Shown: in pieces, positions 1-64,000 of the stretch | Layout: every line of letters starts with the position of its first letter | How positions within the stretch are numbered: the first letter of the stretch is position 1 | Assembly (NCBI RefSeq): GCF_014651495.1 | Contig: NZ_BMWZ01000004.1 | Span: 186,001 to 250,000, forward strand | Reading direction: 5' to 3' | DNA: 64,000 bases | Source: Algibacter mikhailovii | GTDB taxonomy: Bacteria > Bacteroidota > Bacteroidia > Flavobacteriales > Flavobacteriaceae | Position numbers and translations under genes: made by a program | The notes under the pieces: model-generated | The model's database searches: none | The model's input: the letters and a program-made list of their open reading frames with translations, nothing else | Told to the model about the DNA's origin: nothing

Positions 1-1205
1 TCTGCAATATAACTTCCACTAACATTATAACTCATAGTACTTGACACCTTCCCTTTTAAACCAAGATAGGTATTATATACTTGATCGGTGGGAGTAATAA
101 ACAGGCTAGGTGAAACAAAAGGATTTTCATTTGCAAAACCATGATAAGAGTTTTGAATTAAATCTCCTTTAATTCCCCCATAGGCAATTAAAACATCATT
201 TACCACCCTATACGTTGCGCTAACATTTGGATACATATAGAATTTACTCTTGCCAAACTCCATATCATTTAAATAATACAAGGATAGACCTATATCTACG
301 GTTAAATCATCCTCTTGAAGCTGAAAGGTTGGTGATAATCCTATTTGAAAATTACTATACTTCAATTCTGAATTGGTGAAATAGTCTCTATCAAAACCTC
401 CGCCTAAATAATCAATTTTAAAACCGGTATAAATCTCTATATTATTAATAGGAATATCCACTTGTGCTTTCGCAATAAATCTATTTTCTCCGGAACCTTG
501 ATTATCCGAAAAATGACGAAAGAACACACTACCAGAATTGATATACGTATCATTAAAAGTAAGTGCTCCACCTACGTGGGCATCAAAGTAAGAATGACCA
601 ACATCTAAACCATTAATAAGCACTGTATCATCTTTATAACCATCATTTATTCCATACCAATTATAATGTTGAAATTGGAATCCACCATCAATATTATAAG
701 TCATATCACGTTGATTAGAGCTATAATTAACTTCCAATTGCGAATTGATAAAATCATCATCTAGTACAACTTCATCAATACCACCACCAGATGAATGATG
801 GCGCACATAACCGCCTATATTATCGTATCGATTAAGGGCGTGATTTAAATAGACTTCCCCTAAAATAGTATTATATGTGCCCAATCCAAGAGATGCATAA
901 TTATCATATAACTTAGATGGTGCCTTTTTTTCAACAACGGCAGCCTTGCCTTTTGCAGGTGTAAAGGTTGAAGCTACCGGAATCGAAAAAATATTATATT
1001 TAATTTCCTTTTTTTTATCGGTTGTCTCTTCATCAAGATTTGGAGCTTCTTTGACTTTAAACGCATCTGATATTGTTGGAGTATACGGCTTGACAACATC
1101 AATAACACCTGTAGTTAAGGTGTCACTTGATTTATCTTGAGAAAAGCCTATATTAATCCTTAATGCAAAGATTATTAACGCTAATATTTTTATGTGCTTT
1201 CGCAT
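1..1205 (-). CDS. Outer-membrane beta-barrel (TonB-receptor-like) protein, C-terminus cut by window edge
   Basis: The reading frame opens at an ATG (complement of 1203-1205) and runs off the window start, so only about 400 N-terminal residues are visible. They begin with a signal peptide (MRKHIKILALIIF...GFSQ), then a low-complexity stretch containing VVKPYTPTISDAFK, then alternating aromatic/polar strands typical of an outer-membrane barrel. No plug domain or TonB box is visible, so a full TonB receptor is not shown; flavobacterial relatives are often annotated as TonB-dependent receptors. It lies 31 bp downstream of the large TPR gene on the same strand and is probably co-transcribed with it. 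Substrate unknown. Confidence 0.7.
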   Translation of the reverse strand, partial: MRKHIKILALIIFALRINIGFSQDKSSDTLTTGVIDVVKPYTPTISDAFKVKEAPNLDEETTDKKKEIKYNIFSIPVASTFTPAKGKAAVVEKKAPSKLYDNYASLGLGTYNTILGEVYLNHALNRYDNIGGYVRHHSSGGGIDEVVLDDDFINSQLEVNYSSNQRDMTYNIDGGFQFQHYNWYGINDGYKDDTVLINGLDVGHSYFDAHVGGALTFNDTYINSGSVFFRHFSDNQGSGENRFIAKAQVDIPINNIEIYTGFKIDYLGGGFDRDYFTNSELKYSNFQIGLSPTFQLQEDDLTVDIGLSLYYLNDMEFGKSKFYMYPNVSATYRVVNDVLIAYGGIKGDLIQNSYHGFANENPFVSPSLFITPTDQVYNTYLGLKGKVSSTMSYNVSGSYIA

Positions 1206-1236
1206 ATGTAATTTTTATTTATAGTGATTGATGATA

Positions 1237-4200
1237 CTAATCTTCTGCCTGAATTGAAGCGTTCGTTTCGGCTTCCTTTTTCTTGATTGTACTAAGTTCT
1301 TCTTTTGCTTCTGACACAACATCTTCAAATTCTGAAAAATTAGTTATAACGCTTTCCAAAATATAAGTGGCCTGAAATGCATCATCTAAGGCGTAAAAAT
1401 TCTTAGCCATAAGTACCAAACCTTTAGCGCTATAGTATTTATACCCAGAAAAATCTTTTGCTAGTTTTTGAACGCTTATGTTAGAAGCTTCAAAATTATT
1501 TGCTTTATTTTTAAAATAAGCGTCATGGTATAATGCTTCTGCAGCCATTTCCCCAATAGCAACTTGCTCCACTTCTTTATAGGCCAACTCAGCTTTGTCC
1601 TCATCCCCTGTTTTCATAGCAGATCTGGCAATAATAATATGGGCATCGCTTTTTATTTTATTATCAATATTTGAACTTGATAATACTTTTTCTGCATAAG
1701 AAACGGCTATCTTATAAGCTTGCAATTGGTAGTTTGCTTTCATTAAATTTGATTGCGAAAAAATCACATTATGCGGAAAGCTTGCTTCTTCCTCCAACCT
1801 TTTCAGCAAAGGAATGGCCTTCTCCCAACGTTTCTGTTCTAGATGGTATTGTGATAATTTTGCCAAAGCTTCTTCTGTAAATTCACTTTGAGCGGCTTCA
1901 ACCACATAGCTATAATGTGGTGAGGCATTCTCCAACAAATTCTTTTTAGAATACAATTGTGCTACATAAAAATGAGCTTTTAACGCATGCAACCCTTTAG
2001 GGAATTCATTGAGATAATCATTAAAACCTCTAATGGCTCTATCCACGTTATTATCTAAATATTGTTTTTCAGCCGATTCATAAGTGGTATTATCCAATTC
2101 AACATCAGTCACTTCAACATAATCCAAGGTTCTCACCCACGTGGCATATTGATTCACTTCTCCAATATCAATATAAATTAAACGTGCCGTTGAAACTGCC
2201 TGAACCGCTTCTGGCGTTCCAGGAAAATCATTGGCAACTTTTTTAAATTTTGTTAACGCTTGATCATTTTGCCCACTATTGTAGTACACTAATCCTTGAC
2301 GCAACAAGCCCTTTGGCACAAATGAACTCATCTTATATTCACTAATTAATTGATTATAAGCGCGCATAGCTTCATCCGTTTCATTCGCCTTTACATATGA
2401 ATTACCGAGCTCATACATAGCATCATCTCTAAACTTAGATTTAGGATAATCCGTAATAAAATCTTCCAAAGCTTGAATTTTTAAAGATGATTTCCCGAGG
2501 TATCCAATACTTAATGCTTTCTGAAAAGCAGGATAATCTGATTCAATATTATTCAGCTTGATGGCCTTTTCATAGGCATTAATGGCCTCTTGATATTCAC
2601 TAGAAACAAAATGCGCATCGCCTAACCGCAAGTAAGCATCATTCAACCTTAACTGATCTTCAGTTTCTGTGGCAATAAACTGATTAAAATATTCTGATGC
2701 TCGTGTATAATTCTTAAGCTTAAAGTATGTGTAAGCAATATGATAATTTACATTTTTGTCTTCAGAAATTCCCGAAGGACCAGATTGCTGAACAAACTGC
2801 TTAAACCCCAACAAAGCATCTTCATAACTCGTTAGTTGATAATCAGACTCTGCCTTCCAGAAGGTCGCTTTTGCTGTAAATTTAGGATTAATAGATTCTT
2901 TAATTGAGGCATCAAAAAGAGCTTCCGCTTCTAAATACTTTCCTTCATTAAACAGTTCTAAACCTCTATAAAAAGACACTTTTTGATAGGCTTCTTTGTT
3001 TGCGTAACTCTTCTTTCCCTTTAAAAGACGTAGGGCTTCTTCATAGTTTTTAGATGTAATATAAGAATCAATTAGAAGCGTTTCTGCTTCTTCTTTATAG
3101 CTCGTATTAGGATATCGTTCAAGATACTCGGCCAATACCTGCGGAGCAGATTGATACGGGTTTCCTATTTCATAACTAATTTTAGCATAATTTAACCAGG
3201 CATCTTCTTGAATTTTCAAATTATAATTCATTTGAGATGCATTTCTAAAAGCATTTAGAGCCTCTTGTTTTTTGTCTAGGTTTATATAACATTCTCCTAA
3301 ATGATAATAGGCATTTTGAGCAATGCCATCCTGGCCGTCTATAATCTTATTAAATTCTGAAAGTGCACTGTTATAATCTTTCTGCATGTAGAATGCATAG
3401 CCTAATTGATAAAAATCCGTATTATTCCATTTCCCATTTTTCCCCTCATAGCTTTCAAGATATGGAATAGCCTCAGGGTATTGCTTTAAGTTAAAATAAC
3501 TCTCCCCTATTATTTTTGATAACTCTGAAGCCTCATTAGCATCACTAGATTCTAACATCTTTTTAGCCAAGGTAATGGCTTGTTCAAATCTACCTAGTTT
3601 GAAATTTAAATCCGCCTGGTAATAAGACATTTTTTCTTGATACCTTTCATTGTTTTCAACTTGTTCAAAATATTGGTTTGCCTTGTCATAATCATCGCCC
3701 TCATAGGCCATAAAACCAATATAATATTTAGCTTGTTCACCGTATGTTTTCGAGTTTTCAATACGCGCTAAATACTTTTTTGCATCTTTATAATCTTTAG
3801 TGAGAAACGCCGTGTAACCTTTATTAAAATAATATTTTTCTAGTTCAGCTTGGCTTAAATCATTTTCATAAACTTTATTATACCATTTCTGAGCATGGGC
3901 ATATTTTGCATTTTCGAAATAATAATCAGCCACATCAACAAAGGCTGTATTTCGTTTAGTGCTAGTAGGGTATTTCTCCACAAAATCTTCTACCAATTTA
4001 TCAGCATTCAATTGATTCAACCTAATGGCGCAGGTAGCAATGTAATAGGTACAATCTGATTTTAGAACAGTTTCTTTTGTGGTTTTATAAACTGCTTTAA
4101 ATAATGACTGCGCAGCCTGATATTGTTGATTATTATATAAAGTAAGTGCCTTTTGATATTCTACAATTTTACTTGTATAAACAGCTGATTGCTGCGCTAT

Positions 4201-4257
4201 TATTTGAAAACTAAAAGTTACAGCCACCATTAGTGTAACAATACATTTTTTAGTCAT
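1237..4257 (-). CDS. Large periplasmic tetratricopeptide-repeat protein
   Basis: 1006 residues with an N-terminal signal peptide (MTKKCIVTLMVAVTFSFQIIAQ), followed almost entirely by degenerate TPR helices. Recurring A-Y-Y-x-G and Y-x-x-A-I-x-x-Y/F elements occur from about residue 30 to 990, and the protein ends in a charged tail. TPR proteins are protein-protein scaffolds; the signal peptide puts this one in the periplasm or at the outer membrane. The barrel gene follows after 31 bp, suggesting a scaffold/outer-membrane pair. No catalytic motif is seen. A -7 box (TATATTTG on the minus strand) lies 25-32 bp upstream of the ATG. Confidence 0.85.
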   Translation of the reverse strand: MTKKCIVTLMVAVTFSFQIIAQQSAVYTSKIVEYQKALTLYNNQQYQAAQSLFKAVYKTTKETVLKSDCTYYIATCAIRLNQLNADKLVEDFVEKYPTSTKRNTAFVDVADYYFENAKYAHAQKWYNKVYENDLSQAELEKYYFNKGYTAFLTKDYKDAKKYLARIENSKTYGEQAKYYIGFMAYEGDDYDKANQYFEQVENNERYQEKMSYYQADLNFKLGRFEQAITLAKKMLESSDANEASELSKIIGESYFNLKQYPEAIPYLESYEGKNGKWNNTDFYQLGYAFYMQKDYNSALSEFNKIIDGQDGIAQNAYYHLGECYINLDKKQEALNAFRNASQMNYNLKIQEDAWLNYAKISYEIGNPYQSAPQVLAEYLERYPNTSYKEEAETLLIDSYITSKNYEEALRLLKGKKSYANKEAYQKVSFYRGLELFNEGKYLEAEALFDASIKESINPKFTAKATFWKAESDYQLTSYEDALLGFKQFVQQSGPSGISEDKNVNYHIAYTYFKLKNYTRASEYFNQFIATETEDQLRLNDAYLRLGDAHFVSSEYQEAINAYEKAIKLNNIESDYPAFQKALSIGYLGKSSLKIQALEDFITDYPKSKFRDDAMYELGNSYVKANETDEAMRAYNQLISEYKMSSFVPKGLLRQGLVYYNSGQNDQALTKFKKVANDFPGTPEAVQAVSTARLIYIDIGEVNQYATWVRTLDYVEVTDVELDNTTYESAEKQYLDNNVDRAIRGFNDYLNEFPKGLHALKAHFYVAQLYSKKNLLENASPHYSYVVEAAQSEFTEEALAKLSQYHLEQKRWEKAIPLLKRLEEEASFPHNVIFSQSNLMKANYQLQAYKIAVSYAEKVLSSSNIDNKIKSDAHIIIARSAMKTGDEDKAELAYKEVEQVAIGEMAAEALYHDAYFKNKANNFEASNISVQKLAKDFSGYKYYSAKGLVLMAKNFYALDDAFQATYILESVITNFSEFEDVVSEAKEELSTIKKKEAETNASIQAED

Positions 4258-4281
4258 TAAGGATTTGGTTTTAATTTAAAT

Positions 4282-4289
4282 CAAATATA
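4282..4289 (-). promoter_or_regulatory. Bacteroidota -7 box of the TPR/barrel unit
   Basis: The minus strand reads TATATTTG, a full match to TAnnTTTG, and would start transcription about 19 nt before the ATG at 4257. No clear -33 TTTG is seen at the expected distance. Confidence 0.5.
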
Positions 4290-4452
4290 ATTTAATCTGA
4301 ATCTTATAACGTAATAATCATGGCATAATTATAAACCGAGTTATTAAATATTTGATTGATCTCCGGAAATAAATTAAAATTGTAATCGTTTGCTTTTAGG
4401 GTTAAACTTTTTAGTAATACTTTTACAGCACATTAAACCTCTTTGTAAAATT

Positions 4453-5139
4453 ATGTCAAGTCCTATTTTAAAACTCAAAGATGCCTCTATTTATCAAGGT
4501 GATAATTTAGTGCTATCCAATGTTAACGTTGAAGTTAGTAAGGGTGACTTTGTTTATCTTATTGGAAAAACAGGAACAGGAAAGAGTAGCTTTATGAAAA
4601 CCCTTTATGGCGATTTACCTTTAAACCAAGGAGAAGGACATATTGTAGACTTCGATTTAAAAACGCTTAAAGAAAAAGACATTCCATATTTAAGGCGTAA
4701 ATTAGGTGTTGTTTTTCAAGATTTTAAATTGCTTATTGATAGAACCATAAATGATAATCTCCTATTTGTACTAAAAGCAACAGGATGGAAGGACAAGACC
4801 AAAATGACTTCACGTATAGAAGAAGTTCTTAACAAAGTAGGAATGACATCTAAAGGCTTTAAATACCCTCATGAACTTTCTGGAGGTGAGCAACAACGCA
4901 TTGCGATTGCCAGAGCATTACTTAACAATCCTGAACTTATTCTTGCCGATGAACCTACAGGCAACCTAGACCCCCAAACTAGTATAGAAGTTATGGAAGT
5001 GCTCCAAGAAATCAATAAAAACGGCAATACTATTTTGATGGCCACTCATGATTATGCGCTTTTATTAAAATACCCAAGCAAGACTTTGAAATGTGATAAC
5101 AATGCAGTGTATGAAGTCGTGCAGCGAAAAAGTCAATAA
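4453..5139 (+). CDS. ftsE: Cell-division ABC transporter ATPase FtsE
   Basis: 228 residues from the ATG at 4453; a longer frame exists only from a TTG at 4390, and its extra 21 residues do not look like the family. Walker A is GKTGTGKSS (about 38-46), the ABC signature LSGGEQQR (142-149), and Walker B with D-loop LILADEPTGNLD. Length and the TGxGKS form match the FtsE/LolD group. FtsE works with FtsX at the inner membrane to activate septal peptidoglycan hydrolases. No ftsX is adjacent; instead a glycosyltransferase starts 3 bp after the stop, suggesting co-transcription. A LolD-type role is the main alternative. Confidence 0.85.
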   Translation: MSSPILKLKDASIYQGDNLVLSNVNVEVSKGDFVYLIGKTGTGKSSFMKTLYGDLPLNQGEGHIVDFDLKTLKEKDIPYLRRKLGVVFQDFKLLIDRTINDNLLFVLKATGWKDKTKMTSRIEEVLNKVGMTSKGFKYPHELSGGEQQRIAIARALLNNPELILADEPTGNLDPQTSIEVMEVLQEINKNGNTILMATHDYALLLKYPSKTLKCDNNAVYEVVQRKSQ

Positions 5140-5142
5140 AAT

Positions 5143-6018
5143 ATGAATGGGTTAAGTATTTGTATTCCTGTTTATAATTATAATGCATTAAGCGCTGTAA
5201 AAACGTTATGTAAACAAATACAATCCTTAGATTTAAAAGCGGAGGTATTGGTTGTTGATGACGCATCTAGTCCAGAAATTACCGATTTGGCTAACTTTAA
5301 AAACAACAACTATACATACGAACGATTAGAGCAAAATATTGGAAGGTCTAAGATTAGAAATTATCTTGCGCAAAAATCAAAATACAGTCATATCCTTTTC
5401 ATTGACGGGGACTCCGGTATTGAGCAGAATTTCTTAGACCATTACCTATTGGCGCTTTCTAAAAATGACAACTGTATAATTTATGGTGGAACTGCGCAAC
5501 CAAAGAAATCTAATAAAACAAAAGGACTAAGATATAACTACAGTAAAAAGATAGAATTTAAAAAGGCTAATACAAGAAACAAAAAGCCGTTTATCTGTTT
5601 TAAAACGAACAATTTTATTGTACCCAAAGAAATCATTACAGCAACACCTTTTAATGAGAACTTAAAAAAGTACGGGCATGAGGACACCTTTTTTGCTTAC
5701 CAAATGGAACAAGTTCCTGTTAAAATTATTCATATCGACAATCCTGTAATTCATTTTGATGACAGTAACAATTCGCAATTCATAAAAAAAACTAAAGAGA
5801 GTATTGAGAACCTGATTGTTCTTTACACTGAATATCCCCAGTTCATGGAATATAGCGAGCTCTTAAAATTTGCAAAAACAAATACAATATTAAATTACCA
5901 ATTATCAAAAAAATTGGCATACCCTATTTCGAAATTCTTTGAGGTTTTGGCAGAAAAAACGAGCAGCACAAGCTTTTTTCAAATGTTTAAACTTTTTTAT
6001 TTAACCTCTATTCAATAA
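5143..6018 (+). CDS. Family 2 glycosyltransferase
   Basis: 291 residues, GT-A fold. The N-terminus LSICIPVYNYNALSAVKTL is the GT2 nucleotide-binding strand, VLVVDDAS is the first acidic motif, and FIDGDS is the DxD-type metal/sugar-nucleotide site. A W/H-rich acceptor region with GHEDTFF follows, where ED is the usual GT2 catalytic base motif. No membrane segments are seen, so it is cytoplasmic or peripheral. It starts 3 bp after ftsE and is followed after 4 bp by another GT2. Donor and acceptor are unknown. Confidence 0.85.
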   Translation: MNGLSICIPVYNYNALSAVKTLCKQIQSLDLKAEVLVVDDASSPEITDLANFKNNNYTYERLEQNIGRSKIRNYLAQKSKYSHILFIDGDSGIEQNFLDHYLLALSKNDNCIIYGGTAQPKKSNKTKGLRYNYSKKIEFKKANTRNKKPFICFKTNNFIVPKEIITATPFNENLKKYGHEDTFFAYQMEQVPVKIIHIDNPVIHFDDSNNSQFIKKTKESIENLIVLYTEYPQFMEYSELLKFAKTNTILNYQLSKKLAYPISKFFEVLAEKTSSTSFFQMFKLFYLTSIQ

Positions 6019-6022
6019 TCAC

Positions 6023-6976
6023 ATGACCCCAGATCTAAACACTCCTTTTTTCTCGGTTATAATCCCTTTGTATAACAAGGAAAATTACATAGAAAAAACA
6101 TTAAAAAGTGTGCTAAATCAAAGTTTCAAAGATTTTGAAATAGTTATTGTAGATGATGGAAGTACTGATAAAAGCTTAGAAATCATTGAAAGTTTTAAAG
6201 CAGACAATATTATAATCTTAAAACAAAAAAACGCTGGAGTTTCAATTGCTAGGAATAAAGGAGTGCAAGCAGCTCAAGCTAATTTCATCGCATTTCTAGA
6301 CGCAGATGATTTGTGGTATGAGAATCATTTATTTGAATTAAACAAACAAATAAGGGCCTTCCCAGATGCTGGTCTTTATTGCAATAATTATGAAATCTAT
6401 CACACCAATGGGTTTTGTAAACCAGCAGAATTAAACTTAGATTATAACAAAGATTGTTTAATAGTACCCAATTTTTTTACTGCAAGTATAACCAACTGTT
6501 TGGCTTGGACATCGGCTGTAGCCGTATCAAAAAAAACATTTGAAGACATTGGAGGTTTTGATCCCGATCTTAAAACGTTTCAGGATTTAGATTTATGGAT
6601 TAGAATAGCTCTGAACTATGATATTTCTTTCAACCCTACTATCACCATGTCGTACCATTTTTTTATTGATGACAGTCTTTCAAAAAATGAATATAACATT
6701 ATGAGGTATAATGGACTAAAAAAATATCAGGAATACGAAAGCAAAAATTCAGGTCTTAAACAATATTTAGACATCAATAGGTACGCTCTTGCCATACGCT
6801 GTCTTTTAAACAATGAAGACGATATATACAAAAAATTAAAAACAGAAATTAATTACAAAAACTTAAACGTTAAGCAGCATATCCTGTTAAAAACACCAAA
6901 ATATATTGTGTTAAAAATTAAAAGTTTTCAAAAGTTTTTAATCAAAAACAAACTCTACCTCACCGCATACAATTAA
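6023..6976 (+). CDS. Family 2 glycosyltransferase
   Basis: 317 residues. GT2 motifs in order: FSVIIPLYNKENYIEKTL, IVIVDDGSTDKSLEII, NAGVSIARNKGV, and AFLDADDLW as the DxD site. GGFDPDLKTFQDLDLWIRI holds the catalytic-base D. This is a textbook WcaA-like GT2 without membrane segments. It is the last gene of the plus-strand run and ends 3 bp before the convergent GT4 gene. It probably adds one sugar of a surface glycan made by this cluster. Confidence 0.88.
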   Translation: MTPDLNTPFFSVIIPLYNKENYIEKTLKSVLNQSFKDFEIVIVDDGSTDKSLEIIESFKADNIIILKQKNAGVSIARNKGVQAAQANFIAFLDADDLWYENHLFELNKQIRAFPDAGLYCNNYEIYHTNGFCKPAELNLDYNKDCLIVPNFFTASITNCLAWTSAVAVSKKTFEDIGGFDPDLKTFQDLDLWIRIALNYDISFNPTITMSYHFFIDDSLSKNEYNIMRYNGLKKYQEYESKNSGLKQYLDINRYALAIRCLLNNEDDIYKKLKTEINYKNLNVKQHILLKTPKYIVLKIKSFQKFLIKNKLYLTAYN

Positions 6977-6979
6977 ATT

Positions 6980-8050
6980 TTAATCAAGTAGCTTTTTCCA
7001 TGCTTTAGATATATTATCCATTGAAAATTGCCCCACACTTTCTACTGCATTTTTTTTACAAAACTCATATAGCGGCTTATTTTTGATAAAAGTATCAAAA
7101 GCATTTGCTAACTCAGTAGGACTATTGTTTTCTACTAACAACCCGTTGTGCTCATGTTCAATAATCTCTTTTGGACCAGATTTACAATTAACAGAAACTA
7201 CAGGAGTTCCTAATGACAGAGATTCTATCAAAACCAGTGGAAATCCTTCATGCCTACTTGTTAAAGTTGTAAAGCGTGCTTTTTTAACAAAAGGAAATGG
7301 GTTTTTGATATATGATTTATGGATTACGTAGTTTTCAAGTTCCAGTTCCCTTATTTTAAAATTTAAAAAATCGACATCCTTCCCATCGCCTATAATGTAT
7401 AACTTTATATTACTATTTGACAACGACGATATTTTATAGGCTTGTAGCAATAATGTGAAGTTTTTTACCCTTTCTTCAATGCGTCCATAACACAAAATGT
7501 ATTCTCCTTCTACTTCAATTTCCTCATTAGCTTTTGCTGTTATACTCGCTAATTCTATGGGATTGTATATATGAATACAATTTTTAAAACCATATGTACT
7601 AACCACAGCATTTTGTATTTCTTTACTAACAGCTAGAATATTTGCGTTTTTAAAATACAATACCCTTGCAAGACATTTTGAATTAGGGAGATACGTTTTC
7701 AAATAATAACTGTGTATTATAGATATAATATTTTTAGCCTTGAACACATAATAGTAAAGCAAGAACTCTTTAAAAAATTCACTTCTGGGTCGGTTATCAA
7801 TAATGAAATTAAAATTATGTTTTTTAAAATATGCTCTTAAAATTTTAGTTTTGTTAAAAATAGAAACACGTCCTTCTAGCTTTTCTTCTAAATTAAATAA
7901 TGCCCCAGAAAATTCATAATCTATAATATTTTTTGTGGAAACTATTTTTACATTATATCCAAGATTAGAAAGCATTTGAGAGAGTAATCCACTAAATCGT
8001 TGTGCTCCTCCTTCACCTAAAGATGTTGTTATTATGCAGACTTTCTTCAT
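6980..8050 (-). CDS. Family 4 glycosyltransferase
   Basis: 356 residues, GT-B fold. The N-terminus has the glycine-rich acceptor loop (TSLGEGGAQRF). The C-terminal half carries the GT4 signature region SRHEGFPLVLIESLSLGTPVV with the E-x7-E pair that binds the sugar nucleotide, followed by GPKEII. YILCYGRIEERVKNF marks the start of the nucleotide-binding domain. It is cytoplasmic and uses retaining chemistry by family. It is the last gene of the minus-strand glycan run, 74 bp after the polyprenyl-phosphate-type GT2. Confidence 0.87.
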   Translation of the reverse strand: MKKVCIITTSLGEGGAQRFSGLLSQMLSNLGYNVKIVSTKNIIDYEFSGALFNLEEKLEGRVSIFNKTKILRAYFKKHNFNFIIDNRPRSEFFKEFLLYYYVFKAKNIISIIHSYYLKTYLPNSKCLARVLYFKNANILAVSKEIQNAVVSTYGFKNCIHIYNPIELASITAKANEEIEVEGEYILCYGRIEERVKNFTLLLQAYKISSLSNSNIKLYIIGDGKDVDFLNFKIRELELENYVIHKSYIKNPFPFVKKARFTTLTSRHEGFPLVLIESLSLGTPVVSVNCKSGPKEIIEHEHNGLLVENNSPTELANAFDTFIKNKPLYEFCKKNAVESVGQFSMDNISKAWKKLLD

Positions 8051-8124
8051 AAAAAATTATAAATAAAAGTTCGCTTCTTATTTCCTTAAAAAGGATTAGA
8101 ATTGAACAATGTGCAACTATATTC

Positions 8125-9240
8125 TTAAAGCTCTTCCTTTAAACCCAAAATACTAAAAAAGAAGCTAAACAATATAACTTGTACCCCCATTACTATAATT
8201 ATTGTAGCAGGAACAACAATGCTTAAAACCTGATAAATATCTAAATCTTTTTGAAAACCAAAGCCATACAAAAGAATTCCCGAAATCGATATAAGCAATC
8301 CACTCAACAAACCTCTTTCAAGAGTAAAAAAAGAAAACAAGTCATTATATTTTTTACGTCTTGGGATTAAGCCATGATTAGTAGCATAGATTTTAGTCAG
8401 TGCATAGAAGATGACAAACTGAAAGCTTATAAGAAACAAACCTGAAAATAGGGGGATCCATTCGACAACAAAAAGGTTTTTTAAATAAATTAATAAAAAA
8501 GTACCGATAAAACTGATCAGCATAAATATAACGCCTGGAATCAAAAACAACCATTTTGGACTATAAAGTAATAAAAACCTTAAATGCCGCCATCCATCTG
8601 GAAAGGACCTCAAATGAGCTTTTCTACTTCTTCCAGAAGGATAAACGGTTGTGGATACTTCAGTTATTTTTAAATCTAACAAAGAAGCCTTTACAATCAT
8701 TTCCGAAGCAAACTCCATACCCACTGTTGATAAATTCATTTGATTATACGCCTCTTTGGTAAACCCCCTCAAACCGCAATGAAAATCACCAATTTTAGTT
8801 TTAAAAAATATGTTTCCAATAAAAGTTAATACTGGATTCCCTACATATCTATGTAAAAAGGGCATAGACTCTTTTAATTTATCACCTTTAAATCTATTAC
8901 CTATAACCAAATCATACCCTTCATCAAGCTTATGAACGAACTCATCTAAATTCAAAATATCATGACTATCATCTGTGTCTGCCGAAATAATATAATCCCC
9001 ATTAGCTCGATCAATTGCACCTCTTGAGGCACTACCATAACCTTTAACTTCAACATTTACAACAATAGCACCAAGATTTTTGGCTATATCTTGAGAACCA
9101 TCAACACTGCCATTGTCACCTATTACAACTTCACCAGAAATTTTTACTCTTTTCAAAAATGCCTGTGCCTTCTTGATACAGGTACCAATTGTTTCCGCTT
9201 CATTCAAACAAGGCATTATGATAGATAATTTAACACTCAT
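8125..9240 (-). CDS. Polyprenyl-phosphate sugar synthase-like GT2 with C-terminal membrane segments
   Basis: 371 residues from the ATG at 9238-9240; the upstream TTG at 9246 adds only two residues. The catalytic part resembles dolichol-phosphate mannose synthase and GtrB: LSIIMPCLNEAETIGTCI, VVIGDNGSVDGSQ, ADTDDSHD and VIGNRF. HCGLRGFTKEAYNQM follows, and four hydrophobic segments lie in the last 150 residues. Such enzymes charge undecaprenyl phosphate with a sugar for a periplasmic GT-C transferase. The next gene upstream encodes a GT-C-like membrane protein whose 3' end overlaps this start by 11 bp, which fits a donor/transferase pair. Confidence 0.82.
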   Translation of the reverse strand: MSVKLSIIMPCLNEAETIGTCIKKAQAFLKRVKISGEVVIGDNGSVDGSQDIAKNLGAIVVNVEVKGYGSASRGAIDRANGDYIISADTDDSHDILNLDEFVHKLDEGYDLVIGNRFKGDKLKESMPFLHRYVGNPVLTFIGNIFFKTKIGDFHCGLRGFTKEAYNQMNLSTVGMEFASEMIVKASLLDLKITEVSTTVYPSGRSRKAHLRSFPDGWRHLRFLLLYSPKWLFLIPGVIFMLISFIGTFLLIYLKNLFVVEWIPLFSGLFLISFQFVIFYALTKIYATNHGLIPRRKKYNDLFSFFTLERGLLSGLLISISGILLYGFGFQKDLDIYQVLSIVVPATIIIVMGVQVILFSFFFSILGLKEEL

Positions 9241-10522
9241 AGGCAATTCTATTTCTTAACTTTTCTTCTATTAATATTATAAAGACAGCAAAAATTACCC
9301 AATCAAAATAGAAAATATATCTTTTTATAGTGTGAATTGGTATAGCCACTAAACAATTATTAGCAAACATAAAGATAATCGCCATTACTAAAAACTTATA
9401 AAAGTTATTATTCTTCACATCAAGATATATTAGACCATATATCAGTAATAATAAAAAAAGCAATAATTGTTTAAATGAACCAAATGAATTCTTAACATTT
9501 TTTATATATAAATAAATCCAACTTTGAAAATTCTGCTTTATTAATGGTAAAAGCATAGATTTACATAGTTTATTTAATTGAATATGCTGCTGATAATAGT
9601 CAAATCCTTTATTCTTAAAAAAATCTAGGCCCAATTTATAAACACCTTTATTACAAATATTTGAAAAATTCCGGTGGTAGAATTGATAATTATCGGACTT
9701 ATTTAAATCTATTTGATTGTATAATAATTTGCGGCTTTCTAAATTCTTATAAATTAAGTTGAAGTAAGCTTTTTGATCTTCCTGACTAAAAACATCAATA
9801 TCATTAGCATTAGAAAGATAAAACGGAGAGCTAATTAAATGAACATAATTCATAGTGTTACCAACAAAATGATCATAATTTATTTTATTATACGTCTTTT
9901 CAACCAAAGAAGCCATTAAAGGCACCGCTAACAAAATAATTAAGACATACCACCTATTTCTTATAGCCCCATTCTTAATAATTGTGTATATCACAATTAT
10001 TAAGAATGCTGGTACCAAAGCAATAAATTGACCTCTTGTTAAAACTAATGCTACTAGCAGTAAAAATATTTTAAAAATATCCTCAAAACTCTCATTTACA
10101 AACATCTTAAGGCCAAGTCCAAAAAAAATCAAAAACAGCGGGTATGCAATAGCTTCTGACAAGATAGCGCTTCCCAATAAATGTAAATAAATACAAGGTG
10201 CTAATAATAGAATTTGCAAAACTATTTTACCAAACCATTTGATATCAAATATTTCCAATAATCGATTGTTTATAAACATGATACCGTAAACAATAAAAAC
10301 GTACTGAGAGATTAGTAGTGGAATTTCATAATAATCATTAAAAAGCAACGTAAAAAACTTCAAAAAAAGGCAATAGGTTATTGAGTGGTTTATTGCCATA
10401 TCCAAGAAAGTATAACTATCAGGAAAAAGGACTACTCCTCTCGAAACGACCAAAAATCCTACACATACATATATTAATACTCTTAAAAGATTGGATAATC
10501 TATCGACGTTAATTTGCCTCAT
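9230..10522 (-). CDS. Polytopic membrane protein, GT-C glycosyltransferase-like
   Basis: 430 residues with about ten hydrophobic segments. The first extracytoplasmic loop carries an acidic motif (FPDSYTFLD), the place where GT-C enzymes such as ArnT and PMT keep their catalytic Asp. The middle part has LTRGQF and a long soluble loop at about 215-320. It overlaps the downstream polyprenyl-phosphate sugar synthase by 11 bp. Function is inferred: transfer of a sugar from a lipid-phosphate donor on the periplasmic side. A Wzy-like polymerase is the alternative; sequence alone does not decide between them. Confidence 0.6.
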   Translation of the reverse strand: MRQINVDRLSNLLRVLIYVCVGFLVVSRGVVLFPDSYTFLDMAINHSITYCLFLKFFTLLFNDYYEIPLLISQYVFIVYGIMFINNRLLEIFDIKWFGKIVLQILLLAPCIYLHLLGSAILSEAIAYPLFLIFFGLGLKMFVNESFEDIFKIFLLLVALVLTRGQFIALVPAFLIIVIYTIIKNGAIRNRWYVLIILLAVPLMASLVEKTYNKINYDHFVGNTMNYVHLISSPFYLSNANDIDVFSQEDQKAYFNLIYKNLESRKLLYNQIDLNKSDNYQFYHRNFSNICNKGVYKLGLDFFKNKGFDYYQQHIQLNKLCKSMLLPLIKQNFQSWIYLYIKNVKNSFGSFKQLLLFLLLLIYGLIYLDVKNNNFYKFLVMAIIFMFANNCLVAIPIHTIKRYIFYFDWVIFAVFIILIEEKLRNRIAYEC

Positions 10523-10554
10523 GTTCTAATTTAAAAAGTTTAATCTCATCGATG

Positions 10555-12159
10555 TTATTCATAATAAGCATCAAAATCAATTCGTTCTTTAATAATTCGC
10601 TTTCTTAACTTAAAAGAATCGTTGAAAATACTTCTTTTTAAATCCACTTCATCTGCATTAACGCCGGTTAAATCAGCCAAACTATGAAAAAGGTCATCAA
10701 GCATATATTTTCTATTACAATTATAATCTAATTCCTTTAATTCATTATATTTTTTAGACTGCCAGATAAAAAAGGGTACCTCGAACATTTTCTTTGAATA
10801 AATGTCTTCATTATGGCCCGCCAAGTTTATATCGTCATACATTTCTTCTCCATGATCAGAAAAGTAGAGTGCGAAACTACATGAATTATATTTTTTAAGC
10901 GTTTTGATTAAAGATGAAATCACAAAATCATTATATAGAACTGCATTATCATAATGGTTTATTTTAATTCTACTTTCTATTGATTTAAAGTTTGATTTCG
11001 GTTCCTCCTTAAAAACATTAAAGGAATCTGGATATCTATTATCATAATTGTGATGTGTTCCCATTAAATGAACAAAAATAACCTTCCTATCATCTTGATT
11101 TTGAAGAACTTCAGCAAATTCATCTATTAAACTGCCATCCAAAACCTTACTAAGTTTAGCCAAATCAGTTGTTAAAAATTCACTACTTTTTGCCGCCAGG
11201 CTTATTTTGGTAACCATACTCTCATAAGGTCCTATAGGTCTTTGATTTGATATCCAATAAGTACTAAATCCTGCACTATTCAATAACTGTATAATTGAAC
11301 CTGAAAAAACCTTCTCAGGTTCTTCATAATTCCCTAATGTCAATATTTTAGTTAAAGAACCAACCGTATAGGCATGGGGACTAATGACATCTTTATATAT
11401 TAATAGATCGTTTTTAATCCTGTCTAAATTTGGAGTGGTGTTTCTGTAATAATTGTATAAACCGAGATGAGAACGGGATGTTGACTCACCTATTATTACT
11501 ACATATATCTCTTTCTCATTAGTGTTAATTGTTCTTTGTACATTTTTAAAATCACCGAACTTATTAATATTCTGACTTCCCAATTTACTATTTTCGAAAT
11601 TATAATCAACCGTAGATTTAACAATGAGATAGGGTAAATTATAAATAATCAGTTCTGAAAACTTCAAAAAACACATGACTATTAGAAACCCAGCAAGCCC
11701 AATATACCTATACTTAGTCCTAAAACTCTTGTTGTAACCAATTAAAGATTTAATTTTAATTAACCTAAAATACAAGATCACACAAACAATAAAAAAAACA
11801 ACGGTAAAGGCAAGGATTATATTATCTAAATAAAAACTAAGAAATTCTCCACTCTCCTCAGAATTAGAGTCTAATGCAACAAAAATAGCTGACGGACTTA
11901 AATGAGTTTTAAACAAATAGTAATAAACGCTTTCCAAATAACTAAACAAACAATAAAAGACATAGGATATATTCAAGAAAACACCTCTTATATGTTTTCC
12001 AAACACATAACTAAAACTGATTATTACAATGGCAAACAAAACTTCTTCCAATAAGTCATAAAATGTACTAAATGAAAGTTCATCATAAATACAATCAAAA
12101 GTGAAACTTGTGAAAGCAACAATAAAAAATACTATTAAAACCTTAAAAAATATATTCAT
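10555..12159 (-). CDS. Phosphoethanolamine transferase-like enzyme (EptA/CptA sulfatase-fold family)
   Basis: 534 residues: five N-terminal membrane segments (about 1-180), then a periplasmic alkaline-phosphatase/sulfatase-fold domain. The nucleophile motif is VVIGESTSRSHLGLY, with the likely catalytic T226, followed by RNTTPNLD. Later metal-site motifs are FVHLMGTHHNYD and FSDHGEEMYDD...GHNED. These match the EptA/EptC/CptA group, which moves phosphoethanolamine from phosphatidylethanolamine to lipid A or core sugar. Its place between a GT-C-like gene and two flippases suggests that the glycan made here, or lipid A, is decorated. The exact acceptor is unknown. Confidence 0.85.
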   Translation of the reverse strand: MNIFFKVLIVFFIVAFTSFTFDCIYDELSFSTFYDLLEEVLFAIVIISFSYVFGKHIRGVFLNISYVFYCLFSYLESVYYYLFKTHLSPSAIFVALDSNSEESGEFLSFYLDNIILAFTVVFFIVCVILYFRLIKIKSLIGYNKSFRTKYRYIGLAGFLIVMCFLKFSELIIYNLPYLIVKSTVDYNFENSKLGSQNINKFGDFKNVQRTINTNEKEIYVVIIGESTSRSHLGLYNYYRNTTPNLDRIKNDLLIYKDVISPHAYTVGSLTKILTLGNYEEPEKVFSGSIIQLLNSAGFSTYWISNQRPIGPYESMVTKISLAAKSSEFLTTDLAKLSKVLDGSLIDEFAEVLQNQDDRKVIFVHLMGTHHNYDNRYPDSFNVFKEEPKSNFKSIESRIKINHYDNAVLYNDFVISSLIKTLKKYNSCSFALYFSDHGEEMYDDINLAGHNEDIYSKKMFEVPFFIWQSKKYNELKELDYNCNRKYMLDDLFHSLADLTGVNADEVDLKRSIFNDSFKLRKRIIKERIDFDAYYE

Positions 12160-12181
12160 TTTTTCATTTTACTATTACCAG

Positions 12182-13474
12182 TTAAATTCTTATATTTTTT
12201 CCAATAAAATACTTTCTAAAAATCAATAGAACTACGAATAAGTATATAATATATCTAATAAAATGTGCTATTACCACTCCCTGGGTTCCTTTTGTTAAAA
12301 TAAAATATTGAGCTAAAATATAAAACAGAAAAACTGATAACAATTCTGTAAAAACATAATACATCACTTGTTTTTTAGCTAAAAATATATAAGACAAAAC
12401 TAGAGCAATGAATTTAATCAAGTCGCCTAAAAGTTGCCAAATAAAAAGTTCTCCCATTGCTAAGAACGATTTGGTATAAAGTAACTGAATAATTAAATTT
12501 CTAAAAACAAACACTAGAGACATGCCAATTATTAAAATTGGTAATAATAGTTTGTATATTTTCTTAACCTCTTTCCTAAAATCAAAAGTATTTGTAATAT
12601 TAGCATATTTTGGTAATATATAGATGGGAAATATGGCTGCTAAAAACTGCATATATGTTTTAGATATTGACGTCATCCCTGTCCAATACCCCGCCTCCGA
12701 AGCATTCAGTTTTTGCTCTATTAGGTTCCTTATTGCAATATCTGTAACATTAATCAATAGAATAACAGTTACAGACATAAAACTGTAAGTTAACAACTGA
12801 TTCTTAAAGCTTAAATCAAACCTTATTTTTCTTATACTTACATATTGGGTATAGCCTCCTGAATAAAACATCAAATAGCTTAAAATTTGTAATACTGGAA
12901 ATACACTAATAGCTACTAAACTCCCGGAAAGGCCATTTCTATATGTAAGTGTTACAATAAGCACCGTACTCATAACAATTGTACTCAAAGCAGATTTTGA
13001 GTATATTTTATAAGAAGACAGGCCATTCAGCAAAGAATATAGCAAGGCATTTATGCCCATAAAAGGAATAATAAAAGCTAAGATTTTAAATACAAACACA
13101 TAGTTTTCGTCACTCCCAAAAATAAAATTATTGAGTAAATCTGCACAAAAAAACAAAACTATGAAAGACAAAACTGTGCCAAAAGAGGTAAAAACAAAGG
13201 CTGTTGAAAATAACTTATTTAGTTCAGCCTTATCATTCTTATGTTCAGCTATATATTTCACTAAACCATTAGACGTACCTAGAATGGTAAATTGTTCAAA
13301 AAAGCTCACTACATTTTTTAGATTTCCTACTTGTGCTATCCCTTCTGCTCCTATCAAAATAGCCAGTACCTTTTGAGAAATTAAAGCAAAAGACATTCTT
13401 ACTAATACAAGGATAGTATTTGCTGAAGTCACCTTAAACAATAGATTATGCTTTATGTAATTAGGTAACTTCAA
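12182..13474 (-). CDS. WzxE-like lipid-linked oligosaccharide flippase (second copy)
   Basis: 430 residues with 12 or more hydrophobic segments. The start KHNLLFKVTSANTILVLVRM...LIGAEGIAQVGNLKN is the O-antigen translocase (WzxE/MOP) signature (G-x-A/E-G followed by N-x-x). The frame opens with TTG at 13474; the next ATG is 26 residues in and would remove the first helix, so the TTG is the likely start. It flips undecaprenyl-diphosphate glycans across the inner membrane. It is a paralogue of the gene 22 bp upstream, with the same length, motif order and start type. Confidence 0.82.
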   Translation of the reverse strand: MKLPNYIKHNLLFKVTSANTILVLVRMSFALISQKVLAILIGAEGIAQVGNLKNVVSFFEQFTILGTSNGLVKYIAEHKNDKAELNKLFSTAFVFTSFGTVLSFIVLFFCADLLNNFIFGSDENYVFVFKILAFIIPFMGINALLYSLLNGLSSYKIYSKSALSTIVMSTVLIVTLTYRNGLSGSLVAISVFPVLQILSYLMFYSGGYTQYVSIRKIRFDLSFKNQLLTYSFMSVTVILLINVTDIAIRNLIEQKLNASEAGYWTGMTSISKTYMQFLAAIFPIYILPKYANITNTFDFRKEVKKIYKLLLPILIIGMSLVFVFRNLIIQLLYTKSFLAMGELFIWQLLGDLIKFIALVLSYIFLAKKQVMYYVFTELLSVFLFYILAQYFILTKGTQGVVIAHFIRYIIYLFVVLLIFRKYFIGKNIRI

Positions 13475-13496
13475 TTAAATTTTTTAACAAGTTCGC

Positions 13497-14798
13497 TTAA
13501 TTCTCATGGCTCTCAACTCCAAAAAGCGAGCTGCCAAATATAAGTATCAGAATACCGAAATACATAGTATAACATACAAAATGAGCTATAACAGCACCTT
13601 CAATTCCCCCGTATAAATTGATAAAATAAATACTAGTAGAATATAACGTAATAACGAGAAAAGCTTCGGTTAATATATAATGCCAAAACATTTTTTTTGC
13701 TAGAAACTGATACGCTATAACTATAGATAAAACCTTAACAAAATCACCTAATAGCTGCCATTTAAACAAATTTTCTACGGGCTCAAATTCCTCCGAAAAT
13801 ATGGTCAATACAATATATTTTCTCAATAAATATATCACTATTAAACCTATTAATAAAATGGGCATTATGGTTTTATAAAAACTAAATATTTCCTTTTTAA
13901 ACTCACTAGCCTTGTTAATCTCCGAAAACCTTGGTACAAGATACATTGCTATTAGTGAACTCACAAACATCAGGTAGTACTTCGATATTCTAGTCATGGC
14001 CTCCCAAAACCCTGCATCTTTATAGCCGATGGTATCAATAATATAAGACCTAATAAGAATAGCAACCATGGGTAGTAGCACAGCTGTAAAAAGTGCCATA
14101 ACGGAATAAGGTGCCATCTTTTTTAAATATTTAAGGCTTATGCTTCCTACCTTAAGAGAAGACACTAAACTACGTCTATTAATTATTCCAACAAGCGTAA
14201 TTAAAAATATTAACGACTCAGCTATAACTACTGATATTAAAGCACCATCAATCTTATTTTGATAAATTAGGAGCAGAGCGATAGACACACTTAAAATTTG
14301 CCCAATGATATTAATTATTATAAGAATTTTATACTTTAAGAACCCATTCATTATTGAAAATGAAAACATGTTCAATACATAAAAAGGCAACACTATGGCA
14401 AAAATCTTGATAACGTAGGCATAATCGTTATAAGTAGGAAAAATTAAATCATTAATCCACTCTGCTTTCAGATAACAAAAAAAACAAACGAGTACTGTAG
14501 AAATAAAACCTACATAGTATACCGTTGACAACAACTTACTTAGTTCTTGAGCTTTTTCTTTTACTTCAGAAATATGTTTTACTATCCCCTTGTAAAAGCC
14601 AACGGTGGCTATCGCTTGGAAAGACCCTACAAAATTTCTTAAATTACCCACTAAAGCTAAGCCCTCTGCTCCAATAAATACGGCAATGGCCTTTGATGTT
14701 AATAAGCCCCCAATGATTCTAATTAATACTGAGACTGTTTGCAGTGAAGCTATTTTAAGTAAAACCTTGTTATTTATGTAGTTTATTAATTCTTTCAA
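13497..14798 (-). CDS. WzxE-like lipid-linked oligosaccharide flippase (first copy)
   Basis: 433 residues, 12 or more hydrophobic segments. KVLLKIASLQTVSVLIRI...FIGAEGLALVGNLRNFVG is the WzxE-type N-terminus, and YKDAGFWEAMTRISKYY matches the paralogue's ASEAGYWTGMTSISKTY. The start codon is again TTG (14798). It is the first gene of the minus-strand glycan run, and its upstream 230 bp shows no consensus -7 box. Two flippases in a row suggest two lipid-linked substrates or a recent duplication. Confidence 0.82.
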   Translation of the reverse strand: MKELINYINNKVLLKIASLQTVSVLIRIIGGLLTSKAIAVFIGAEGLALVGNLRNFVGSFQAIATVGFYKGIVKHISEVKEKAQELSKLLSTVYYVGFISTVLVCFFCYLKAEWINDLIFPTYNDYAYVIKIFAIVLPFYVLNMFSFSIMNGFLKYKILIIINIIGQILSVSIALLLIYQNKIDGALISVVIAESLIFLITLVGIINRRSLVSSLKVGSISLKYLKKMAPYSVMALFTAVLLPMVAILIRSYIIDTIGYKDAGFWEAMTRISKYYLMFVSSLIAMYLVPRFSEINKASEFKKEIFSFYKTIMPILLIGLIVIYLLRKYIVLTIFSEEFEPVENLFKWQLLGDFVKVLSIVIAYQFLAKKMFWHYILTEAFLVITLYSTSIYFINLYGGIEGAVIAHFVCYTMYFGILILIFGSSLFGVESHEN

Positions 14799-15034
14799 TT
14801 AATAAAAATTTCATTTATCCAATTAGTTCGGGCATCATATGCTTTATGATGATTTATAACCCCTAAAAAAACAAAATTATATCTGCTTAAAAAAAGAAAA
14901 CAAATACAAAATGGATTATAAAGCCTTAATTTACCTTTTGTCGAAATTTTCTGTTTTCAAAATAGGGCTTTAATAAATCAAGCACGCTTAACCCGTAAGA
15001 AAAGAAAACTATCCGCTTATAAAGAAATGCTGTA

Positions 15035-15078
15035 AAACACAAAAAGTAAACAAACTAAATTGTTTACTTTTTGTGTTT
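15035..15078 (-). terminator. Rho-independent terminator of typA
   Basis: A perfect 19-bp inverted repeat (15035-15053 with 15060-15078) around a 6-nt loop, 84 bp past the typA stop. Both ends carry A/T tracts, so it could work on both strands. The rest of the 364-bp gap (14799-15162) is AT-rich with a short CATCATA/TATGATG repeat near 14835; no gene is seen. Confidence 0.75.
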
Positions 15079-15162
15079 ATCAATTAATATAATTTAAGAA
15101 AGAAGCAGCAAACTAAAATTTACTTTTAACTGTTCCTTAATTTATTCCTTAGAATTATCTTA

Positions 15163-16962
15163 CTAAATAGATTTATTTCTTTTACGATCTACTTCGCTCA
15201 ACCAAATTTTGCGCAAACGCAAGAAATTAGGAGTTACCTCAACGTACTCGTCTTTTTGGATATACTCTAAGGCTTCTTCTAAAGAAAACTTAATTGCAGG
15301 AACAATTTTTGCCTTATCATCTGCACCTGAAGAACGTACGTTACTTAATTTTTTTGTTTTCGTAACATTAACAGTCATATCATCACCACGAGAATTCTCT
15401 CCAATAACTTGGCCTTCATAAATATCTTCACCTGGATCAACAAAAAACTTCCCTCGGTCTTGTAATTTATCTATTGAATAAGGAATAGCTTGTCCTTTTT
15501 CCATAGACACTAATGAGCCATTTTGACGTTCTGGAATTCCACCTTTTAAAGGTTGATATTCTTTAAAACGGTGTGCCATTATAGCTTCTCCAGCCGTAGC
15601 TGTTAGTAATTGATTACGTAAACCAATTATTCCACGTGATGGTACAATAAATTCACAAACCATACGGTCGCCTTTCGCTTCCATACTCAACATCTCCCCT
15701 TTACGTAAGGTCACCATTTCAATTGCTTTTCCTGAAACTACTTCTGGTAAGTCAATTGTCATTTCTTCAACAGGTTCACATTTAACCCCGTCAATTTCTT
15801 TAATAATTACCTGTGGCTGTCCTATTTGAAGCTCATAACCTTCACGACGCATCGTTTCAATTAAAACTGATAAGTGTAATACACCACGACCAAACACCAT
15901 GAATTTATCGGCACTATCTGTTTCTTCAACACGAAGTGCTAAATTCTTTTCTAATTCTTTTGTTAAACGATCCTTAATATGACGCGATGTTACAAACTTT
16001 CCATCCTTTCCAAAGAAAGGTGAATCATTAATTGTAAACAACATACTCATTGTTGGTTCGTCAATAGCAATCGTCTTTAAACCTTCAGGATTTTCCCAAT
16101 CGGCCACAGTATCACCAATTTCAAAACTTTCTAGACCTACTATAGCACAAATATCTCCAGCTTGTACAGCTTCAACTTTCTTTCTACCTAAACCTTCAAA
16201 CGTATGAAGTTCTTTAATTTTAGACTTTACAATACTTCCATCTCTTTTAACTAAAGAAATATTTTGTCCAACTTTAAGTTCTCCTCTTGTTAAACGACCT
16301 ATAGCAATTCTTCCTGTAAAAGAAGAAAAGTCTAAAGAAGTAATCAACATTTGCGTTGAGCCTTCTTCAATCTTAGGCTCAGGGATATGATCAATAACCA
16401 TATCTAATAAGGGCTCTATATTATCTGTTTCTTTTTGCCAATCTTCACTCATCCAGTTGTTTTTGGCCGAACCATAAACTGTTGGAAAATCCAATTGCCA
16501 CTCCTCAGCACCCAATTCAAACATCAAATCAAACACCTTCTCATGAACCTCATCAGGCGTACAATTTTCCTTATCCACCTTATTAACTACAACGCATGGC
16601 TTTAATCCTAAATCAATGGCTTTTTGAAGTACAAAACGTGTTTGTGGCATAGGACCTTCAAAGGCATCAACTAATAATAAAACGCCATCTGCCATATTTA
16701 ATACACGCTCAACTTCACCTCCAAAATCGGCGTGACCAGGTGTATCTATAATGTTAATTTTAGTATCCTTATAGATTACAGAAACATTCTTTGAGGTAAT
16801 TGTTATTCCTCTTTCGCGTTCTAAATCGTTATTGTCAAGGATTAAATCTCCAGTATTTTCGTTTTCACGAAATAATTGACAGTGATACATAATTTTATCA
16901 ACCAAAGTAGTTTTACCATGATCTACGTGTGCAATAATCGCAATGTTTTTAATATTAGCCAT
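15163..16962 (-). CDS. typA: Ribosome-associated GTPase TypA/BipA
   Basis: 599 residues, the usual TypA length. G1 is AHVDHGKTT (11-19), G2 lies in RERGITI, G3 is DTPGHADF and G4 is NKVDKE. Domain II contains FTGRIAIGR, and the C-terminal TypA-specific part contains [20 protein letters not shown]. TypA is a translational GTPase that binds the 70S ribosome and supports late 50S assembly, especially in cold or stress. It stands alone, with a TACCTTTG -7 box 24-31 bp before the ATG and a strong hairpin after the stop. Confidence 0.95.
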
Positions 16963-16985
16963 AATAGTGCCTTATTTTAAGCGTG

Positions 16986-16993
16986 CAAAGGTA
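16986..16993 (-). promoter_or_regulatory. -7 box of typA
   Basis: The minus strand reads TACCTTTG followed by CACG, an exact TAnnTTTG match. A TTG lies 24 nt further upstream, slightly longer than the usual spacing to the -33 box. Confidence 0.55.
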
Positions 16994-17175
16994 CTTATAA
17001 ATTATGAATATATAATACAATATCGCGTTTAAGAAAAATCTTGTTTTTTGAAAAGTTCATGCTCACATATAGAAAGACGCATTTTTCTGACTAACAACAC
17101 ATTAAACACAGAGCGCTTATTTTATATAGGTTTATTAATATAATAAAAGTACTATGGTTTAAAATATCATAATTG

Positions 17176-17183
17176 TATATTTG
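17176..17183 (+). promoter_or_regulatory. -7 box of kdsA
   Basis: TATATTTG followed by CACTC, an exact TAnnTTTG match ending 25 nt before the kdsA ATG at 17209. It also rules out the longer frame that begins at a TTG at 17173 inside the promoter. No good -33 TTTG is visible. Confidence 0.55.
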
Positions 17184-17208
17184 CACTCAAAATTATCGAA
17201 ACAAGATT

Positions 17209-18027
17209 ATGGATTTTCAAGATATTCCTAAGTTAAAACACCTTAGTGCTAATAACTTCTTTTTATTGTGTGGCCCTTGTGCTATTGAAGGTGAGGACAT
17301 GGCATTGCACATTGCAGAAAAAGTAGTAAATATTACCACAAAACTTGAAATCCCTTATATATTTAAAGGTAGTTTTAAAAAAGCCAACCGAAGCAGGATT
17401 GATAGTTTTACAGGCATTGGAGACGAGAAAGCCCTTAAAATACTAAAAAAGGTTTCGGAAACATTTGATGTCCCAACGGTAACTGATATTCATGAGATTT
17501 CGGATGCCCAGTTAGCAGCTCAATATGTTGATGTATTGCAAATACCCGCTTTTTTAGTGCGTCAAACAGATTTAGTGGTTGCTGCAGCACAAACAGGTAA
17601 GGTAGTAAACTTAAAGAAAGGTCAGTTTATGAGTCCTGAAGCCATGAAACATGCTGTGCAGAAAGTAAAAGATGCAGGTAATAATAATGCATGGATAACA
17701 GACAGAGGCACGATGTTTGGCTATCAAGATATGATTGTAGATTTTAGAGGGATTCCAACTATGCGGGAATATGCACCTACCGTTCTAGATGTGACGCACT
17801 CATTGCAACAGCCTAATCAATCAGCTGGAGTTACCGGTGGTAGACCAGAAATGATTGAAACCATAGCCAGAGCAGGTGTTGTTAATAACGTTGATGGTTT
17901 ATTTATTGAAACCCATTTTGACCCATCTAATGCAAAAAGTGATGGTGCTAACATGTTACATTTGGATAACTTAGAACATCTTTTAACAAATTTAGTTTCT
18001 ATTAGAAGAGCCGTAAACGCACTCTAA
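17209..18027 (+). CDS. kdsA: 3-deoxy-8-phosphooctulonate (Kdo-8-P) synthase
   Basis: 272 residues from the ATG at 17209; the 12 extra residues from the upstream TTG would be read out of the promoter box. KdsA motifs: LLCGPCAIEGEDMA, FKGSFKKANRSRIDSFTGIG, FDVPTVTDIHE, LQIPAFLVRQTDL and GGRPEMIETIARAG. It condenses arabinose-5-phosphate with phosphoenolpyruvate in the cytoplasm, the first committed step to Kdo of the lipopolysaccharide inner core. No other kds gene is adjacent; a barrel-protein gene follows after 21 bp on the same strand. Confidence 0.95.
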   Translation: MDFQDIPKLKHLSANNFFLLCGPCAIEGEDMALHIAEKVVNITTKLEIPYIFKGSFKKANRSRIDSFTGIGDEKALKILKKVSETFDVPTVTDIHEISDAQLAAQYVDVLQIPAFLVRQTDLVVAAAQTGKVVNLKKGQFMSPEAMKHAVQKVKDAGNNNAWITDRGTMFGYQDMIVDFRGIPTMREYAPTVLDVTHSLQQPNQSAGVTGGRPEMIETIARAGVVNNVDGLFIETHFDPSNAKSDGANMLHLDNLEHLLTNLVSIRRAVNAL

Positions 18028-18048
18028 TTTTACGTCTTTCAATTGTAC

Positions 18049-18897
18049 ATGACGGTAAAACCTTTCTTCAGCATTGCTTTTCTATTGCTCACGTATTCTA
18101 CGTTGGCGCAAGATTCAATCCAAAGATATACAGCTTCCAATAAAGGAAAGTTCTTTGTGAGTTGGGGTGGCAATAGGGAGTCCTATTCTAATTCTGATAT
18201 TAGCTTTAAAGGAGAGCATTATGATTTTATAATAAAAGACGTATCCGCTGCAGATCGGCCTAAAGGTTGGCATATTGATTATATCAATCCTACAAGGTTA
18301 ACCATTCCCCAAACAAATTTTAAAGCAGGGTATTTTATCTCAGATAATTATACAGTTTCTGTTGGGCTAGACCATATGAAATATGTGATGAATAACAACA
18401 AAACGAAAAACATTGACGGCTATATCAATTTGCCCGATACTGAATCAGGATCAATATATAATGGGACTTATAACAATGAAGCCTTTTTTGTATCTGATGA
18501 TTTTCTTCAATTTGAGCATACTGATGGTTTAAATTATATTTATGCAGAATTTTCTAGATATGATGACATCTCTAAGTTATTTAAACTCCCGAACACGGAT
18601 AAATTTCAAATAAATCTTACTGAGGGTTTGGCTGCCGGTATGCTATACCCCAAAACTAACTCCAAACTATTACAAAAAGACAGGTATGACCAGTTTCATC
18701 TAGCAGGCTATGGTCTTTCTGCTCATGCTGGTATCAACTTTACCTGCTTCAAACACTTTTTTTTACAATTAGACCTCAAAGGGGGCTATATCAATATGCC
18801 CGATATAAGAACCACAAATAATTCAATAGATAGTGCTTCACAGCATTTCTTTTACATACAACGCGTTGTTTCTTTTGGAGGAATTTTTAGAATTTAG
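18049..18897 (+). CDS. Secreted, probably outer-membrane, protein of unknown function
   Basis: 282 residues from the ATG at 18049 (a TTG two codons earlier is less likely). It starts with a signal peptide (MTVKPFFSIAFLLLTYSTLAQ) and continues with aromatic-rich alternating strands (GKFFVSWGGNRESY, FKAGYFISDNYTVSVGLDHM) that end in FGGIFRI. The pattern and the C-terminal aromatic residues suggest a small outer-membrane barrel. No family is recognised. The 21-bp gap suggests transcription with kdsA; its 3' end overlaps the convergent DUF1801 gene by 4 bp. Confidence 0.7.
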   Translation: MTVKPFFSIAFLLLTYSTLAQDSIQRYTASNKGKFFVSWGGNRESYSNSDISFKGEHYDFIIKDVSAADRPKGWHIDYINPTRLTIPQTNFKAGYFISDNYTVSVGLDHMKYVMNNNKTKNIDGYINLPDTESGSIYNGTYNNEAFFVSDDFLQFEHTDGLNYIYAEFSRYDDISKLFKLPNTDKFQINLTEGLAAGMLYPKTNSKLLQKDRYDQFHLAGYGLSAHAGINFTCFKHFFLQLDLKGGYINMPDIRTTNNSIDSASQHFFYIQRVVSFGGIFRI

Positions 18898-19271
18898 AGA
18901 AACCATGCTTTATTACTTTTACCTAGTAGGTGTGTAGCCTTTTTAAGTAATTCTATAAAGTTTTGATAATCTAAATCTTCAATAGTTTTTAATTGAATAG
19001 AACGCACTTGTTTCCTATTGTTATCATTTCTTAAAATAGGAAAGTCGTTTTCTAAAAGCACACCCTGAACAAACGCCACATCTACATAATCTTTTCCTTT
19101 TAAAATGTTCAAATATACCATAGGCTTTTTATCAATATTATAAAAAGGGATTTTATAACTATACTTCTCCTCTACCTCTGGTAATGTATTTATAATAATA
19201 CTTCTAACATAAAGCAATATAGATTGATAGGGCTCTTTTTGGTTTATAAAATATTCATCAACTGGTTTCAA
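18894..19271 (-). CDS. DUF1801 (YdhG-like) protein
   Basis: 125 residues. PYQSILLYVRSIIINTLPEVEEKYSYKIPFYNIDKKPMVYLNI is split here only to note the pattern: a helix with LPEVEE, then KIPFY, then MVYLNI, typical of the small DUF1801 alpha/beta fold. The only start is a TTG at 19271, because a TAG codon stands two codons upstream and the next ATG is at residue 50. Biochemical role unknown; cytoplasmic. A second, different DUF1801 gene lies 3.3 kb away at 22549. Confidence 0.7.
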   Translation of the reverse strand: MKPVDEYFINQKEPYQSILLYVRSIIINTLPEVEEKYSYKIPFYNIDKKPMVYLNILKGKDYVDVAFVQGVLLENDFPILRNDNNRKQVRSIQLKTIEDLDYQNFIELLKKATHLLGKSNKAWFL

Positions 19272-19416
19272 AAGCTATGATTCAATTATTATTTTCAAAC
19301 TTAATAATTTTATAGGCTTTAATAAAGCATTATTTGACTATACTTTCAATGCAAAAACATACAATTAATGCAAAATTTTAATACCTTTATATTATAACCA
19401 AACATCATCCAAAAAT

Positions 19417-20259
19417 ATGTCTACAAACCATTTAAACAAATATTTGTTTCTTTGCTTCGCCATATGCTTATACCTTTGTAGCACGAGTAAGGTTCTTGCC
19501 CAAAGCTATTCCACTGTTGAGGGAGATTCAATTAACCCAAGAGCATATATAACTGCCGGATATTACTTTCCTGCAATAAACACCTCACTTAGAATTGATA
19601 CGGCTCTAGGAATAGGAACTGAAATAGGTCTAGAAGACTTAGGATTAGAAGAAGACAAAAGTGTTTTTAAACTCGATGGTGTTATTCGGGTTTCACCTAA
19701 ATCACAGTTAGCTATTACCTACACTAACATAAACAGAGAAAGCACAGCGCTACTAGAAAGGGACGTTACCGTAGGAGATAGCACATTTCTAAAAGGTTCA
19801 GGTGTAGGGATTTTGTTTGATGTCGATTATTACGCAGTCACCTGGAGGTATTCCTTTTACAATAAAAAGAATTGGAATGCTGGATTATCTTTAGGGGCAA
19901 GAGCTGTATCTATAAATACTGGTTTTGGCGCCAAAATAAATGAGAGGACTTATACTGAATCAACTTCAATAACAGCACCGGCCATTCTCTTTGGTGTTCA
20001 TGGCAGTGCCTACCTTACTCCTAAATTATTAGCCAGATATTCATTAGAATATTTTTATCTTAGTGTTAGTGGTATAGATATTAATGTTGTTGAATCAAAT
20101 GCCGCTGTCCATTACTTTTTCTTTAAAAATTTCGGTTTAGGAGCTGCGTATTCAACAAATAGCTATAGAGTTAATGATGTACCTTTAGGCGATGACTTTA
20201 ATGGAAAAATTGATTTTAGTTTTGGTGGTTTTAATTTGTTTTTAACGGCTAGGTTTTAG
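19417..20259 (+). CDS. Outer-membrane beta-barrel protein of unknown function
   Basis: 280 residues with a signal peptide (ending TSKVLAQS). About eight to ten amphipathic strands follow, such as YITAGYYFPAINTSLRID, RVSPKSQLAITYTNI, ITAPAILFGVHGSAYLTPKL and LGAAYSTNSYRV, and the protein ends on FNLFLTARF with a C-terminal Phe. That is the standard pattern of an outer-membrane barrel. A near-consensus -7 box (TACCTTTA) lies at about 19382. No transport or enzyme motif is recognised. Confidence 0.75.
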   Translation: MSTNHLNKYLFLCFAICLYLCSTSKVLAQSYSTVEGDSINPRAYITAGYYFPAINTSLRIDTALGIGTEIGLEDLGLEEDKSVFKLDGVIRVSPKSQLAITYTNINRESTALLERDVTVGDSTFLKGSGVGILFDVDYYAVTWRYSFYNKKNWNAGLSLGARAVSINTGFGAKINERTYTESTSITAPAILFGVHGSAYLTPKLLARYSLEYFYLSVSGIDINVVESNAAVHYFFFKNFGLGAAYSTNSYRVNDVPLGDDFNGKIDFSFGGFNLFLTARF

Positions 20260-20359
20260 TGAAATTTATTAGGTTCTTTTTTATTTAACAAATAAAGGTT
20301 AACAGGTTTTAAAAATTAAACTTTTATAAAAATTAACAAATAGATATCTCATTGTCGTT

Positions 20360-21097
20360 TTATTTTGAATGATTTCTTGGCAACACTTCTTCAGGAAAAG
20401 GAAACAAAATAGTAGAATTCTTCTCAGCTGCAATGTTCGATAAAGTCTGATACAATCTTAATTTTATTGCAGATGGCGATTGATCAATTAATTTACCGGC
20501 TTCTAATAACTTACCAGCTGCTTGCTCCTCAGCTAACGCTAAAATAATACGTGCACGTCTAGAACGCTCTGCCTCTGCTTGATTAGCCATCATACGTTTC
20601 ATGTTTTCTGGAAGCTGTATGTCTTTTATTTTAACATCAATAATTTCAATGCCCCATTCTTTAGTTGCAATCTCAACAATGCTTTTAATATTCTTCCCCA
20701 TTTCTTCCCGTTTTGATAAAATAGTATCCAGTTCAACCTTACCGCAAACATCTCTAAGTGCAGCTTGAGATAATTGCGTAATAGCAAAATTATATTCTTC
20801 CACTTCTAAAACGGCTTTTTCTGGACTTTCAATTTTAAAAAACACGACACCATCAATACTACATGGTACATTATCTTCAGTCATGACTTCTTGTGAGACT
20901 ATATTAATAGTAATGACGCGAATATCAACTTTCTGAATAGTCTCAATAATTGGAATAATCCATCTAAATCCGGGCTTTAAAGTTTTAATGTATTTACCAA
21001 ACCTAAATTTTAAAGCGCGTTTATATTCAAAAATTACTCGTATGCCAGAAAACAAGAATACAAGAAAAAGAAGCGTAAATAATAATAGTGGATTCAT
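20360..21097 (-). CDS. Slipin/stomatin-like SPFH (band 7) membrane protein
   Basis: 245 residues: one N-terminal membrane helix (LLLFTLLFLVFLFSGIRVIF), then the SPFH domain (RFGKYIKTLKPGFRWIIPIIETIQKVDIR). LRDVCGKVELDTILSKRE and a charged helix rich in AEAERSRRARI follow. Prokaryotic slipins oligomerise in the inner membrane and are linked to membrane microdomains and quality control. The usual partner, a NfeD-type protease-like protein, is not adjacent. It appears monocistronic. Confidence 0.85.
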   Translation of the reverse strand: MNPLLLFTLLFLVFLFSGIRVIFEYKRALKFRFGKYIKTLKPGFRWIIPIIETIQKVDIRVITINIVSQEVMTEDNVPCSIDGVVFFKIESPEKAVLEVEEYNFAITQLSQAALRDVCGKVELDTILSKREEMGKNIKSIVEIATKEWGIEIIDVKIKDIQLPENMKRMMANQAEAERSRRARIILALAEEQAAGKLLEAGKLIDQSPSAIKLRLYQTLSNIAAEKNSTILFPFPEEVLPRNHSK

Positions 21098-21262
21098 GAT
21101 ATATTAATTTAAGTTAACACTAAATAAATAGAACTATAAGTTCGTTTATTTCTAAGAACTTAAAAATGATATATATCATTTACCTTTTAAAAGTTGACTT
21201 GAACTTGAATAAATTATTAAAACCAAAATCTTTTAATTAAACAGGAACCTCAAAAGCAAAGA

Positions 21263-21294
21263 AAAACCATCAAAAGCAAGCTATTGATGGTTTT
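21263..21294 (-). terminator. Terminator after the LYS1-like gene
   Basis: AAAACCATCAA (21263-21273) pairs with TTGATGGTTTT (21284-21294) around a 10-nt loop, 33 bp past the stop at 21328 and flanked by A/T runs. Confidence 0.6.
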
Positions 21295-21327
21295 ATAATT
21301 ATTACTAGGTTTTAAATTTCTTCTGAT

Positions 21328-22536
21328 TTATTCCTTACCCTCTAGATAATTCTGCAAATAATCAAAACGCTCGGTAAGTAGTCCGTTTTCGGTCATTTTA
21401 GCACGCTGTAAAACACCATCTTTATCGTTATTATAAAACGCCGGTATAACGTGTTCAAGAAATTGCTCTCCAAAACCTTCACTGGCATCTTGTGGTAATT
21501 CACAGGGTAAATTATCAACAGCCATTACCGTTATAGCTTTTTCGTTATTATAGTCTATTTCTGCTTCTGACTCAGGATCATACCCATATATAGGATCTGC
21601 AATAGTAGATGCTCTTAAGGTGGTCGCCACTGGACCATCAACATCACAACTGATATCTGCTACTACTTTTATATTGAAATCAGGCGACTTCACATCCTCC
21701 TTAGTATATAAATAGGGCGCACCATCTCCGTAAAAATGACCTGCAATATAGAAGTCACTTACTTTTGCAAATCTCATAAAATCAGATTCATATTTTTCAG
21801 GGTGATTAAAAAAATCAAAAACATCTGTCACCAAATTACCGTCCAATCGTTTATTATAGTCAAGCACGTCTATTTTACAATACACAGGTTCATCAAAATT
21901 TTTATTGAGATAATTTTCAACTGAAACCGATTTGATGCCCATAGCATTCAACATTTCTTGGGCGCCATTTGATACTTTTCCACTCCCCGTGAGTAAAATT
22001 TTAATATTAGGTACCTCTATTTGATTTAACTCTTTTATTAAGGCTTGTTGATTTGGTAATGGTCCGGCTTTTGGTAATTGCCATGACTTATATTTCAATC
22101 CCCAGGCTCTAAAACCATTGTAGGCACCAACAATTCCTGCATAACGACCAAAACCTATAAGTCGGAACCCTTTTTCATTGATTATTGTTTCGTGGTCATA
22201 TAATTCAATATTCTTTTCCAAAACAGCTTTTAATAGATTTCTATTATAGGGTTGTTTTTTAATGGTATGTGAAAAGAAGAAGTATTTCTTGTTAGCTATA
22301 AGAGCATCAATTGGCACTTCCTTAACACCAATCATAATATCACAATCTGAAACATCTTGTACAACTTCAAAACCAGCATCTCTGTATTCCTGATCGGAAA
22401 ATACTCGAATATCTGAAGCCTCTACTTTAAAAGTGGCCTCGGGGAATTTATTTTTTGCTTCTACCAATTTTGATGGAGAAAATACAACGCGACGGTCAGG
22501 TGGGTTTTTGCGTTCTTTTATTATGGCAAATTTCAT
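21328..22536 (-). CDS. Alanine dehydrogenase / saccharopine dehydrogenase (LYS1)-like oxidoreductase
   Basis: 402 residues. The N-terminal AlaDh/PNT-type domain shows KERKNPPDRRVVFSPSK, ASDIRVFSDQEYRDAGFEVV and FFFSHTIKKQPYNRNLLKAVL. GRYAGIVGAYNGFRAWGL follows, and the NAD-binding Rossmann part has KILLTGSGKVSNGAQEMLNAMGI. VVADISCDVDGPVATTLRASTIADPIYGYDP is the conserved C-terminal segment, written here only as a location marker near residue 290-320. The order matches lysine-forming saccharopine dehydrogenase (LYS1) better than true alanine dehydrogenase, but the substrate is not settled. The DUF1801 gene ends 12 bp upstream, so the two are probably co-transcribed. Confidence 0.75.
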   Translation of the reverse strand: MKFAIIKERKNPPDRRVVFSPSKLVEAKNKFPEATFKVEASDIRVFSDQEYRDAGFEVVQDVSDCDIMIGVKEVPIDALIANKKYFFFSHTIKKQPYNRNLLKAVLEKNIELYDHETIINEKGFRLIGFGRYAGIVGAYNGFRAWGLKYKSWQLPKAGPLPNQQALIKELNQIEVPNIKILLTGSGKVSNGAQEMLNAMGIKSVSVENYLNKNFDEPVYCKIDVLDYNKRLDGNLVTDVFDFFNHPEKYESDFMRFAKVSDFYIAGHFYGDGAPYLYTKEDVKSPDFNIKVVADISCDVDGPVATTLRASTIADPIYGYDPESEAEIDYNNEKAITVMAVDNLPCELPQDASEGFGEQFLEHVIPAFYNNDKDGVLQRAKMTENGLLTERFDYLQNYLEGKE

Positions 22537-22548
22537 AAGCTTTATCTT

Positions 22549-22968
22549 TTATGCCCCCAAAAGAGGTAAATGTTTTCTTTTATGATATGTTAATGCTAGC
22601 AAAATACAATGTTTTAATTCTGATACGGGTAACTCATCCTCCAATTTAAACACAATTGCTCGTTTTCCTTCAAATTTAAATTCATTTTTGTAAATAGTCT
22701 TAAAAGTGGAGACAAGGCTTGAGGAACATTGAAAATAAAGGGCATATTGATTTGGGCTTTTTTCTTTCCAATCCATCCTGACGGTACTTCCGTACTTAGT
22801 AAGGTAACTTGGCTCCCCCCATTTTAAAGTTTCTTCTAAGTATTCAACACTACTTTCTTCTTTAGCTACTTCGAGAACCAGTTCTCTAAGGTAAAGCATT
22901 TTGGGTTTTATAGGCATGGGATATGTATTAAACACTTCTTTAGCCTTTGGATTACTGACAAGTTGCAT
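22549..22968 (-). CDS. DUF1801 protein
   Basis: 139 residues. VEYLEETLKWGEPSYLTKYG is the family core (helix, W-G-E-P-S-Y), followed by RMDWKEKSPNQYALYFQ and a C-terminal helix with KRKHLPLLG. Cytoplasmic; function unknown. It is the first gene of a two-gene unit with the LYS1-like dehydrogenase (12-bp gap). Its start faces, 70 bp away, the divergent promoter of the small RNA upstream of ssrA. Confidence 0.75.
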   Translation of the reverse strand: MQLVSNPKAKEVFNTYPMPIKPKMLYLRELVLEVAKEESSVEYLEETLKWGEPSYLTKYGSTVRMDWKEKSPNQYALYFQCSSSLVSTFKTIYKNEFKFEGKRAIVFKLEDELPVSELKHCILLALTYHKRKHLPLLGA

Positions 22969-23037
22969 GTACTGAAAGAATTGGAATAATTTTTGCTCTA
23001 AAGTAGTAGGATTTAAACGGAATTACAAACTTTTTGA

Positions 23038-23045
23038 TACCTTTG
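23038..23045 (+). promoter_or_regulatory. -7 box of the small RNA upstream of ssrA
   Basis: TACCTTTG, an exact TAnnTTTG match; TTTA about 20 nt upstream could be a weak -33 box. The expected start site, near 23051, falls at the first base of the structured element. Confidence 0.55.
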
Positions 23046-23049
23046 CTGC

Positions 23050-23137
23050 CCGCGTTAAGGATTGAAGCGACATCCTTTTTTGCCGTTAAAAGCAAAAAAG
23101 ATATAGCAGAAAGCCTGACCCGATAGGGTAACGCCAC
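23050..23137 (+). ncRNA. Candidate structured small RNA / ssrA leader element
   Basis: No protein is seen on this strand, but the 88 nt fold into a compact set of helices. A closing stem GCGTTA (23052-23057) pairs with TAACGC (23129-23134). GGAT/ATCC (23059-23062 with 23072-23075) forms a hairpin, TTTTTTGC/GCAAAAAA (23076-23083 with 23092-23099) a long hairpin, and CCC/GGG (23119-23121 with 23126-23128) a tetraloop hairpin. A -7 box ends 6 nt before the inferred 5' end and ssrA begins 28 nt after it. From memory, elements with GGATTGAAGCG recur between genes in many Flavobacteriaceae; a link to the Flavo-1 RNA motif is possible but not checked. Confidence 0.5.
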
Positions 23138-23164
23138 AATAGAAATAACTATTTAAATAATAAT

Positions 23165-23556
23165 GGGGTCGACTGGTTTTGACAGCGAGATTAATTAAAC
23201 GGTAAGCACGTCGTGTAATGGCATTGAAACACGTTAAAGGCTAGACCAAATTTTAAACGGCGAGAATAACTACGCTTTAGCTGCATAATCTGAATTATAG
23301 TAAGATTGGCCTAGGTACACAAGGTGTACAAGCTTTATGTCTCCGGAAAGCCTTGATTGACGGCGTTCCATTTTGAGGCATCGTAAATGTCAATATAGAT
23401 TAGGTAGTACTTTGATGCCTTTTTGAAACTAAAGAAGTTAAGTTATAAGTGGGTTGTCTTTAACCAGCTTATAATCGAAAACCCAAGAAAAGAATAAACG
23501 TGTAGAAAGCCCTTTGGTTACTTGTTTGGACGAGAGTTCGATTCTCTCCGACTCCA
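23165..23556 (+). ncRNA. ssrA: Transfer-messenger RNA (tmRNA)
   Basis: The 5' end GGGGTCG pairs with CGACTCC at 23549-23555 to form the 7-bp acceptor stem (one G-T pair), with discriminator A23556; CCA is not encoded. The T-arm has GAGAG-TTCGATT-CTCTC at 23532-23548. The tag frame at 23259-23288 reads GENNYALAA then TAA, the known Bacteroidota-type degradation tag. tmRNA with SmpB frees ribosomes stalled on broken messages. It is a one-piece tmRNA of about 392 nt and may be co-transcribed with the small RNA just upstream. Confidence 0.97.
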
Positions 23557-23562
23557 CTTTGT

Positions 23563-23593
23563 AGGGCCTCATAAAAAATATTTATGAGGCCTT
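23563..23593 (+). terminator. Terminator of ssrA
   Basis: GGCCTCATAAA (23565-23575) pairs with TTTATGAGGCC (23581-23591) around a 5-nt loop, extended by a G-T and an A-T pair and followed by TTG and AT-rich sequence. It begins 7 nt after the tmRNA 3' end. Confidence 0.8.
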
Positions 23594-23610
23594 TTGTATT
23601 ATAATTTACT

Positions 23611-23967
23611 ATGAAAGTTGAAGAATTAGTTGGTCAATATAAAGTCACTGGAAGCAATCAAGACGATAGCAAAAATACTTACCACGGAATACTTCATTTA
23701 CAACTTGACCCCAGCAATAGAATTAAGGCTGACTGGCTCATTAACAAAGAGCAAAAACAGGAAGGCATTGGTTTTTTTAAAGACAATATTCTTGTTATTA
23801 ACTTTACCTATCAAGGAGCCGATGAAAATAGTTATAGGGGTGTGGTGGTTTATAAATGTCTTAGCCAAAACATACTGGACGGATTTTGGTCTGAAGATTA
23901 CGGGGATCCACATTTTTTAGGAACTGAACGATGTTTCAGAATTAATCCTTTAGAGCTTCTAGATTAA
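23611..23967 (+). CDS. Small conserved-looking hypothetical protein
   Basis: 118 residues, ATG start, no signal peptide. Successive beta-type stretches with turns (GQYKVTGSNQDD, GILHLQLDPSNRIKADWLI, GIGFFKDNILVINFTYQG, YRGVVVYKCL, LDGFWSEDYGDPHFLGTERCFRI) suggest a small barrel of the lipocalin or fatty-acid-binding kind; this is only a shape argument. The normal composition and the position behind the ssrA terminator favour a real gene. It is convergent to the GH2 gene. Confidence 0.6.
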   Translation: MKVEELVGQYKVTGSNQDDSKNTYHGILHLQLDPSNRIKADWLINKEQKQEGIGFFKDNILVINFTYQGADENSYRGVVVYKCLSQNILDGFWSEDYGDPHFLGTERCFRINPLELLD

Positions 23968-24102
23968 CCCCTTTTTTGAACACTTTTATAAAGTTCTAAT
24001 TAATATACCCGTAACCGTTTACTAAGTAAATGGCAACATCCCTTGTTGGATTCTCAAAAAAGTGGATAATTAATGTCAAGCATAAGCATGAAACCTATTA
24101 TA

Positions 24103-26814
24103 TTAATTTTTCTTGCTTTCATTCTCAAACTCTTCTTGTTGTTTTTGAACTTCCTTTAGCTTGTATTGATTCAGTTCTTTTTCAAGCTCTAAGACCTTTT
24201 GTTTCAATGTCGAATCTTGATTGTTAGAATCTATAGGTTTTGAGACCGCTTTCTTATATGATGTATTGGTTTTTTCATCAAATATGAGGGGCGTATTCGT
24301 AGGGATGCTATTAATAGTAATTTTTGCAGCCATGGGAGTATGTACCCCTTCATGTACCATTGATGCCTTTACTACTATAGTTCCTGACTGTTCTGTTGCC
24401 CTTATTAGCACTGGTGCTGTGCCCCATTCAACCGTTCTTGGATTAGCCATAATGTCTGAATCCCCTATTATTGTTCCTTCGCCTTCCACCTCAAATTTTA
24501 TATGATTTTCAGTTAATCTTTTGACATTCCCATTATCATCAACAATAGAAGCAATCACCGGAACAAAATCAGATCCGTTTGCCGTAAGAGGAATACCATA
24601 ATCTGCTAATTCTAATTTAATTCTTGTAATTCTATTGGTTGGCATTTTAGTAGCGCTCACGACGACTTTACCGTCAATTATACCTTCCGCTACAATAGTG
24701 GTTTCGGCATGTCTTTTTTTTCTGTACAAACTTTTAACTTCCATAAAATCATAGACATCCTCAAAAACCATAATTGGATTTGGCATATTAAAAGTTTCTC
24801 TGTCGTGTTTCATAGTAATGGTATCCTTTTGTAAGACTATTAGTCTTACTTCATCGCAATTGCTATAAACGGTAACATCTTTACTAGAAAAAGGAGACAT
24901 CTCATGAGCAATGTACACCATAGGTTCGCTATCTTTTGCTTTTCGTTGCGCATTAAATAAGTAATATGAATATTTTGGCTGACGAAAAACATCTGCGATA
25001 CCGCCATAAAACGGATCAGGATGATACCCCCTTTGATGATCAAACGCATGCCATAAAGCACCTCCAACGTGTTGGGCAGGCGTGCTGCTTATAGATTCCC
25101 AATTTGTAAATCTATAGGCTGTATTCGCATAATGATGGGCCTGAATTAACTGAGGAGATTCACCCCAATTTCTCGCGACTCTACTTGAAGAATTATGAGC
25201 GTTCCAATCATCAACATTGTCTCCCCACTCTCGCGTAAAAATACTTCTATTTTCCGCTCCATAATCAAACTTTATTTTGCTTGTATTTTTTCCCTTTGGG
25301 TCTGGCATCCAAACTTTGAACTTGTCTGCATATCTTGGATGATCATAGATAACATCAAAATACTCCATGCCTTTTGCTCTAGAATCACAAGCTGTGTAAG
25401 CCCCGGGATACGGATATTCTTCATGCACAATATTGTGTACGGTTTCTGCGAAATAATCTGGATAATGGGTTTCATTTAATATGGGTTCCCAGAGAATAAC
25501 AGAGGCATGGTTTCTATCTCTTCTTACCATATTTCTTATATCTTGATAAACCAACTCCTGAAATTGCGTATTATCATCATTCCAAAACTGCCAGCCGGGA
25601 GTAGCTACAATAAAAAACAAACCCAAGACATCACAGGCATCCATAAACGCAGGATCAGCTGGGTAATGCGCAGCTCTTATGATTTCGCTTCCCGCTTCTT
25701 TTAAAATGAGGGCATCTCTCCATTGCCCAGAATTAGGTAAAGCATTACCCACATAAGCATAATCTTGATGACGATTTACACCCATAAGTTTTCCATCATA
25801 GGGTTCATTGTTTAAATAAAAACCTTCTTTTCCTCTAAACTCTATTTTTCTAATCCCAATTTTTTGCCTAACACCATCAATGATATTTTGATTCTGATTT
25901 TGTATTAATACTTCCAAGTTGTACAAGAATGGTGATTTTGGCGACCATAATTTTGGGGTTTTAACAAGGAGAATTTGTTCAACCTGAATATTACTCCGCG
26001 CCTTTATTGTTTCTGAAATAGTTTTGGTGGCTACTATATTATTGTCATCATCTTTTAAATTGTAGGTAATACTGATATCAAATGACTTTTTAGAATCATT
26101 TGATATATCGGTCTTGGTTATTACTTCTACACTTTTTTTAGTTAGATTTTCATAACGCACGAAAAGGCCACCACCCGCAACTTTATTGGCCGTATTTGGA
26201 TTGGTCACGTAAACATTATTGGTAGCCAAAAGCCAAACATCTCTATAAATACCACCAAAATATGAAAAATCTAAAACGGTTTGGCTTTTCCCTGGCGGGT
26301 AATTTGGGTCATCACTATTATCTGCCCACACAGCCAAAACGTTTTCTTTATCTTTTAAAACTTTATTCGTTATGTCTATACTAAAAGGAAGATATCCGCC
26401 ATAGTGCGTCGTTAATAACTCACCATTTAACCAGACTTTACTTTTGCCCATGATGGCTTCAAAATGTATAGTCAACTTTTTACCTAAAAGGTTTTTGGGT
26501 ATAGTAAAGTGTTTTCTGTACCAAGCTTCACCTTGATAATTAGTGGACCCACTAGCCTCCGAAGCATTCAATTCCAAACCATGGGGTGTATTCACAACAT
26601 TCCAAGTTGAATCATCAAAATCAGATAATTCTGCCCTTTCTATAACTCCTTTGTAAAAACGCCAACCAACATTAAAATCATATACTTGACGACCAGAATT
26701 TGGCACTTCAAAAAAACCGGCTTTCGAGTATTCTGGAGATTTAAGAAGCGCTTGTGCATTAAGCGTTACATTTACTAGAATTAAGCATATGAATTGAATT
26801 GCTAATTTATACAT
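24103..26814 (-). CDS. Glycoside hydrolase family 2 (beta-galactosidase/glucuronidase-like), secreted
   Basis: 903 residues with a signal peptide (ends TLNAQA). The GH2 order is complete: N-terminal jelly-roll (about 40-195, with AWYRKHFTIP and GGIYRDVWL), Ig-like domain (200-330), and TIM barrel (about 330-640). The acid/base is E448 in ILNETHYP and the likely nucleophile is E529 in TREWGD. Extra C-terminal Ig-like/DUF4982-type domains follow, and the last 45 residues form a charged coiled coil. A retaining exo-enzyme on beta-galactosides or beta-uronides is likely; exact sugar unknown. It is the last gene of the minus-strand locus and its 266-bp upstream gap lacks the C-rich operator found before three other units. 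Confidence 0.88.
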   Translation of the reverse strand: MYKLAIQFICLILVNVTLNAQALLKSPEYSKAGFFEVPNSGRQVYDFNVGWRFYKGVIERAELSDFDDSTWNVVNTPHGLELNASEASGSTNYQGEAWYRKHFTIPKNLLGKKLTIHFEAIMGKSKVWLNGELLTTHYGGYLPFSIDITNKVLKDKENVLAVWADNSDDPNYPPGKSQTVLDFSYFGGIYRDVWLLATNNVYVTNPNTANKVAGGGLFVRYENLTKKSVEVITKTDISNDSKKSFDISITYNLKDDDNNIVATKTISETIKARSNIQVEQILLVKTPKLWSPKSPFLYNLEVLIQNQNQNIIDGVRQKIGIRKIEFRGKEGFYLNNEPYDGKLMGVNRHQDYAYVGNALPNSGQWRDALILKEAGSEIIRAAHYPADPAFMDACDVLGLFFIVATPGWQFWNDDNTQFQELVYQDIRNMVRRDRNHASVILWEPILNETHYPDYFAETVHNIVHEEYPYPGAYTACDSRAKGMEYFDVIYDHPRYADKFKVWMPDPKGKNTSKIKFDYGAENRSIFTREWGDNVDDWNAHNSSSRVARNWGESPQLIQAHHYANTAYRFTNWESISSTPAQHVGGALWHAFDHQRGYHPDPFYGGIADVFRQPKYSYYLFNAQRKAKDSEPMVYIAHEMSPFSSKDVTVYSNCDEVRLIVLQKDTITMKHDRETFNMPNPIMVFEDVYDFMEVKSLYRKKRHAETTIVAEGIIDGKVVVSATKMPTNRITRIKLELADYGIPLTANGSDFVPVIASIVDDNGNVKRLTENHIKFEVEGEGTIIGDSDIMANPRTVEWGTAPVLIRATEQSGTIVVKASMVHEGVHTPMAAKITINSIPTNTPLIFDEKTNTSYKKAVSKPIDSNNQDSTLKQKVLELEKELNQYKLKEVQKQQEEFENESKKN

Positions 26815-27080
26815 ATAAGATTTGTTCTTTGATAATGTAATTTTTTTCTGAGATAGCTTTCTTAATAAAATAATGGCTTACCCTGATAATTTAATGTTTA
26901 TTATCAAGGCATAAACATTTGCTGTTAGCAGGATTGATTAGCCAAAACAAACTATGTATTGCTAACGCAAAATAAAAGGCATCTAAGGTCTTAGCAAGAT
27001 ATATTCCAACGAGTAATTATATTCTCAAGGACCTTTGCTTTGACTAAAACCATATGTCTTGCCCTATAATTATTAACGAT

Positions 27081-28421
27081 TTATTGTTTTAAAAATTTGA
27101 TTACATTTCCGTTCTCAAGTTTTATTAGATATAATCCAACAGAAAGGTTTTGTAGATTGATTTTTTCGCTGTTTGTGATATTTCCGCTAGCCATTTCTGT
27201 GCCAATAATGTCAAAAATTTTATAATTTGTATGGCCTTTTAAGCCTTTAAGGGAAATATAATTCTGAGCAGGATTTGGAAATGCTGTGATATTATGAGTA
27301 TCAAATGTATTAGTGCTCAACGTAGTAAGATTAACGGGGTAGAATGTGCCTCCTTTTGGTAAAACAGAGTGCGTATCAAAAGGGATTGAATTTTCATGTC
27401 TTACGGGAATGTATACTAAGTTTGGATCACTAAATGTTACATTATCATTATTGTTTCTTTCAATACAATCGTTTCTAAAAATGGCGTCTGTTCCCGGAGG
27501 ATCTTGATGCTGAATTGACCACGGCCCCATCATGGAATGATATTGAGTATTGAGTTCAGGGTTGAGACGTGAAATATTCTGCTCAACAAGATTATAGCCC
27601 GCATTACTATCGTGGAAATTAAAATCCTGTTCCACATTGTTCTGATAAAACACATTGTGATGGCAATATTGACGTTGAATAGTAATATGTCTTAATCTGG
27701 TAACAAATGTATTATATATTAGGGTGTAACTTCCTGCAATTTGAAAATATCCGTGTCCACCACTACCCTTATTCCATGACCCTTCAAAGTGGCAATCTCT
27801 TATAGTTATATGATTACTATTCCAGGATGTAAATGGACAATTTCCAACATTAATAATCTTAACTTTATCCAGCCAGCAATTTTTTGTTCCGCCTCCCATA
27901 TATACGGCATTTATTAAATAATTTGGTTTTTGATCTGACATCCTCATTGATGGTGTACCGTAAACCCCTTGTATGGTCATATTTTCAATACCAGCATTTT
28001 GAACACCAAACCTAATCGCTTCCCCACTAGTGCCCTGCATAGTTATATTTAACACTACACCACTTTGACTTTCACCAACAACTCGAACCTTAGACTTCAT
28101 ATTAATTCTGCTATCTATAGTGTAGTTCCCATTGTTTAAAACCAATTGTCCGCCTCCCTGACGGGCAACATCAGTAATTGCCGCATTTATTCCATTACTG
28201 TCTGTGGCATCTATTGTTTTCTTTATTGGAGAAGTTGAAAGAAAAGGGATACCCCCTACAACTCCCGCTTTAGCCCACTCACGCATTTCAGGATAATTAG
28301 TGTCATCAAATTTATCTTCATAAAATGTAACGCCAGGATCACCCACACGTAGTTGTGAGAAGCCCTTTGAAGAAGAAAGAATTAAAAACGCTAAAAATAA
28401 ATAGGTATTGATTGTTTTCAT
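27081..28421 (-). CDS. Right-handed beta-helix protein with T9SS sorting domain, candidate polysaccharide lyase
   Basis: 446 residues: signal peptide (ends SKGFSQ), then a pectate-lyase-like parallel beta-helix at about 65-340. Repeats include VRVVGESQSGVVLNI, IENMTIQGVYG, NCWLDKVKIINVGN, NHITIRDCHFEGSWN and HNVFYQNNVEQDFNFHDSN. A C-terminal type A T9SS domain (AFPNPAQNYISLKG...GLYLIKLENGNVIKFLKQ) sends it to the cell surface or outside. No known lyase family signature is certain. Location in the locus beside GH88 makes a uronate-polymer lyase plausible; a binding or epimerase role is not excluded. Confidence 0.75.
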   Translation of the reverse strand: MKTINTYLFLAFLILSSSKGFSQLRVGDPGVTFYEDKFDDTNYPEMREWAKAGVVGGIPFLSTSPIKKTIDATDSNGINAAITDVARQGGGQLVLNNGNYTIDSRINMKSKVRVVGESQSGVVLNITMQGTSGEAIRFGVQNAGIENMTIQGVYGTPSMRMSDQKPNYLINAVYMGGGTKNCWLDKVKIINVGNCPFTSWNSNHITIRDCHFEGSWNKGSGGHGYFQIAGSYTLIYNTFVTRLRHITIQRQYCHHNVFYQNNVEQDFNFHDSNAGYNLVEQNISRLNPELNTQYHSMMGPWSIQHQDPPGTDAIFRNDCIERNNNDNVTFSDPNLVYIPVRHENSIPFDTHSVLPKGGTFYPVNLTTLSTNTFDTHNITAFPNPAQNYISLKGLKGHTNYKIFDIIGTEMASGNITNSEKINLQNLSVGLYLIKLENGNVIKFLKQ

Positions 28422-28653
28422 TGCATGTTATGTTATTAATCTTTTGTTGAGAAATGCCAATTATAAAACACCTTTTTTTGAAGAATAATTATTTTATTAC
28501 TACTTCAAAAAATACTTAAAGGCATCATATAATTATATCGTAAAAAACTTTTAGAAACTTTGGAATCTCGGTGAGCTACCTTCGAAATAAAGTAACCGCA
28601 TAATTCTCTTTTTACATATCGCGGTAAACTTTTTCCATTATTTAATTTAACCT

Positions 28654-28683
28654 AAAAAAGGCTATGTTAACATAGCCTTTTTT
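28654..28683 (-). terminator. Terminator after the 290-residue T9SS protein gene
   Basis: A perfect 30-bp palindrome with A-run and T-run ends (AAAAAAGGCTATGTT and its complement), 19 bp past the stop at 28702. It separates this gene from the beta-helix gene downstream. Confidence 0.75.
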
Positions 28684-28701
28684 TAAGTGTACAAAATATT
28701 T

Positions 28702-29574
28702 TTACTTCACCAATATTTTTCTATTTAAAACACCCCCTTCTTGTGATTCAATTTTCAAAAGGTATAGGCCTTTTGCAAAATCACGAACATGTATTGACTG
28801 TGTATCGTTGCTTTCATATACCACCTTACCTACGATATCATAGAGTACAACATTTTTAAATGTAACATTGTTACTAAGTTTCTTGATGTTTAATACATCA
28901 CTTACAGGGTTTGGATAAACACTTAAACCACTAGCCAAAACGTTATCCTGAGAAGATAATGTAGTTTTTGTAGTCCAACTTAACTGAGCCATAGCAATAT
29001 TTGGCTTATCACCTGCACAATCACCAGTAGTACAAACCGCTTCTATATCCAAACTAAAGGCTCCATCAATATCAAGATTATTAACAGTAAAATCTGCATA
29101 CCCTAAAGTATTATCTCCTGCATCACCTGTTCCTTGAGAAGTTTTTCCTGGACTTGTTCCAACATCTTCACCATTAACAAAAATTTTAACACTTCTAAGG
29201 ACAGTACTTGATGTTCCCCAAAAAGCAGCAGTATGGACCGTTATACTAGTAACCCCTCCAGGTAAGTCAGTAGCCTTAAGAAGAAAAGTACGTACTGGCT
29301 CATCATTCTCTACTTCTCCAGCTCTACCACGTATCGATCCAGGCATAGGATTTCCTCCTTCATTTCTTCTTCCTGGAATTTCAAGATAGCCATTTAAGAA
29401 ATAATCATATCCAGTAACACCACTTGTATAAGGAAAATCCTTACTTGACCAACCATCTACATATGGTACGCCAAAGTTGTTTTTAAAATCAGTAAATGTT
29501 TCTGTTACTGTAGTTTGCGCTTGTGCTAAACTTATAGTTAACATCAAAGCACATAATAATGTAATTTTTTTCAT
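28702..29574 (-). CDS. Secreted T9SS cargo protein of unknown function in the polysaccharide locus
   Basis: 290 residues: signal peptide (LLCALMLTISLAQAQ), then an all-beta domain of about 190 residues (ETFTDFKNNFGVPYVDGWSS, GYLEIPGRRNEGG, GVTSITVHTAAFWGTSST, SVKIFVNGEDVG), and a type A T9SS domain (SVYPNPVSDVLNIKKL...GLYLLKIESQEGG). The two Cys at about 195-200 (CTTGDC) could form a disulfide. No enzyme family is recognised; a carbohydrate-binding domain is the simplest guess. The C-rich tandem operator lies 75-99 bp upstream, so it is likely induced with SusC and GH88. Confidence 0.75.
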   Translation of the reverse strand: MKKITLLCALMLTISLAQAQTTVTETFTDFKNNFGVPYVDGWSSKDFPYTSGVTGYDYFLNGYLEIPGRRNEGGNPMPGSIRGRAGEVENDEPVRTFLLKATDLPGGVTSITVHTAAFWGTSSTVLRSVKIFVNGEDVGTSPGKTSQGTGDAGDNTLGYADFTVNNLDIDGAFSLDIEAVCTTGDCAGDKPNIAMAQLSWTTKTTLSSQDNVLASGLSVYPNPVSDVLNIKKLSNNVTFKNVVLYDIVGKVVYESNDTQSIHVRDFAKGLYLLKIESQEGGVLNRKILVK

Positions 29575-29648
29575 AATGTTTTTAGTTATTAGTTTTTAAT
29601 AAATTATTTATCGAGGATAAAATTAGAAGATATTGACCTGATTTAAGA

Positions 29649-29673
29649 GGGGGGGTTTGCTTCTTTTAGAGGG
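29649..29673 (-). promoter_or_regulatory. Candidate regulator operator (C-rich tandem half-sites) before the T9SS cargo gene
   Basis: A run of seven G (29649-29655) and a shorter GGG (29671-29673) start exactly 22 bp apart; in gene orientation these are CCC then CCCCCCC. It is the weakest of three copies: the distal half-site is reduced. A TAATTTTA possible -7 box lies at 29618-29625. Confidence 0.5.
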
Positions 29674-30381
29674 TGTATTTGTTTTTACCACATTAAAAAA
29701 CAATTAGTTAACAACAAAAGACACGTGTTCATTTATTTTAACCAAAACAGACTGTTTTTAATGCATTCTCTATTAAAAGTTTATGATTGAAACCATGAAG
29801 ATGTGAAAGGTGTATGCATAATTAATACTTCAATTTCAAATTTTTAAGGCTCAGATAAAAAAAGAACAAACACATGTTTGAATTCTTATTTAGCTAAAAA
29901 GACTTTTTAATAGCATTACAAGACATTCATCATTAATCATTTTAGATATGCACAGCTATTATGTTTATGACTATGAGTAATAAGAAAAATAACGGAGGAA
30001 TTAAGGACTCGTTTTTCAAAATATTTGTTGGTCTTATAAATAGCAGAATTACCGATCTGTAAAGATTCTTACTGGAGTCATTGACTGCGGTAAGCCCTTG
30101 AAGTAAAAAGTAGGTTGAATGCTCTTTTTATTTTATTATGTGCTCTACCTACGGCTCCTTACAGAATAGAACACCTCTAAACAATCAATTTTCAGGAAAA
30201 CTTCTAGTAAATATTTAATGTCTTGATCATGAGATATTGCTTTTTTAAGGAAACAAAAATGCCGGTAACATAAATATTCCATTTTAATGATTAAAATAAA
30301 AACGCTTCCGGCACATAGTTTAAACTATCTAACCCACAATATCAAGATTTAAAATAACAGGTAAATATTAGTTTGGTAATT
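29674..30381. other. 708-bp intergenic region, no established gene
   Basis: Between the operator and the beta-helix/GH88 unit. The plus strand holds a 33-codon frame at 29961-30062 with uncertain meaning. TGCCGG (30260-30265) and CCGGCA (30308-30313) form a wide inverted repeat that may be the tail hairpin of the GH88 operon, since it sits 69 bp past the stop at 30382. Otherwise AT-rich, nothing recognised. Confidence 0.4.
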
Positions 30382-31944
30382 TCAATTTTTGCAATAATTA
30401 TTTGTAATCATCCATTTTGGTAATTTACCCCCTAATCTCAATTTCAATTGTTCCTCAAACAATGATTCAGGTTTTACCTTAGTTCCTAAACCTTCCAATA
30501 TTTGTATTTCGTTTTCTTTAAAAGTAGTATCAGATCCATGAAAACCGACAACAATTGGTGGCACTATTCTCCACCACCAAGTGTCAGTCGCTACAAATTT
30601 AAAATTAGACTCAGGTTCATCAATTTCTTTAAAGTTCCACAATACTAAATACCTTCCATGGTTAGGTAAATTAAACCGGGCACCTCCTGCTCTGCCTGCA
30701 AAGAAACCTCCTTCTACATTATCAAAAAGGGTGCATCTAGGTTGAGATGCATGCGCCTCGAAAGAGGTGTGTGATGGATATTTCGATCTCCAAATTACAG
30801 TGCCTGTATTACTTCCTCCTCCTACACCAACAGCATGATGCATCCCACTCAAATCATTAATTTTTGCTAATAAAATACCTGTTGACCCTTCAGAATGAAC
30901 AGAGCTATGCCCTATGTTACCTTCAATAGTTATGTTTAAGGCAGTACAAGCAGCCGATTTACTAAAAGAAAATGCATTATTGATATTTTTAAATGTGCAA
31001 TCCTTAACCCAAGAATTAACACTTTTTGAAACACATAATATACTCCATCCACCATCGTGTTTTGCTGATTTATGATGCTCAAATTCTTCTTTCCAATTCC
31101 CTTCAAAAGTTAAATTCTCAAAACCAATTTCTTCAACATGTTCAAAACTTAAAATTTCCCAATGATGTTTTGCCTTAACATCGTAGTGTATAGGTTCATA
31201 AAACGTAATTACGTTATTATTTACTGAGGCTACTTGATGACGCTCATTCACAATGACACCTTCTTCTAGAATTGAGGTCCATTCTGGCTCGGCCTTTAAA
31301 GGTTGAATATCATAAGATATTAAATCTGAGTCATTATTAGATACTGATAAAATGACCCAATCATTCTTATTTATTTTGCTCGCATCAGATAGGGTAACCG
31401 TGAAAGTTTCTCTCTTAGCATCAGAAATGACATCTGCCAATTTTACACTATTACCATTTGCCTTAACTACAATCATATTTGGAGTTGTCCAAAGTTTGTC
31501 AGGTTCTGTTGGCTCAAGGTTATTTTCAAAAAACAAAATAGACTCCCCTTGCTCCTCTCCCCTAAAAACGATATTTGATGCATCAATCTCTATGGGTTTA
31601 TGATCATCGTCTTTTGTAAACAAATGATAGGTTCCTTTGGGAAAGAACACAATACCACTACCTTTTTTTTTCGCAGCTTTTATGGCATTTAACACGGCTC
31701 TTTTATCTGATTTATTATCATTGGGAATAGCTCCATAATCTAAAACATTAAATACCTCATGACCCTTTGTAGGTAAAGCCGTTTCACTGTATTTATATCC
31801 AGCATATGAAAAATCGGGTAAAATGGCCTCAATCCCTGTTTCTTTTGCCGTTTTAAAATCTTCCCAAACGCTCTTTTCTTGAGAAACAATAGGTATATAA
31901 TATAGACATACTATCGCTAGAAGCAAATTTTTAAAAATCATCAT
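30382..31944 (-). CDS. Secreted pectate-lyase-3/DUF4955-like beta-helix protein
   Basis: 520 residues with a signal peptide. After a short N-terminal region (ILPDFSYAGYKYSE) comes the pectate_lyase_3-type opening FNVLDYGAIPNDNKSDKRAVLNAI, then GIVFFPKGTYHLF. A parallel beta-helix follows (EIGFENLTFEGNWKEEFEHHK, VNSWVKDCTFKNINNAFSFSKS, ALNITIEGNIGHSS). The N-terminal motif and length are like DUF4955 proteins. There is no T9SS domain. It starts 6 bp after the GH88 stop, so it is translated from the same message. Catalytic role unproven; conserved H/K/R-rich helix turns are compatible with a lyase or hydrolase. Confidence 0.75.
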   Translation of the reverse strand: MMIFKNLLLAIVCLYYIPIVSQEKSVWEDFKTAKETGIEAILPDFSYAGYKYSETALPTKGHEVFNVLDYGAIPNDNKSDKRAVLNAIKAAKKKGSGIVFFPKGTYHLFTKDDDHKPIEIDASNIVFRGEEQGESILFFENNLEPTEPDKLWTTPNMIVVKANGNSVKLADVISDAKRETFTVTLSDASKINKNDWVILSVSNNDSDLISYDIQPLKAEPEWTSILEEGVIVNERHQVASVNNNVITFYEPIHYDVKAKHHWEILSFEHVEEIGFENLTFEGNWKEEFEHHKSAKHDGGWSILCVSKSVNSWVKDCTFKNINNAFSFSKSAACTALNITIEGNIGHSSVHSEGSTGILLAKINDLSGMHHAVGVGGGSNTGTVIWRSKYPSHTSFEAHASQPRCTLFDNVEGGFFAGRAGGARFNLPNHGRYLVLWNFKEIDEPESNFKFVATDTWWWRIVPPIVVGFHGSDTTFKENEIQILEGLGTKVKPESLFEEQLKLRLGGKLPKWMITNNYCKN

Positions 31945-31950
31945 CTTGTT

Positions 31951-33198
31951 TTAAAGATTAAAGTTTTTATATCTTAACAATGCTTCTAAATAATAATAGT
32001 CTGCGTAAATTAAGGGCACATCAATTTCGCTCTGATGAGGTATACTGCCAACGCTATGTTTTAAGACAAAATGATGATTTTCTCCCAGCTTAGCCATATA
32101 CTGAGGGGATGCCAATGAATTCATGGTTTTGTCTACAAATGTTTTATATGTATTATCCGTATATTGGTTTAATTCAATCAATGCAGAAAGCGTAACTGCA
32201 GAGGCTGAAACATCCCTAGGTTCATCAGGTAGATTTGGTGCATTATAGTCCCAATATGGTACTCCATCCTCGGACAAATCTTTATAATTAATGATATAAT
32301 CTGCAATTTTTATTGCTTGATTTAAATATTTTTCATCTCCTGTAAACCTATAGCACACCGTAAACCCATACAAACCCCAAGCTTGACCTCTAGCCCATGA
32401 ACTTTCATTAGCATAACCCTGTGCTGTTTGTTTACTACGAACTTCTCCAGTATTGGGATTATAGTCTACCACATGTACAGAACTATTATCCGCTCTGTAG
32501 TGATTTTTAAGCGTTGTATTAGCATGTTTCTTAGCCATTTCGCTATAGGTGGTATCACCTGTTAATTCACTCGCTTTGAACAATAATTCTAAATTCATCA
32601 TATTATCAATGATTACAGGGTATTGCCAATCGCGTTTAGATTGCCAGCCTTCATCTACATCCCAGCTTTTTATACATCCCACTTTAGAATTGAACCTTTT
32701 AGATAAAGCATCTGCTGCTGTAACAAGCACCTTTGAATAGCCTTCATTATTTGTTAGCCTTAACCCATTGCCATAAGAAGAATTAAAAACAAAACCTAAA
32801 TCATGATTTGAGGTGTATACCTGATGAGCCTCAAATTTAGATTGGAATTTTTCGGCCGCATTTTTCCATTTTTTGTCTTTTGTTGCTTCATATAAATACC
32901 AACATGTCCCTGGAAAAAATCCTTCCGTCCAGTCAAAACCCGGATTTACCCATTTTACTTCATTATGTTCTACAGTCCGAGGTATATTATCTGCGCGCTC
33001 AGCATCCTGAAGTAACAAGGACAATTGACTATTTATAAAGGTTATTTGATCATCAATATTAACCATTTTTGAGTCTCTTTTTTCAACATCAAGTAATTCA
33101 CTTTTTTCACTAATTAATTCATTTTTTTTACTTTTTGATGCACAAGAGTATAATAGGTTAATAAAAACTAATACAAATACCACTTTAATTATTTTCAT
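31951..33198 (-). CDS. GH88 unsaturated uronyl hydrolase lipoprotein
   Basis: 415 residues. Lipobox LLYSC gives lipidated Cys19. The GH88 (alpha/alpha)6 barrel shows D133 in NHDLGFVFNSSYG and D198 in PVIIDNMMNLELL, matching the two catalytic Asp of unsaturated glucuronyl hydrolases. SSWARGQAWGLYGF (about 266-279) and DEPRDVSASAVTLSAL also fit. The family removes the delta-4,5-unsaturated uronic acid left by polysaccharide lyases through vinyl-ether hydration. It is the first gene of an operon with the DUF4955-like helix protein, with the C-rich tandem operator 111-139 bp upstream. This is the main clue that the locus degrades a uronic-acid polymer by way of lyases. Confidence 0.9.
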   Translation of the reverse strand: MKIIKVVFVLVFINLLYSCASKSKKNELISEKSELLDVEKRDSKMVNIDDQITFINSQLSLLLQDAERADNIPRTVEHNEVKWVNPGFDWTEGFFPGTCWYLYEATKDKKWKNAAEKFQSKFEAHQVYTSNHDLGFVFNSSYGNGLRLTNNEGYSKVLVTAADALSKRFNSKVGCIKSWDVDEGWQSKRDWQYPVIIDNMMNLELLFKASELTGDTTYSEMAKKHANTTLKNHYRADNSSVHVVDYNPNTGEVRSKQTAQGYANESSWARGQAWGLYGFTVCYRFTGDEKYLNQAIKIADYIINYKDLSEDGVPYWDYNAPNLPDEPRDVSASAVTLSALIELNQYTDNTYKTFVDKTMNSLASPQYMAKLGENHHFVLKHSVGSIPHQSEIDVPLIYADYYYLEALLRYKNFNL

Positions 33199-33308
33199 AC
33201 TTTAAATTTTTTTGACGTATTGAAATTTCCTATTGAACAGTAATAAAGAAATCTATAAACAGAACATTAATGACTCCTGACAAATTTCAATAATGTAAGA
33301 AAATAAAA

Positions 33309-33337
33309 GGGGGAGCTAAATAAATAATAAGGGGGGG
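33309..33337 (-). promoter_or_regulatory. Candidate regulator operator (C-rich tandem half-sites) before GH88
   Basis: A five-G run (33309-33313) and a seven-G run (33331-33337) start exactly 22 bp apart. In gene orientation the half-sites read TGCCCCCCCTTAT and AGCTCCCCCTTTT. A TTTG (minus, 33281-33284) follows 24 nt past the proximal half-site. The rest of the divergent gap 33199-33723 is AT-rich with no gene. Confidence 0.6.
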
Positions 33338-33723
33338 CATTTTGCCTATTTCAATAGATTTGGGCGTTTTTTTTACAAAAAACATGCTCCAATCATGTAA
33401 ATTGAACTGAACATTACATTAACAATTCGAAGGTTTTTTGATGCTATGAAGAGTAACATAATTTCGTACAACTTAAATTAAGGTCATTATTTCATTAAGA
33501 ATATTATAACGTTGTTTTTGAGTTATTCTAATGCATCCATTGTATCCTACAAATCTTTATCGCAAAAAACTTACAACAGGTTGGTTTTTATAAAGTATTT
33601 CTTTTTTGCTCTAAATTCTTGTAATGAATTCTATTAAATTTTACTATATTTTGGAACTATTCAAAAGTATAAAATTGACGCTCTTCAGCGTTCCAAAAAT
33701 TTTTGTTCACCAAGATTTTAATA

Positions 33724-36700
33724 ATGAAATTTAATTTTTTTATAAGCTTTATCGCCTTTTCTCTGCTGTCCCAAATATTTTATGGTCAAAGCTCAAATAT
33801 TGACATAAAAAATTTAAAATTAAAACACATTTCCTTAGAACAGGGTTTATCTCAAAGTTCAGTGCTTTCTATTTTGCAAGATAAAAATGGCTTTTTATGG
33901 TTTGGAACTAGAGATGGATTGAATAAATATGATGGCCATAATTTTAAAACGTACAAGCATATATCCAATGATTCTACGTCTTTAAGTAATAACTATATAA
34001 AAGCACTCTATGAAGATGATCACGGTAACATGTGGATAGGTACAAGTAATGGCCTAAATCTTTATGTAGAAAGTGAAGATAACTTTCAGCGTTTTATGCA
34101 AACCAATAACATTTCCAACAATGAAATCTCAAATATTATTAAAGATGATTCAGATCATTTATGGGTTGCTACCTACCATCAACTGAAGAGTTTTAGTATT
34201 AAGGAGAAACGAATTATTGATAATCGAGGAATTAAATTAGACACCCCAATTAGGGCCATACTAAAATCTGAAGATGGTAAATTATGGATTAAAACCACCA
34301 CAGCTGTTGGAACATATGATTTCAATAATAAAACCCTAAAAAGACACACACTTAATGCAAAAGGAATAAATGACTTAAACCTTAATATTATTTCATGTTT
34401 GTATGAAGATCGTTCAAAAAATATATGGCTAGGCTATAAAAATGGATTAGCCTTATTAAATAAAGAATCAAACACTTTTGAGGTTTACAGCATTAATAAA
34501 AATCAAAAATCCTCAATTAATGATAACGTAAGAAGTATTCATGAAGATTACCATGGAAATTTATGGATAGGAACTTATAATGGTCTTTATATCCTTAACG
34601 CCAACAAAACATCAATTGAACATTTTCAGCATAATGAAGACAACAATAGTAGTTTAAGTCAAAATTCTGTATTTAAAATTTTCGAAGACAGTAAAGGTGA
34701 TATTTGGATAGGTACTTATGCAGGTGGCATTAATTATTACGATAGAAATTATGATTCGTTTAAATTATTTTCACCGGGAGGTAAAAACACTTTAAACTAT
34801 AAGGTGGTAAGTTCAATTGTTGAAGACGGTAGAGATAATTTATGGATAGGAACGGAAGGTGGTGGATTAAATTATTACAATGATACCACGGGGAATTTTG
34901 AATATTTTATTCATAATCCGAAGAACAAAAACAGTCTAAGTAGTAATAACGTAAAGGCGATTACAAAAGATGTTAAAGGGAATCTCTGGGTTGGAACTTT
35001 TGACGGCGGACTAAATTTTATCAATATTCAAAACAACAAGAAAAATTTTCAGCATTTTAAAAATATTCCAAATGACACCACAAGCATAAGTAATGATAGA
35101 GTTACAGCTCTTTGCGAAGATGACAATAATAATATTTGGTTAGGCACTAGAGGTGGTGGAGTTAATATTATCAATAAAGATTCAAAACGAGTTACCAGAT
35201 TAAAACCCCATTCAAAATATTCAAAAGATTTTGTAAACGTCATTACAAAGTCATTAAATACTAATATTCTATATATTGGAGGTAATGAAGGCTTGTATGA
35301 AATTGATATTTACACACAAAAAATTAACCCTATAAATTTTAGATCAGATGATAATGTGTTTACTAAAACACCAGTAATTAGTATTTATGAAGATAATACT
35401 CAAAATTTATGGATTGGCACTGAAGGCAACGGATTGTATTATTATGATAAAAAAACAAAAATCAGCAGTAATTACGGGATTGCAGAAGGATTACCAAGTG
35501 AAATAATCTACGGCATATTGGCACATGAGAATAACTTATGGCTGAGTACTAATCAGGGCCTAAGTAAATTCGATTTAACAACAAAAAAAGTAAAAAACTT
35601 TGATGCGTCAGATGGTATTCAAGGTAACGAATTTAATTATGGCGCTTATTTAAAAACTAAAAACAACAAACTATTTTTTGGAGGCGCGAATGGGTTAACC
35701 ATTTTTAATCCCGATGATATAACAGGGAATTCATTTATACCTCCAGTTTTAGTCACTGATATTCGGATTAATAATGAATTACATTATCCAAAATACACAA
35801 AAACACTTAAATTAAATCATAAACAGAATGTGTTTAGTTTTAATTTTGTTGCATTAAGTTATTCCAAACCCACGAAAAACCAATACGCTTATAAACTTGA
35901 AGGATTCGATAAAGACTGGATTTACATTGGCAATAGGAGGTCTACAACATATACAAATATTGACCCAGGAAAATACACGTTTAGAGTAAAAGCTTCAAAT
36001 AGTGATGACTTATGGAATGGAAAGGGTGATGAAGTTTTTATAGAAATCTTTCCAGCACCTTGGAAATCATGGTGGGCCTACTTATTGTATATGCTTGTAC
36101 TCTCAGGTATTGCGTTTTTAATAAGAAAATATTATTTACAGAGACTAACTGAAAGAAAAGAGCTTATAAGGGAACGCGAAGAAAAAGAAAAAATCAAAGA
36201 AATAAACGCATTAAAACTTCAATTATTCACCAATATCTCACATGATTTCAGGACGCCTTTAACCCTTATTGTTGCGCCTTTGGAGAAAATGATTGAAGAT
36301 CATAAAAACATAACTTTAGCCTCTATACAGAAACAGCATACAGTTATGCATAGAAATGCCATGATCTTATTACAGCAAATAAATCAATTTTTAGATTTTA
36401 GAAAAAATGAATCCGGACAGTTTAAATTAGAAGCTTCCAAGTCAAATATTATAACTTTTATAGACGATATTAAAAAATCTTTTGACGAATTAGCTGTTGA
36501 AAAAAATATTAATTTCAAACTAAAAACTACAGAAGACAATATAGAAGTCTGGTTTGATAAAATTAAACTTAGAAAAATTATTTACAACCTCTTATCTAAT
36601 GCTTTCAAGAACACACCTAATGATGGTGACATTATTATCAACATTTCAACAACTGAGAAATTTTTTAAGGATGATAAGATTACCGCGGGCGTCAAAATAA

Positions 36701-37842
36701 AAATTTGTGATACAGGTATCGGTATTTCTAAAGAAAACTTAAAGTTTATTTTTGAAAGATTCTACAATCTTGATAAAAAACACGGGGGCTCTTTAGGCAC
36801 TGGAATTGGCTTATCATTAACCAAAAGCCTTGTGTCTTTGCATAAAGGGTATATTGATGTAAAAAGTGAAATTGGAAAGGGCACTTGTTTTACCGTTTTA
36901 CTCCCACTTGGTAATTCCCATTTAAGCAAACAAGAAATTATTAAGAAAGATTCAACCAATACAATGGACTATGGGGTCTATAATAAGCCCTTTGAATTAT
37001 TAGAAAAAAGGGACACTCAAAATGAGGCTAACATAGTTGATTCTGACGAATCTTTGCCAACCATTTTAATTGTTGAAGATAATACTGATGTTAGAGATTT
37101 ATTAAAAAGTATTTTTATTAATAGTTTTAATATCCTTGAAGCAAAAAATGGCAAAGTTGGTCTAGAATTGGCGAATAACCATACTATAGATGTTGTAATA
37201 AGTGATATCATGATGCCATTTATGGATGGCATAGAACTTTGTGAAACTATAAAGACCAACATAAATACGAGTCATATCCCTGTAGTCTTGTTAACTGCAA
37301 AGACTTCCAAAGAATCGGAGAAATCAGGCTATGAGACTGGTGCCGATTTATACATAGCTAAACCATTCAATCCAAATTTATTGTTTACTCAGGTAAATAA
37401 TATTATACTTTCAAGAAAAAGTTTAATTGAAAAATTTAGAAAAGACATTATTATAGAACCAAAGGCTATAGCGGCTACCTCTGCTGACGAATTATTTTTA
37501 GAAAAAGTATTTAATGTAGTTATGGAAAATTTATCTAATCCAGATTTTTCAGTCTACAACCTTGCCGATATGCTAAATATGAGTAGGTCTATACTTTACA
37601 AAAAAATAAAGGCCTTAACTGGACAGTCTATTTATGATTTCATCAAAACAATAAAACTTAAACATGCAGGTCAACTTCTTGTTTCTAGAAAAGATTTAAA
37701 TATTTCCCAAATTGCTTATGAAATTGGTTTTGTAGATTTAAAACACTTTAGGAAATTGTTTAAAAACCTATTCAACGAACTACCTTCAGAATACAGGAAT
37801 AACCCAAAAAACTATGAGGATAAAGAACCAAAAGAAAAATAA
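33724..37842 (+). CDS. Hybrid two-component system sensor/regulator of the locus
   Basis: 1372 residues from the ATG at 33724; the longer frame begins at a TTG and adds seven residues before the signal peptide. Order: signal peptide; two seven-bladed propellers of Reg_prop repeats (many D-x-x-G-x-L/I-W-I/V-G-T); Y_Y_Y domain (about 715-775); membrane helix (WWAYLLYMLVLSGIAFLI, about 785-803); HisKA with phospho-acceptor H840 (NISHDFRTPLT); HATPase; receiver with D1161 (VISDIMMPFMDG); C-terminal AraC HTH. Such proteins bind an oligosaccharide in the periplasm and activate their locus. Divergent from GH88; the tandem C-rich elements are its likely DNA target. Confidence 0.95.
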   Translation: MKFNFFISFIAFSLLSQIFYGQSSNIDIKNLKLKHISLEQGLSQSSVLSILQDKNGFLWFGTRDGLNKYDGHNFKTYKHISNDSTSLSNNYIKALYEDDHGNMWIGTSNGLNLYVESEDNFQRFMQTNNISNNEISNIIKDDSDHLWVATYHQLKSFSIKEKRIIDNRGIKLDTPIRAILKSEDGKLWIKTTTAVGTYDFNNKTLKRHTLNAKGINDLNLNIISCLYEDRSKNIWLGYKNGLALLNKESNTFEVYSINKNQKSSINDNVRSIHEDYHGNLWIGTYNGLYILNANKTSIEHFQHNEDNNSSLSQNSVFKIFEDSKGDIWIGTYAGGINYYDRNYDSFKLFSPGGKNTLNYKVVSSIVEDGRDNLWIGTEGGGLNYYNDTTGNFEYFIHNPKNKNSLSSNNVKAITKDVKGNLWVGTFDGGLNFINIQNNKKNFQHFKNIPNDTTSISNDRVTALCEDDNNNIWLGTRGGGVNIINKDSKRVTRLKPHSKYSKDFVNVITKSLNTNILYIGGNEGLYEIDIYTQKINPINFRSDDNVFTKTPVISIYEDNTQNLWIGTEGNGLYYYDKKTKISSNYGIAEGLPSEIIYGILAHENNLWLSTNQGLSKFDLTTKKVKNFDASDGIQGNEFNYGAYLKTKNNKLFFGGANGLTIFNPDDITGNSFIPPVLVTDIRINNELHYPKYTKTLKLNHKQNVFSFNFVALSYSKPTKNQYAYKLEGFDKDWIYIGNRRSTTYTNIDPGKYTFRVKASNSDDLWNGKGDEVFIEIFPAPWKSWWAYLLYMLVLSGIAFLIRKYYLQRLTERKELIREREEKEKIKEINALKLQLFTNISHDFRTPLTLIVAPLEKMIEDHKNITLASIQKQHTVMHRNAMILLQQINQFLDFRKNESGQFKLEASKSNIITFIDDIKKSFDELAVEKNINFKLKTTEDNIEVWFDKIKLRKIIYNLLSNAFKNTPNDGDIIINISTTEKFFKDDKITAGVKIKICDTGIGISKENLKFIFERFYNLDKKHGGSLGTGIGLSLTKSLVSLHKGYIDVKSEIGKGTCFTVLLPLGNSHLSKQEIIKKDSTNTMDYGVYNKPFELLEKRDTQNEANIVDSDESLPTILIVEDNTDVRDLLKSIFINSFNILEAKNGKVGLELANNHTIDVVISDIMMPFMDGIELCETIKTNINTSHIPVVLLTAKTSKESEKSGYETGADLYIAKPFNPNLLFTQVNNIILSRKSLIEKFRKDIIIEPKAIAATSADELFLEKVFNVVMENLSNPDFSVYNLADMLNMSRSILYKKIKALTGQSIYDFIKTIKLKHAGQLLVSRKDLNISQIAYEIGFVDLKHFRKLFKNLFNELPSEYRNNPKNYEDKEPKEK

Positions 37843-37854
37843 ATGATTAGTAAA

Positions 37855-40800
37855 TTATTCTAGAATTAGCTTATTAATTTTAAACAATTCATGCTTGTCG
37901 TTATTATTAATGACAAGTATATTTTTTCCGGTAGTTGTTTTTATTTGAACCATATCCCTAACGTCCCTATTGGCATAAAAGCCTGTTTTCAAATTTGGTA
38001 CTATATGAAACTTTCCATTGCCTTCGCCGGACATGAATGTTCCAATACCTGCGTCTAACCTTGTAGTCTCAACTTCTGTTTGATAATTATTTCCAGCTAA
38101 TAGTAAATCCCTTGTTCCATCTTGATCAAGATCATCAAAAATAATACTATTTATTGGCGCTACTTGCAATTCGTTAGTAAATGCTGAAAACAAAAACTTC
38201 CCATGTCCCTGATTGACAAAAATCCCAGAGCGAAACTCTGTGACCTTATAATTTAAGGCTGTTTTAATTGCAGGGCCAAGAATCCCTTCCAAATCTCGAC
38301 TAGCAAATTCTTTATATGATTTTATTTTAGCATCAAGCTCAGGTATTTGCTGTGCACTGCAACTTTTCCCTCTTATTGGAACCTGCTTGCCATTATGATA
38401 TTTTGCAAGAAAAACATCCTCGGTTCCATTATTATCAAAGTCACTAGCATAAACTTCAAAAGGATTTTCTATTGTTGCATGAAACTTGGAATTTAACCCT
38501 AAATTTCCAGCAATAATATCTAAATCGCCATCATTATCTATATCCTCAACCAACAATGTATTCCACCACCCTTTGGTTTCATTAAGTGTTTTGTAATCTG
38601 AAGATTTTAACAATTTTCCATTCACGTTTTCAAAGACTTCAATCCCCATCCACTCTCCGGTAACAATTAAATCCAAATCATTATCATGATCAATATCGCT
38701 CCAATTCGCATCTGAAACCATGCCTATATTACCTAAGGATTTAGCTAGTTTATATGTTTCATCAATATATTTTCCGTTTGAATTTGTAAGCAAATAACTA
38801 TTTGGGGCATACGGATATCTTCCAGGAATCACTCTGCCTCCAACAAAAAGATCAATATCACCATCATTATCATAATCTGATGGTTTTACTATAAAACCTG
38901 CCGAATAAAACTTTGGTAGGCAATCTAGACATTTTTTAAAATTGTTCTTTCCATCATTCTTATAAATGCGATCAGCCAAAAATTTAGAAGATTCTTGAAA
39001 CTCATAACTGCCACTTACAACATAAAGATCTAAATCGCCATCATTCTCTAAATCAAAAAACACAGCGCCTACATCTTCGTGTAATTTATCGGCTATGAAA
39101 TCCTTATTTTCAATTGATTCAAAGCCTCCCGATTTTTTTCCTAACAATAGTTTTCCTGGCTGTGAGTAACCCCCACCTAAATATAAATCCTCAATTCCAT
39201 CATTATTAATATCTGCCTTCGCAACACCAGGTCCTAACTGAGAGAACTTGTGCGGCAATAAAACCTGAATATCATAATCATTAAATAAACTATCTATATG
39301 TTTGAAATTGAATGGAATGTCTTGAAATAGTTTAATATTTTTAGAAGTAACGTTATTTTCAGTAGGCCTAATCGCATTTTTATAGTCTACAGTTATCAAT
39401 TGATTCGATTTCAGATTTTGATAATACTGCACTTTACCATCTGGCCAAATAATTTCAACTTTATCAGCAGTTAATTGTTCCCCTAATCCAAAAAACAATT
39501 TGTTAGATACAGAAGACATGTATCCCCTAGAATTCACGAGGTTTCTGGTCTGTTTCTCTTTGTTTTCACCATAAATATTTACAGTTACTCCTATCCCAAA
39601 TGGGTTGTTTTCAGGGCCTTTAAAATTAAAATTTAAAAAATGTTTTTTTTCTCTTTCTACAGTATTATTTCTTAAAATATGTGCCTCTTCGTTTATATTA
39701 TTAACAACAATATCTAAATCCCCATCGTTATCTAAATCAGCAAATACGGCCCCATTAGAAAAGGTTGGTGAAGCATTATGCCAGAGTTCTGAAACATTTG
39801 AAAAGGTTAAATCGCCTTGATTCTTAAAAAAGTAATTACTCAACTTTTGCTGAGGCAGCATTTGTGTATACTCTAAAAACTCCTTTGAACTCGGTTTTCT
39901 CCGTTTTTGCCTGATTAGATTAAGTATGTTTTTATTTGTATCCTTATCAATAACATCTCTAAAAACACCATTAGTTATATAAATATCATTTAAACCATCT
40001 AAATCAAAATCGGCTATTAGCGGCGCCCAGCTCCAGTCTGTATTTGCCATGCCCGCCATATTGGCAATTTCACTAAATGAACCATTACCATTATTTAATT
40101 GTAAGACGTTATGCATATATTGATAATGATACCCTTTATTTACCATGTCAGTAAATTTTGAGATAGAGGTCATCGACATTGTTGTCTTAGACCTGATATA
40201 ATCTTCTGGGTTCATATCTAAATTAACCACATCTAAAAAGCCATCATTATTTATATCGGCAATATCTCCACCCATACTATAAAATGATTGATGTTTAAAC
40301 ATCTCTAATCTCTCATCCCGAAAAGTGCCATCTTTCTTATTTATATAGACAAAATCGGGCATAGCAAAATCATTATTCACATAAACATCTAACCATCCAT
40401 CATTATTTAAATCAGCTATTTGAGCATTTAATCCAAATGCAATGTCTGGTACAATACCTGCTTTTTCTGAGATATTAGTAAAGGTATGGTCGCCATTATT
40501 CTCATAAAAAGAATCGCTCCCACCCCATTTTATGGTCTCATCATCCTTTTTAAAGGTTTTTAAATCTATTAGTTTACTCGCTTTTTTGTTGGTATAGGGG
40601 GCGTTAACAATATATACATCCAAGTCTCCATCTTTATCAAAATCAAAAAAAGTAGATTGAATGCTTCTATTGGCATCAGCTAAACCATAAGATTCTGCCT
40701 TTTCCTCAAAGGTTAAATTACCTTTATTTATAAACAATAAATTGGTACAGTTCTGCTCATTTTTAAACCAACCGGCTCTAGAAATATAAATATCGAGTAA

Positions 40801-41214
40801 ACCGTCGCTATTAATATCTACCACCGTTACGCCTGTATTAAAACCGGACTCCAAATGGATACCTGTTTTATTGGTGACATCCTTAAATTTAAAATCTCCT
40901 AAGTTTAAGTATAGCTTGCATTCTTTTAGGTTTGAGACGAAAAACAAATCTTCTAGGCCATCATTATCAAAATCTGCAGATGCAACACCTGCTCCATTAT
41001 AAGAATATATATATTTATAATAGTAGAATTCTTCGCTTTCTACAATCTCATTTTTAAAACCTACCCCAGTTTCTATTGCTGGTAAAATTTCAAAGCGCAT
41101 ATTTGATCTTTTATTGATTTGTTCTTCTTTACAAGAGAAACTAGTCAGTACCAATAAAAATGCAAAGGTGAAAAATGATGTATTACTAAAAATGCCATTA
41201 AAATAATGAACCAT
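37855..41214 (-). CDS. FG-GAP/VCBS repeat lipoprotein with ASPIC/UnbV domain
   Basis: 1119 residues, lipobox TSFSC (Cys28). Two propeller-like halves carry many D-x-D/N-x-D-G-x-x-D calcium-binding repeats (DFDNDGLEDLFF, DINSDGLLDIYI, DLDNDGDLDIVV). An ASPIC/UnbV segment follows the first half at about 530-600 (NSRGYMSSVSNKLFFGLGEQ, VEIIWPDGKVQYY). Homologues occur beside SusCD pairs in many Bacteroidota loci; a surface glycan-binding role is assumed, not shown. It lies 148 bp after susD on the same strand, with a hairpin between them and no C-rich operator of its own, so it is likely part of the susCD transcript. Confidence 0.88.
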   Translation of the reverse strand: MVHYFNGIFSNTSFFTFAFLLVLTSFSCKEEQINKRSNMRFEILPAIETGVGFKNEIVESEEFYYYKYIYSYNGAGVASADFDNDGLEDLFFVSNLKECKLYLNLGDFKFKDVTNKTGIHLESGFNTGVTVVDINSDGLLDIYISRAGWFKNEQNCTNLLFINKGNLTFEEKAESYGLADANRSIQSTFFDFDKDGDLDVYIVNAPYTNKKASKLIDLKTFKKDDETIKWGGSDSFYENNGDHTFTNISEKAGIVPDIAFGLNAQIADLNNDGWLDVYVNNDFAMPDFVYINKKDGTFRDERLEMFKHQSFYSMGGDIADINNDGFLDVVNLDMNPEDYIRSKTTMSMTSISKFTDMVNKGYHYQYMHNVLQLNNGNGSFSEIANMAGMANTDWSWAPLIADFDLDGLNDIYITNGVFRDVIDKDTNKNILNLIRQKRRKPSSKEFLEYTQMLPQQKLSNYFFKNQGDLTFSNVSELWHNASPTFSNGAVFADLDNDGDLDIVVNNINEEAHILRNNTVEREKKHFLNFNFKGPENNPFGIGVTVNIYGENKEKQTRNLVNSRGYMSSVSNKLFFGLGEQLTADKVEIIWPDGKVQYYQNLKSNQLITVDYKNAIRPTENNVTSKNIKLFQDIPFNFKHIDSLFNDYDIQVLLPHKFSQLGPGVAKADINNDGIEDLYLGGGYSQPGKLLLGKKSGGFESIENKDFIADKLHEDVGAVFFDLENDGDLDLYVVSGSYEFQESSKFLADRIYKNDGKNNFKKCLDCLPKFYSAGFIVKPSDYDNDGDIDLFVGGRVIPGRYPYAPNSYLLTNSNGKYIDETYKLAKSLGNIGMVSDANWSDIDHDNDLDLIVTGEWMGIEVFENVNGKLLKSSDYKTLNETKGWWNTLLVEDIDNDGDLDIIAGNLGLNSKFHATIENPFEVYASDFDNNGTEDVFLAKYHNGKQVPIRGKSCSAQQIPELDAKIKSYKEFASRDLEGILGPAIKTALNYKVTEFRSGIFVNQGHGKFLFSAFTNELQVAPINSIIFDDLDQDGTRDLLLAGNNYQTEVETTRLDAGIGTFMSGEGNGKFHIVPNLKTGFYANRDVRDMVQIKTTTGKNILVINNNDKHELFKINKLILE

Positions 41215-41254
41215 AATTGTTTATGTTTTTTAAATATAAAAATTTAATTAAGCA

Positions 41255-41290
41255 TTTAACCCTACATACCATAAAGCATGCAGGGTTAAA
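41255..41290 (-). promoter_or_regulatory. Hairpin between susD and the FG-GAP gene
   Basis: TTTAACCCT (41255-41263) pairs with AGGGTTAAA (41282-41290), extended inward by CAT/ATG after one mismatch. No T-run follows in the minus direction, so it may tune or stabilise the susCD message rather than end it. Confidence 0.45.
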
Positions 41291-41362
41291 CAAACTAACA
41301 AATTAACTAACAAATAGACTGTTTCTACTAGCAATAATAGTAGTATTTCAAAAAGTCCTAAT

Positions 41363-42892
41363 TTATAGATTCGGGTTTACATCCTTAGCTCCTCTTGGGA
41401 TTGGCGTGAAATATAAATATTCTCCTGAATCAGCAGGCGTTCTATTGTTTACAACATCTACAGGTTCTATGGAAGAACGTCTAACATGATTAGGGTCTGT
41501 AAAGCGTTGCATTCTAACTAAATCATGCCACCTTTCATATTCTCCACAAAGCTCCCATTTCCGTTCTGTATAAGCAAGTTCCTCTATAGGACCATCAGCA
41601 GATGTTAAATCTACCGTCGCCCCAGCTCTACGTCTCACTTCGTTTAGTGCTTTCCACGAATCAGCAGTCACGTTCCCAGAACGACCGGATGCCTCAGCAT
41701 ACATTAACAATACATCTGCATAACGCATAACATAACGGTTTATGTCGGCATTGGTGCTATTCCAAACGGTGGATTCTGAACCGGCTACTTTTCTTAAAAC
41801 AGGATGTGGATCTATCCATTCTCTCCAATCTGAACCATAAGGACCACTTCCTCTTAATATGCGTTCATGAACATAAGTGTCTTCAAAACGTGATTGTGTT
41901 CCATCTGTAATTGCAGCGGCTTCCATATCTTCATAATAGGCAATTTCACCAAAAGTTTCGGTCCAACCGCCTGCTTCAGCAGGTAAACCTAGACGTCCTA
42001 CTGTTCTATTACCTAAGTTATCCATGCACGTTAGGCAGGCTACAAAAGTAAAAACGCCTTCGTCATGAGCAAATCTGCCATCAATAGTCCACATACTTTT
42101 AATACTACTTGCTAATGCATAACCATAATCTCCGTTTACTACTTCACCAGCTTTTTCAGCCGCTAGAGCATATTTACTATTATCATTTATAGGAAAACCA
42201 GCCCAATGCATATACAGTCTGGCTAAGAACGCTTTGGCGGCTCCTTTACTTGGCCTTGTACCAGTTGCAACTATACCTGGGTATGTATCTGGCAATAGTG
42301 CTTCAGCCTTTAATAAATCATTTTCCATTAACGTATAAATCTCATCAAAAGAAGCTTTGGCTGGTTGCTCTACACTACCTAATGTAGTCACAATAGGAAC
42401 TCTACCATAAGTTCTAGTTAAATGCATGTAAGCATATGCTCTTAAAAAATAGGCCTCACCAAGTAGCCTATCAATTTCATCTTTATCACCGTCTACAATA
42501 TTTTCTTGAGCATTAATAGCAACATTGGCATTGGCTATTATTCTATATGACTCGAGATATGCCTTTATCACACGGTCAACACCATCTGTTTGAGTTCTCC
42601 AATCGGAATCTCGAAAATCCTCTTTATTTCCAGAGGTTACACTACTCTCTGTGGTAATATCATCCCCTCCATAAGCGGCAAGGTGAAATTCGGACCATCT
42701 AACTGCGTTAAAGGCAACTCTATAAGTTGCAGCTATAACGCCACGCAACGCCTCAACATTAGTCAATGCCTGCGGTGATAGCTGGGATTGACCAGGATCT
42801 TCCTCTAGGTCTGCACAGGAAAATGAAAATAATGTTATAATCATGCTTAAACAAATAGCACTTTTTATTTTATAATTCTTAAATATCATCAT
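41363..42892 (-). CDS. SusD/RagB-family nutrient-binding lipoprotein
   Basis: 509 residues, lipobox FSFSC (Cys26). SusD features: N-terminal helical TPR-like region with LLGEAYFLRAYAYMHLTRTYGRVPIVT. GTRPSKGAAKAFLARLYMHWAG and RYADVLLMYAEA follow, and the C-terminal RagB end is ERKWELCGEYERWHDLVRM...YLYFTPIPRGAKDVNPNL. It caps the SusC barrel at the cell surface and binds the oligosaccharide to be imported. It starts 10 bp after susC. No separate SusE/F-type glycan-binding gene follows. Confidence 0.93.
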   Translation of the reverse strand: MMIFKNYKIKSAICLSMIITLFSFSCADLEEDPGQSQLSPQALTNVEALRGVIAATYRVAFNAVRWSEFHLAAYGGDDITTESSVTSGNKEDFRDSDWRTQTDGVDRVIKAYLESYRIIANANVAINAQENIVDGDKDEIDRLLGEAYFLRAYAYMHLTRTYGRVPIVTTLGSVEQPAKASFDEIYTLMENDLLKAEALLPDTYPGIVATGTRPSKGAAKAFLARLYMHWAGFPINDNSKYALAAEKAGEVVNGDYGYALASSIKSMWTIDGRFAHDEGVFTFVACLTCMDNLGNRTVGRLGLPAEAGGWTETFGEIAYYEDMEAAAITDGTQSRFEDTYVHERILRGSGPYGSDWREWIDPHPVLRKVAGSESTVWNSTNADINRYVMRYADVLLMYAEASGRSGNVTADSWKALNEVRRRAGATVDLTSADGPIEELAYTERKWELCGEYERWHDLVRMQRFTDPNHVRRSSIEPVDVVNNRTPADSGEYLYFTPIPRGAKDVNPNL

Positions 42893-42902
42893 ATCTATAT
42901 TT

Positions 42903-45854
42903 TTAAAAATTTAAATTTAAACCTAATGTGAATGTCCTAGGGTTAGGAAATGCGCCCTTGTCATAGGAAGGAGCAAGATCAGTACTATTGTTGGTTGAAG
43001 ATACTTCTGGATCATAACCTCGGTAGTCTGTTATCAATACTAAATTTTGACCACTTACATAAACCTTGGCAGATTCAAGAAATTTGATCTCATCAAAAGT
43101 GTAACCTAAAGTCAGGTTGGTTAATCTTATAAAATCTCCCTTCTCTACAAATCTAGAAGATCTTACTCTATCTGTACCCGTTGGTATTTCAGTTTGATTA
43201 TCTGGAGTCCATCTATTTAAATAATCCGGATGTATTGGGTTTTTAACAAGCATTTCAGAATATGTGTCATTATACACATCAAAACCATGTGCTCCGCTAA
43301 ATAAAAGGTTAACATTAAAACCTTTGTAATCAAAGACTTGATTGAATCCCCATGTTAGCGTTGGAAGTCCATTCCCTATAGCACCGAGTATAAACTCACC
43401 GTTCTCATCAGTAGCATATCTTGCCGTACCTGGGGTTTCTCCTTCAGGATTATCTGTTTTCCAAGTCCCTAAAAAGGTACGTCCATAAAACTGACCAGAG
43501 GGCTCACCCTTTTGTAAAACATAAACAGTTTCTCCACTGGCCCCAACAATATTGGCAGGTGAAATTGGAACTTCATCTGGTCCACCTAAATCAACTACTG
43601 TATTCTTTATTGTAGAAAGCACAACATTTGCGTTCCAATAAAAGTCTTTAGAATCCAATAAATCAGCATTTAAAGAAAAATCAAAACCTGTGTTTTCAAT
43701 TTCTCCTAAATTAGTAAACACCCTGCCATCTGGATCCCCTGCTTCTTGGTGTAATTGCTTATCTAACAATAAATCTTCTGAATTCTTGATATACCAATCA
43801 ACAGAAAATGAAACTTTATTTTTTACTAATTTAAAATCTAGACCTACATTGGTTTGTCTAGTAATTTCCCACTTTAAATCTTTATCTACTACACCTCCAT
43901 AGCCTAAACCATTGGTTATTCCAACTCCATCATATGAATAGTGTTGATTAAAGTTATTAGTTAATTGTTCATAGGTACCTAAGAAGGTACCATCATTACC
44001 TACTTTACCCCATCCTGCTCTTAAAACTATATTATTAAGAAATGCATCATCATCATTAAATAAATTTTGCAGGCTATACCTTGCCGATACGGCCGGGGCA
44101 TAAATTGTATTATTTTCTTTCCTAAAGGTAGACGACTGATCTACACGCAATGATCCAGTAATATTAAAGTTTTCGCTCACACCAACTTGTGCACGCCCCA
44201 CATAAGATTGTAAGGTTCGATCATTAATCCCTGCAGACACCCCTGGTGATGTGCCTAATTCTATTTGGTAAAAAGCATCTTTTAATCCTTCTAAAGAATA
44301 GGCTCCAGACCCTCCATTAGCGGTTCGTCTTACGTTCTTTGTTATTTCATAAACACCCGTAAGTATCAAATTAGTTTTCCCAAAATCTTTAGTATAAGTA
44401 AAAATATTACTTAACTGCGTATTTGTTAAAACCGAAGTAATAAAACTAGCTCTTGGTGCTATTACAGATGACCCATCGGGTATAAGGGAATAACGCTCTT
44501 CTCTGGCATTTAATGTATTAGACCCCGCATTAAGCCTATAACTAAATGCCGGTGTAAAATTGTAAGTTAGATTTAAATTTAGTCCTAATCTATCTTGAAT
44601 AGAATTATTATTCTTTTCAGATATGACAGCTATAGGGTTAACCAAAATACTACCAACTGCTTGTGGCTCTATATCATAATAAGTCCCATCAGGATTTCTC
44701 ACTGGAAATGTTGGATTATAAGTAAGTACTGATAAAATTCCGCCTCTGTTATCAGAAGAAGCTCTTGCTCCACCACTAAATAAATTATGTCCTTGAGACC
44801 TTGATCCCGAAATGTTCAGTCCAAGTTTAAATTTTTCACCAAATTTAGTTTCCAAATTAGATCTAAAGGTCAATCTTTCATAATCAGTATTAATTACAAT
44901 TCCTTCTTGATTCACATAATTTCCAGACAAATAATACTTAAGTCTGCCTTCTTGCCCTTTCGCCGACAATTGAATATTATTAACAATAGAAGGTCTAAAA
45001 AATTCATCTTGATAATCTGTACCTCCATCAATAACGGGTCCGGCTGCTGGATATAAATCAGAATATTCTTGTGGTGTCACTTGAGGTAGCTTATTTGGTA
45101 AACTGGCAAATGACGAAAAATAATTCACTTCAATTTTTGGTACACCTTTACCTCTTTTTGTTGTTATTAAAATTACACCATTAGCTCCTCTTGCACCATA
45201 TATGGCAGAAGCTGATGCATCTTTTAAAATATCCATAGATTGTATATCATTAGGGTTAATGGAGTTAATATTACCACCAACAATACCATCAACAACCAAT
45301 AAGGGCTCACTACTTCTAGTTAAAGAACTTGAACCTCTTACCCTTATCTTTATGTTAGCCCCTGGGGCTCCAGATGATTTAATAACCTGAACACCAGAAG
45401 CTCTAGATTGTAAAGCATCTTCTGCTCTAAACACGGGTTGATCTTCAAATGATTTTGAACCTACAGAAGATACCGCCATTGTAACATCTGAGCGTTTTAC
45501 TGTACCGTAACCCACCACAACAACTTCATCTAAACTCTCTGCATCTTCAGTTAGTATAATAACTATTGCATCTCCCGAAGAAACTTCCTTTTCTTGAGTT
45601 TGATACCCCAAATAACTCATCGAGATTTGAGAAGGGCTTTTTTGAAGTGTCATTGAAAAATTACCATCAAAATCTGAAACGGCCCCATTATTCGTTCCTT
45701 TTTCTAGAATATTAACTCCAGCTATTGGAACGCCAGCATCATCTTTAATGACACCTGTAACTTTACTTTGAGCAACACTTATACTACTTAATAACACAAG
45801 TAAACAGAATGGAATAAACCAATTCTTTTTCTCTCTTAGTTTCGTTTTTTTCAT
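42903..45854 (-). CDS. SusC/RagA-family TonB-dependent outer-membrane transporter
   Basis: 983 residues. Signal peptide (ends SISVAQ), carboxypeptidase-D-like regulatory domain (VTGVIKDDAGVPIAGVNIL...FDGNFSM, 31-70), and the plug start DEVVVVGYGTVKR (109-121). The plug has SINPNDIQSMDILKDASASAIYGARGANGVILITTKRG, named here only by its position near 200-235. The barrel ends in FTLGLNLNF. It imports oligosaccharides through the outer membrane, driven by TonB, with SusD as lid. Two seven-C half-sites, 22 bp apart, lie 59-87 bp upstream of the ATG. Confidence 0.95.
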   Translation of the reverse strand: MKKTKLREKKNWFIPFCLLVLLSSISVAQSKVTGVIKDDAGVPIAGVNILEKGTNNGAVSDFDGNFSMTLQKSPSQISMSYLGYQTQEKEVSSGDAIVIILTEDAESLDEVVVVGYGTVKRSDVTMAVSSVGSKSFEDQPVFRAEDALQSRASGVQVIKSSGAPGANIKIRVRGSSSLTRSSEPLLVVDGIVGGNINSINPNDIQSMDILKDASASAIYGARGANGVILITTKRGKGVPKIEVNYFSSFASLPNKLPQVTPQEYSDLYPAAGPVIDGGTDYQDEFFRPSIVNNIQLSAKGQEGRLKYYLSGNYVNQEGIVINTDYERLTFRSNLETKFGEKFKLGLNISGSRSQGHNLFSGGARASSDNRGGILSVLTYNPTFPVRNPDGTYYDIEPQAVGSILVNPIAVISEKNNNSIQDRLGLNLNLTYNFTPAFSYRLNAGSNTLNAREERYSLIPDGSSVIAPRASFITSVLTNTQLSNIFTYTKDFGKTNLILTGVYEITKNVRRTANGGSGAYSLEGLKDAFYQIELGTSPGVSAGINDRTLQSYVGRAQVGVSENFNITGSLRVDQSSTFRKENNTIYAPAVSARYSLQNLFNDDDAFLNNIVLRAGWGKVGNDGTFLGTYEQLTNNFNQHYSYDGVGITNGLGYGGVVDKDLKWEITRQTNVGLDFKLVKNKVSFSVDWYIKNSEDLLLDKQLHQEAGDPDGRVFTNLGEIENTGFDFSLNADLLDSKDFYWNANVVLSTIKNTVVDLGGPDEVPISPANIVGASGETVYVLQKGEPSGQFYGRTFLGTWKTDNPEGETPGTARYATDENGEFILGAIGNGLPTLTWGFNQVFDYKGFNVNLLFSGAHGFDVYNDTYSEMLVKNPIHPDYLNRWTPDNQTEIPTGTDRVRSSRFVEKGDFIRLTNLTLGYTFDEIKFLESAKVYVSGQNLVLITDYRGYDPEVSSTNNSTDLAPSYDKGAFPNPRTFTLGLNLNF

Positions 45855-45912
45855 AAAAATATATTTAGTTTAATTTTGTTAGAGCAAATTTTTAAAATAA
45901 ACTCTAAATACA

Positions 45913-45941
45913 GGGGGGGCTTCTTGTGTCATTAGGGGGGG
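45913..45941 (-). promoter_or_regulatory. Candidate regulator operator (C-rich tandem half-sites) before susC
   Basis: The clearest copy: seven G at 45913-45919 and again at 45935-45941, 22 bp start to start, each followed by C. In gene orientation: TTTGCCCCCCCTAAT and AGAAGCCCCCCCTGT. A TTTG (minus, 45885-45888) lies 24 nt past the proximal half-site, the same distance as at GH88. Confidence 0.65.
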
Positions 45942-46315
45942 CAAATGAATACAATGTAGATATTATGGGGTATAAACAATTATCCGGAGACAAAAAGTCA
46001 ACAGATAATACTTCAAGATAAGGTTATTCAAGAAGGCTGATTATTTAGTCTTTTGAAAATTTTCGGGTAACTAAAAATTAATAAAACCAATCTATTATTG
46101 GAAAAGAAAAAATGTTGTTTTTATAGCTTCATTTCGTGCATTTGTTTCATAAAGTTTTAATTCTCGATACAAAAAGTAATCAATACTGAATATCAGATTC
46201 TTATAAATTTAGGTGCAATTTGAAGTAGTCAACGTTAAATAAAGTGATAAAGTAAACATAATAAGCAAAACAGAATTGTAGTAAATCAACCTCTATTTTT
46301 ATTTTTTAATTGGTC

Positions 46316-46629
46316 TTAAACTCTTTCATCTTTAATAAAAACCAAATTATCTTCTGGATCTCTTTTTGCCGTTAATCTTCTGATAGCCCAAAATCCTTTT
46401 ACACCGGAGCATTTTGAAGCATCCGCTATTTGATTGCTGATTGCAAAATTATAATCAAATTTCCTTGAATTAATCGATTTACAATAGGCGCAACAATCAT
46501 TACCTCTAATAATTGCTACCTCCATTTCAAGAAGCTATGATATTGCCCCAAGCCTTTTACATAATTACCATAGACTAATTATCTAATTCTTGGATCAATT
46601 TTTTCATATTTAAATCTAGATATTGACAT
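46316..46629 (-). pseudogene. Broken small gene (in-frame stop plus frameshift)
   Basis: From an ATG at 46627-46629 the frame reads MSISRFKYEKIDPRIR, hits TAA at 46579-46581, and continues as LVYGNYVKGLGQYHSFL. The protein-like sequence then shifts frame to MEVAIIRGNDCCAYCKS...GFWAIRRLTAKRDPEDNLVFI, ending at 46316. The joined product would be about 103 residues with a CCxxC motif. No family recognised. The 370 bp between it and the susC operator hold nothing identifiable. Confidence 0.45.
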
Positions 46630-46734
46630 TGTGAAATAAATACTGGAAAGAGTTTTATAAAGATCGTGCTGGTCTTTTATTTAGAGGGCGTATACTGTGA
46701 AAGAAAGTTGTAATAACCCCACAATACATCTTAT

Positions 46735-47060
46735 TTAATTTATATTTGTGTGTTTTTTAATTGATGAATTATAAAAATCAATTATGGTTTTTTTATCATA
46801 ACTAATTGCCTGATTCAAGTCACAAACACTTCGTGAAATAAGCCATTCAATCCCTGTTTTTCTTATTGCCATTATAATAATTTAACTAAAATCAATATTC
46901 TACCAATCATTGTTTTTTTCTGTTTCTTTAATTGTAAAAACTTCTTCTAAGTCATTATCTAACACTGTAAGATATTTTCTCGCTTAAGAGTTCTTTCTGC
47001 TGCTATTATTTCTTTATCCTTAGAGTCTTTATTTTCTACAACATCCAGAACTATTTAATA
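46735..47060 (-). pseudogene. Decayed coding remnants
   Basis: Protein-like pieces in changing frames. VLDVVENKDSKDKEIIAAER shifts to ARKYLTVLDNDLEEVFTIKE and stops at 46900-46902. After two stops the same frame carries MAIRKTGIEWLISRSVCDLN...IIDFYNSSIKKH, ending at 46735. No family recognised; either relics of one operon or one gene in pieces. The gap to the metallopeptidase gene (47061-47299) shows nothing else. Confidence 0.3.
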
Positions 47061-47299
47061 TTTGATTGACGAAAATGAATATTTGCCGAATGTAATAACC
47101 AACTCTTATGATTTCATAGAAAACTGAAATAGTAAGAAATGGAATTATAAAAAAGAATTACTTTAAAAAAAAAGAACTATCTTGTATGTCTTCCCCGGAT
47201 AAGATTTCTCTCTAATTTTTAGCAACTTAAAAAATAAGTTAGGCATATAATATTGTCTAAAAGCAAACATTTCATTATTAACATTTAAAACTACCCATT

Positions 47300-48439
47300 A
47301 TGAAAACCCTCACAAAAAAAATCTCAGTATTGGCCATAACTATTGGCGTTATACTATCATCCTGCACCAATGAAATTGATTCGCCAAATCTAGAATCTGA
47401 GTTAAAAGCTGTTTCTGCTAAAACCTCGCAAAATCTAAGTACCGATCGTGTTTCTCCTTTGCCAACTGTTTCAAGCTTACATGGCATTGTTACTGACAAC
47501 AGCCTTTTTTCTTTGGCTACCGCAGTTGTCCCCAGTGAATGTGGCACTACCCCGTTTCGTGATATAACTTCTTTTTACAATGATGCGTTAATTAACGGTT
47601 TTATTGCTAGTTGGGACGGAAACCCTGATGCCATCGGTATCATACTTGATGATTATTTCATTATCAATCAAATAGCTGCCTTAGATGAAAATTTTAATGC
47701 GGATACATTTGGAGCCAATGGAGAGCACACTAATTATGTGAATAATAGAGTACGAAGTTTGGAAAAGTTTTGGGATATGTCAGATCTTATCGAAGTAAGG
47801 GGTCAACATACATCAACATTGGAAGATTTGGATTTTATTAGATTGGTTTACGAGAAATATTCTACTGCCCCTGATGTGGTAATTGACTATTTCTTGGAAA
47901 TCGCCGAACATTTTAACAACACAAGTAATCAAATTCCAGAAAATCCATTTTATGCTTCTGATGGTTTTGCCACTTTTAGCGGATTTATTGTGGTTGGTGA
48001 CGGCATAGTCAGTATGCTCGCAGAAACTGGAATCGACCCGAAGGTGGTTTGGTCTTCTATTTTGGCGCATGAGTGGGCTCACCAAATACAGTTTTTAAAT
48101 TTTGGTGTTTTTAATTATCCCGTTCCAGCTTTTATCGGCACACCTGAATCAACACGAATGACCGAATTGGAAGCCGATTTCATTACTGGCTATTACCTAA
48201 CGCATAAGCGAGGTGCTACTTACAATTGGAAGCGTGTAGAAGGAGTTTTGAGTTCATTCTTTGAAATAGGAGATTGCGGATTTACCAGCAACGGGCATCA
48301 TGGTACACCAATACAGCGCATGGAAGCGGCAAGACTAGGATATGAACTCGCCATCAGCGCACAGAAAAAAGGAAAAATCTTAAGCCAACAACAAGTACAT
48401 GATGGATTTATTGATGTATTGGACGGAATAGTTGATTAG
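47300..48439 (+). CDS. Zinc metallopeptidase-like lipoprotein
   Basis: 379 residues; lipobox ILSSC gives Cys22. The zinc site is HEWAH (257-261, HExxH) in SSILAHEWAHQIQF, with a downstream TELEADFITGYYL (E289/E291) and a late HGTPIQRMEAARLGYE. The HExxH then E-x-x-x-D arrangement resembles the YpfJ-type neutral zinc metallopeptidases (HELGHHVQ, then ELQADCYAG). It is probably surface or periplasmic; substrate unknown. It is the only intact gene between 45.9 and 49.7 kb, surrounded by broken genes, and is followed by its own terminator, so it may have come in on the decayed island. Confidence 0.75.
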   Translation: MKTLTKKISVLAITIGVILSSCTNEIDSPNLESELKAVSAKTSQNLSTDRVSPLPTVSSLHGIVTDNSLFSLATAVVPSECGTTPFRDITSFYNDALINGFIASWDGNPDAIGIILDDYFIINQIAALDENFNADTFGANGEHTNYVNNRVRSLEKFWDMSDLIEVRGQHTSTLEDLDFIRLVYEKYSTAPDVVIDYFLEIAEHFNNTSNQIPENPFYASDGFATFSGFIVVGDGIVSMLAETGIDPKVVWSSILAHEWAHQIQFLNFGVFNYPVPAFIGTPESTRMTELEADFITGYYLTHKRGATYNWKRVEGVLSSFFEIGDCGFTSNGHHGTPIQRMEAARLGYELAISAQKKGKILSQQQVHDGFIDVLDGIVD

Positions 48440-48510
48440 ATGGTGCCGCAGCTGCCTCCCGCAATCCGGGGAATATGCTGTAGTAAAATTTTTAAAACAA
48501 AGAATTTAAA

Positions 48511-48536
48511 GAAAAACCGCCTAGACGCGGTTTTTC
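48511..48536 (+). terminator. Terminator of the metallopeptidase gene
   Basis: GAAAAACCGC (48511-48520) pairs with GCGGTTTTTC (48527-48536) around CTAGAC, 72 bp past the stop at 48439, with a T-run in the 3' arm. Confidence 0.75.
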
Positions 48537-48540
48537 TAAT

Positions 48541-48693
48541 TTATGGTTTGTATCGAAATTTTAGTGAACCTATAACAATCATAATAAAGCCAAACTTTAA
48601 GTTTTCAATACCCCATGTGTAAGTCTTATATTGTTTAGGTTCGTATTTCTCATTATCATATTTCGTTAAATAAATATAATTAAAAAAGATAAA
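48541..48693 (-). pseudogene. C-terminal fragment of a small membrane protein
   Basis: An open frame without a start codon reads ...IYLTKYDNEKYEPKQYKT, then YTWGIENLKFGFIMIVIGSL and KFRYKP before a TAA at 48541-48543. A TAA stands upstream at about 48690. The sequence has normal protein character and one membrane segment; the N-terminal part is missing. Confidence 0.4.
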
Positions 48694-48712
48694 TTAATTC
48701 TGTAAGTCATTT

Positions 48713-49513
48713 TCAGTTAGTTGGTTTATTAAGGCTATTTGAAATTATCTGTTCCACTTCCATTAAAGTTTCTTTAGGAAGTTTATTAAATTCTTCATTA
48801 GATATTTTAAGATTATTAATCTGAATATAATTATTAATATTTGTTGTATTCTGTATCCCGTTCCTGAAAGCAGTATAAAATGATTCAATGCTGTAGCGTT
48901 GTTATCTTCAACTGTAATCAAATATAGTTTCTATAATGCCTTCATTGTCATAATTTCATTTTCACCCTGAACTAGACTATTATGTTTTGCTTTTAATCCA
49001 GTTTTGAGATTATTATAAACTGGTTGTCTAGATAATTTTGTTTCTTCTATAATGGCGCTCATTGATGGGAAATGTCTATTCTCTATTAGGTAATTGTGGT
49101 TACAACCAGTAATTATATTGTGATTTGTGTCATAAGTTGTATTGCTAACATCGTCTATAATAGTGAGGTCATCTGTTGTGGCAACTAACATATTTGTAAG
49201 ATTAAATTCTTCGCCTAATTCTTCTTCATAGCTTTTACCAAGCCTTTCAGCAATACTTTTCCAAAGTTAATAATACAAATCAGGGTTTTCTTTTGCGAAT
49301 TTTTTAACCTTTTTTGCTGTTTTTATATTCTCTATTTCTGTAAACTTTAGTAAACTTTTTTGCTTTCCATAACTTTAAATTTTAATAATAATAATAATAA
49401 TAATAATAAACTGCTAGATCAAACCCAGTATTAATGGCAGTATGTTCTAGTAAATCACTTACTGCTATCTTAAACCCTTTTGTTTTTAATTCATTCGCAG
49501 TATTATTCCATTT
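48713..49513 (-). pseudogene. Decayed gene with HTH-like segment, several stops and frameshifts
   Basis: Protein-like text on the minus strand in shifting frames. It runs from NELKTKGFKIAVSDLLEHTA near 49500, through a TAT/Tyr run made by the TAA microsatellite and a stop, to KKFAKENPDLYY. A TAA stop follows at 49267-49269, then LWKSIAERLGKSYEEELG in the same frame. The longest open piece (48931-49191) holds FPSMSAIIEETKLSRQPVYN, which looks like a helix-turn-helix. After another frame change, NNYIQINNLKISNEEFNKL ends at a TGA at 48713-48715. Possibly a phage- or plasmid-type DNA-binding protein; family not identified. Confidence 0.55.
49383..49409. repeat. (TAA)9 microsatellite
   Basis: Nine perfect TAA units inside the decayed gene, read as a Tyr run in one minus-strand frame. 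Slippage here could have helped break the gene. Confidence 0.9.
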
Positions 49514-49694
49514 TTAAAAACTCCCCTTTATCGGGGAACGCAAAACAGTTTCGTTTTTTAATGGCTCTAATAATTAATAGTTGATGTTTTTAAATACCAT
49601 TAAGTAATATAACAACTGTTTGTATTTTGCTCTAATATCTGCGAGGTTGAATCGATTGAAATAACCCCATTCCAAATCCTAATTAAAACTAAAA

Positions 49695-49721
49695 AAGCCT
49701 GTATATAAAATATACAGGCTT
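49695..49721 (-). terminator. Terminator of the small membrane/coiled-coil protein gene
   Basis: AAGCCTGTATA (49695-49705) pairs with TATACAGGCTT (49711-49721) around a 5-nt loop, 28 bp past the stop at 49749; the minus strand runs into TTTTTAG. Confidence 0.7.
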
Positions 49722-49748
49722 AATATATGTTATTCAAACACAAAAAGA

Positions 49749-50018
49749 CTAGCTCACTTTTTGTTGCATTTTAGATTGTTCTAGCAATTGAAGCTCTCTT
49801 TTAATCTCTTCTTTACGTTCATTAAACTTTCTAACTTTTTCATCAATTATAGCTTGATGTTTAAGTCTTCGCTCACGTCTTAATGCATCCTTTTGTAATT
49901 GCTTATTCTTGTCTCTCTTCATTGCCATTTTTTCTCTAGCAACAGACAGATATGAGAATCCATATATGCTTAAAAATAATAATGCAATAATGCCTAAAAT
50001 AATATAACCGTTATCCAT
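49749..50018 (-). CDS. Small membrane-anchored coiled-coil protein
   Basis: 89 residues from the ATG at 50016-50018 (a TTG two codons earlier is the alternative). One N-terminal membrane helix (YIILGIIALLFLSIYGFSYL) is followed by a highly charged single helix rich in K, R, E and Q (EKMAMKRDKNKQLQKDALRR...ELQLLEQSKMQQ). No family recognised; topology suggests a cytoplasmic coiled coil tethered to the inner membrane. It has its own terminator. Confidence 0.65.
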   Translation of the reverse strand: MDNGYIILGIIALLFLSIYGFSYLSVAREKMAMKRDKNKQLQKDALRRERRLKHQAIIDEKVRKFNERKEEIKRELQLLEQSKMQQKVS

Positions 50019-50431
50019 ATTCAATTTAATTTATAATTAAAGCCTCGTTAAAAGACTCTTTTAAACCCTTATTTTTAAATAATTATTAAACTTTGAATAA
50101 AGATAGAGAAACAGTGTGTTGGCATAAAATTTAAAGGTTGAATAACTCAAAAATTAGTTGAATTATTAAAGCTCGTTATAAAATCCGACGAACTACATAT
50201 GGGAATAAAATTCAATAAATCCATTGTGCAAAACATGGTTATTTGAGCTCTAATAAAAATAACTGCATACTTTAGAAAATATTAAAAAGATCAATTTAAA
50301 GAGTATCCAAGACCTACCAGTAGCAGGAAGCTAGAAACAGATTAGCGTTTGAAGAATAAACAAAGAGTCTATGAGCTTATGCAGCACTTCTTATATTACA
50401 GATCCAAAGTAGCACTAAAAATGATTTAGAA
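50019..50431. other. 413-bp intergenic region without a recognised gene
   Basis: AT-rich; a short frame near 50366-50428 (plus) reads QRVYELMQHFLYYRSKVALK before a stop but has no start or context. No hairpin followed by a T-run is seen near the rhodanese stop. Confidence 0.4.
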
Positions 50432-50836
50432 TTACTCTTCAGATTCTTCAACAGGAAGCTCTGCAGAGATCCAACCTAATATACCGCCATCTAAATTATA
50501 GATTTGCCTAAATCCAGCTTTTTGAAATTGGGCTACACTTTTACCACTGCGCTTACCTGATCGACAATATATATAGACAGGTTCATCAGAATTAAAACCA
50601 CCTAGTTGTTCTGAAAAATCCTTTGAAAAGAAATCGACATTAACAGCTTGTTCAATATGAGCTTCTCTATATTCCTTTGGGGTACGCACATCAATAAGTT
50701 GGACATTACCATTAGAAATTAGCGTATTAAATTTTTCAGAATCAACATTAGTTACACCCTCCTGAGATTTCATCTGATGGCAACTAAAAACTAAAAAGCT
50801 TAAAGCAACGCATAGGTATATACCATATTTTTTCAT
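50432..50836 (-). CDS. Secreted rhodanese-domain lipoprotein
   Basis: 134 residues from the ATG at 50836; the longer frame opens with a TTG inside the upstream rhodanese gene. Lipobox LVFSC, then one rhodanese domain: NVQLIDVRTPKEYREAHIEQAVNVD, with the active-site loop YIYCRSGKRSGKS and the family end NLDGGILGWI. The Cys carries a persulfide in sulfur transfer. The lipid anchor puts it in the periplasm. It starts 5 bp after the cytoplasmic rhodanese, a translationally linked pair. Confidence 0.88.
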   Translation of the reverse strand: MKKYGIYLCVALSFLVFSCHQMKSQEGVTNVDSEKFNTLISNGNVQLIDVRTPKEYREAHIEQAVNVDFFSKDFSEQLGGFNSDEPVYIYCRSGKRSGKSVAQFQKAGFRQIYNLDGGILGWISAELPVEESEE

Positions 50837-50841
50837 TAAAA

Positions 50842-51159
50842 CTATTCTAAATCTACTACTTCGCCAGTCCAATCTAACATACCACCCTCAAGGTTGTACG
50901 TATTTTCAAAACCCAATTGTTCCATGATTTGACAAGCTTTACCACTTCTGTTTCCAGATCTACAATACACGTAGTAATTTTTGCTTTTATCGAGGTCTTC
51001 AATTTCATTTATGAATTCTTGACCTTTATATATATCGAAATGAAGGGCATTCGGAATAATACCATCAGCAACCTCGGCATCCGTTCTTACATCCAGTACA
51101 ACTGCATTAGAATCATTCACTAATTGCTCTGCCCACTCCTCTTGTGTTAAATCTTCCAT
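50842..51159 (-). CDS. Cytoplasmic single-domain rhodanese
   Basis: 105 residues, no signal peptide. AVVLDVRTDAEVADGIIPNALHFD, then YYVYCRSGNRSGKACQIMEQLGF with the catalytic Cys, then NLEGGMLDWTG. It is the same fold and loop as the next gene but cytoplasmic, so the operon has one rhodanese on each side of the inner membrane. It is preceded after 96 bp by a thioredoxin-fold protein gene. Confidence 0.88.
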   Translation of the reverse strand: MEDLTQEEWAEQLVNDSNAVVLDVRTDAEVADGIIPNALHFDIYKGQEFINEIEDLDKSKNYYVYCRSGNRSGKACQIMEQLGFENTYNLEGGMLDWTGEVVDLE

Positions 51160-51255
51160 GTGTGTTTAATTTTTAATTGCAAAATTAATATTTCTCATAG
51201 TATAGACGAAACAAAACCGAAAGTATTACTACATTTCAATTTTTCTAATTAAAAC

Positions 51256-51873
51256 TCAAACTTTTATACTGCAACCAATAGCCTTGGTTTCTTTTTCCTT
51301 AATTTCTTTACTGCCCAATAAAGCATCAACTGCCAGCTCTACATATTTGGTTCTTACTAAAGAAGCATCCTTATAATTATCATCTATTGCACCAATGTAT
51401 TGCACAATATTTCCCGAATTCGTTTTTTCCAAAACAAATACATGAGGGGTCTTAGTTGCCCCGAATTTTGGATAAACAGTTTGATCAGCATCAATTAAAT
51501 AAGGAAAATCAAACCCTTTCTTTTCTGCTCTCTTCTTCATTTCTGGCAAGGCATCACCAGGCTTTACGGCAACATTGTTGGGCATTATAGCTATTACCGG
51601 ATAACCCATAGGCGCATATTTTTTATTTAATGCAATAATGCGGTCTTCATACATTACCGCATATGGACATGTATTACAGGTAAAGGTCACTATGAAACCT
51701 TTGGCTCCTTTATAATCGCTAAGCGAAACCATTTTGCCATCAATATTTTTAAGTGAAAAATCTTCGGCCTTATCTCCAACTTTATAACCTTCACCTGCTC
51801 CTATATTCAATGTAAAGGCGCTTAAACACAATACTAGAATAGCAACAGACATTAATTTGATTGATTTTTTCAT
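51256..51873 (-). CDS. Secreted thioredoxin-fold (AhpC/TSA-like) protein
   Basis: 205 residues with a signal peptide (KLMSVAILVLCLSAFTLNIG). AhpC/TSA-type core: GDKAEDFSLKNIDGKMVSLSDYKG, then FTCNTCPYAVMYEDRI with C66-N-T-C69, then FPYLIDADQTVYPKFGATKTPHVFVL. The CxTCPY form is typical of the thioredoxin-family proteins annotated next to TlpA in Bacteroidota; a periplasmic redox role is likely. The neighbouring TlpA-like gene lies 96 bp upstream on the same strand. Confidence 0.85.
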   Translation of the reverse strand: MKKSIKLMSVAILVLCLSAFTLNIGAGEGYKVGDKAEDFSLKNIDGKMVSLSDYKGAKGFIVTFTCNTCPYAVMYEDRIIALNKKYAPMGYPVIAIMPNNVAVKPGDALPEMKKRAEKKGFDFPYLIDADQTVYPKFGATKTPHVFVLEKTNSGNIVQYIGAIDDNYKDASLVRTKYVELAVDALLGSKEIKEKETKAIGCSIKV

Positions 51874-51969
51874 GATGTTTTAATTTATAAATTGTTTAAC
51901 TTTAATTTTGAGGGTATTTAACATGTAATTGGCTTAACCTCAATCACTAGAGACTGTCCACGTCCACAG

Positions 51970-52512
51970 TTACAGCATTTTTTTAACTTCCTTTTCCAAT
52001 TCTTCATAGGTGAATGATTGCTCATAAAAATGGCTGTCTCCATTTTTATAGATGACTGTCGCTGGTATTGATCCAGACCAACTCTCATCAACTTTAGGTA
52101 TCCATGCATTCATATCTGCATCATCTAAAGCAACAACCTTAGATTGCAGGTTATTTTTTACTATAAAGGGTTTCAGTTTTTTATCATAAAGATGTGGAAA
52201 ATCCAAACTCACCAACATGACTTCTACGCCTTTTTCTTTATAAGCATCATTTAATTTTTCAAAATAAGGTAACTCTTTCACGCAAGGGGCACACCAAGTA
52301 GCCCAAAAATTAACAACGTGAATCTTATCGTCCTTCAAATTCAGAAAGGTTTCTAAACCAGCATAATCATAAATTTCTAATGGAATATCAATTGCTTTAG
52401 TCTCGACATGCTCAATTGGCTCAACTTCTGAGGCTGAGATGTCATTACCCTTTTTATTTTTCCCACAACTCACCATTAATAAAATGGCAATAAATAACAG
52501 TTTTAACTTCAT
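51970..52512 (-). CDS. TlpA-like thioredoxin lipoprotein
   Basis: 180 residues from the ATG at 52512 (MKLKLLFIAILLMVSCGK, lipobox MVSC, Cys16). The longer frame up to 52623 would run through the trp promoter region and hide the signal peptide. The TlpA/ResA fold shows VVNFWATWCAPCVKELPYFE (C74-A-P-C77), EVMLVSLDFPHLYD, and SIPATVIYKNG with the cis-Pro. It is a periplasmic disulfide reductase, often for cytochrome c maturation. The gene is divergent from the trp operon. Confidence 0.87.
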   Translation of the reverse strand: MKLKLLFIAILLMVSCGKNKKGNDISASEVEPIEHVETKAIDIPLEIYDYAGLETFLNLKDDKIHVVNFWATWCAPCVKELPYFEKLNDAYKEKGVEVMLVSLDFPHLYDKKLKPFIVKNNLQSKVVALDDADMNAWIPKVDESWSGSIPATVIYKNGDSHFYEQSFTYEELEKEVKKML

Positions 52513-52587
52513 AAGCATAAAACTAAATAATACTTCATTGAAAATCTTATAGTTTAACAAACATTTAAATAAAAAGTAGATGGAAGT

Positions 52588-52619
52588 TTTGCGTAATACT
52601 ATTTTCATTTCTATATTTG
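52588..52619 (+). promoter_or_regulatory. trp operon promoter
   Basis: A full Bacteroidota promoter: -33 TTTG at 52588-52591, 20-nt spacer, -7 TATATTTG at 52612-52619. The start site would lie near 52625, about 14 nt before the leader peptide ATG. It is the best promoter match in the window. Confidence 0.8.
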
Positions 52620-52638
52620 GCAAAGTAAAAAATTTAAA

Positions 52639-52686
52639 ATGAATAATATCTTAAATAATACTTGGTGGTGGTGCTTTCGAAACTAA
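52639..52686 (+). CDS. trpL: trp operon leader peptide
   Basis: A 15-codon frame, MNNILNNTWWWCFRN, with three consecutive Trp codons (TGG TGG TGG). It sits between a consensus promoter and a terminator hairpin 118 bp ahead of trpE. This is the layout of a ribosome-mediated attenuator: with enough charged tRNA-Trp the ribosome reads through and the terminator forms. A hairpin CTTTCGAA/TTCGTGAAG (52674-52681 with 52689-52697, one bulge) overlaps the end of the frame and could be the pause hairpin. The antiterminator pairing could not be worked out by eye. Confidence 0.85.
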   Translation: MNNILNNTWWWCFRN

Positions 52687-52731
52687 TCTTCGTGAAGTAA
52701 AATCCTAGTATATTTATAACTTAAAATATTC

Positions 52732-52761
52732 AAAAGGCTTGTCATTCACGACAAGCCTTTT
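52732..52761 (+). terminator. trp attenuator terminator
   Basis: AAAAGGCTTGTC (52732-52743) pairs perfectly with GACAAGCCTTTT (52750-52761) around a 6-nt loop, followed by TTCTTTG; it ends 42 bp before the trpE ATG. Confidence 0.85.
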
Positions 52762-52803
52762 TCTTTGTTCTGAAGTAATTTAGAATGAAACAAATAAAAC
52801 AAA

Positions 52804-54210
52804 ATGAAAAAATTCAGTCTTTATACACATCATAAAAGAATCTTAACAGATACCATAACACCTGTTACAGTTTACTATAAAATTCGTGACAAATTCCCTA
52901 ATAGTATCTTATTAGAAAGTGGGGATTACCATAGAAGTCACAAAAACTTTTCATATATCTGTTTCAACCCCATTGCGTCAATAAAAGTTGAAAACGAAGT
53001 GATTTCTCAAACATTCCCTGATGGCAGTAGTACTGAGTTAAACATAACAGATGAAGTTAATGTAGTTGATGAAATTTACAATTTCACAAAGCGATTTGAC
53101 ACCAAATCTGAGGAAAATTTCAAATTCATAAACAATGGCATATTTGGTTATACGGCCTATGATGCGGTTCGCTATTTTGAAGATATAGACATAAGCAAAA
53201 AAGATGATTCTGTGGTTATCCCAGATATGTATTATGCGGTCTATCAAAACATTATTGCCATCAATCACTTTAAAAATGAAGCTTATATTTTTGCCCATTG
53301 TTATAAAGGGGTAGAAAACAATATAGATGCCATTGATAAATTAATAAATGTTCAAAATTTTGCTTCCTATAATTTTAGTTCAAAAGGTGATATAAAATCT
53401 AATTTAACAGATGATGAGTTTCGCGAACATGTTGAAGTAGCACGAAAACATTGTCAGCGGGGTGATGTCTTTCAACTGGTATTATCCAGACGCTTTTCTC
53501 AAGAATTTTCAGGTGATGACTTCAACATTTATAGGGCTTTAAGAAGTATAAATCCGTCGCCATACCTCTTCTATTTTGATTATGGAGATTTTAAAATTTT
53601 TGGAAGTTCACCAGAAGCTCAACTTATTGTTGACGATGGTTTGGCAGAAATTCATCCAATAGCAGGTACTTTTAAAAGAACCGGCGATGAGCAAAAAGAT
53701 GAGGCTCTAGCCGAAAAACTTAAAAAAGACGATAAAGAAAATGCAGAACATGTCATGCTTGTAGATTTAGCAAGAAATGATTTGAGTCGTCACGGTAGTG
53801 ATGTCAAGGTGGTTACCTATCGAGAAGTTCAGTTTTTCTCTCACGTTATTCATTTAGTAAGTAAAGTGACAGGCCAAAAACACAATACAACCTCAACCAT
53901 GCAAGTTGTAGCAGATACCTTTCCTGCGGGAACACTTAGTGGAGCGCCAAAACATAGAGCCATGCAATTGATTGAGCAATATGAAAAAACCAGCAGAGCG
54001 TTCTATGGCGGTGCCATTGGATTTATGGACTTTGATGGCAATTTCAATCATGCCATTATGATTAGAACCTTTTTAAGCAAAGACTACAAATTAAATTGGC
54101 AAGCAGGCGCCGGTTTGGTGTCTAAATCTAATCAAGAAAATGAGTTACAAGAGGTATATAATAAATTAGGAGCGTTAACTAAAGCTATTAAATTAGCAGA
54201 AGATATTTAA
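52804..54210 (+). CDS. trpE: Anthranilate synthase component I
   Basis: 468 residues. The N-terminal regulatory part contains LLESGDYHRSHKNFSYI, where LLES is the Trp feedback-binding motif, so end-product inhibition is expected. The catalytic chorismate-binding domain has SPEAQLIVDDG, HPIAGTFKRTGDEQKDE, LVDLARNDLSRHG, TFPAGTLSGAPKHRAM and YGGAIGFMDFDG. With TrpG it turns chorismate and glutamine into anthranilate. It is the first structural gene of the trp operon, 1 bp before trpG. Confidence 0.96.
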   Translation: MKKFSLYTHHKRILTDTITPVTVYYKIRDKFPNSILLESGDYHRSHKNFSYICFNPIASIKVENEVISQTFPDGSSTELNITDEVNVVDEIYNFTKRFDTKSEENFKFINNGIFGYTAYDAVRYFEDIDISKKDDSVVIPDMYYAVYQNIIAINHFKNEAYIFAHCYKGVENNIDAIDKLINVQNFASYNFSSKGDIKSNLTDDEFREHVEVARKHCQRGDVFQLVLSRRFSQEFSGDDFNIYRALRSINPSPYLFYFDYGDFKIFGSSPEAQLIVDDGLAEIHPIAGTFKRTGDEQKDEALAEKLKKDDKENAEHVMLVDLARNDLSRHGSDVKVVTYREVQFFSHVIHLVSKVTGQKHNTTSTMQVVADTFPAGTLSGAPKHRAMQLIEQYEKTSRAFYGGAIGFMDFDGNFNHAIMIRTFLSKDYKLNWQAGAGLVSKSNQENELQEVYNKLGALTKAIKLAEDI

Positions 54211-54211
54211 G

Positions 54212-54778
54212 ATGAAGAAAGTATTAGTTATAGATAATTACGACAGTTTCACATACAATCTTGTACATTATTTAGAAGATTTAAACTGTGACGTTACGGT
54301 AGTAAGAAACGATAAATTAGCTTTAGAAGATGTTACTCCTTTTGATAAAATTGTATTATCACCTGGTCCTGGAATACCTGATGAGGCTGGGCTATTAAAA
54401 GCAATTATTAAAGAATATGCACCTACAAAAAGTATTTTAGGTGTTTGTTTAGGGCAGCAAGCTATAGGCGAGGTTTTTGGTGGTTCTTTAATCAATTTAG
54501 ACGATGTATACCATGGTGTGGCAACCCAAGTGACCATTAGTGTAGATGATGAATACATTTTTAGGGATTTAGATAAAAACATTGAGGTAGGACGTTATCA
54601 TTCTTGGGTTGTAAATCCAAATTTACCAGAAACTTTAGAAGCCACTTCTTTTGATGAAAACGGCCAAGTGATGTCTCTAAGACACAAAGTTTATGATGTT
54701 AGAGGCGTACAATACCATCCAGAGTCTGTTTTAACACCTAAAGGAAAAAAGATTTTAGAAAACTGGGTAAATAACTAG
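54212..54778 (+). CDS. trpG: Anthranilate synthase component II (glutamine amidotransferase)
   Basis: 188 residues, class I glutamine amidotransferase. VLVIDNYDSFTYNLVHYLED at the start, LSPGPGIPDEAG, nucleophile C79 in ILGVCLGQQAIGEVFGG, and QYHPESVLTPKG with the His-Glu of the triad. It supplies ammonia to TrpE. It is a separate gene, not fused to trpD as in some enterics. A 190-bp gap with a repeat-like hairpin follows before trpD. Confidence 0.96.
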   Translation: MKKVLVIDNYDSFTYNLVHYLEDLNCDVTVVRNDKLALEDVTPFDKIVLSPGPGIPDEAGLLKAIIKEYAPTKSILGVCLGQQAIGEVFGGSLINLDDVYHGVATQVTISVDDEYIFRDLDKNIEVGRYHSWVVNPNLPETLEATSFDENGQVMSLRHKVYDVRGVQYHPESVLTPKGKKILENWVNN

Positions 54779-54929
54779 CAGTTGCTATTCACTAAAAGGA
54801 AATAACATTTTAGAATAGAAGTCAAAAGGCAGAATTTATGAAGAACGCGGGAGGACATAAAAATACTTCGTTTAGACTTGATTTTTAGATTCGTTTTGTA
54901 TCAAAACAAAATGAACACAAATAAATATA

Positions 54930-54955
54930 GATTCCCGCTTTCGAGGGAATGACAA
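54930..54955 (+). repeat. Short palindromic (REP-like) element in the trpG-trpD gap
   Basis: GATTCCC-GCTTTC-GAGGGAATGAC: ATTCCC (54931-54936) pairs with GGGAAT (54945-54950). The form resembles short repeats scattered between genes in many bacteria. Only one copy is seen in this window. Confidence 0.4.
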
Positions 54956-54968
54956 AAAAAAGTAGTTA

Positions 54969-55964
54969 ATGAAAGACATACTAAATAGGCTAATAAATCA
55001 CGAAACCATTTCAACTGAAGAGGCAAAACAGGTTATAGTAAACATTTCAAACGATATGTATAACCCAAGTCAAATAACATGTTTTCTTTCAGTTTATATG
55101 ATGCGTAGTATCACCATTGAAGAATTAAAGGGCTTTAGAGATGCTCTTTTAGAACTTTGTGTGCCCATAAACCTTAGTGATTTCAATGCCATCGATATTG
55201 TGGGTACTGGTGGTGATGGAAAAAATACATTCAACATCTCCACGCTTTCCTCTTTTATTACGGCGGGTGCTGGCGTTAATGTTTCCAAACATGGAAACTA
55301 TGGCGTATCATCAACTTCTGGTTCATCTAATGTGATGGAGAATTTAGGTGTAAAATTCTCTAATGAGGAAGATTTTTTAAAGCGATGTTTAGACCAAGCT
55401 GGTATTTGTATTTTACACGCACCATTATTTCATCCTGCAATGAAAAATGTAGCACCCATTAGAAGAGCTTTAGGCGTTAAGACTTTTTTCAATATGCTTG
55501 GCCCCCTTGTAAACCCTTCATTTCCTAATAATCATGTTTTGGGTGTTTATAATTTAGAACTTTTACGTCTATATAGCTTCTTATACCAAAATACGAATAG
55601 CAATTACAACATTGTTTATGCTTTAGATGGTTATGATGAAATCTCATTAACAGGAAAAGCAAAAATTATTTCTAATCATACTGAAAAATTATTCGCACCT
55701 GAAGATTTAGGTGTAAAGTCTATAAAGCAAGAAGCCATTTTTGGAGGTGACACCGTAGAAGATGCTGCAAAAATATTTGTAGATATTATAGGTGGTAATG
55801 GTACAGAGGCACAAAATAATGTAGTATGTGCTAATGCAGGATTAGCTATAGCTACAAGCAAACAAATTTCACATCAAAAAGGATTTGAATTAGCTAAAGA
55901 ATCTTTGTTTTCTGGAAAAGCAAAAACAAGTTTAGACAAATTGATTGAGTTAAGTAAATCATGA
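54969..55964 (+). CDS. trpD: Anthranilate phosphoribosyltransferase
   Basis: 331 residues. IDIVGTGGDGKNTFNISTLS is the PRPP-binding glycine loop; KHGNYGVSSTSGSSNVMENLG, HPAMKNVAPIRRALGVKTFFNMLGPLVNP and YDEISLTG follow. It adds phosphoribose to anthranilate. Its 3' end overlaps trpC by 4 bp (ATGA), so translation is coupled. Confidence 0.96.
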   Translation: MKDILNRLINHETISTEEAKQVIVNISNDMYNPSQITCFLSVYMMRSITIEELKGFRDALLELCVPINLSDFNAIDIVGTGGDGKNTFNISTLSSFITAGAGVNVSKHGNYGVSSTSGSSNVMENLGVKFSNEEDFLKRCLDQAGICILHAPLFHPAMKNVAPIRRALGVKTFFNMLGPLVNPSFPNNHVLGVYNLELLRLYSFLYQNTNSNYNIVYALDGYDEISLTGKAKIISNHTEKLFAPEDLGVKSIKQEAIFGGDTVEDAAKIFVDIIGGNGTEAQNNVVCANAGLAIATSKQISHQKGFELAKESLFSGKAKTSLDKLIELSKS

Positions 55965-56746
55965 ATATACTAGATAAAATAACACGAGATAAACGTATAG
56001 AAGTAGCCCTTCGTAAAAACCTAATTCCGGTTTCTCAATTAGAACAATCTGTTCTTTTTGAACGACCAACTGTATCCCTAGCAAATAATTTACGTCAGAG
56101 TAAAACAGGTATTATTGCGGAACATAAGCGTAGGTCTCCTTCAAAATCAGTAATTAATAACACCTTAAATGTACAAGATGTCGCCAAAGGCTATGAAGAT
56201 GCTGGCGTATGTGGTATGTCGGTGTTGACAGATGGGAAATACTTTGGAGGCTCTTTGGATGATTTATTAACAGCTAGAGCCAGTTGTAATCTGCCGTTGT
56301 TAAGAAAAGAATTCATTATTGATGAATATCAATTATTGGAAGCAAAAGCCTATGGTGCCGATGTTATTTTATTGATTGCAGCCATTTTATCAAGAGATGA
56401 AATCAAGGCATTCTCTGAGTTTGCTAAAAGCCTAAATCTTGACGTCCTTTTAGAGGTGCATAATGAGGAAGAATTACATAAATCTGTAATGCCTAGTCTT
56501 GATATGTTAGGGGTGAACAATAGAAACTTAAAGACCTTTGAGGTTAGTTTAGAAACCAGTAAAAGTTTAAGTAGCATGATTCCTGATGACTTTGTTAAGG
56601 TATCAGAAAGTGGCATAAGCAATGTTGAAGCTATAAAAACATTACAACCTTTTGGTTACCAAGGTTTTCTTATAGGTGAAAACTTTATGAAAACAGATAA
56701 CCCAGGAGTAAATGCAACACAATTTATCAAAAATTTAGAGCTATGA
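55961..56746 (+). CDS. trpC: Indole-3-glycerol-phosphate synthase
   Basis: 261 residues, TIM barrel. [17 protein letters not shown] holds the catalytic Lys region; [67 protein letters not shown] and VSESGISN follow. It closes CdRP to indole-3-glycerol phosphate. Single-function protein; the trpF activity is in the next gene, which overlaps it by 4 bp. Confidence 0.96.
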
Positions 56747-58572
56747 AACTAAAGATTTGTGGTATGAAATATCAAGATAATATAGAGCAGGTTGCTGCGT
56801 TGCAACCAGATTATCTAGGCTTTATATTTTATGAAGATACACCCAGGCATTTTGATACAAAGATTCCCAATATTTCAGAACACATTAAAAAAGTTGGTGT
56901 TTTTGTCAATGAAGAGATTAGTACGGTCATTGAAAAAGTGAATGAATTCAATTTGGATGCGGTGCAATTACATGGTGAAGAATCACCATATTACTGCAGT
57001 ATTTTGCGTTCAACGAAGTTGTTTTCTAACGACACACCTATTGAGATTATTAAGGTGTTTTCAATCAAAGACAAATTCAATTTTGACATTTTAGAGGCTT
57101 ATGAAAACGTTTGTGATTTCTATTTGTTTGACACTAAAGGCAAACTTCCTGGTGGCAATGGTTACCGTTTTGACTGGAGTCTTTTAAACAACTATCCGTC
57201 CTCAAAGCCATTCTTCTTAAGCGGTGGCATTGGTATAGATCAAGTTGAGGATATTAAAAATTTCAAAGCAAGTCAGGCATCAAAATATTGCTATGCTTTA
57301 GATGTCAATAGTAAATTTGAAAAAGAGCCTGGACTTAAAAACACTTCAGTTTTAAGAGAATTCATTAATAAATTGAATAATAAAAAAACAATGAATTATA
57401 ACGTAGATGACAGAGGATATTATGGCGAATTTGGAGGTGCTTTTATTCCAGAGATGCTTTATCCCAATGTAGAAGAGTTACGCCAAAATTATCTCAAGGT
57501 AATGGCAGAACCAGATTTTCAAAAAGAATTTGATCAACTTTTAAAAGATTATGTTGGTAGACCCTCTCCTTTATATTTCGCAAAACGACTATCAGAAAAA
57601 TACAACGCAAAAATCTATTTAAAACGCGAGGATTTAAACCATACTGGCGCCCATAAAATCAACAATACTATTGGACAGATTTTAATGGCAAAACGTTTAG
57701 GTAAATCTAGAATTATTGCCGAAACTGGAGCCGGACAACACGGTGTGGCCACAGCAACCGTATGCGCCTTAATGGGCTTAGAGTGTATTGTTTACATGGG
57801 AGAAATAGACATCGCTAGGCAAGCTCCAAATGTAGCCCGAATGAAAATGCTGGGAGCAACAGTTGTACCGGCATTATCAGGTAGTCGTACCCTAAAAGAC
57901 GCCACAAATGAAGCCATTCGTGATTGGATTAATAACCCAGTAAACACGCATTACATTATAGGTTCGGCCATTGGGCCTCACCCTTATCCAGATATGGTAA
58001 CCCGCTTTCAAGCAGTTATTTCAGAAGAAATTAAATGGCAACTAAAAGCACATGAGGGTCGTGAAAACCCAGATTATGTGGTGGCTTGTATTGGTGGTGG
58101 TAGTAATGCTGCAGGCACATATTATCATTATTTACATGAGCCAGAAGTTGGTATTATTGCTGTTGAAGCTGCTGGTCTAGGCGTAGATTCTGGAGAAAGT
58201 GCAGCAACCTCTGTTTTGGGTAAGGAGGGTATTATTCATGGTTGTAAGACTTTATTAATGCAAACCAATGATGGACAAATCACTGAACCTTATTCCATTT
58301 CAGCTGGATTAGACTACCCAGGTGTTGGTCCGATGCATGCGCATTTATCAAAAACAGGAAGAGCCGAGTTTTTATCTATCACAGATAGCGATGCCATGGA
58401 AGCTGGATTAGAACTCTCAAAACTTGAGGGCATTATCCCTGCTATAGAAACCTCGCACGCCTTGGCAATTTTTGGTCAAAGAACGTTTAAGCCAGATGAT
58501 GTTATTGTAGTAAGTTTATCTGGTAGAGGTGATAAAGACCTACAGAACTATATTGATTATTTCAAAATTTAA
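56743..58572 (+). CDS. trpFB: Fused phosphoribosylanthranilate isomerase - tryptophan synthase beta chain
   Basis: 609 residues in one frame. Residues 1-210 are a full Trp[57 protein letters not shown] and FLSGGIG. After the short A-rich-coded linker NNKKT comes a complete 393-residue TrpB from Met217 (57391): [26 protein letters not shown] with the PLP Lys, [13 protein letters not shown] and GGGSNAAGT. The A-rich sequence before Met217 looks like an ordinary flavobacterial start region, so a separate TrpB from the internal ATG is possible. Both other frames have stops at the junction, so one indel in the A-run would create or remove the fusion. Confidence 0.9.
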
Positions 58573-58674
58573 ATTAAAATGTAACGCGTTAAAGAAGAAA
58601 TGAATGTTCATGCTGCGCAATTAGCGCTAATAAGAACTTCCATTCCTGTTGGGAAAACGCCAAAATAAAATAAG

Positions 58675-59439
58675 ATGAATCGTATTCAAAGTAAGCTACA
58701 AGAAGACAAAAAATTATTGTCAATATACTTTACCGCAGGTTACCCTAATATTAACGATACTGTAACTATCATTGAAAATTTAGAAAAAAATGGTGTTGAT
58801 ATGATTGAAATTGGGCTTCCGTTTAGCGACCCCTTAGCTGATGGCCCTACCATTCAAGATAGCTCTACAGCAGCATTAAAAAATGGTATGACCACCGAAG
58901 TTCTTTTTAATCAATTAAAAGATATTAGAAAAACGGTAAATATCCCGTTAATTATTATGGGCTATTTTAACCCAATGTTTCAATATGGCGTTGAAGCCTT
59001 TTGTAAAAAATGTCAAGACTTTGGTATTGATGGGTTAATTATTCCTGATTTACCTGTTGATGTATATCACGAAGAATACCAAGCCATTTTTGAAAAATAT
59101 GGTTTAATAAATGTATTCCTAATTACACCACAAACGAGTGATGAACGTATTAGGTATATCGATTCAATTTCAAATGGATTTATTTATATGGTTAGTAGTG
59201 CAAGTACTACAGGTGCACAATCTGGCTTTGGAGAAGAACAAACAGCCTACTTTGAACGTATTGCAAACATGAATTTAAAAAACCAACAAATTATTGGTTT
59301 TGGAATTAGTAATAATGAAACCTTTACCCAAGCCACAAAATACTCCAAAGGTGCTATTATTGGTAGTGCTTTTGTAAAACACGTAACTAAGCAAGGTATC
59401 AATACTATTGACAACTTTGTGAATGTTATTTTAAATTAA
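58675..59439 (+). CDS. trpA: Tryptophan synthase alpha chain
   Basis: 254 residues. LSIYFTAGYPN, MIEIGLPFSDPLADGPTIQDSS with the catalytic Glu/Asp pair, IIMGYFNPMFQYG, GLIIPDLPVDVYHEEY, YMVSSASTTGAQ and IGFGISNNETF. It cleaves indole-3-glycerol phosphate and passes indole to TrpB. It is separated from trpFB by 102 bp without a clear hairpin or promoter, so still part of the operon. Confidence 0.96.
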   Translation: MNRIQSKLQEDKKLLSIYFTAGYPNINDTVTIIENLEKNGVDMIEIGLPFSDPLADGPTIQDSSTAALKNGMTTEVLFNQLKDIRKTVNIPLIIMGYFNPMFQYGVEAFCKKCQDFGIDGLIIPDLPVDVYHEEYQAIFEKYGLINVFLITPQTSDERIRYIDSISNGFIYMVSSASTTGAQSGFGEEQTAYFERIANMNLKNQQIIGFGISNNETFTQATKYSKGAIIGSAFVKHVTKQGINTIDNFVNVILN

Positions 59440-59446
59440 GAAATTA

Positions 59447-59662
59447 TTGAAAATTTTTAAGGACTTTAAAATTGTAATAATACTCTGTTTGACCCTAGGA
59501 CTTGCGCCATTTTTTCCTGAACCACATATTTGGGGTAAATTAAAATGGGTATATGGAGGTGCCAAAGGGATGGAATTTATGGACTGGTTTGATATTCTTT
59601 TACATGGTTTTCCTTTTCTTTTATTGTTATGGCTAATTACACTTAAAATTTTTAAAAGATAA
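59447..59662 (+). CDS. Small two-helix membrane protein
   Basis: 71 residues with two membrane helices (IVIILCLTLGLAPFFP and GFPFLLLLWLITLKIF) and a conserved-looking middle HIWGKLKWVYGGAKGMEFMDWFDILLHG. The start is a TTG at 59447, 7 bp after trpA; no in-frame ATG gives the full first helix. Its stop overlaps the trmL start (TAATG). Function unknown; small transporter-accessory proteins of this shape are common in Flavobacteriaceae. Confidence 0.65.
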   Translation: MKIFKDFKIVIILCLTLGLAPFFPEPHIWGKLKWVYGGAKGMEFMDWFDILLHGFPFLLLLWLITLKIFKR

Positions 59663-60114
59663 TGGCACTTAATATTGTATTAATAGAACCCGAAATCCCA
59701 AATAACACGGGAAATATAGGAAGGCTAGCTTTAGCTTCTGGCTCAATTTTGCACTTAGTAAAACCTTTTGGGTTCAAAATAGATGATACCCGTTTAAAAC
59801 GTGCTGGTTTAGATTACTGGCAACATCTCCAAGTCGTTTATTATGAAAATATAAATCACTTTTTCGAACAAAATAAAGATGCTAATATGGTCTTCCTTTC
59901 AAGCCATGGCAGCCAAAATCACTGGGATATTCCATTCAAAGACAATATGTTCTTAGTTTTCGGAAAGGAATCCGTGGGATTATCAAAATCAATTATTACT
60001 GCAAATAGCAACAAACTTTATAAAATCCCACTATACAGCCAACATGTAAGAAGCTTAAATCTTGCAAATGCCGTCAGTATTGTAATTTATGAAGGATTAA
60101 AACATATCAATTAA
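59662..60114 (+). CDS. trmL: tRNA (cytidine/uridine-34 2'-O)-methyltransferase TrmL
   Basis: 150 residues, SPOUT fold with the C-terminal trefoil knot. IVLIEPEIPNNTGNIGRLAL at the start, HLVKPFGFKIDDTRLKRAGLDYW, FLVFGKESVGLSKSI, IPLYSQHVRSLNLANAVSIVIYEGL at the knot. It methylates the wobble ribose of the two tRNA-Leu isoacceptors. It starts within the stop of the small membrane protein, so their translation is coupled. Confidence 0.94.
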   Translation: MALNIVLIEPEIPNNTGNIGRLALASGSILHLVKPFGFKIDDTRLKRAGLDYWQHLQVVYYENINHFFEQNKDANMVFLSSHGSQNHWDIPFKDNMFLVFGKESVGLSKSIITANSNKLYKIPLYSQHVRSLNLANAVSIVIYEGLKHIN

Positions 60115-60288
60115 TTACCGTTTTATTCATCAGTAGTCCTTTAAACTGATGGAAAGTAAAGCTTCTTTCTTGTTTTAAATATTTTTTGTCTTTTACAGCT
60201 TTGCCTGAAAAATGGTTAATTATCGAAATTTTACCTTCTTTTTTAACAATTGGTCCTTTTTTATTGTGGAAAATTCATTCCTATAATT

Positions 60289-60331
60289 TATATTTGGTTG
60301 ACCAAATTGGATTACCAATTTGGATTACCAC
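60289..60331 (+). promoter_or_regulatory. PL6 promoter with three tandem GntR-like operator sites
   Basis: The -7 box TATATTTG lies at 60289-60296, with a possible -33 TTG at 60264-60266. Overlapping and just after it are three sites at a 13-bp period: TTGGTTGACCAA (60294-60305), TTGGATTACCAA (60307-60318) and TTGGATTACCAC (60320-60331). The dyad TTGGT-N2-ACCAA is like FadR-type GntR operators. Covering the start site fits a repressor. Confidence 0.65.
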
Positions 60332-60346
60332 TTAAACTAAACCAGG

Positions 60347-63025
60347 ATGAAATTAAAAATTACTAAATCTAAACTTACTTTATTTGCAGGCCGACGTTTA
60401 AAAATGTACTTAGTCGCTTTATTTTTTATTGGACATTATTATGCCTTTTCACAAGATAAAATTTACAATATTGATGACCCTGAAGACCTCCGAAATGTGG
60501 AATACCAGCCTGGAGATCTTATTATTTTAAAGGACGGCATATACGATTCCGACGAACGTATGATTTTCCTTGGATCTGGAACGGCAGAGAAACCTGTTGT
60601 TTTTAGGTCTGAAACACCTGGAGGCGTTATTTTTACAGGAGGTCCTAGATTAACCATTGGTGGTGAATCTGAGAATGGTGTAAAAACCTCAACTGGTGAA
60701 TATCTTGTTGTAGATGGTTTCCATTGGAAAGGTGGTTATGGTGCTAGTAATTTTATTGAATTCAGAAATGGAACTGATTTTGCACATCATAGCACCATTC
60801 AAAATTGTGTAATTGATGAATTGGCAGCAGAACCCAGCGAATTAGAAGAGGATTTAGCTGATGAACAGATTACAAAGCACAGATGGGTTGTATTATTCGG
60901 TACATACAACAGTGTTATTAATTGTTCATTCATGAATAAAACTACTGCTGGGGCCATTATTCTTGGTGAATATTCATATAATGCATTTCCTGATGGCGAT
61001 GATGGCGTAAACAACAGTTGTGCTGTAGTCGGACATTCCATATTGAATAATTATTTCTTTAACTACGAAAAAATCACAGAATTATACCCTTATACTAAAC
61101 CTAATGGTGATCCTTATTCAAATTCTGGAGATAGTGAAACCATTCGTATAGGTACTAGCTCGTATCAAATGGTAAATAGCAACGTTACCGTTAGTAATAA
61201 CTATTTTGTTCAAGCTGATGGCGAAAATGAAATTATTACGAATAAAAGCAAAGGGAACACTTTTACAAACAATACGTTTAGAAGATGTAGAGGCTCTTTG
61301 GTGCTTAGGCATGGTTCATACGCCACCGTTGATGGGAATTATTTTTTAGGTGAAAATGTTGACGGTACAGGAGGAATTAGAATTACGGACAGTGAGCATA
61401 CTATAACTAATAATTATATTCAAGATTGTATTACTGTTTTAGATAATGCCAAATGGAATAATGGCATCACTTTTATAGGCGGAAGTGCAGATGGTGATGT
61501 ACCCTGCGCGTCAGATGATGGCTCGAGCGGATACCAAGAATCCAAGAATATTAATCTATCTAGAAATACTATTATTAACACAAATGCTCCATTATTTTAC
61601 AATGAAGACAAAGGTTCAGATGACCCTACAGGGAATGTAACGGATAACCTTATTTATTTTGAAGATGGTAATCCTAACAAATCTGATGTCATTTCTGGAG
61701 ACAGTGATACGGCTTATGCCAATCTAGGAACAGCCCTGACTTATACTGGTAATGTGTATACCGGCACGGTATTAGGAGAAACAGTTGTAGGTTTCTCTGA
61801 GGAATCAGGAATTACGGCGACTGCCAATGGTGAAATATTTTCATTCTCAGGTAGTGCTGCTACAAATAAAGGTGCTGACATGGGTGCTTACACACCAACT
61901 ACAGACGCTATGGTTGGATATGGTATTGGTGCTTGTTTTTTAAATTTTGAAGGAACTAAAATTATTGATGGTGATTGTTCCATTGAAATACCAGAATCAT
62001 TAATCGTTGGCACTATGCCAACACAAGGTTATGAAGCCTCAAGTGCTAACGTATCGGTTTATGCCAATGTAAGTTGGACTGCGAGTGCAAACGACTCTTG
62101 GATTAGTATTGATACCAATTCAGGATCTGGAGATGCCACAGTCTTGGTATCAGTTACGGAGAACCCTGGTTTAACCCCTAGAGAGGGCACTGTTACTTTT
62201 ACGCAGGCTCCTGGAGGTGATGATATTGAAAGAGTATTAACTGTATCTCAAGAAGGCGCGCCACGCATGAATTTAATAAATACCGGAACAGCTGATGATC
62301 CTGTATCTGTATTTTTTGTTTCCAAAGAAAATACCTCTAAAAACGAAGTGGCAACGAACTCTTTAGACAAAAATATGACAACCGTTTGGACTGCTGATGA
62401 TGGGGCCATTGTAGGTGGAGATTACAAAGGAGATGGCGAATATATAATTTATGACTTAGGGAGTAACTTCAATCTCGATTTTATACAATTTAATACGACA
62501 AATAAGGGTGATGCTTTTGGCTTTCAAATTTTAGTTTCAACAACAGGAACCGAAACAGGCGATTTTTCAGTGATCTTGCCAACTACAGGGGATTTATTAT
62601 TAACAGCTACGGGAACCACCGAATTTAATCAATATGAAGTGGATGCTGAAGCACGTTACATAAAACTTATTGGTTATGGAAGATTTGATGGTACTGAACG
62701 AAAAAGTGCATGGAGTGCTATAGGGGAGATTGAATTTTTTGGAGATGCAACCTCACTTGCGGTGGAAGACAACGAACTGGCTAATCAGCTCAGCATGTAC
62801 CCTAATCCTGTCAATGATTTTCTAACCATCAAAAGTAAATCAGTAAGTATTACATCGGTTACCATGCATAGCCTTGATGGTCGTCAAGTATTAGAACAAA
62901 TTAATAGTACGCCAATCACTGAATTTTCACTAAATTTAGAGTCAGTATCCATTGGCGCTTATATAGTAACAATTAATAGTTCTAATAAGTTATCAATGAC
63001 AAAAATGATTATTGTATCTAGATAA
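60347..63025 (+). CDS. Multidomain secreted PL6 polysaccharide lyase (alginate lyase / chondroitinase B-like)
   Basis: 892 residues. The signal region ends YYAFSQ (an internal Met at residue 20 may be the true start). The PL6 beta-helix spans about 38-540, with K300 in EIITNKSKGN and R321 in SLVLRHGSYA. These are the Lys/Arg pair of PL6 enzymes, with the same 21-residue spacing as in the well-studied AlyGC (K220/R241). A BACON-type domain (about 548-645, NVSWTASANDSWISI), an F5/8 type C/discoidin-like domain (about 650-810) and a type A T9SS domain (MYPNPVNDFLTIKS...) follow. Alginate is the likeliest substrate, dermatan next. Confidence 0.9.
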   Translation: MKLKITKSKLTLFAGRRLKMYLVALFFIGHYYAFSQDKIYNIDDPEDLRNVEYQPGDLIILKDGIYDSDERMIFLGSGTAEKPVVFRSETPGGVIFTGGPRLTIGGESENGVKTSTGEYLVVDGFHWKGGYGASNFIEFRNGTDFAHHSTIQNCVIDELAAEPSELEEDLADEQITKHRWVVLFGTYNSVINCSFMNKTTAGAIILGEYSYNAFPDGDDGVNNSCAVVGHSILNNYFFNYEKITELYPYTKPNGDPYSNSGDSETIRIGTSSYQMVNSNVTVSNNYFVQADGENEIITNKSKGNTFTNNTFRRCRGSLVLRHGSYATVDGNYFLGENVDGTGGIRITDSEHTITNNYIQDCITVLDNAKWNNGITFIGGSADGDVPCASDDGSSGYQESKNINLSRNTIINTNAPLFYNEDKGSDDPTGNVTDNLIYFEDGNPNKSDVISGDSDTAYANLGTALTYTGNVYTGTVLGETVVGFSEESGITATANGEIFSFSGSAATNKGADMGAYTPTTDAMVGYGIGACFLNFEGTKIIDGDCSIEIPESLIVGTMPTQGYEASSANVSVYANVSWTASANDSWISIDTNSGSGDATVLVSVTENPGLTPREGTVTFTQAPGGDDIERVLTVSQEGAPRMNLINTGTADDPVSVFFVSKENTSKNEVATNSLDKNMTTVWTADDGAIVGGDYKGDGEYIIYDLGSNFNLDFIQFNTTNKGDAFGFQILVSTTGTETGDFSVILPTTGDLLLTATGTTEFNQYEVDAEARYIKLIGYGRFDGTERKSAWSAIGEIEFFGDATSLAVEDNELANQLSMYPNPVNDFLTIKSKSVSITSVTMHSLDGRQVLEQINSTPITEFSLNLESVSIGAYIVTINSSNKLSMTKMIIVSR

Positions 63026-63043
63026 AAACTTAAAACCATAAAT

Positions 63044-63994
63044 ATGAATCCCATAACTAGAAGAGAATTCACTAAAAAATCCGCTCTAGCTATGGGGTTT
63101 TTACCTTTTGCAACTTTTGGCCAAAGTTTACTAAAACCTAAATTGGATACTAAGGGCTTATCAGTCCATGTATTTTCAAAACACTTACAATTTTTAAGCC
63201 CTCAAGACGCTGCCGAAAAAGCCGCAGAAATAGGTTTTCAAGGATTAGATTTGACAGTTCGCCCAAAAGGACATGTCCTACCAGAAGATGTTACGCAAAC
63301 CCTACCACGAGCTATTGAAGACATCAAAAAAGGCGGCTCTTCCTGTTCTATGATAACTACAGCCATAACAGATGCTTCCAATAAAACAGATATTAATATA
63401 ATCAAAACTGCCGCTAATCAAGGCGTTGCATATTACAGATCTAATTGGTTTAAATATAGAGACCAGCATGCAATGGAAGCTGATTTAGCGTTTTACCAAC
63501 AAAAAATCAAAGCCTTAAGTCTTCTTAATAGCCAACATGGTATTGTAGGCTGCTATCAAAACCATGCAGGTCATTCGATTGGTGCGTCTATTTGGGAAAT
63601 TAAAAAAATATTAGAATCAGCAAACTCTAAGTATTTCGGAACGCAATATGACATTAGACATGCGACTGTAGAAGGGGGCTTGTCTTGGGAGAACGGATTA
63701 AAACTTATACAATCATCAATAAAAACCATTGTCCTTAAAGATTTTAAATGGGGTCAAAAAAATGGTGTTTGGCATCCGGTTAATGTACCTATAGGTGAAG
63801 GTATGGTAGACTTTAAGACTTATTTTTCCATGCTTAAAGCGTATAACATAAATGTCCCTGTAAGCTTACATTTGGAATATGATTTAGGAGGGGCTGAAAA
63901 AGGAAAAACCTCCATTTCAATCGATAAAAAAAATGTTTATAAAGCCATGAAAAAAGATTTAGATACTGTACAACGGCTATGGGAAGAGGCTTAA
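63044..63994 (+). CDS. Tat-exported sugar-phosphate isomerase/epimerase-like TIM-barrel protein
   Basis: 316 residues; the N-terminus has a twin-arginine signal (ITRREFTKKSALAMGFLPF). The xylose-isomerase-like TIM barrel shows FSKHLQFLSPQDAAEKAAEIGFQGLDLTV, HGIVGCYQNHAG, FGTQYDIRHATVEGG and IVLKDFKWG...PIGEGMVDFKTY. HLEYDLGG carries metal-ligand-type residues. It is an exported sugar isomerase or epimerase of unknown substrate, frequent in Bacteroidota carbohydrate loci. It starts 18 bp after the PL6 gene, so co-transcribed; the frame is complete, ending 6 bp before the window end. Confidence 0.82.
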   Translation: MNPITRREFTKKSALAMGFLPFATFGQSLLKPKLDTKGLSVHVFSKHLQFLSPQDAAEKAAEIGFQGLDLTVRPKGHVLPEDVTQTLPRAIEDIKKGGSSCSMITTAITDASNKTDINIIKTAANQGVAYYRSNWFKYRDQHAMEADLAFYQQKIKALSLLNSQHGIVGCYQNHAGHSIGASIWEIKKILESANSKYFGTQYDIRHATVEGGLSWENGLKLIQSSIKTIVLKDFKWGQKNGVWHPVNVPIGEGMVDFKTYFSMLKAYNINVPVSLHLEYDLGGAEKGKTSISIDKKNVYKAMKKDLDTVQRLWEEA

Positions 63995-64000
63995 CAGTAT

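Follow-up and report, generated by a model that had tools for sequence, protein, structure and literature searches.

The window analysed here, a 64-kb stretch of DNA with a GC content of 33%, carries a polysaccharide locus in which the gene for a hybrid two-component regulator (HTCS) lies on the plus strand among minus-strand genes. The locus genes are as follows.

42903..45854, minus strand, susC (TIGR04056), putative target
41363..42892, minus strand, susD, downstream in the susC unit
37855..41214, minus strand, FG-GAP/ASPIC-UnbV protein of 1119 aa, directly after susD
33724..37842, plus strand, HTCS; the longest ORF starts at 33703 (TTG)
31951..33198, minus strand, GH88-like unsaturated uronyl hydrolase, putative target
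30382..31944, minus strand, pectate-lyase-like + DUF4955 enzyme, separated by 6 bp from the upstream GH88 gene
28702..29574, minus strand, T9SS cargo protein, putative target

HTCSs control much of the polysaccharide degradation in Bacteroidota, and we know of hardly any HTCS DNA sites outside Bacteroides. The regulator of this locus contains, in a single chain, a propeller sensor and Y_Y_Y, HisKA, HATPase, receiver and AraC-type HTH domains, which is the domain set of an HTCS. Because the DUF4955 enzyme (30382-31944) is nearest to the BT3328 family of hyaluronan endo-lyases (the closest NCBIfam model, although far below its cut-off), the substrate of the locus likely contains uronic acid.

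Three paired C-tract sites were present in the window, all of them upstream of minus-strand genes (susC, GH88 and the T9SS cargo gene). Read towards the gene, the ends of the two C-tracts were exactly 22 bp apart at each site, and the susC ATG was located 58 bp downstream of the proximal tract. The candidate sites, with scores from the weight matrix described below, are as follows.

45913..45941, minus strand, candidate susC operator, GCCCCCCCT-N13-GCCCCCCCT, 22 bp; matrix score 25.4, rank 3 in the window
33309..33337, minus strand, candidate GH88 operator, GCCCCCCCT-N13-GCTCCCCCT, 22 bp; matrix score 28.7, rank 1
29649..29675, minus strand, candidate operator of the T9SS cargo gene, CACCCT-N16-CCCCCCCT type, 22 bp; matrix score 27.9, rank 2
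45967..45970, minus strand, possible third half-site CCCC, weak, at susC, three turns (32 bp) further upstream than the distal half

On the plus strand, these sites appear as G7 at 45913-45919 and G7 at 45935-45941 (susC), G5 at 33309-33313 and G7 at 33331-33337 (GH88), and G7 at 29649-29655 with just GGG at 29671-29673 (T9SS cargo gene). The window has four G/C runs of at least 7 nt, all inside the three sites. The first-pass annotation had described three pairs of G/C runs 22 bp apart; its coordinates were correct on re-reading the sequence and the spacing held at all three sites, but the distal run of the T9SS site is only the GGG, which reads CACCCT in gene orientation and is a degenerate, weak half-site. 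The third CCCC at susC is possibly an accessory half-site.

The pattern CCCCC-N17-CCCCC had four overlapping matches at two places in the window and none in 100 dinucleotide shuffles. Across all 4.44 Mb of the genome, the susC and GH88 sites were the only places with C5 pairs at 20–24 bp, so the pairs are not the random occurrences that the first-pass annotation had named as a possible objection. Whole-genome matches to GCCCCCCCT-N13-GCCCCCCCT were confined to the same two sites even when three mismatches were allowed, the reversed pattern had no match in the whole genome at this tolerance, and an off-period control with a 23-bp period matched in 0 of 299 genomes, this one included. Another off-period pattern likewise gave 0 matches in this genome. 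Looser patterns gave about as many matches in this genome as their reversed background, and only the weight matrix separated the real candidates; in this genome the matrix was applied to the window, to the loci that had been fetched and to places preselected by pattern. After the three sites, the next matrix match in the window scored 17.9 and lay in a coding region. The earlier claim that no such pair precedes the other genes of the locus therefore stood for the window, whereas a strong further site was found elsewhere in the genome (see below).

Among 397 genomes of the family, about 30 HTCS genes formed a block at 45–55% identity, followed by a gap down to 38–39%. Both flanks were fetched for 30 of the block HTCS genes, giving 31 clade loci together with the window. 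The homologous HTCSs were at most 55% identical, and the sampled genomes contained no close orthologs of the whole locus; conservation was therefore tested by motif and not by alignment. In the relatives and the window, 28 of 34 C-run pairs (in gene orientation, within 400 bp of the start) were 18–24 bp apart, with a mode of 22–23 bp (binomial P ~3e-16). When equal flanks were compared, 16 pairs at 18–24 bp were found in the 31 clade loci vs none at 18–26 bp around 20 HTCSs outside the clade. Loci L007-L021, on GTDB contigs outside the clade, contained no such pairs, only scattered GGGG/CCCC matches.

A weight matrix was built from 25 relatives' sites alone. Because these training sites were chosen by their C-runs, the matrix sets no lower limit on the strength of a functional site; it placed the three reported sites at ranks 1–3 in the window. 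In leave-one-genome-out scans, at least one match before a start codon was found in all 31 clade loci, which are homologous and thus not independent, and in 0 of the 20 control HTCS loci. The clade matches numbered 55, counting a few that hit one site again in a shifted register, and the flanks were unequal (about 36 kb for the clade, 1.18 Mb, vs 16 kb for the controls, 0.4 Mb); at the rate of the clade, about 19 matches were expected in the 0.4 Mb of control sequence and none was observed. Scanning 26 whole genomes for CCCCC-N16-18-CCCCCT gave 33 matches, about 15 of which lay within 20 kb of a clade HTCS, a zone that made up 1.1% of the sequence. The pairs are thus kept in related loci, the outcome on which the first-pass proposal had been made to depend.

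In the relatives, sites were located before genes for SusC, GH88, DUF4955 lyase-like enzymes and T9SS-type cargo, one of the last having 29% identity to the cargo protein of the window, best in the sorting domain. Further targets in the relatives, assigned by eye from the sequence, were a SusE-like protein and one protein resembling KduI. A coincidental similarity, or the recent duplication of a single promoter, might be considered for a window that has only three sites, one of them degenerate. This explanation is highly improbable, as the 100 shuffles gave no match, comparison by eye shows that the similarity of the three sites stops at the motif and does not extend into their flanks, and the motif is common to promoters of other genes in about 20 other genomes.

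Across the relatives, the core of the half-site was C4–C7 followed by T, including interrupted tracts such as CCTCC. Of 28 sites, 26 had the T after the proximal tract and 21 had it after the distal tract. GAAC was present in 14 of 56 half-sites, compared with 2.1 in letter-shuffled sequences, and mostly started 14 nt before the tract end. The half-site consensus G-C7-T proposed earlier was right about the C-tract core but too narrow: the relatives have C4–C7 and then T, often with GAAC about 9–10 bp upstream. The half-site thus appears to be bipartite, with a GAAC-like box often present upstream of the C-tract.

In the relatives, the best match to the Bacteroidota promoter element TAnnTTTG started 19–23 nt after the proximal tract, with a mean match of 4.68/6 compared with 3.86 in shuffled sequences (shuffled maximum 4.24). 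The corresponding -7-like elements in the window are as follows.

45885..45892, minus strand, AAAATTTG, susC; starts 20 nt after the proximal C-tract
33281..33288, minus strand, GAAATTTG, GH88; starts 20 nt after the proximal C-tract, the same offset as at susC
29618..29625, minus strand, TAATTTTA, T9SS cargo gene; starts 23 nt after the proximal C-tract

Since the -7-like element lies 19–23 nt downstream, the proximal half-site would cover the -33 region, an arrangement resembling that of class II activation. Class II activators of the AraC family (MarA, SoxS and RhaS type) place the two HTHs of each monomer on adjacent major grooves, with the proximal site by -35/-33. The fold of the DNA-binding domain of the window HTCS matches the MarA, SoxS and AraT domains; the HTCS differs from these activators in being fused to a sensor kinase and in acting, as proposed here, at a TAnnTTTG promoter.

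The G/C runs might instead represent a DNA structure and not a protein site, either a G-quadruplex, for which G7-N15-G7 could in principle give four G3 tracts, or a slippage-prone homopolymer for phase variation, as 7-nt homopolymers can slip. However, the relatives keep the spacing with tracts of four or five C, which are too short, and with interrupted ones (CCTCC), the distance to the -7 element hardly varies, and it is mostly the gene-directed strand that is C-rich. We consider a structural role very unlikely and regard the C-tracts as probable protein-binding sites.

The features of the regulator that bear on this binding are as follows.

37270..37281, plus strand, SHIP motif of the receiver domain, residues 1190-1193
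37735..37752, plus strand, recognition helix of the second HTH, D1345-L-K1347-H-F-R1350 (numbering from 33703), proposed C-tract reader

The signature D-[LMI]-K-x-F-R was present in the recognition helix of the second HTH (HTH2) in all 31 clade HTCSs and in none of the 20 controls, in which this helix was mostly S/N-P-S/K-Y-F-T/S. In the AlphaFold model (pLDDT 90), L1346-R1350 open the HTH2 helix and D1345 stands directly before it as the N-cap. On balance, these data favor the second HTH, through its D-L-K-x-F-R helix, as the reader of the C-tract; its Lys and Arg probably face the guanines opposite the tract.

This genome (denoted G000) encodes another HTCS, G000:C9:142291, with a D-V-K-Y-F-R helix, and diverged C-rich repeats of the GATGAAATACCTCC type precede two units near its gene.

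L330 (G000:C9:131001-151000), near 7374, minus strand, repeat before a GH2-like gene
L330, near 16598, plus strand, repeat before a 476-aa gene

The elements TAGTTTTG and TAACTTTG lie about 22 nt downstream of these repeats. This arrangement suggests that the two regulators share a C-tract reader and differ in the upstream box.

The association of the sites with the HTCS rests on neighbourhood, and the proximal tract lies approximately where a -33 element is expected. It could therefore be argued that the C-tract pair belongs to another regulator of the locus or is an upstream promoter element used by an alternative (ECF) sigma factor, the HTCS being merely a neighbour. Against this, the presence of the pairs tracks the clade of HTCS DNA-binding domains across genera, the standard TAnnTTTG-like -7 element that follows speaks for the primary sigma factor, two AraC domains would fit well on a tandem repeat of 22 bp with a GAAC box, and the D-V-K-x-F-R HTCS of this genome also has C-rich repeats before two units. 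We judge such an arrangement unlikely and retain the HTCS as the predicted binding protein.

Two HTCSs with a D-Y-K helix, one in this genome (G000:C6:207317; L325, G000:C6:196001-216000), with no nearby matrix match above 16, and one in G579 (L315-L318), with a best nearby match of 17.1, had no strong C-tract site close by, indicating that the K and R alone are insufficient. Partly similar helices elsewhere in the class (D-Y-K in G579 and D-L-P in G571) gave no convincing sites, G571 having one match of 20.1. A wider modular code, in which the HTH2 helix (D-[LMIV]-K-x-F-R for a C-tract) sets the promoter-side box of HTCS operators and the HTH1 helix sets the GAAC-like upstream box, can be offered only tentatively. 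The clade-wide correlation and the D-V-K-Y-F-R HTCS with its diverged repeats speak for it, and the D-Y-K variants speak against it. If it were true, the regulons of many uncharacterised Bacteroidota polysaccharide loci would be predictable from about ten residues.

According to Ravcheev and Rodionov (2013; PMC3878776), the predicted operators of Bacteroides HTCSs are direct repeats of two conserved sites, 21 bp on average across 16 predicted motifs, and were interpreted as binding a dimer on one face of the DNA. They lie upstream of the susC and CAZyme units of their own locus and of an occasional distant gene, and the window resembles them in having direct half-sites at about the same period upstream of susC and CAZyme units, conserved in related loci. 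It differs in its C-tract core, its 22–23 bp period and its occurrence in Flavobacteriaceae, a comparison based on the text of that study; a single Bacteroides motif may still resemble this one. SusR-type operators, as given in the same study, are also direct repeats upstream of susC-like genes, but with a period of 67 or 77 bp, which the 22-bp sites of the window do not share.

Fragments of the HTCSs BT4124 and BT4663 bound susCD promoters in mobility-shift assays (PMC11253607). These proteins have a receiver and an AraC-type HTH, and the window HTCS carries the SHIP motif of the receiver that was defined in that work together with the S/CHIP-DK contacts; its HTH region contains D and K, which is a matter of presence and not of position relative to the published residues. 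BT4124 and BT4663 belong to other loci, presumably with another half-site sequence, and binding was demonstrated there, whereas the candidate operator of the window is predicted from sequence. Because Bacteroides HTCS operators are direct repeats of about 21 bp, HTCS fragments bind susCD promoters there and the receiver here has the SHIP motif, we classify the candidate operator as the same kind of element with a different (C-tract) specificity. In the literature searched, which covered few subscription papers, we found no HTCS operator described in Flavobacteriaceae and no published binding data for such C-tract motifs.

Taken together, the three paired C-tracts are very probably activator-binding sites of the HTCS at 33724-37842. 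The first-pass annotation had proposed that they are operators to which the hybrid regulator encoded next to them binds through a dimer of its AraC-type domain, and this proposal is supported by the clade-specific conservation, the non-random occurrence and the fit to the Bacteroides HTCS rule. In the mechanism that we infer, a glycan fragment on the periplasmic propeller would stimulate the kinase, and the receiver domain would become phosphorylated. The AraC-type domains of the HTCS dimer would then be freed to bind the two direct half-sites, which would lie on one face of the DNA as 22 bp corresponds to two helical turns. In each half-site, the weak GAAC-like box may be read by the first HTH and the C-tract by the second; the Lys and Arg of the D-L-K-x-F-R helix in the second HTH probably touch guanines of the opposite strand. 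With the proximal half on the -33 region upstream of the TAnnTTTG -7 element, the bound HTCS would recruit RNA polymerase, acting by activation and not by repression, and switch on susCD, the T9SS cargo gene, and the unit of GH88 and the lyase-like enzyme. A candidate operator and its promoter geometry thus emerge jointly with a candidate recognition helix and a predicted regulon that includes one distant gene.

The distant gene follows a fourth site of this genome, on another contig (G000:C1:340391-340418; matrix score 28.0).

L321 (G000:C1:330001-350000), ~10380-10420, plus strand, fourth site, before a 776-aa DUF4955 lyase-like gene

The encoded protein has 33% identity to the DUF4955 paralog of the window locus. 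A C-tract operator may be a simple means to link orphan enzymes to their locus.

Two further observations concern the surroundings of these sites. CCCC at the same 32-bp offset upstream of the distal half as at susC was also seen in two relatives (G388 and G237). The 776-aa DUF4955 gene adjoins histidine-biosynthesis-like genes and lies outside any recognised polysaccharide locus.
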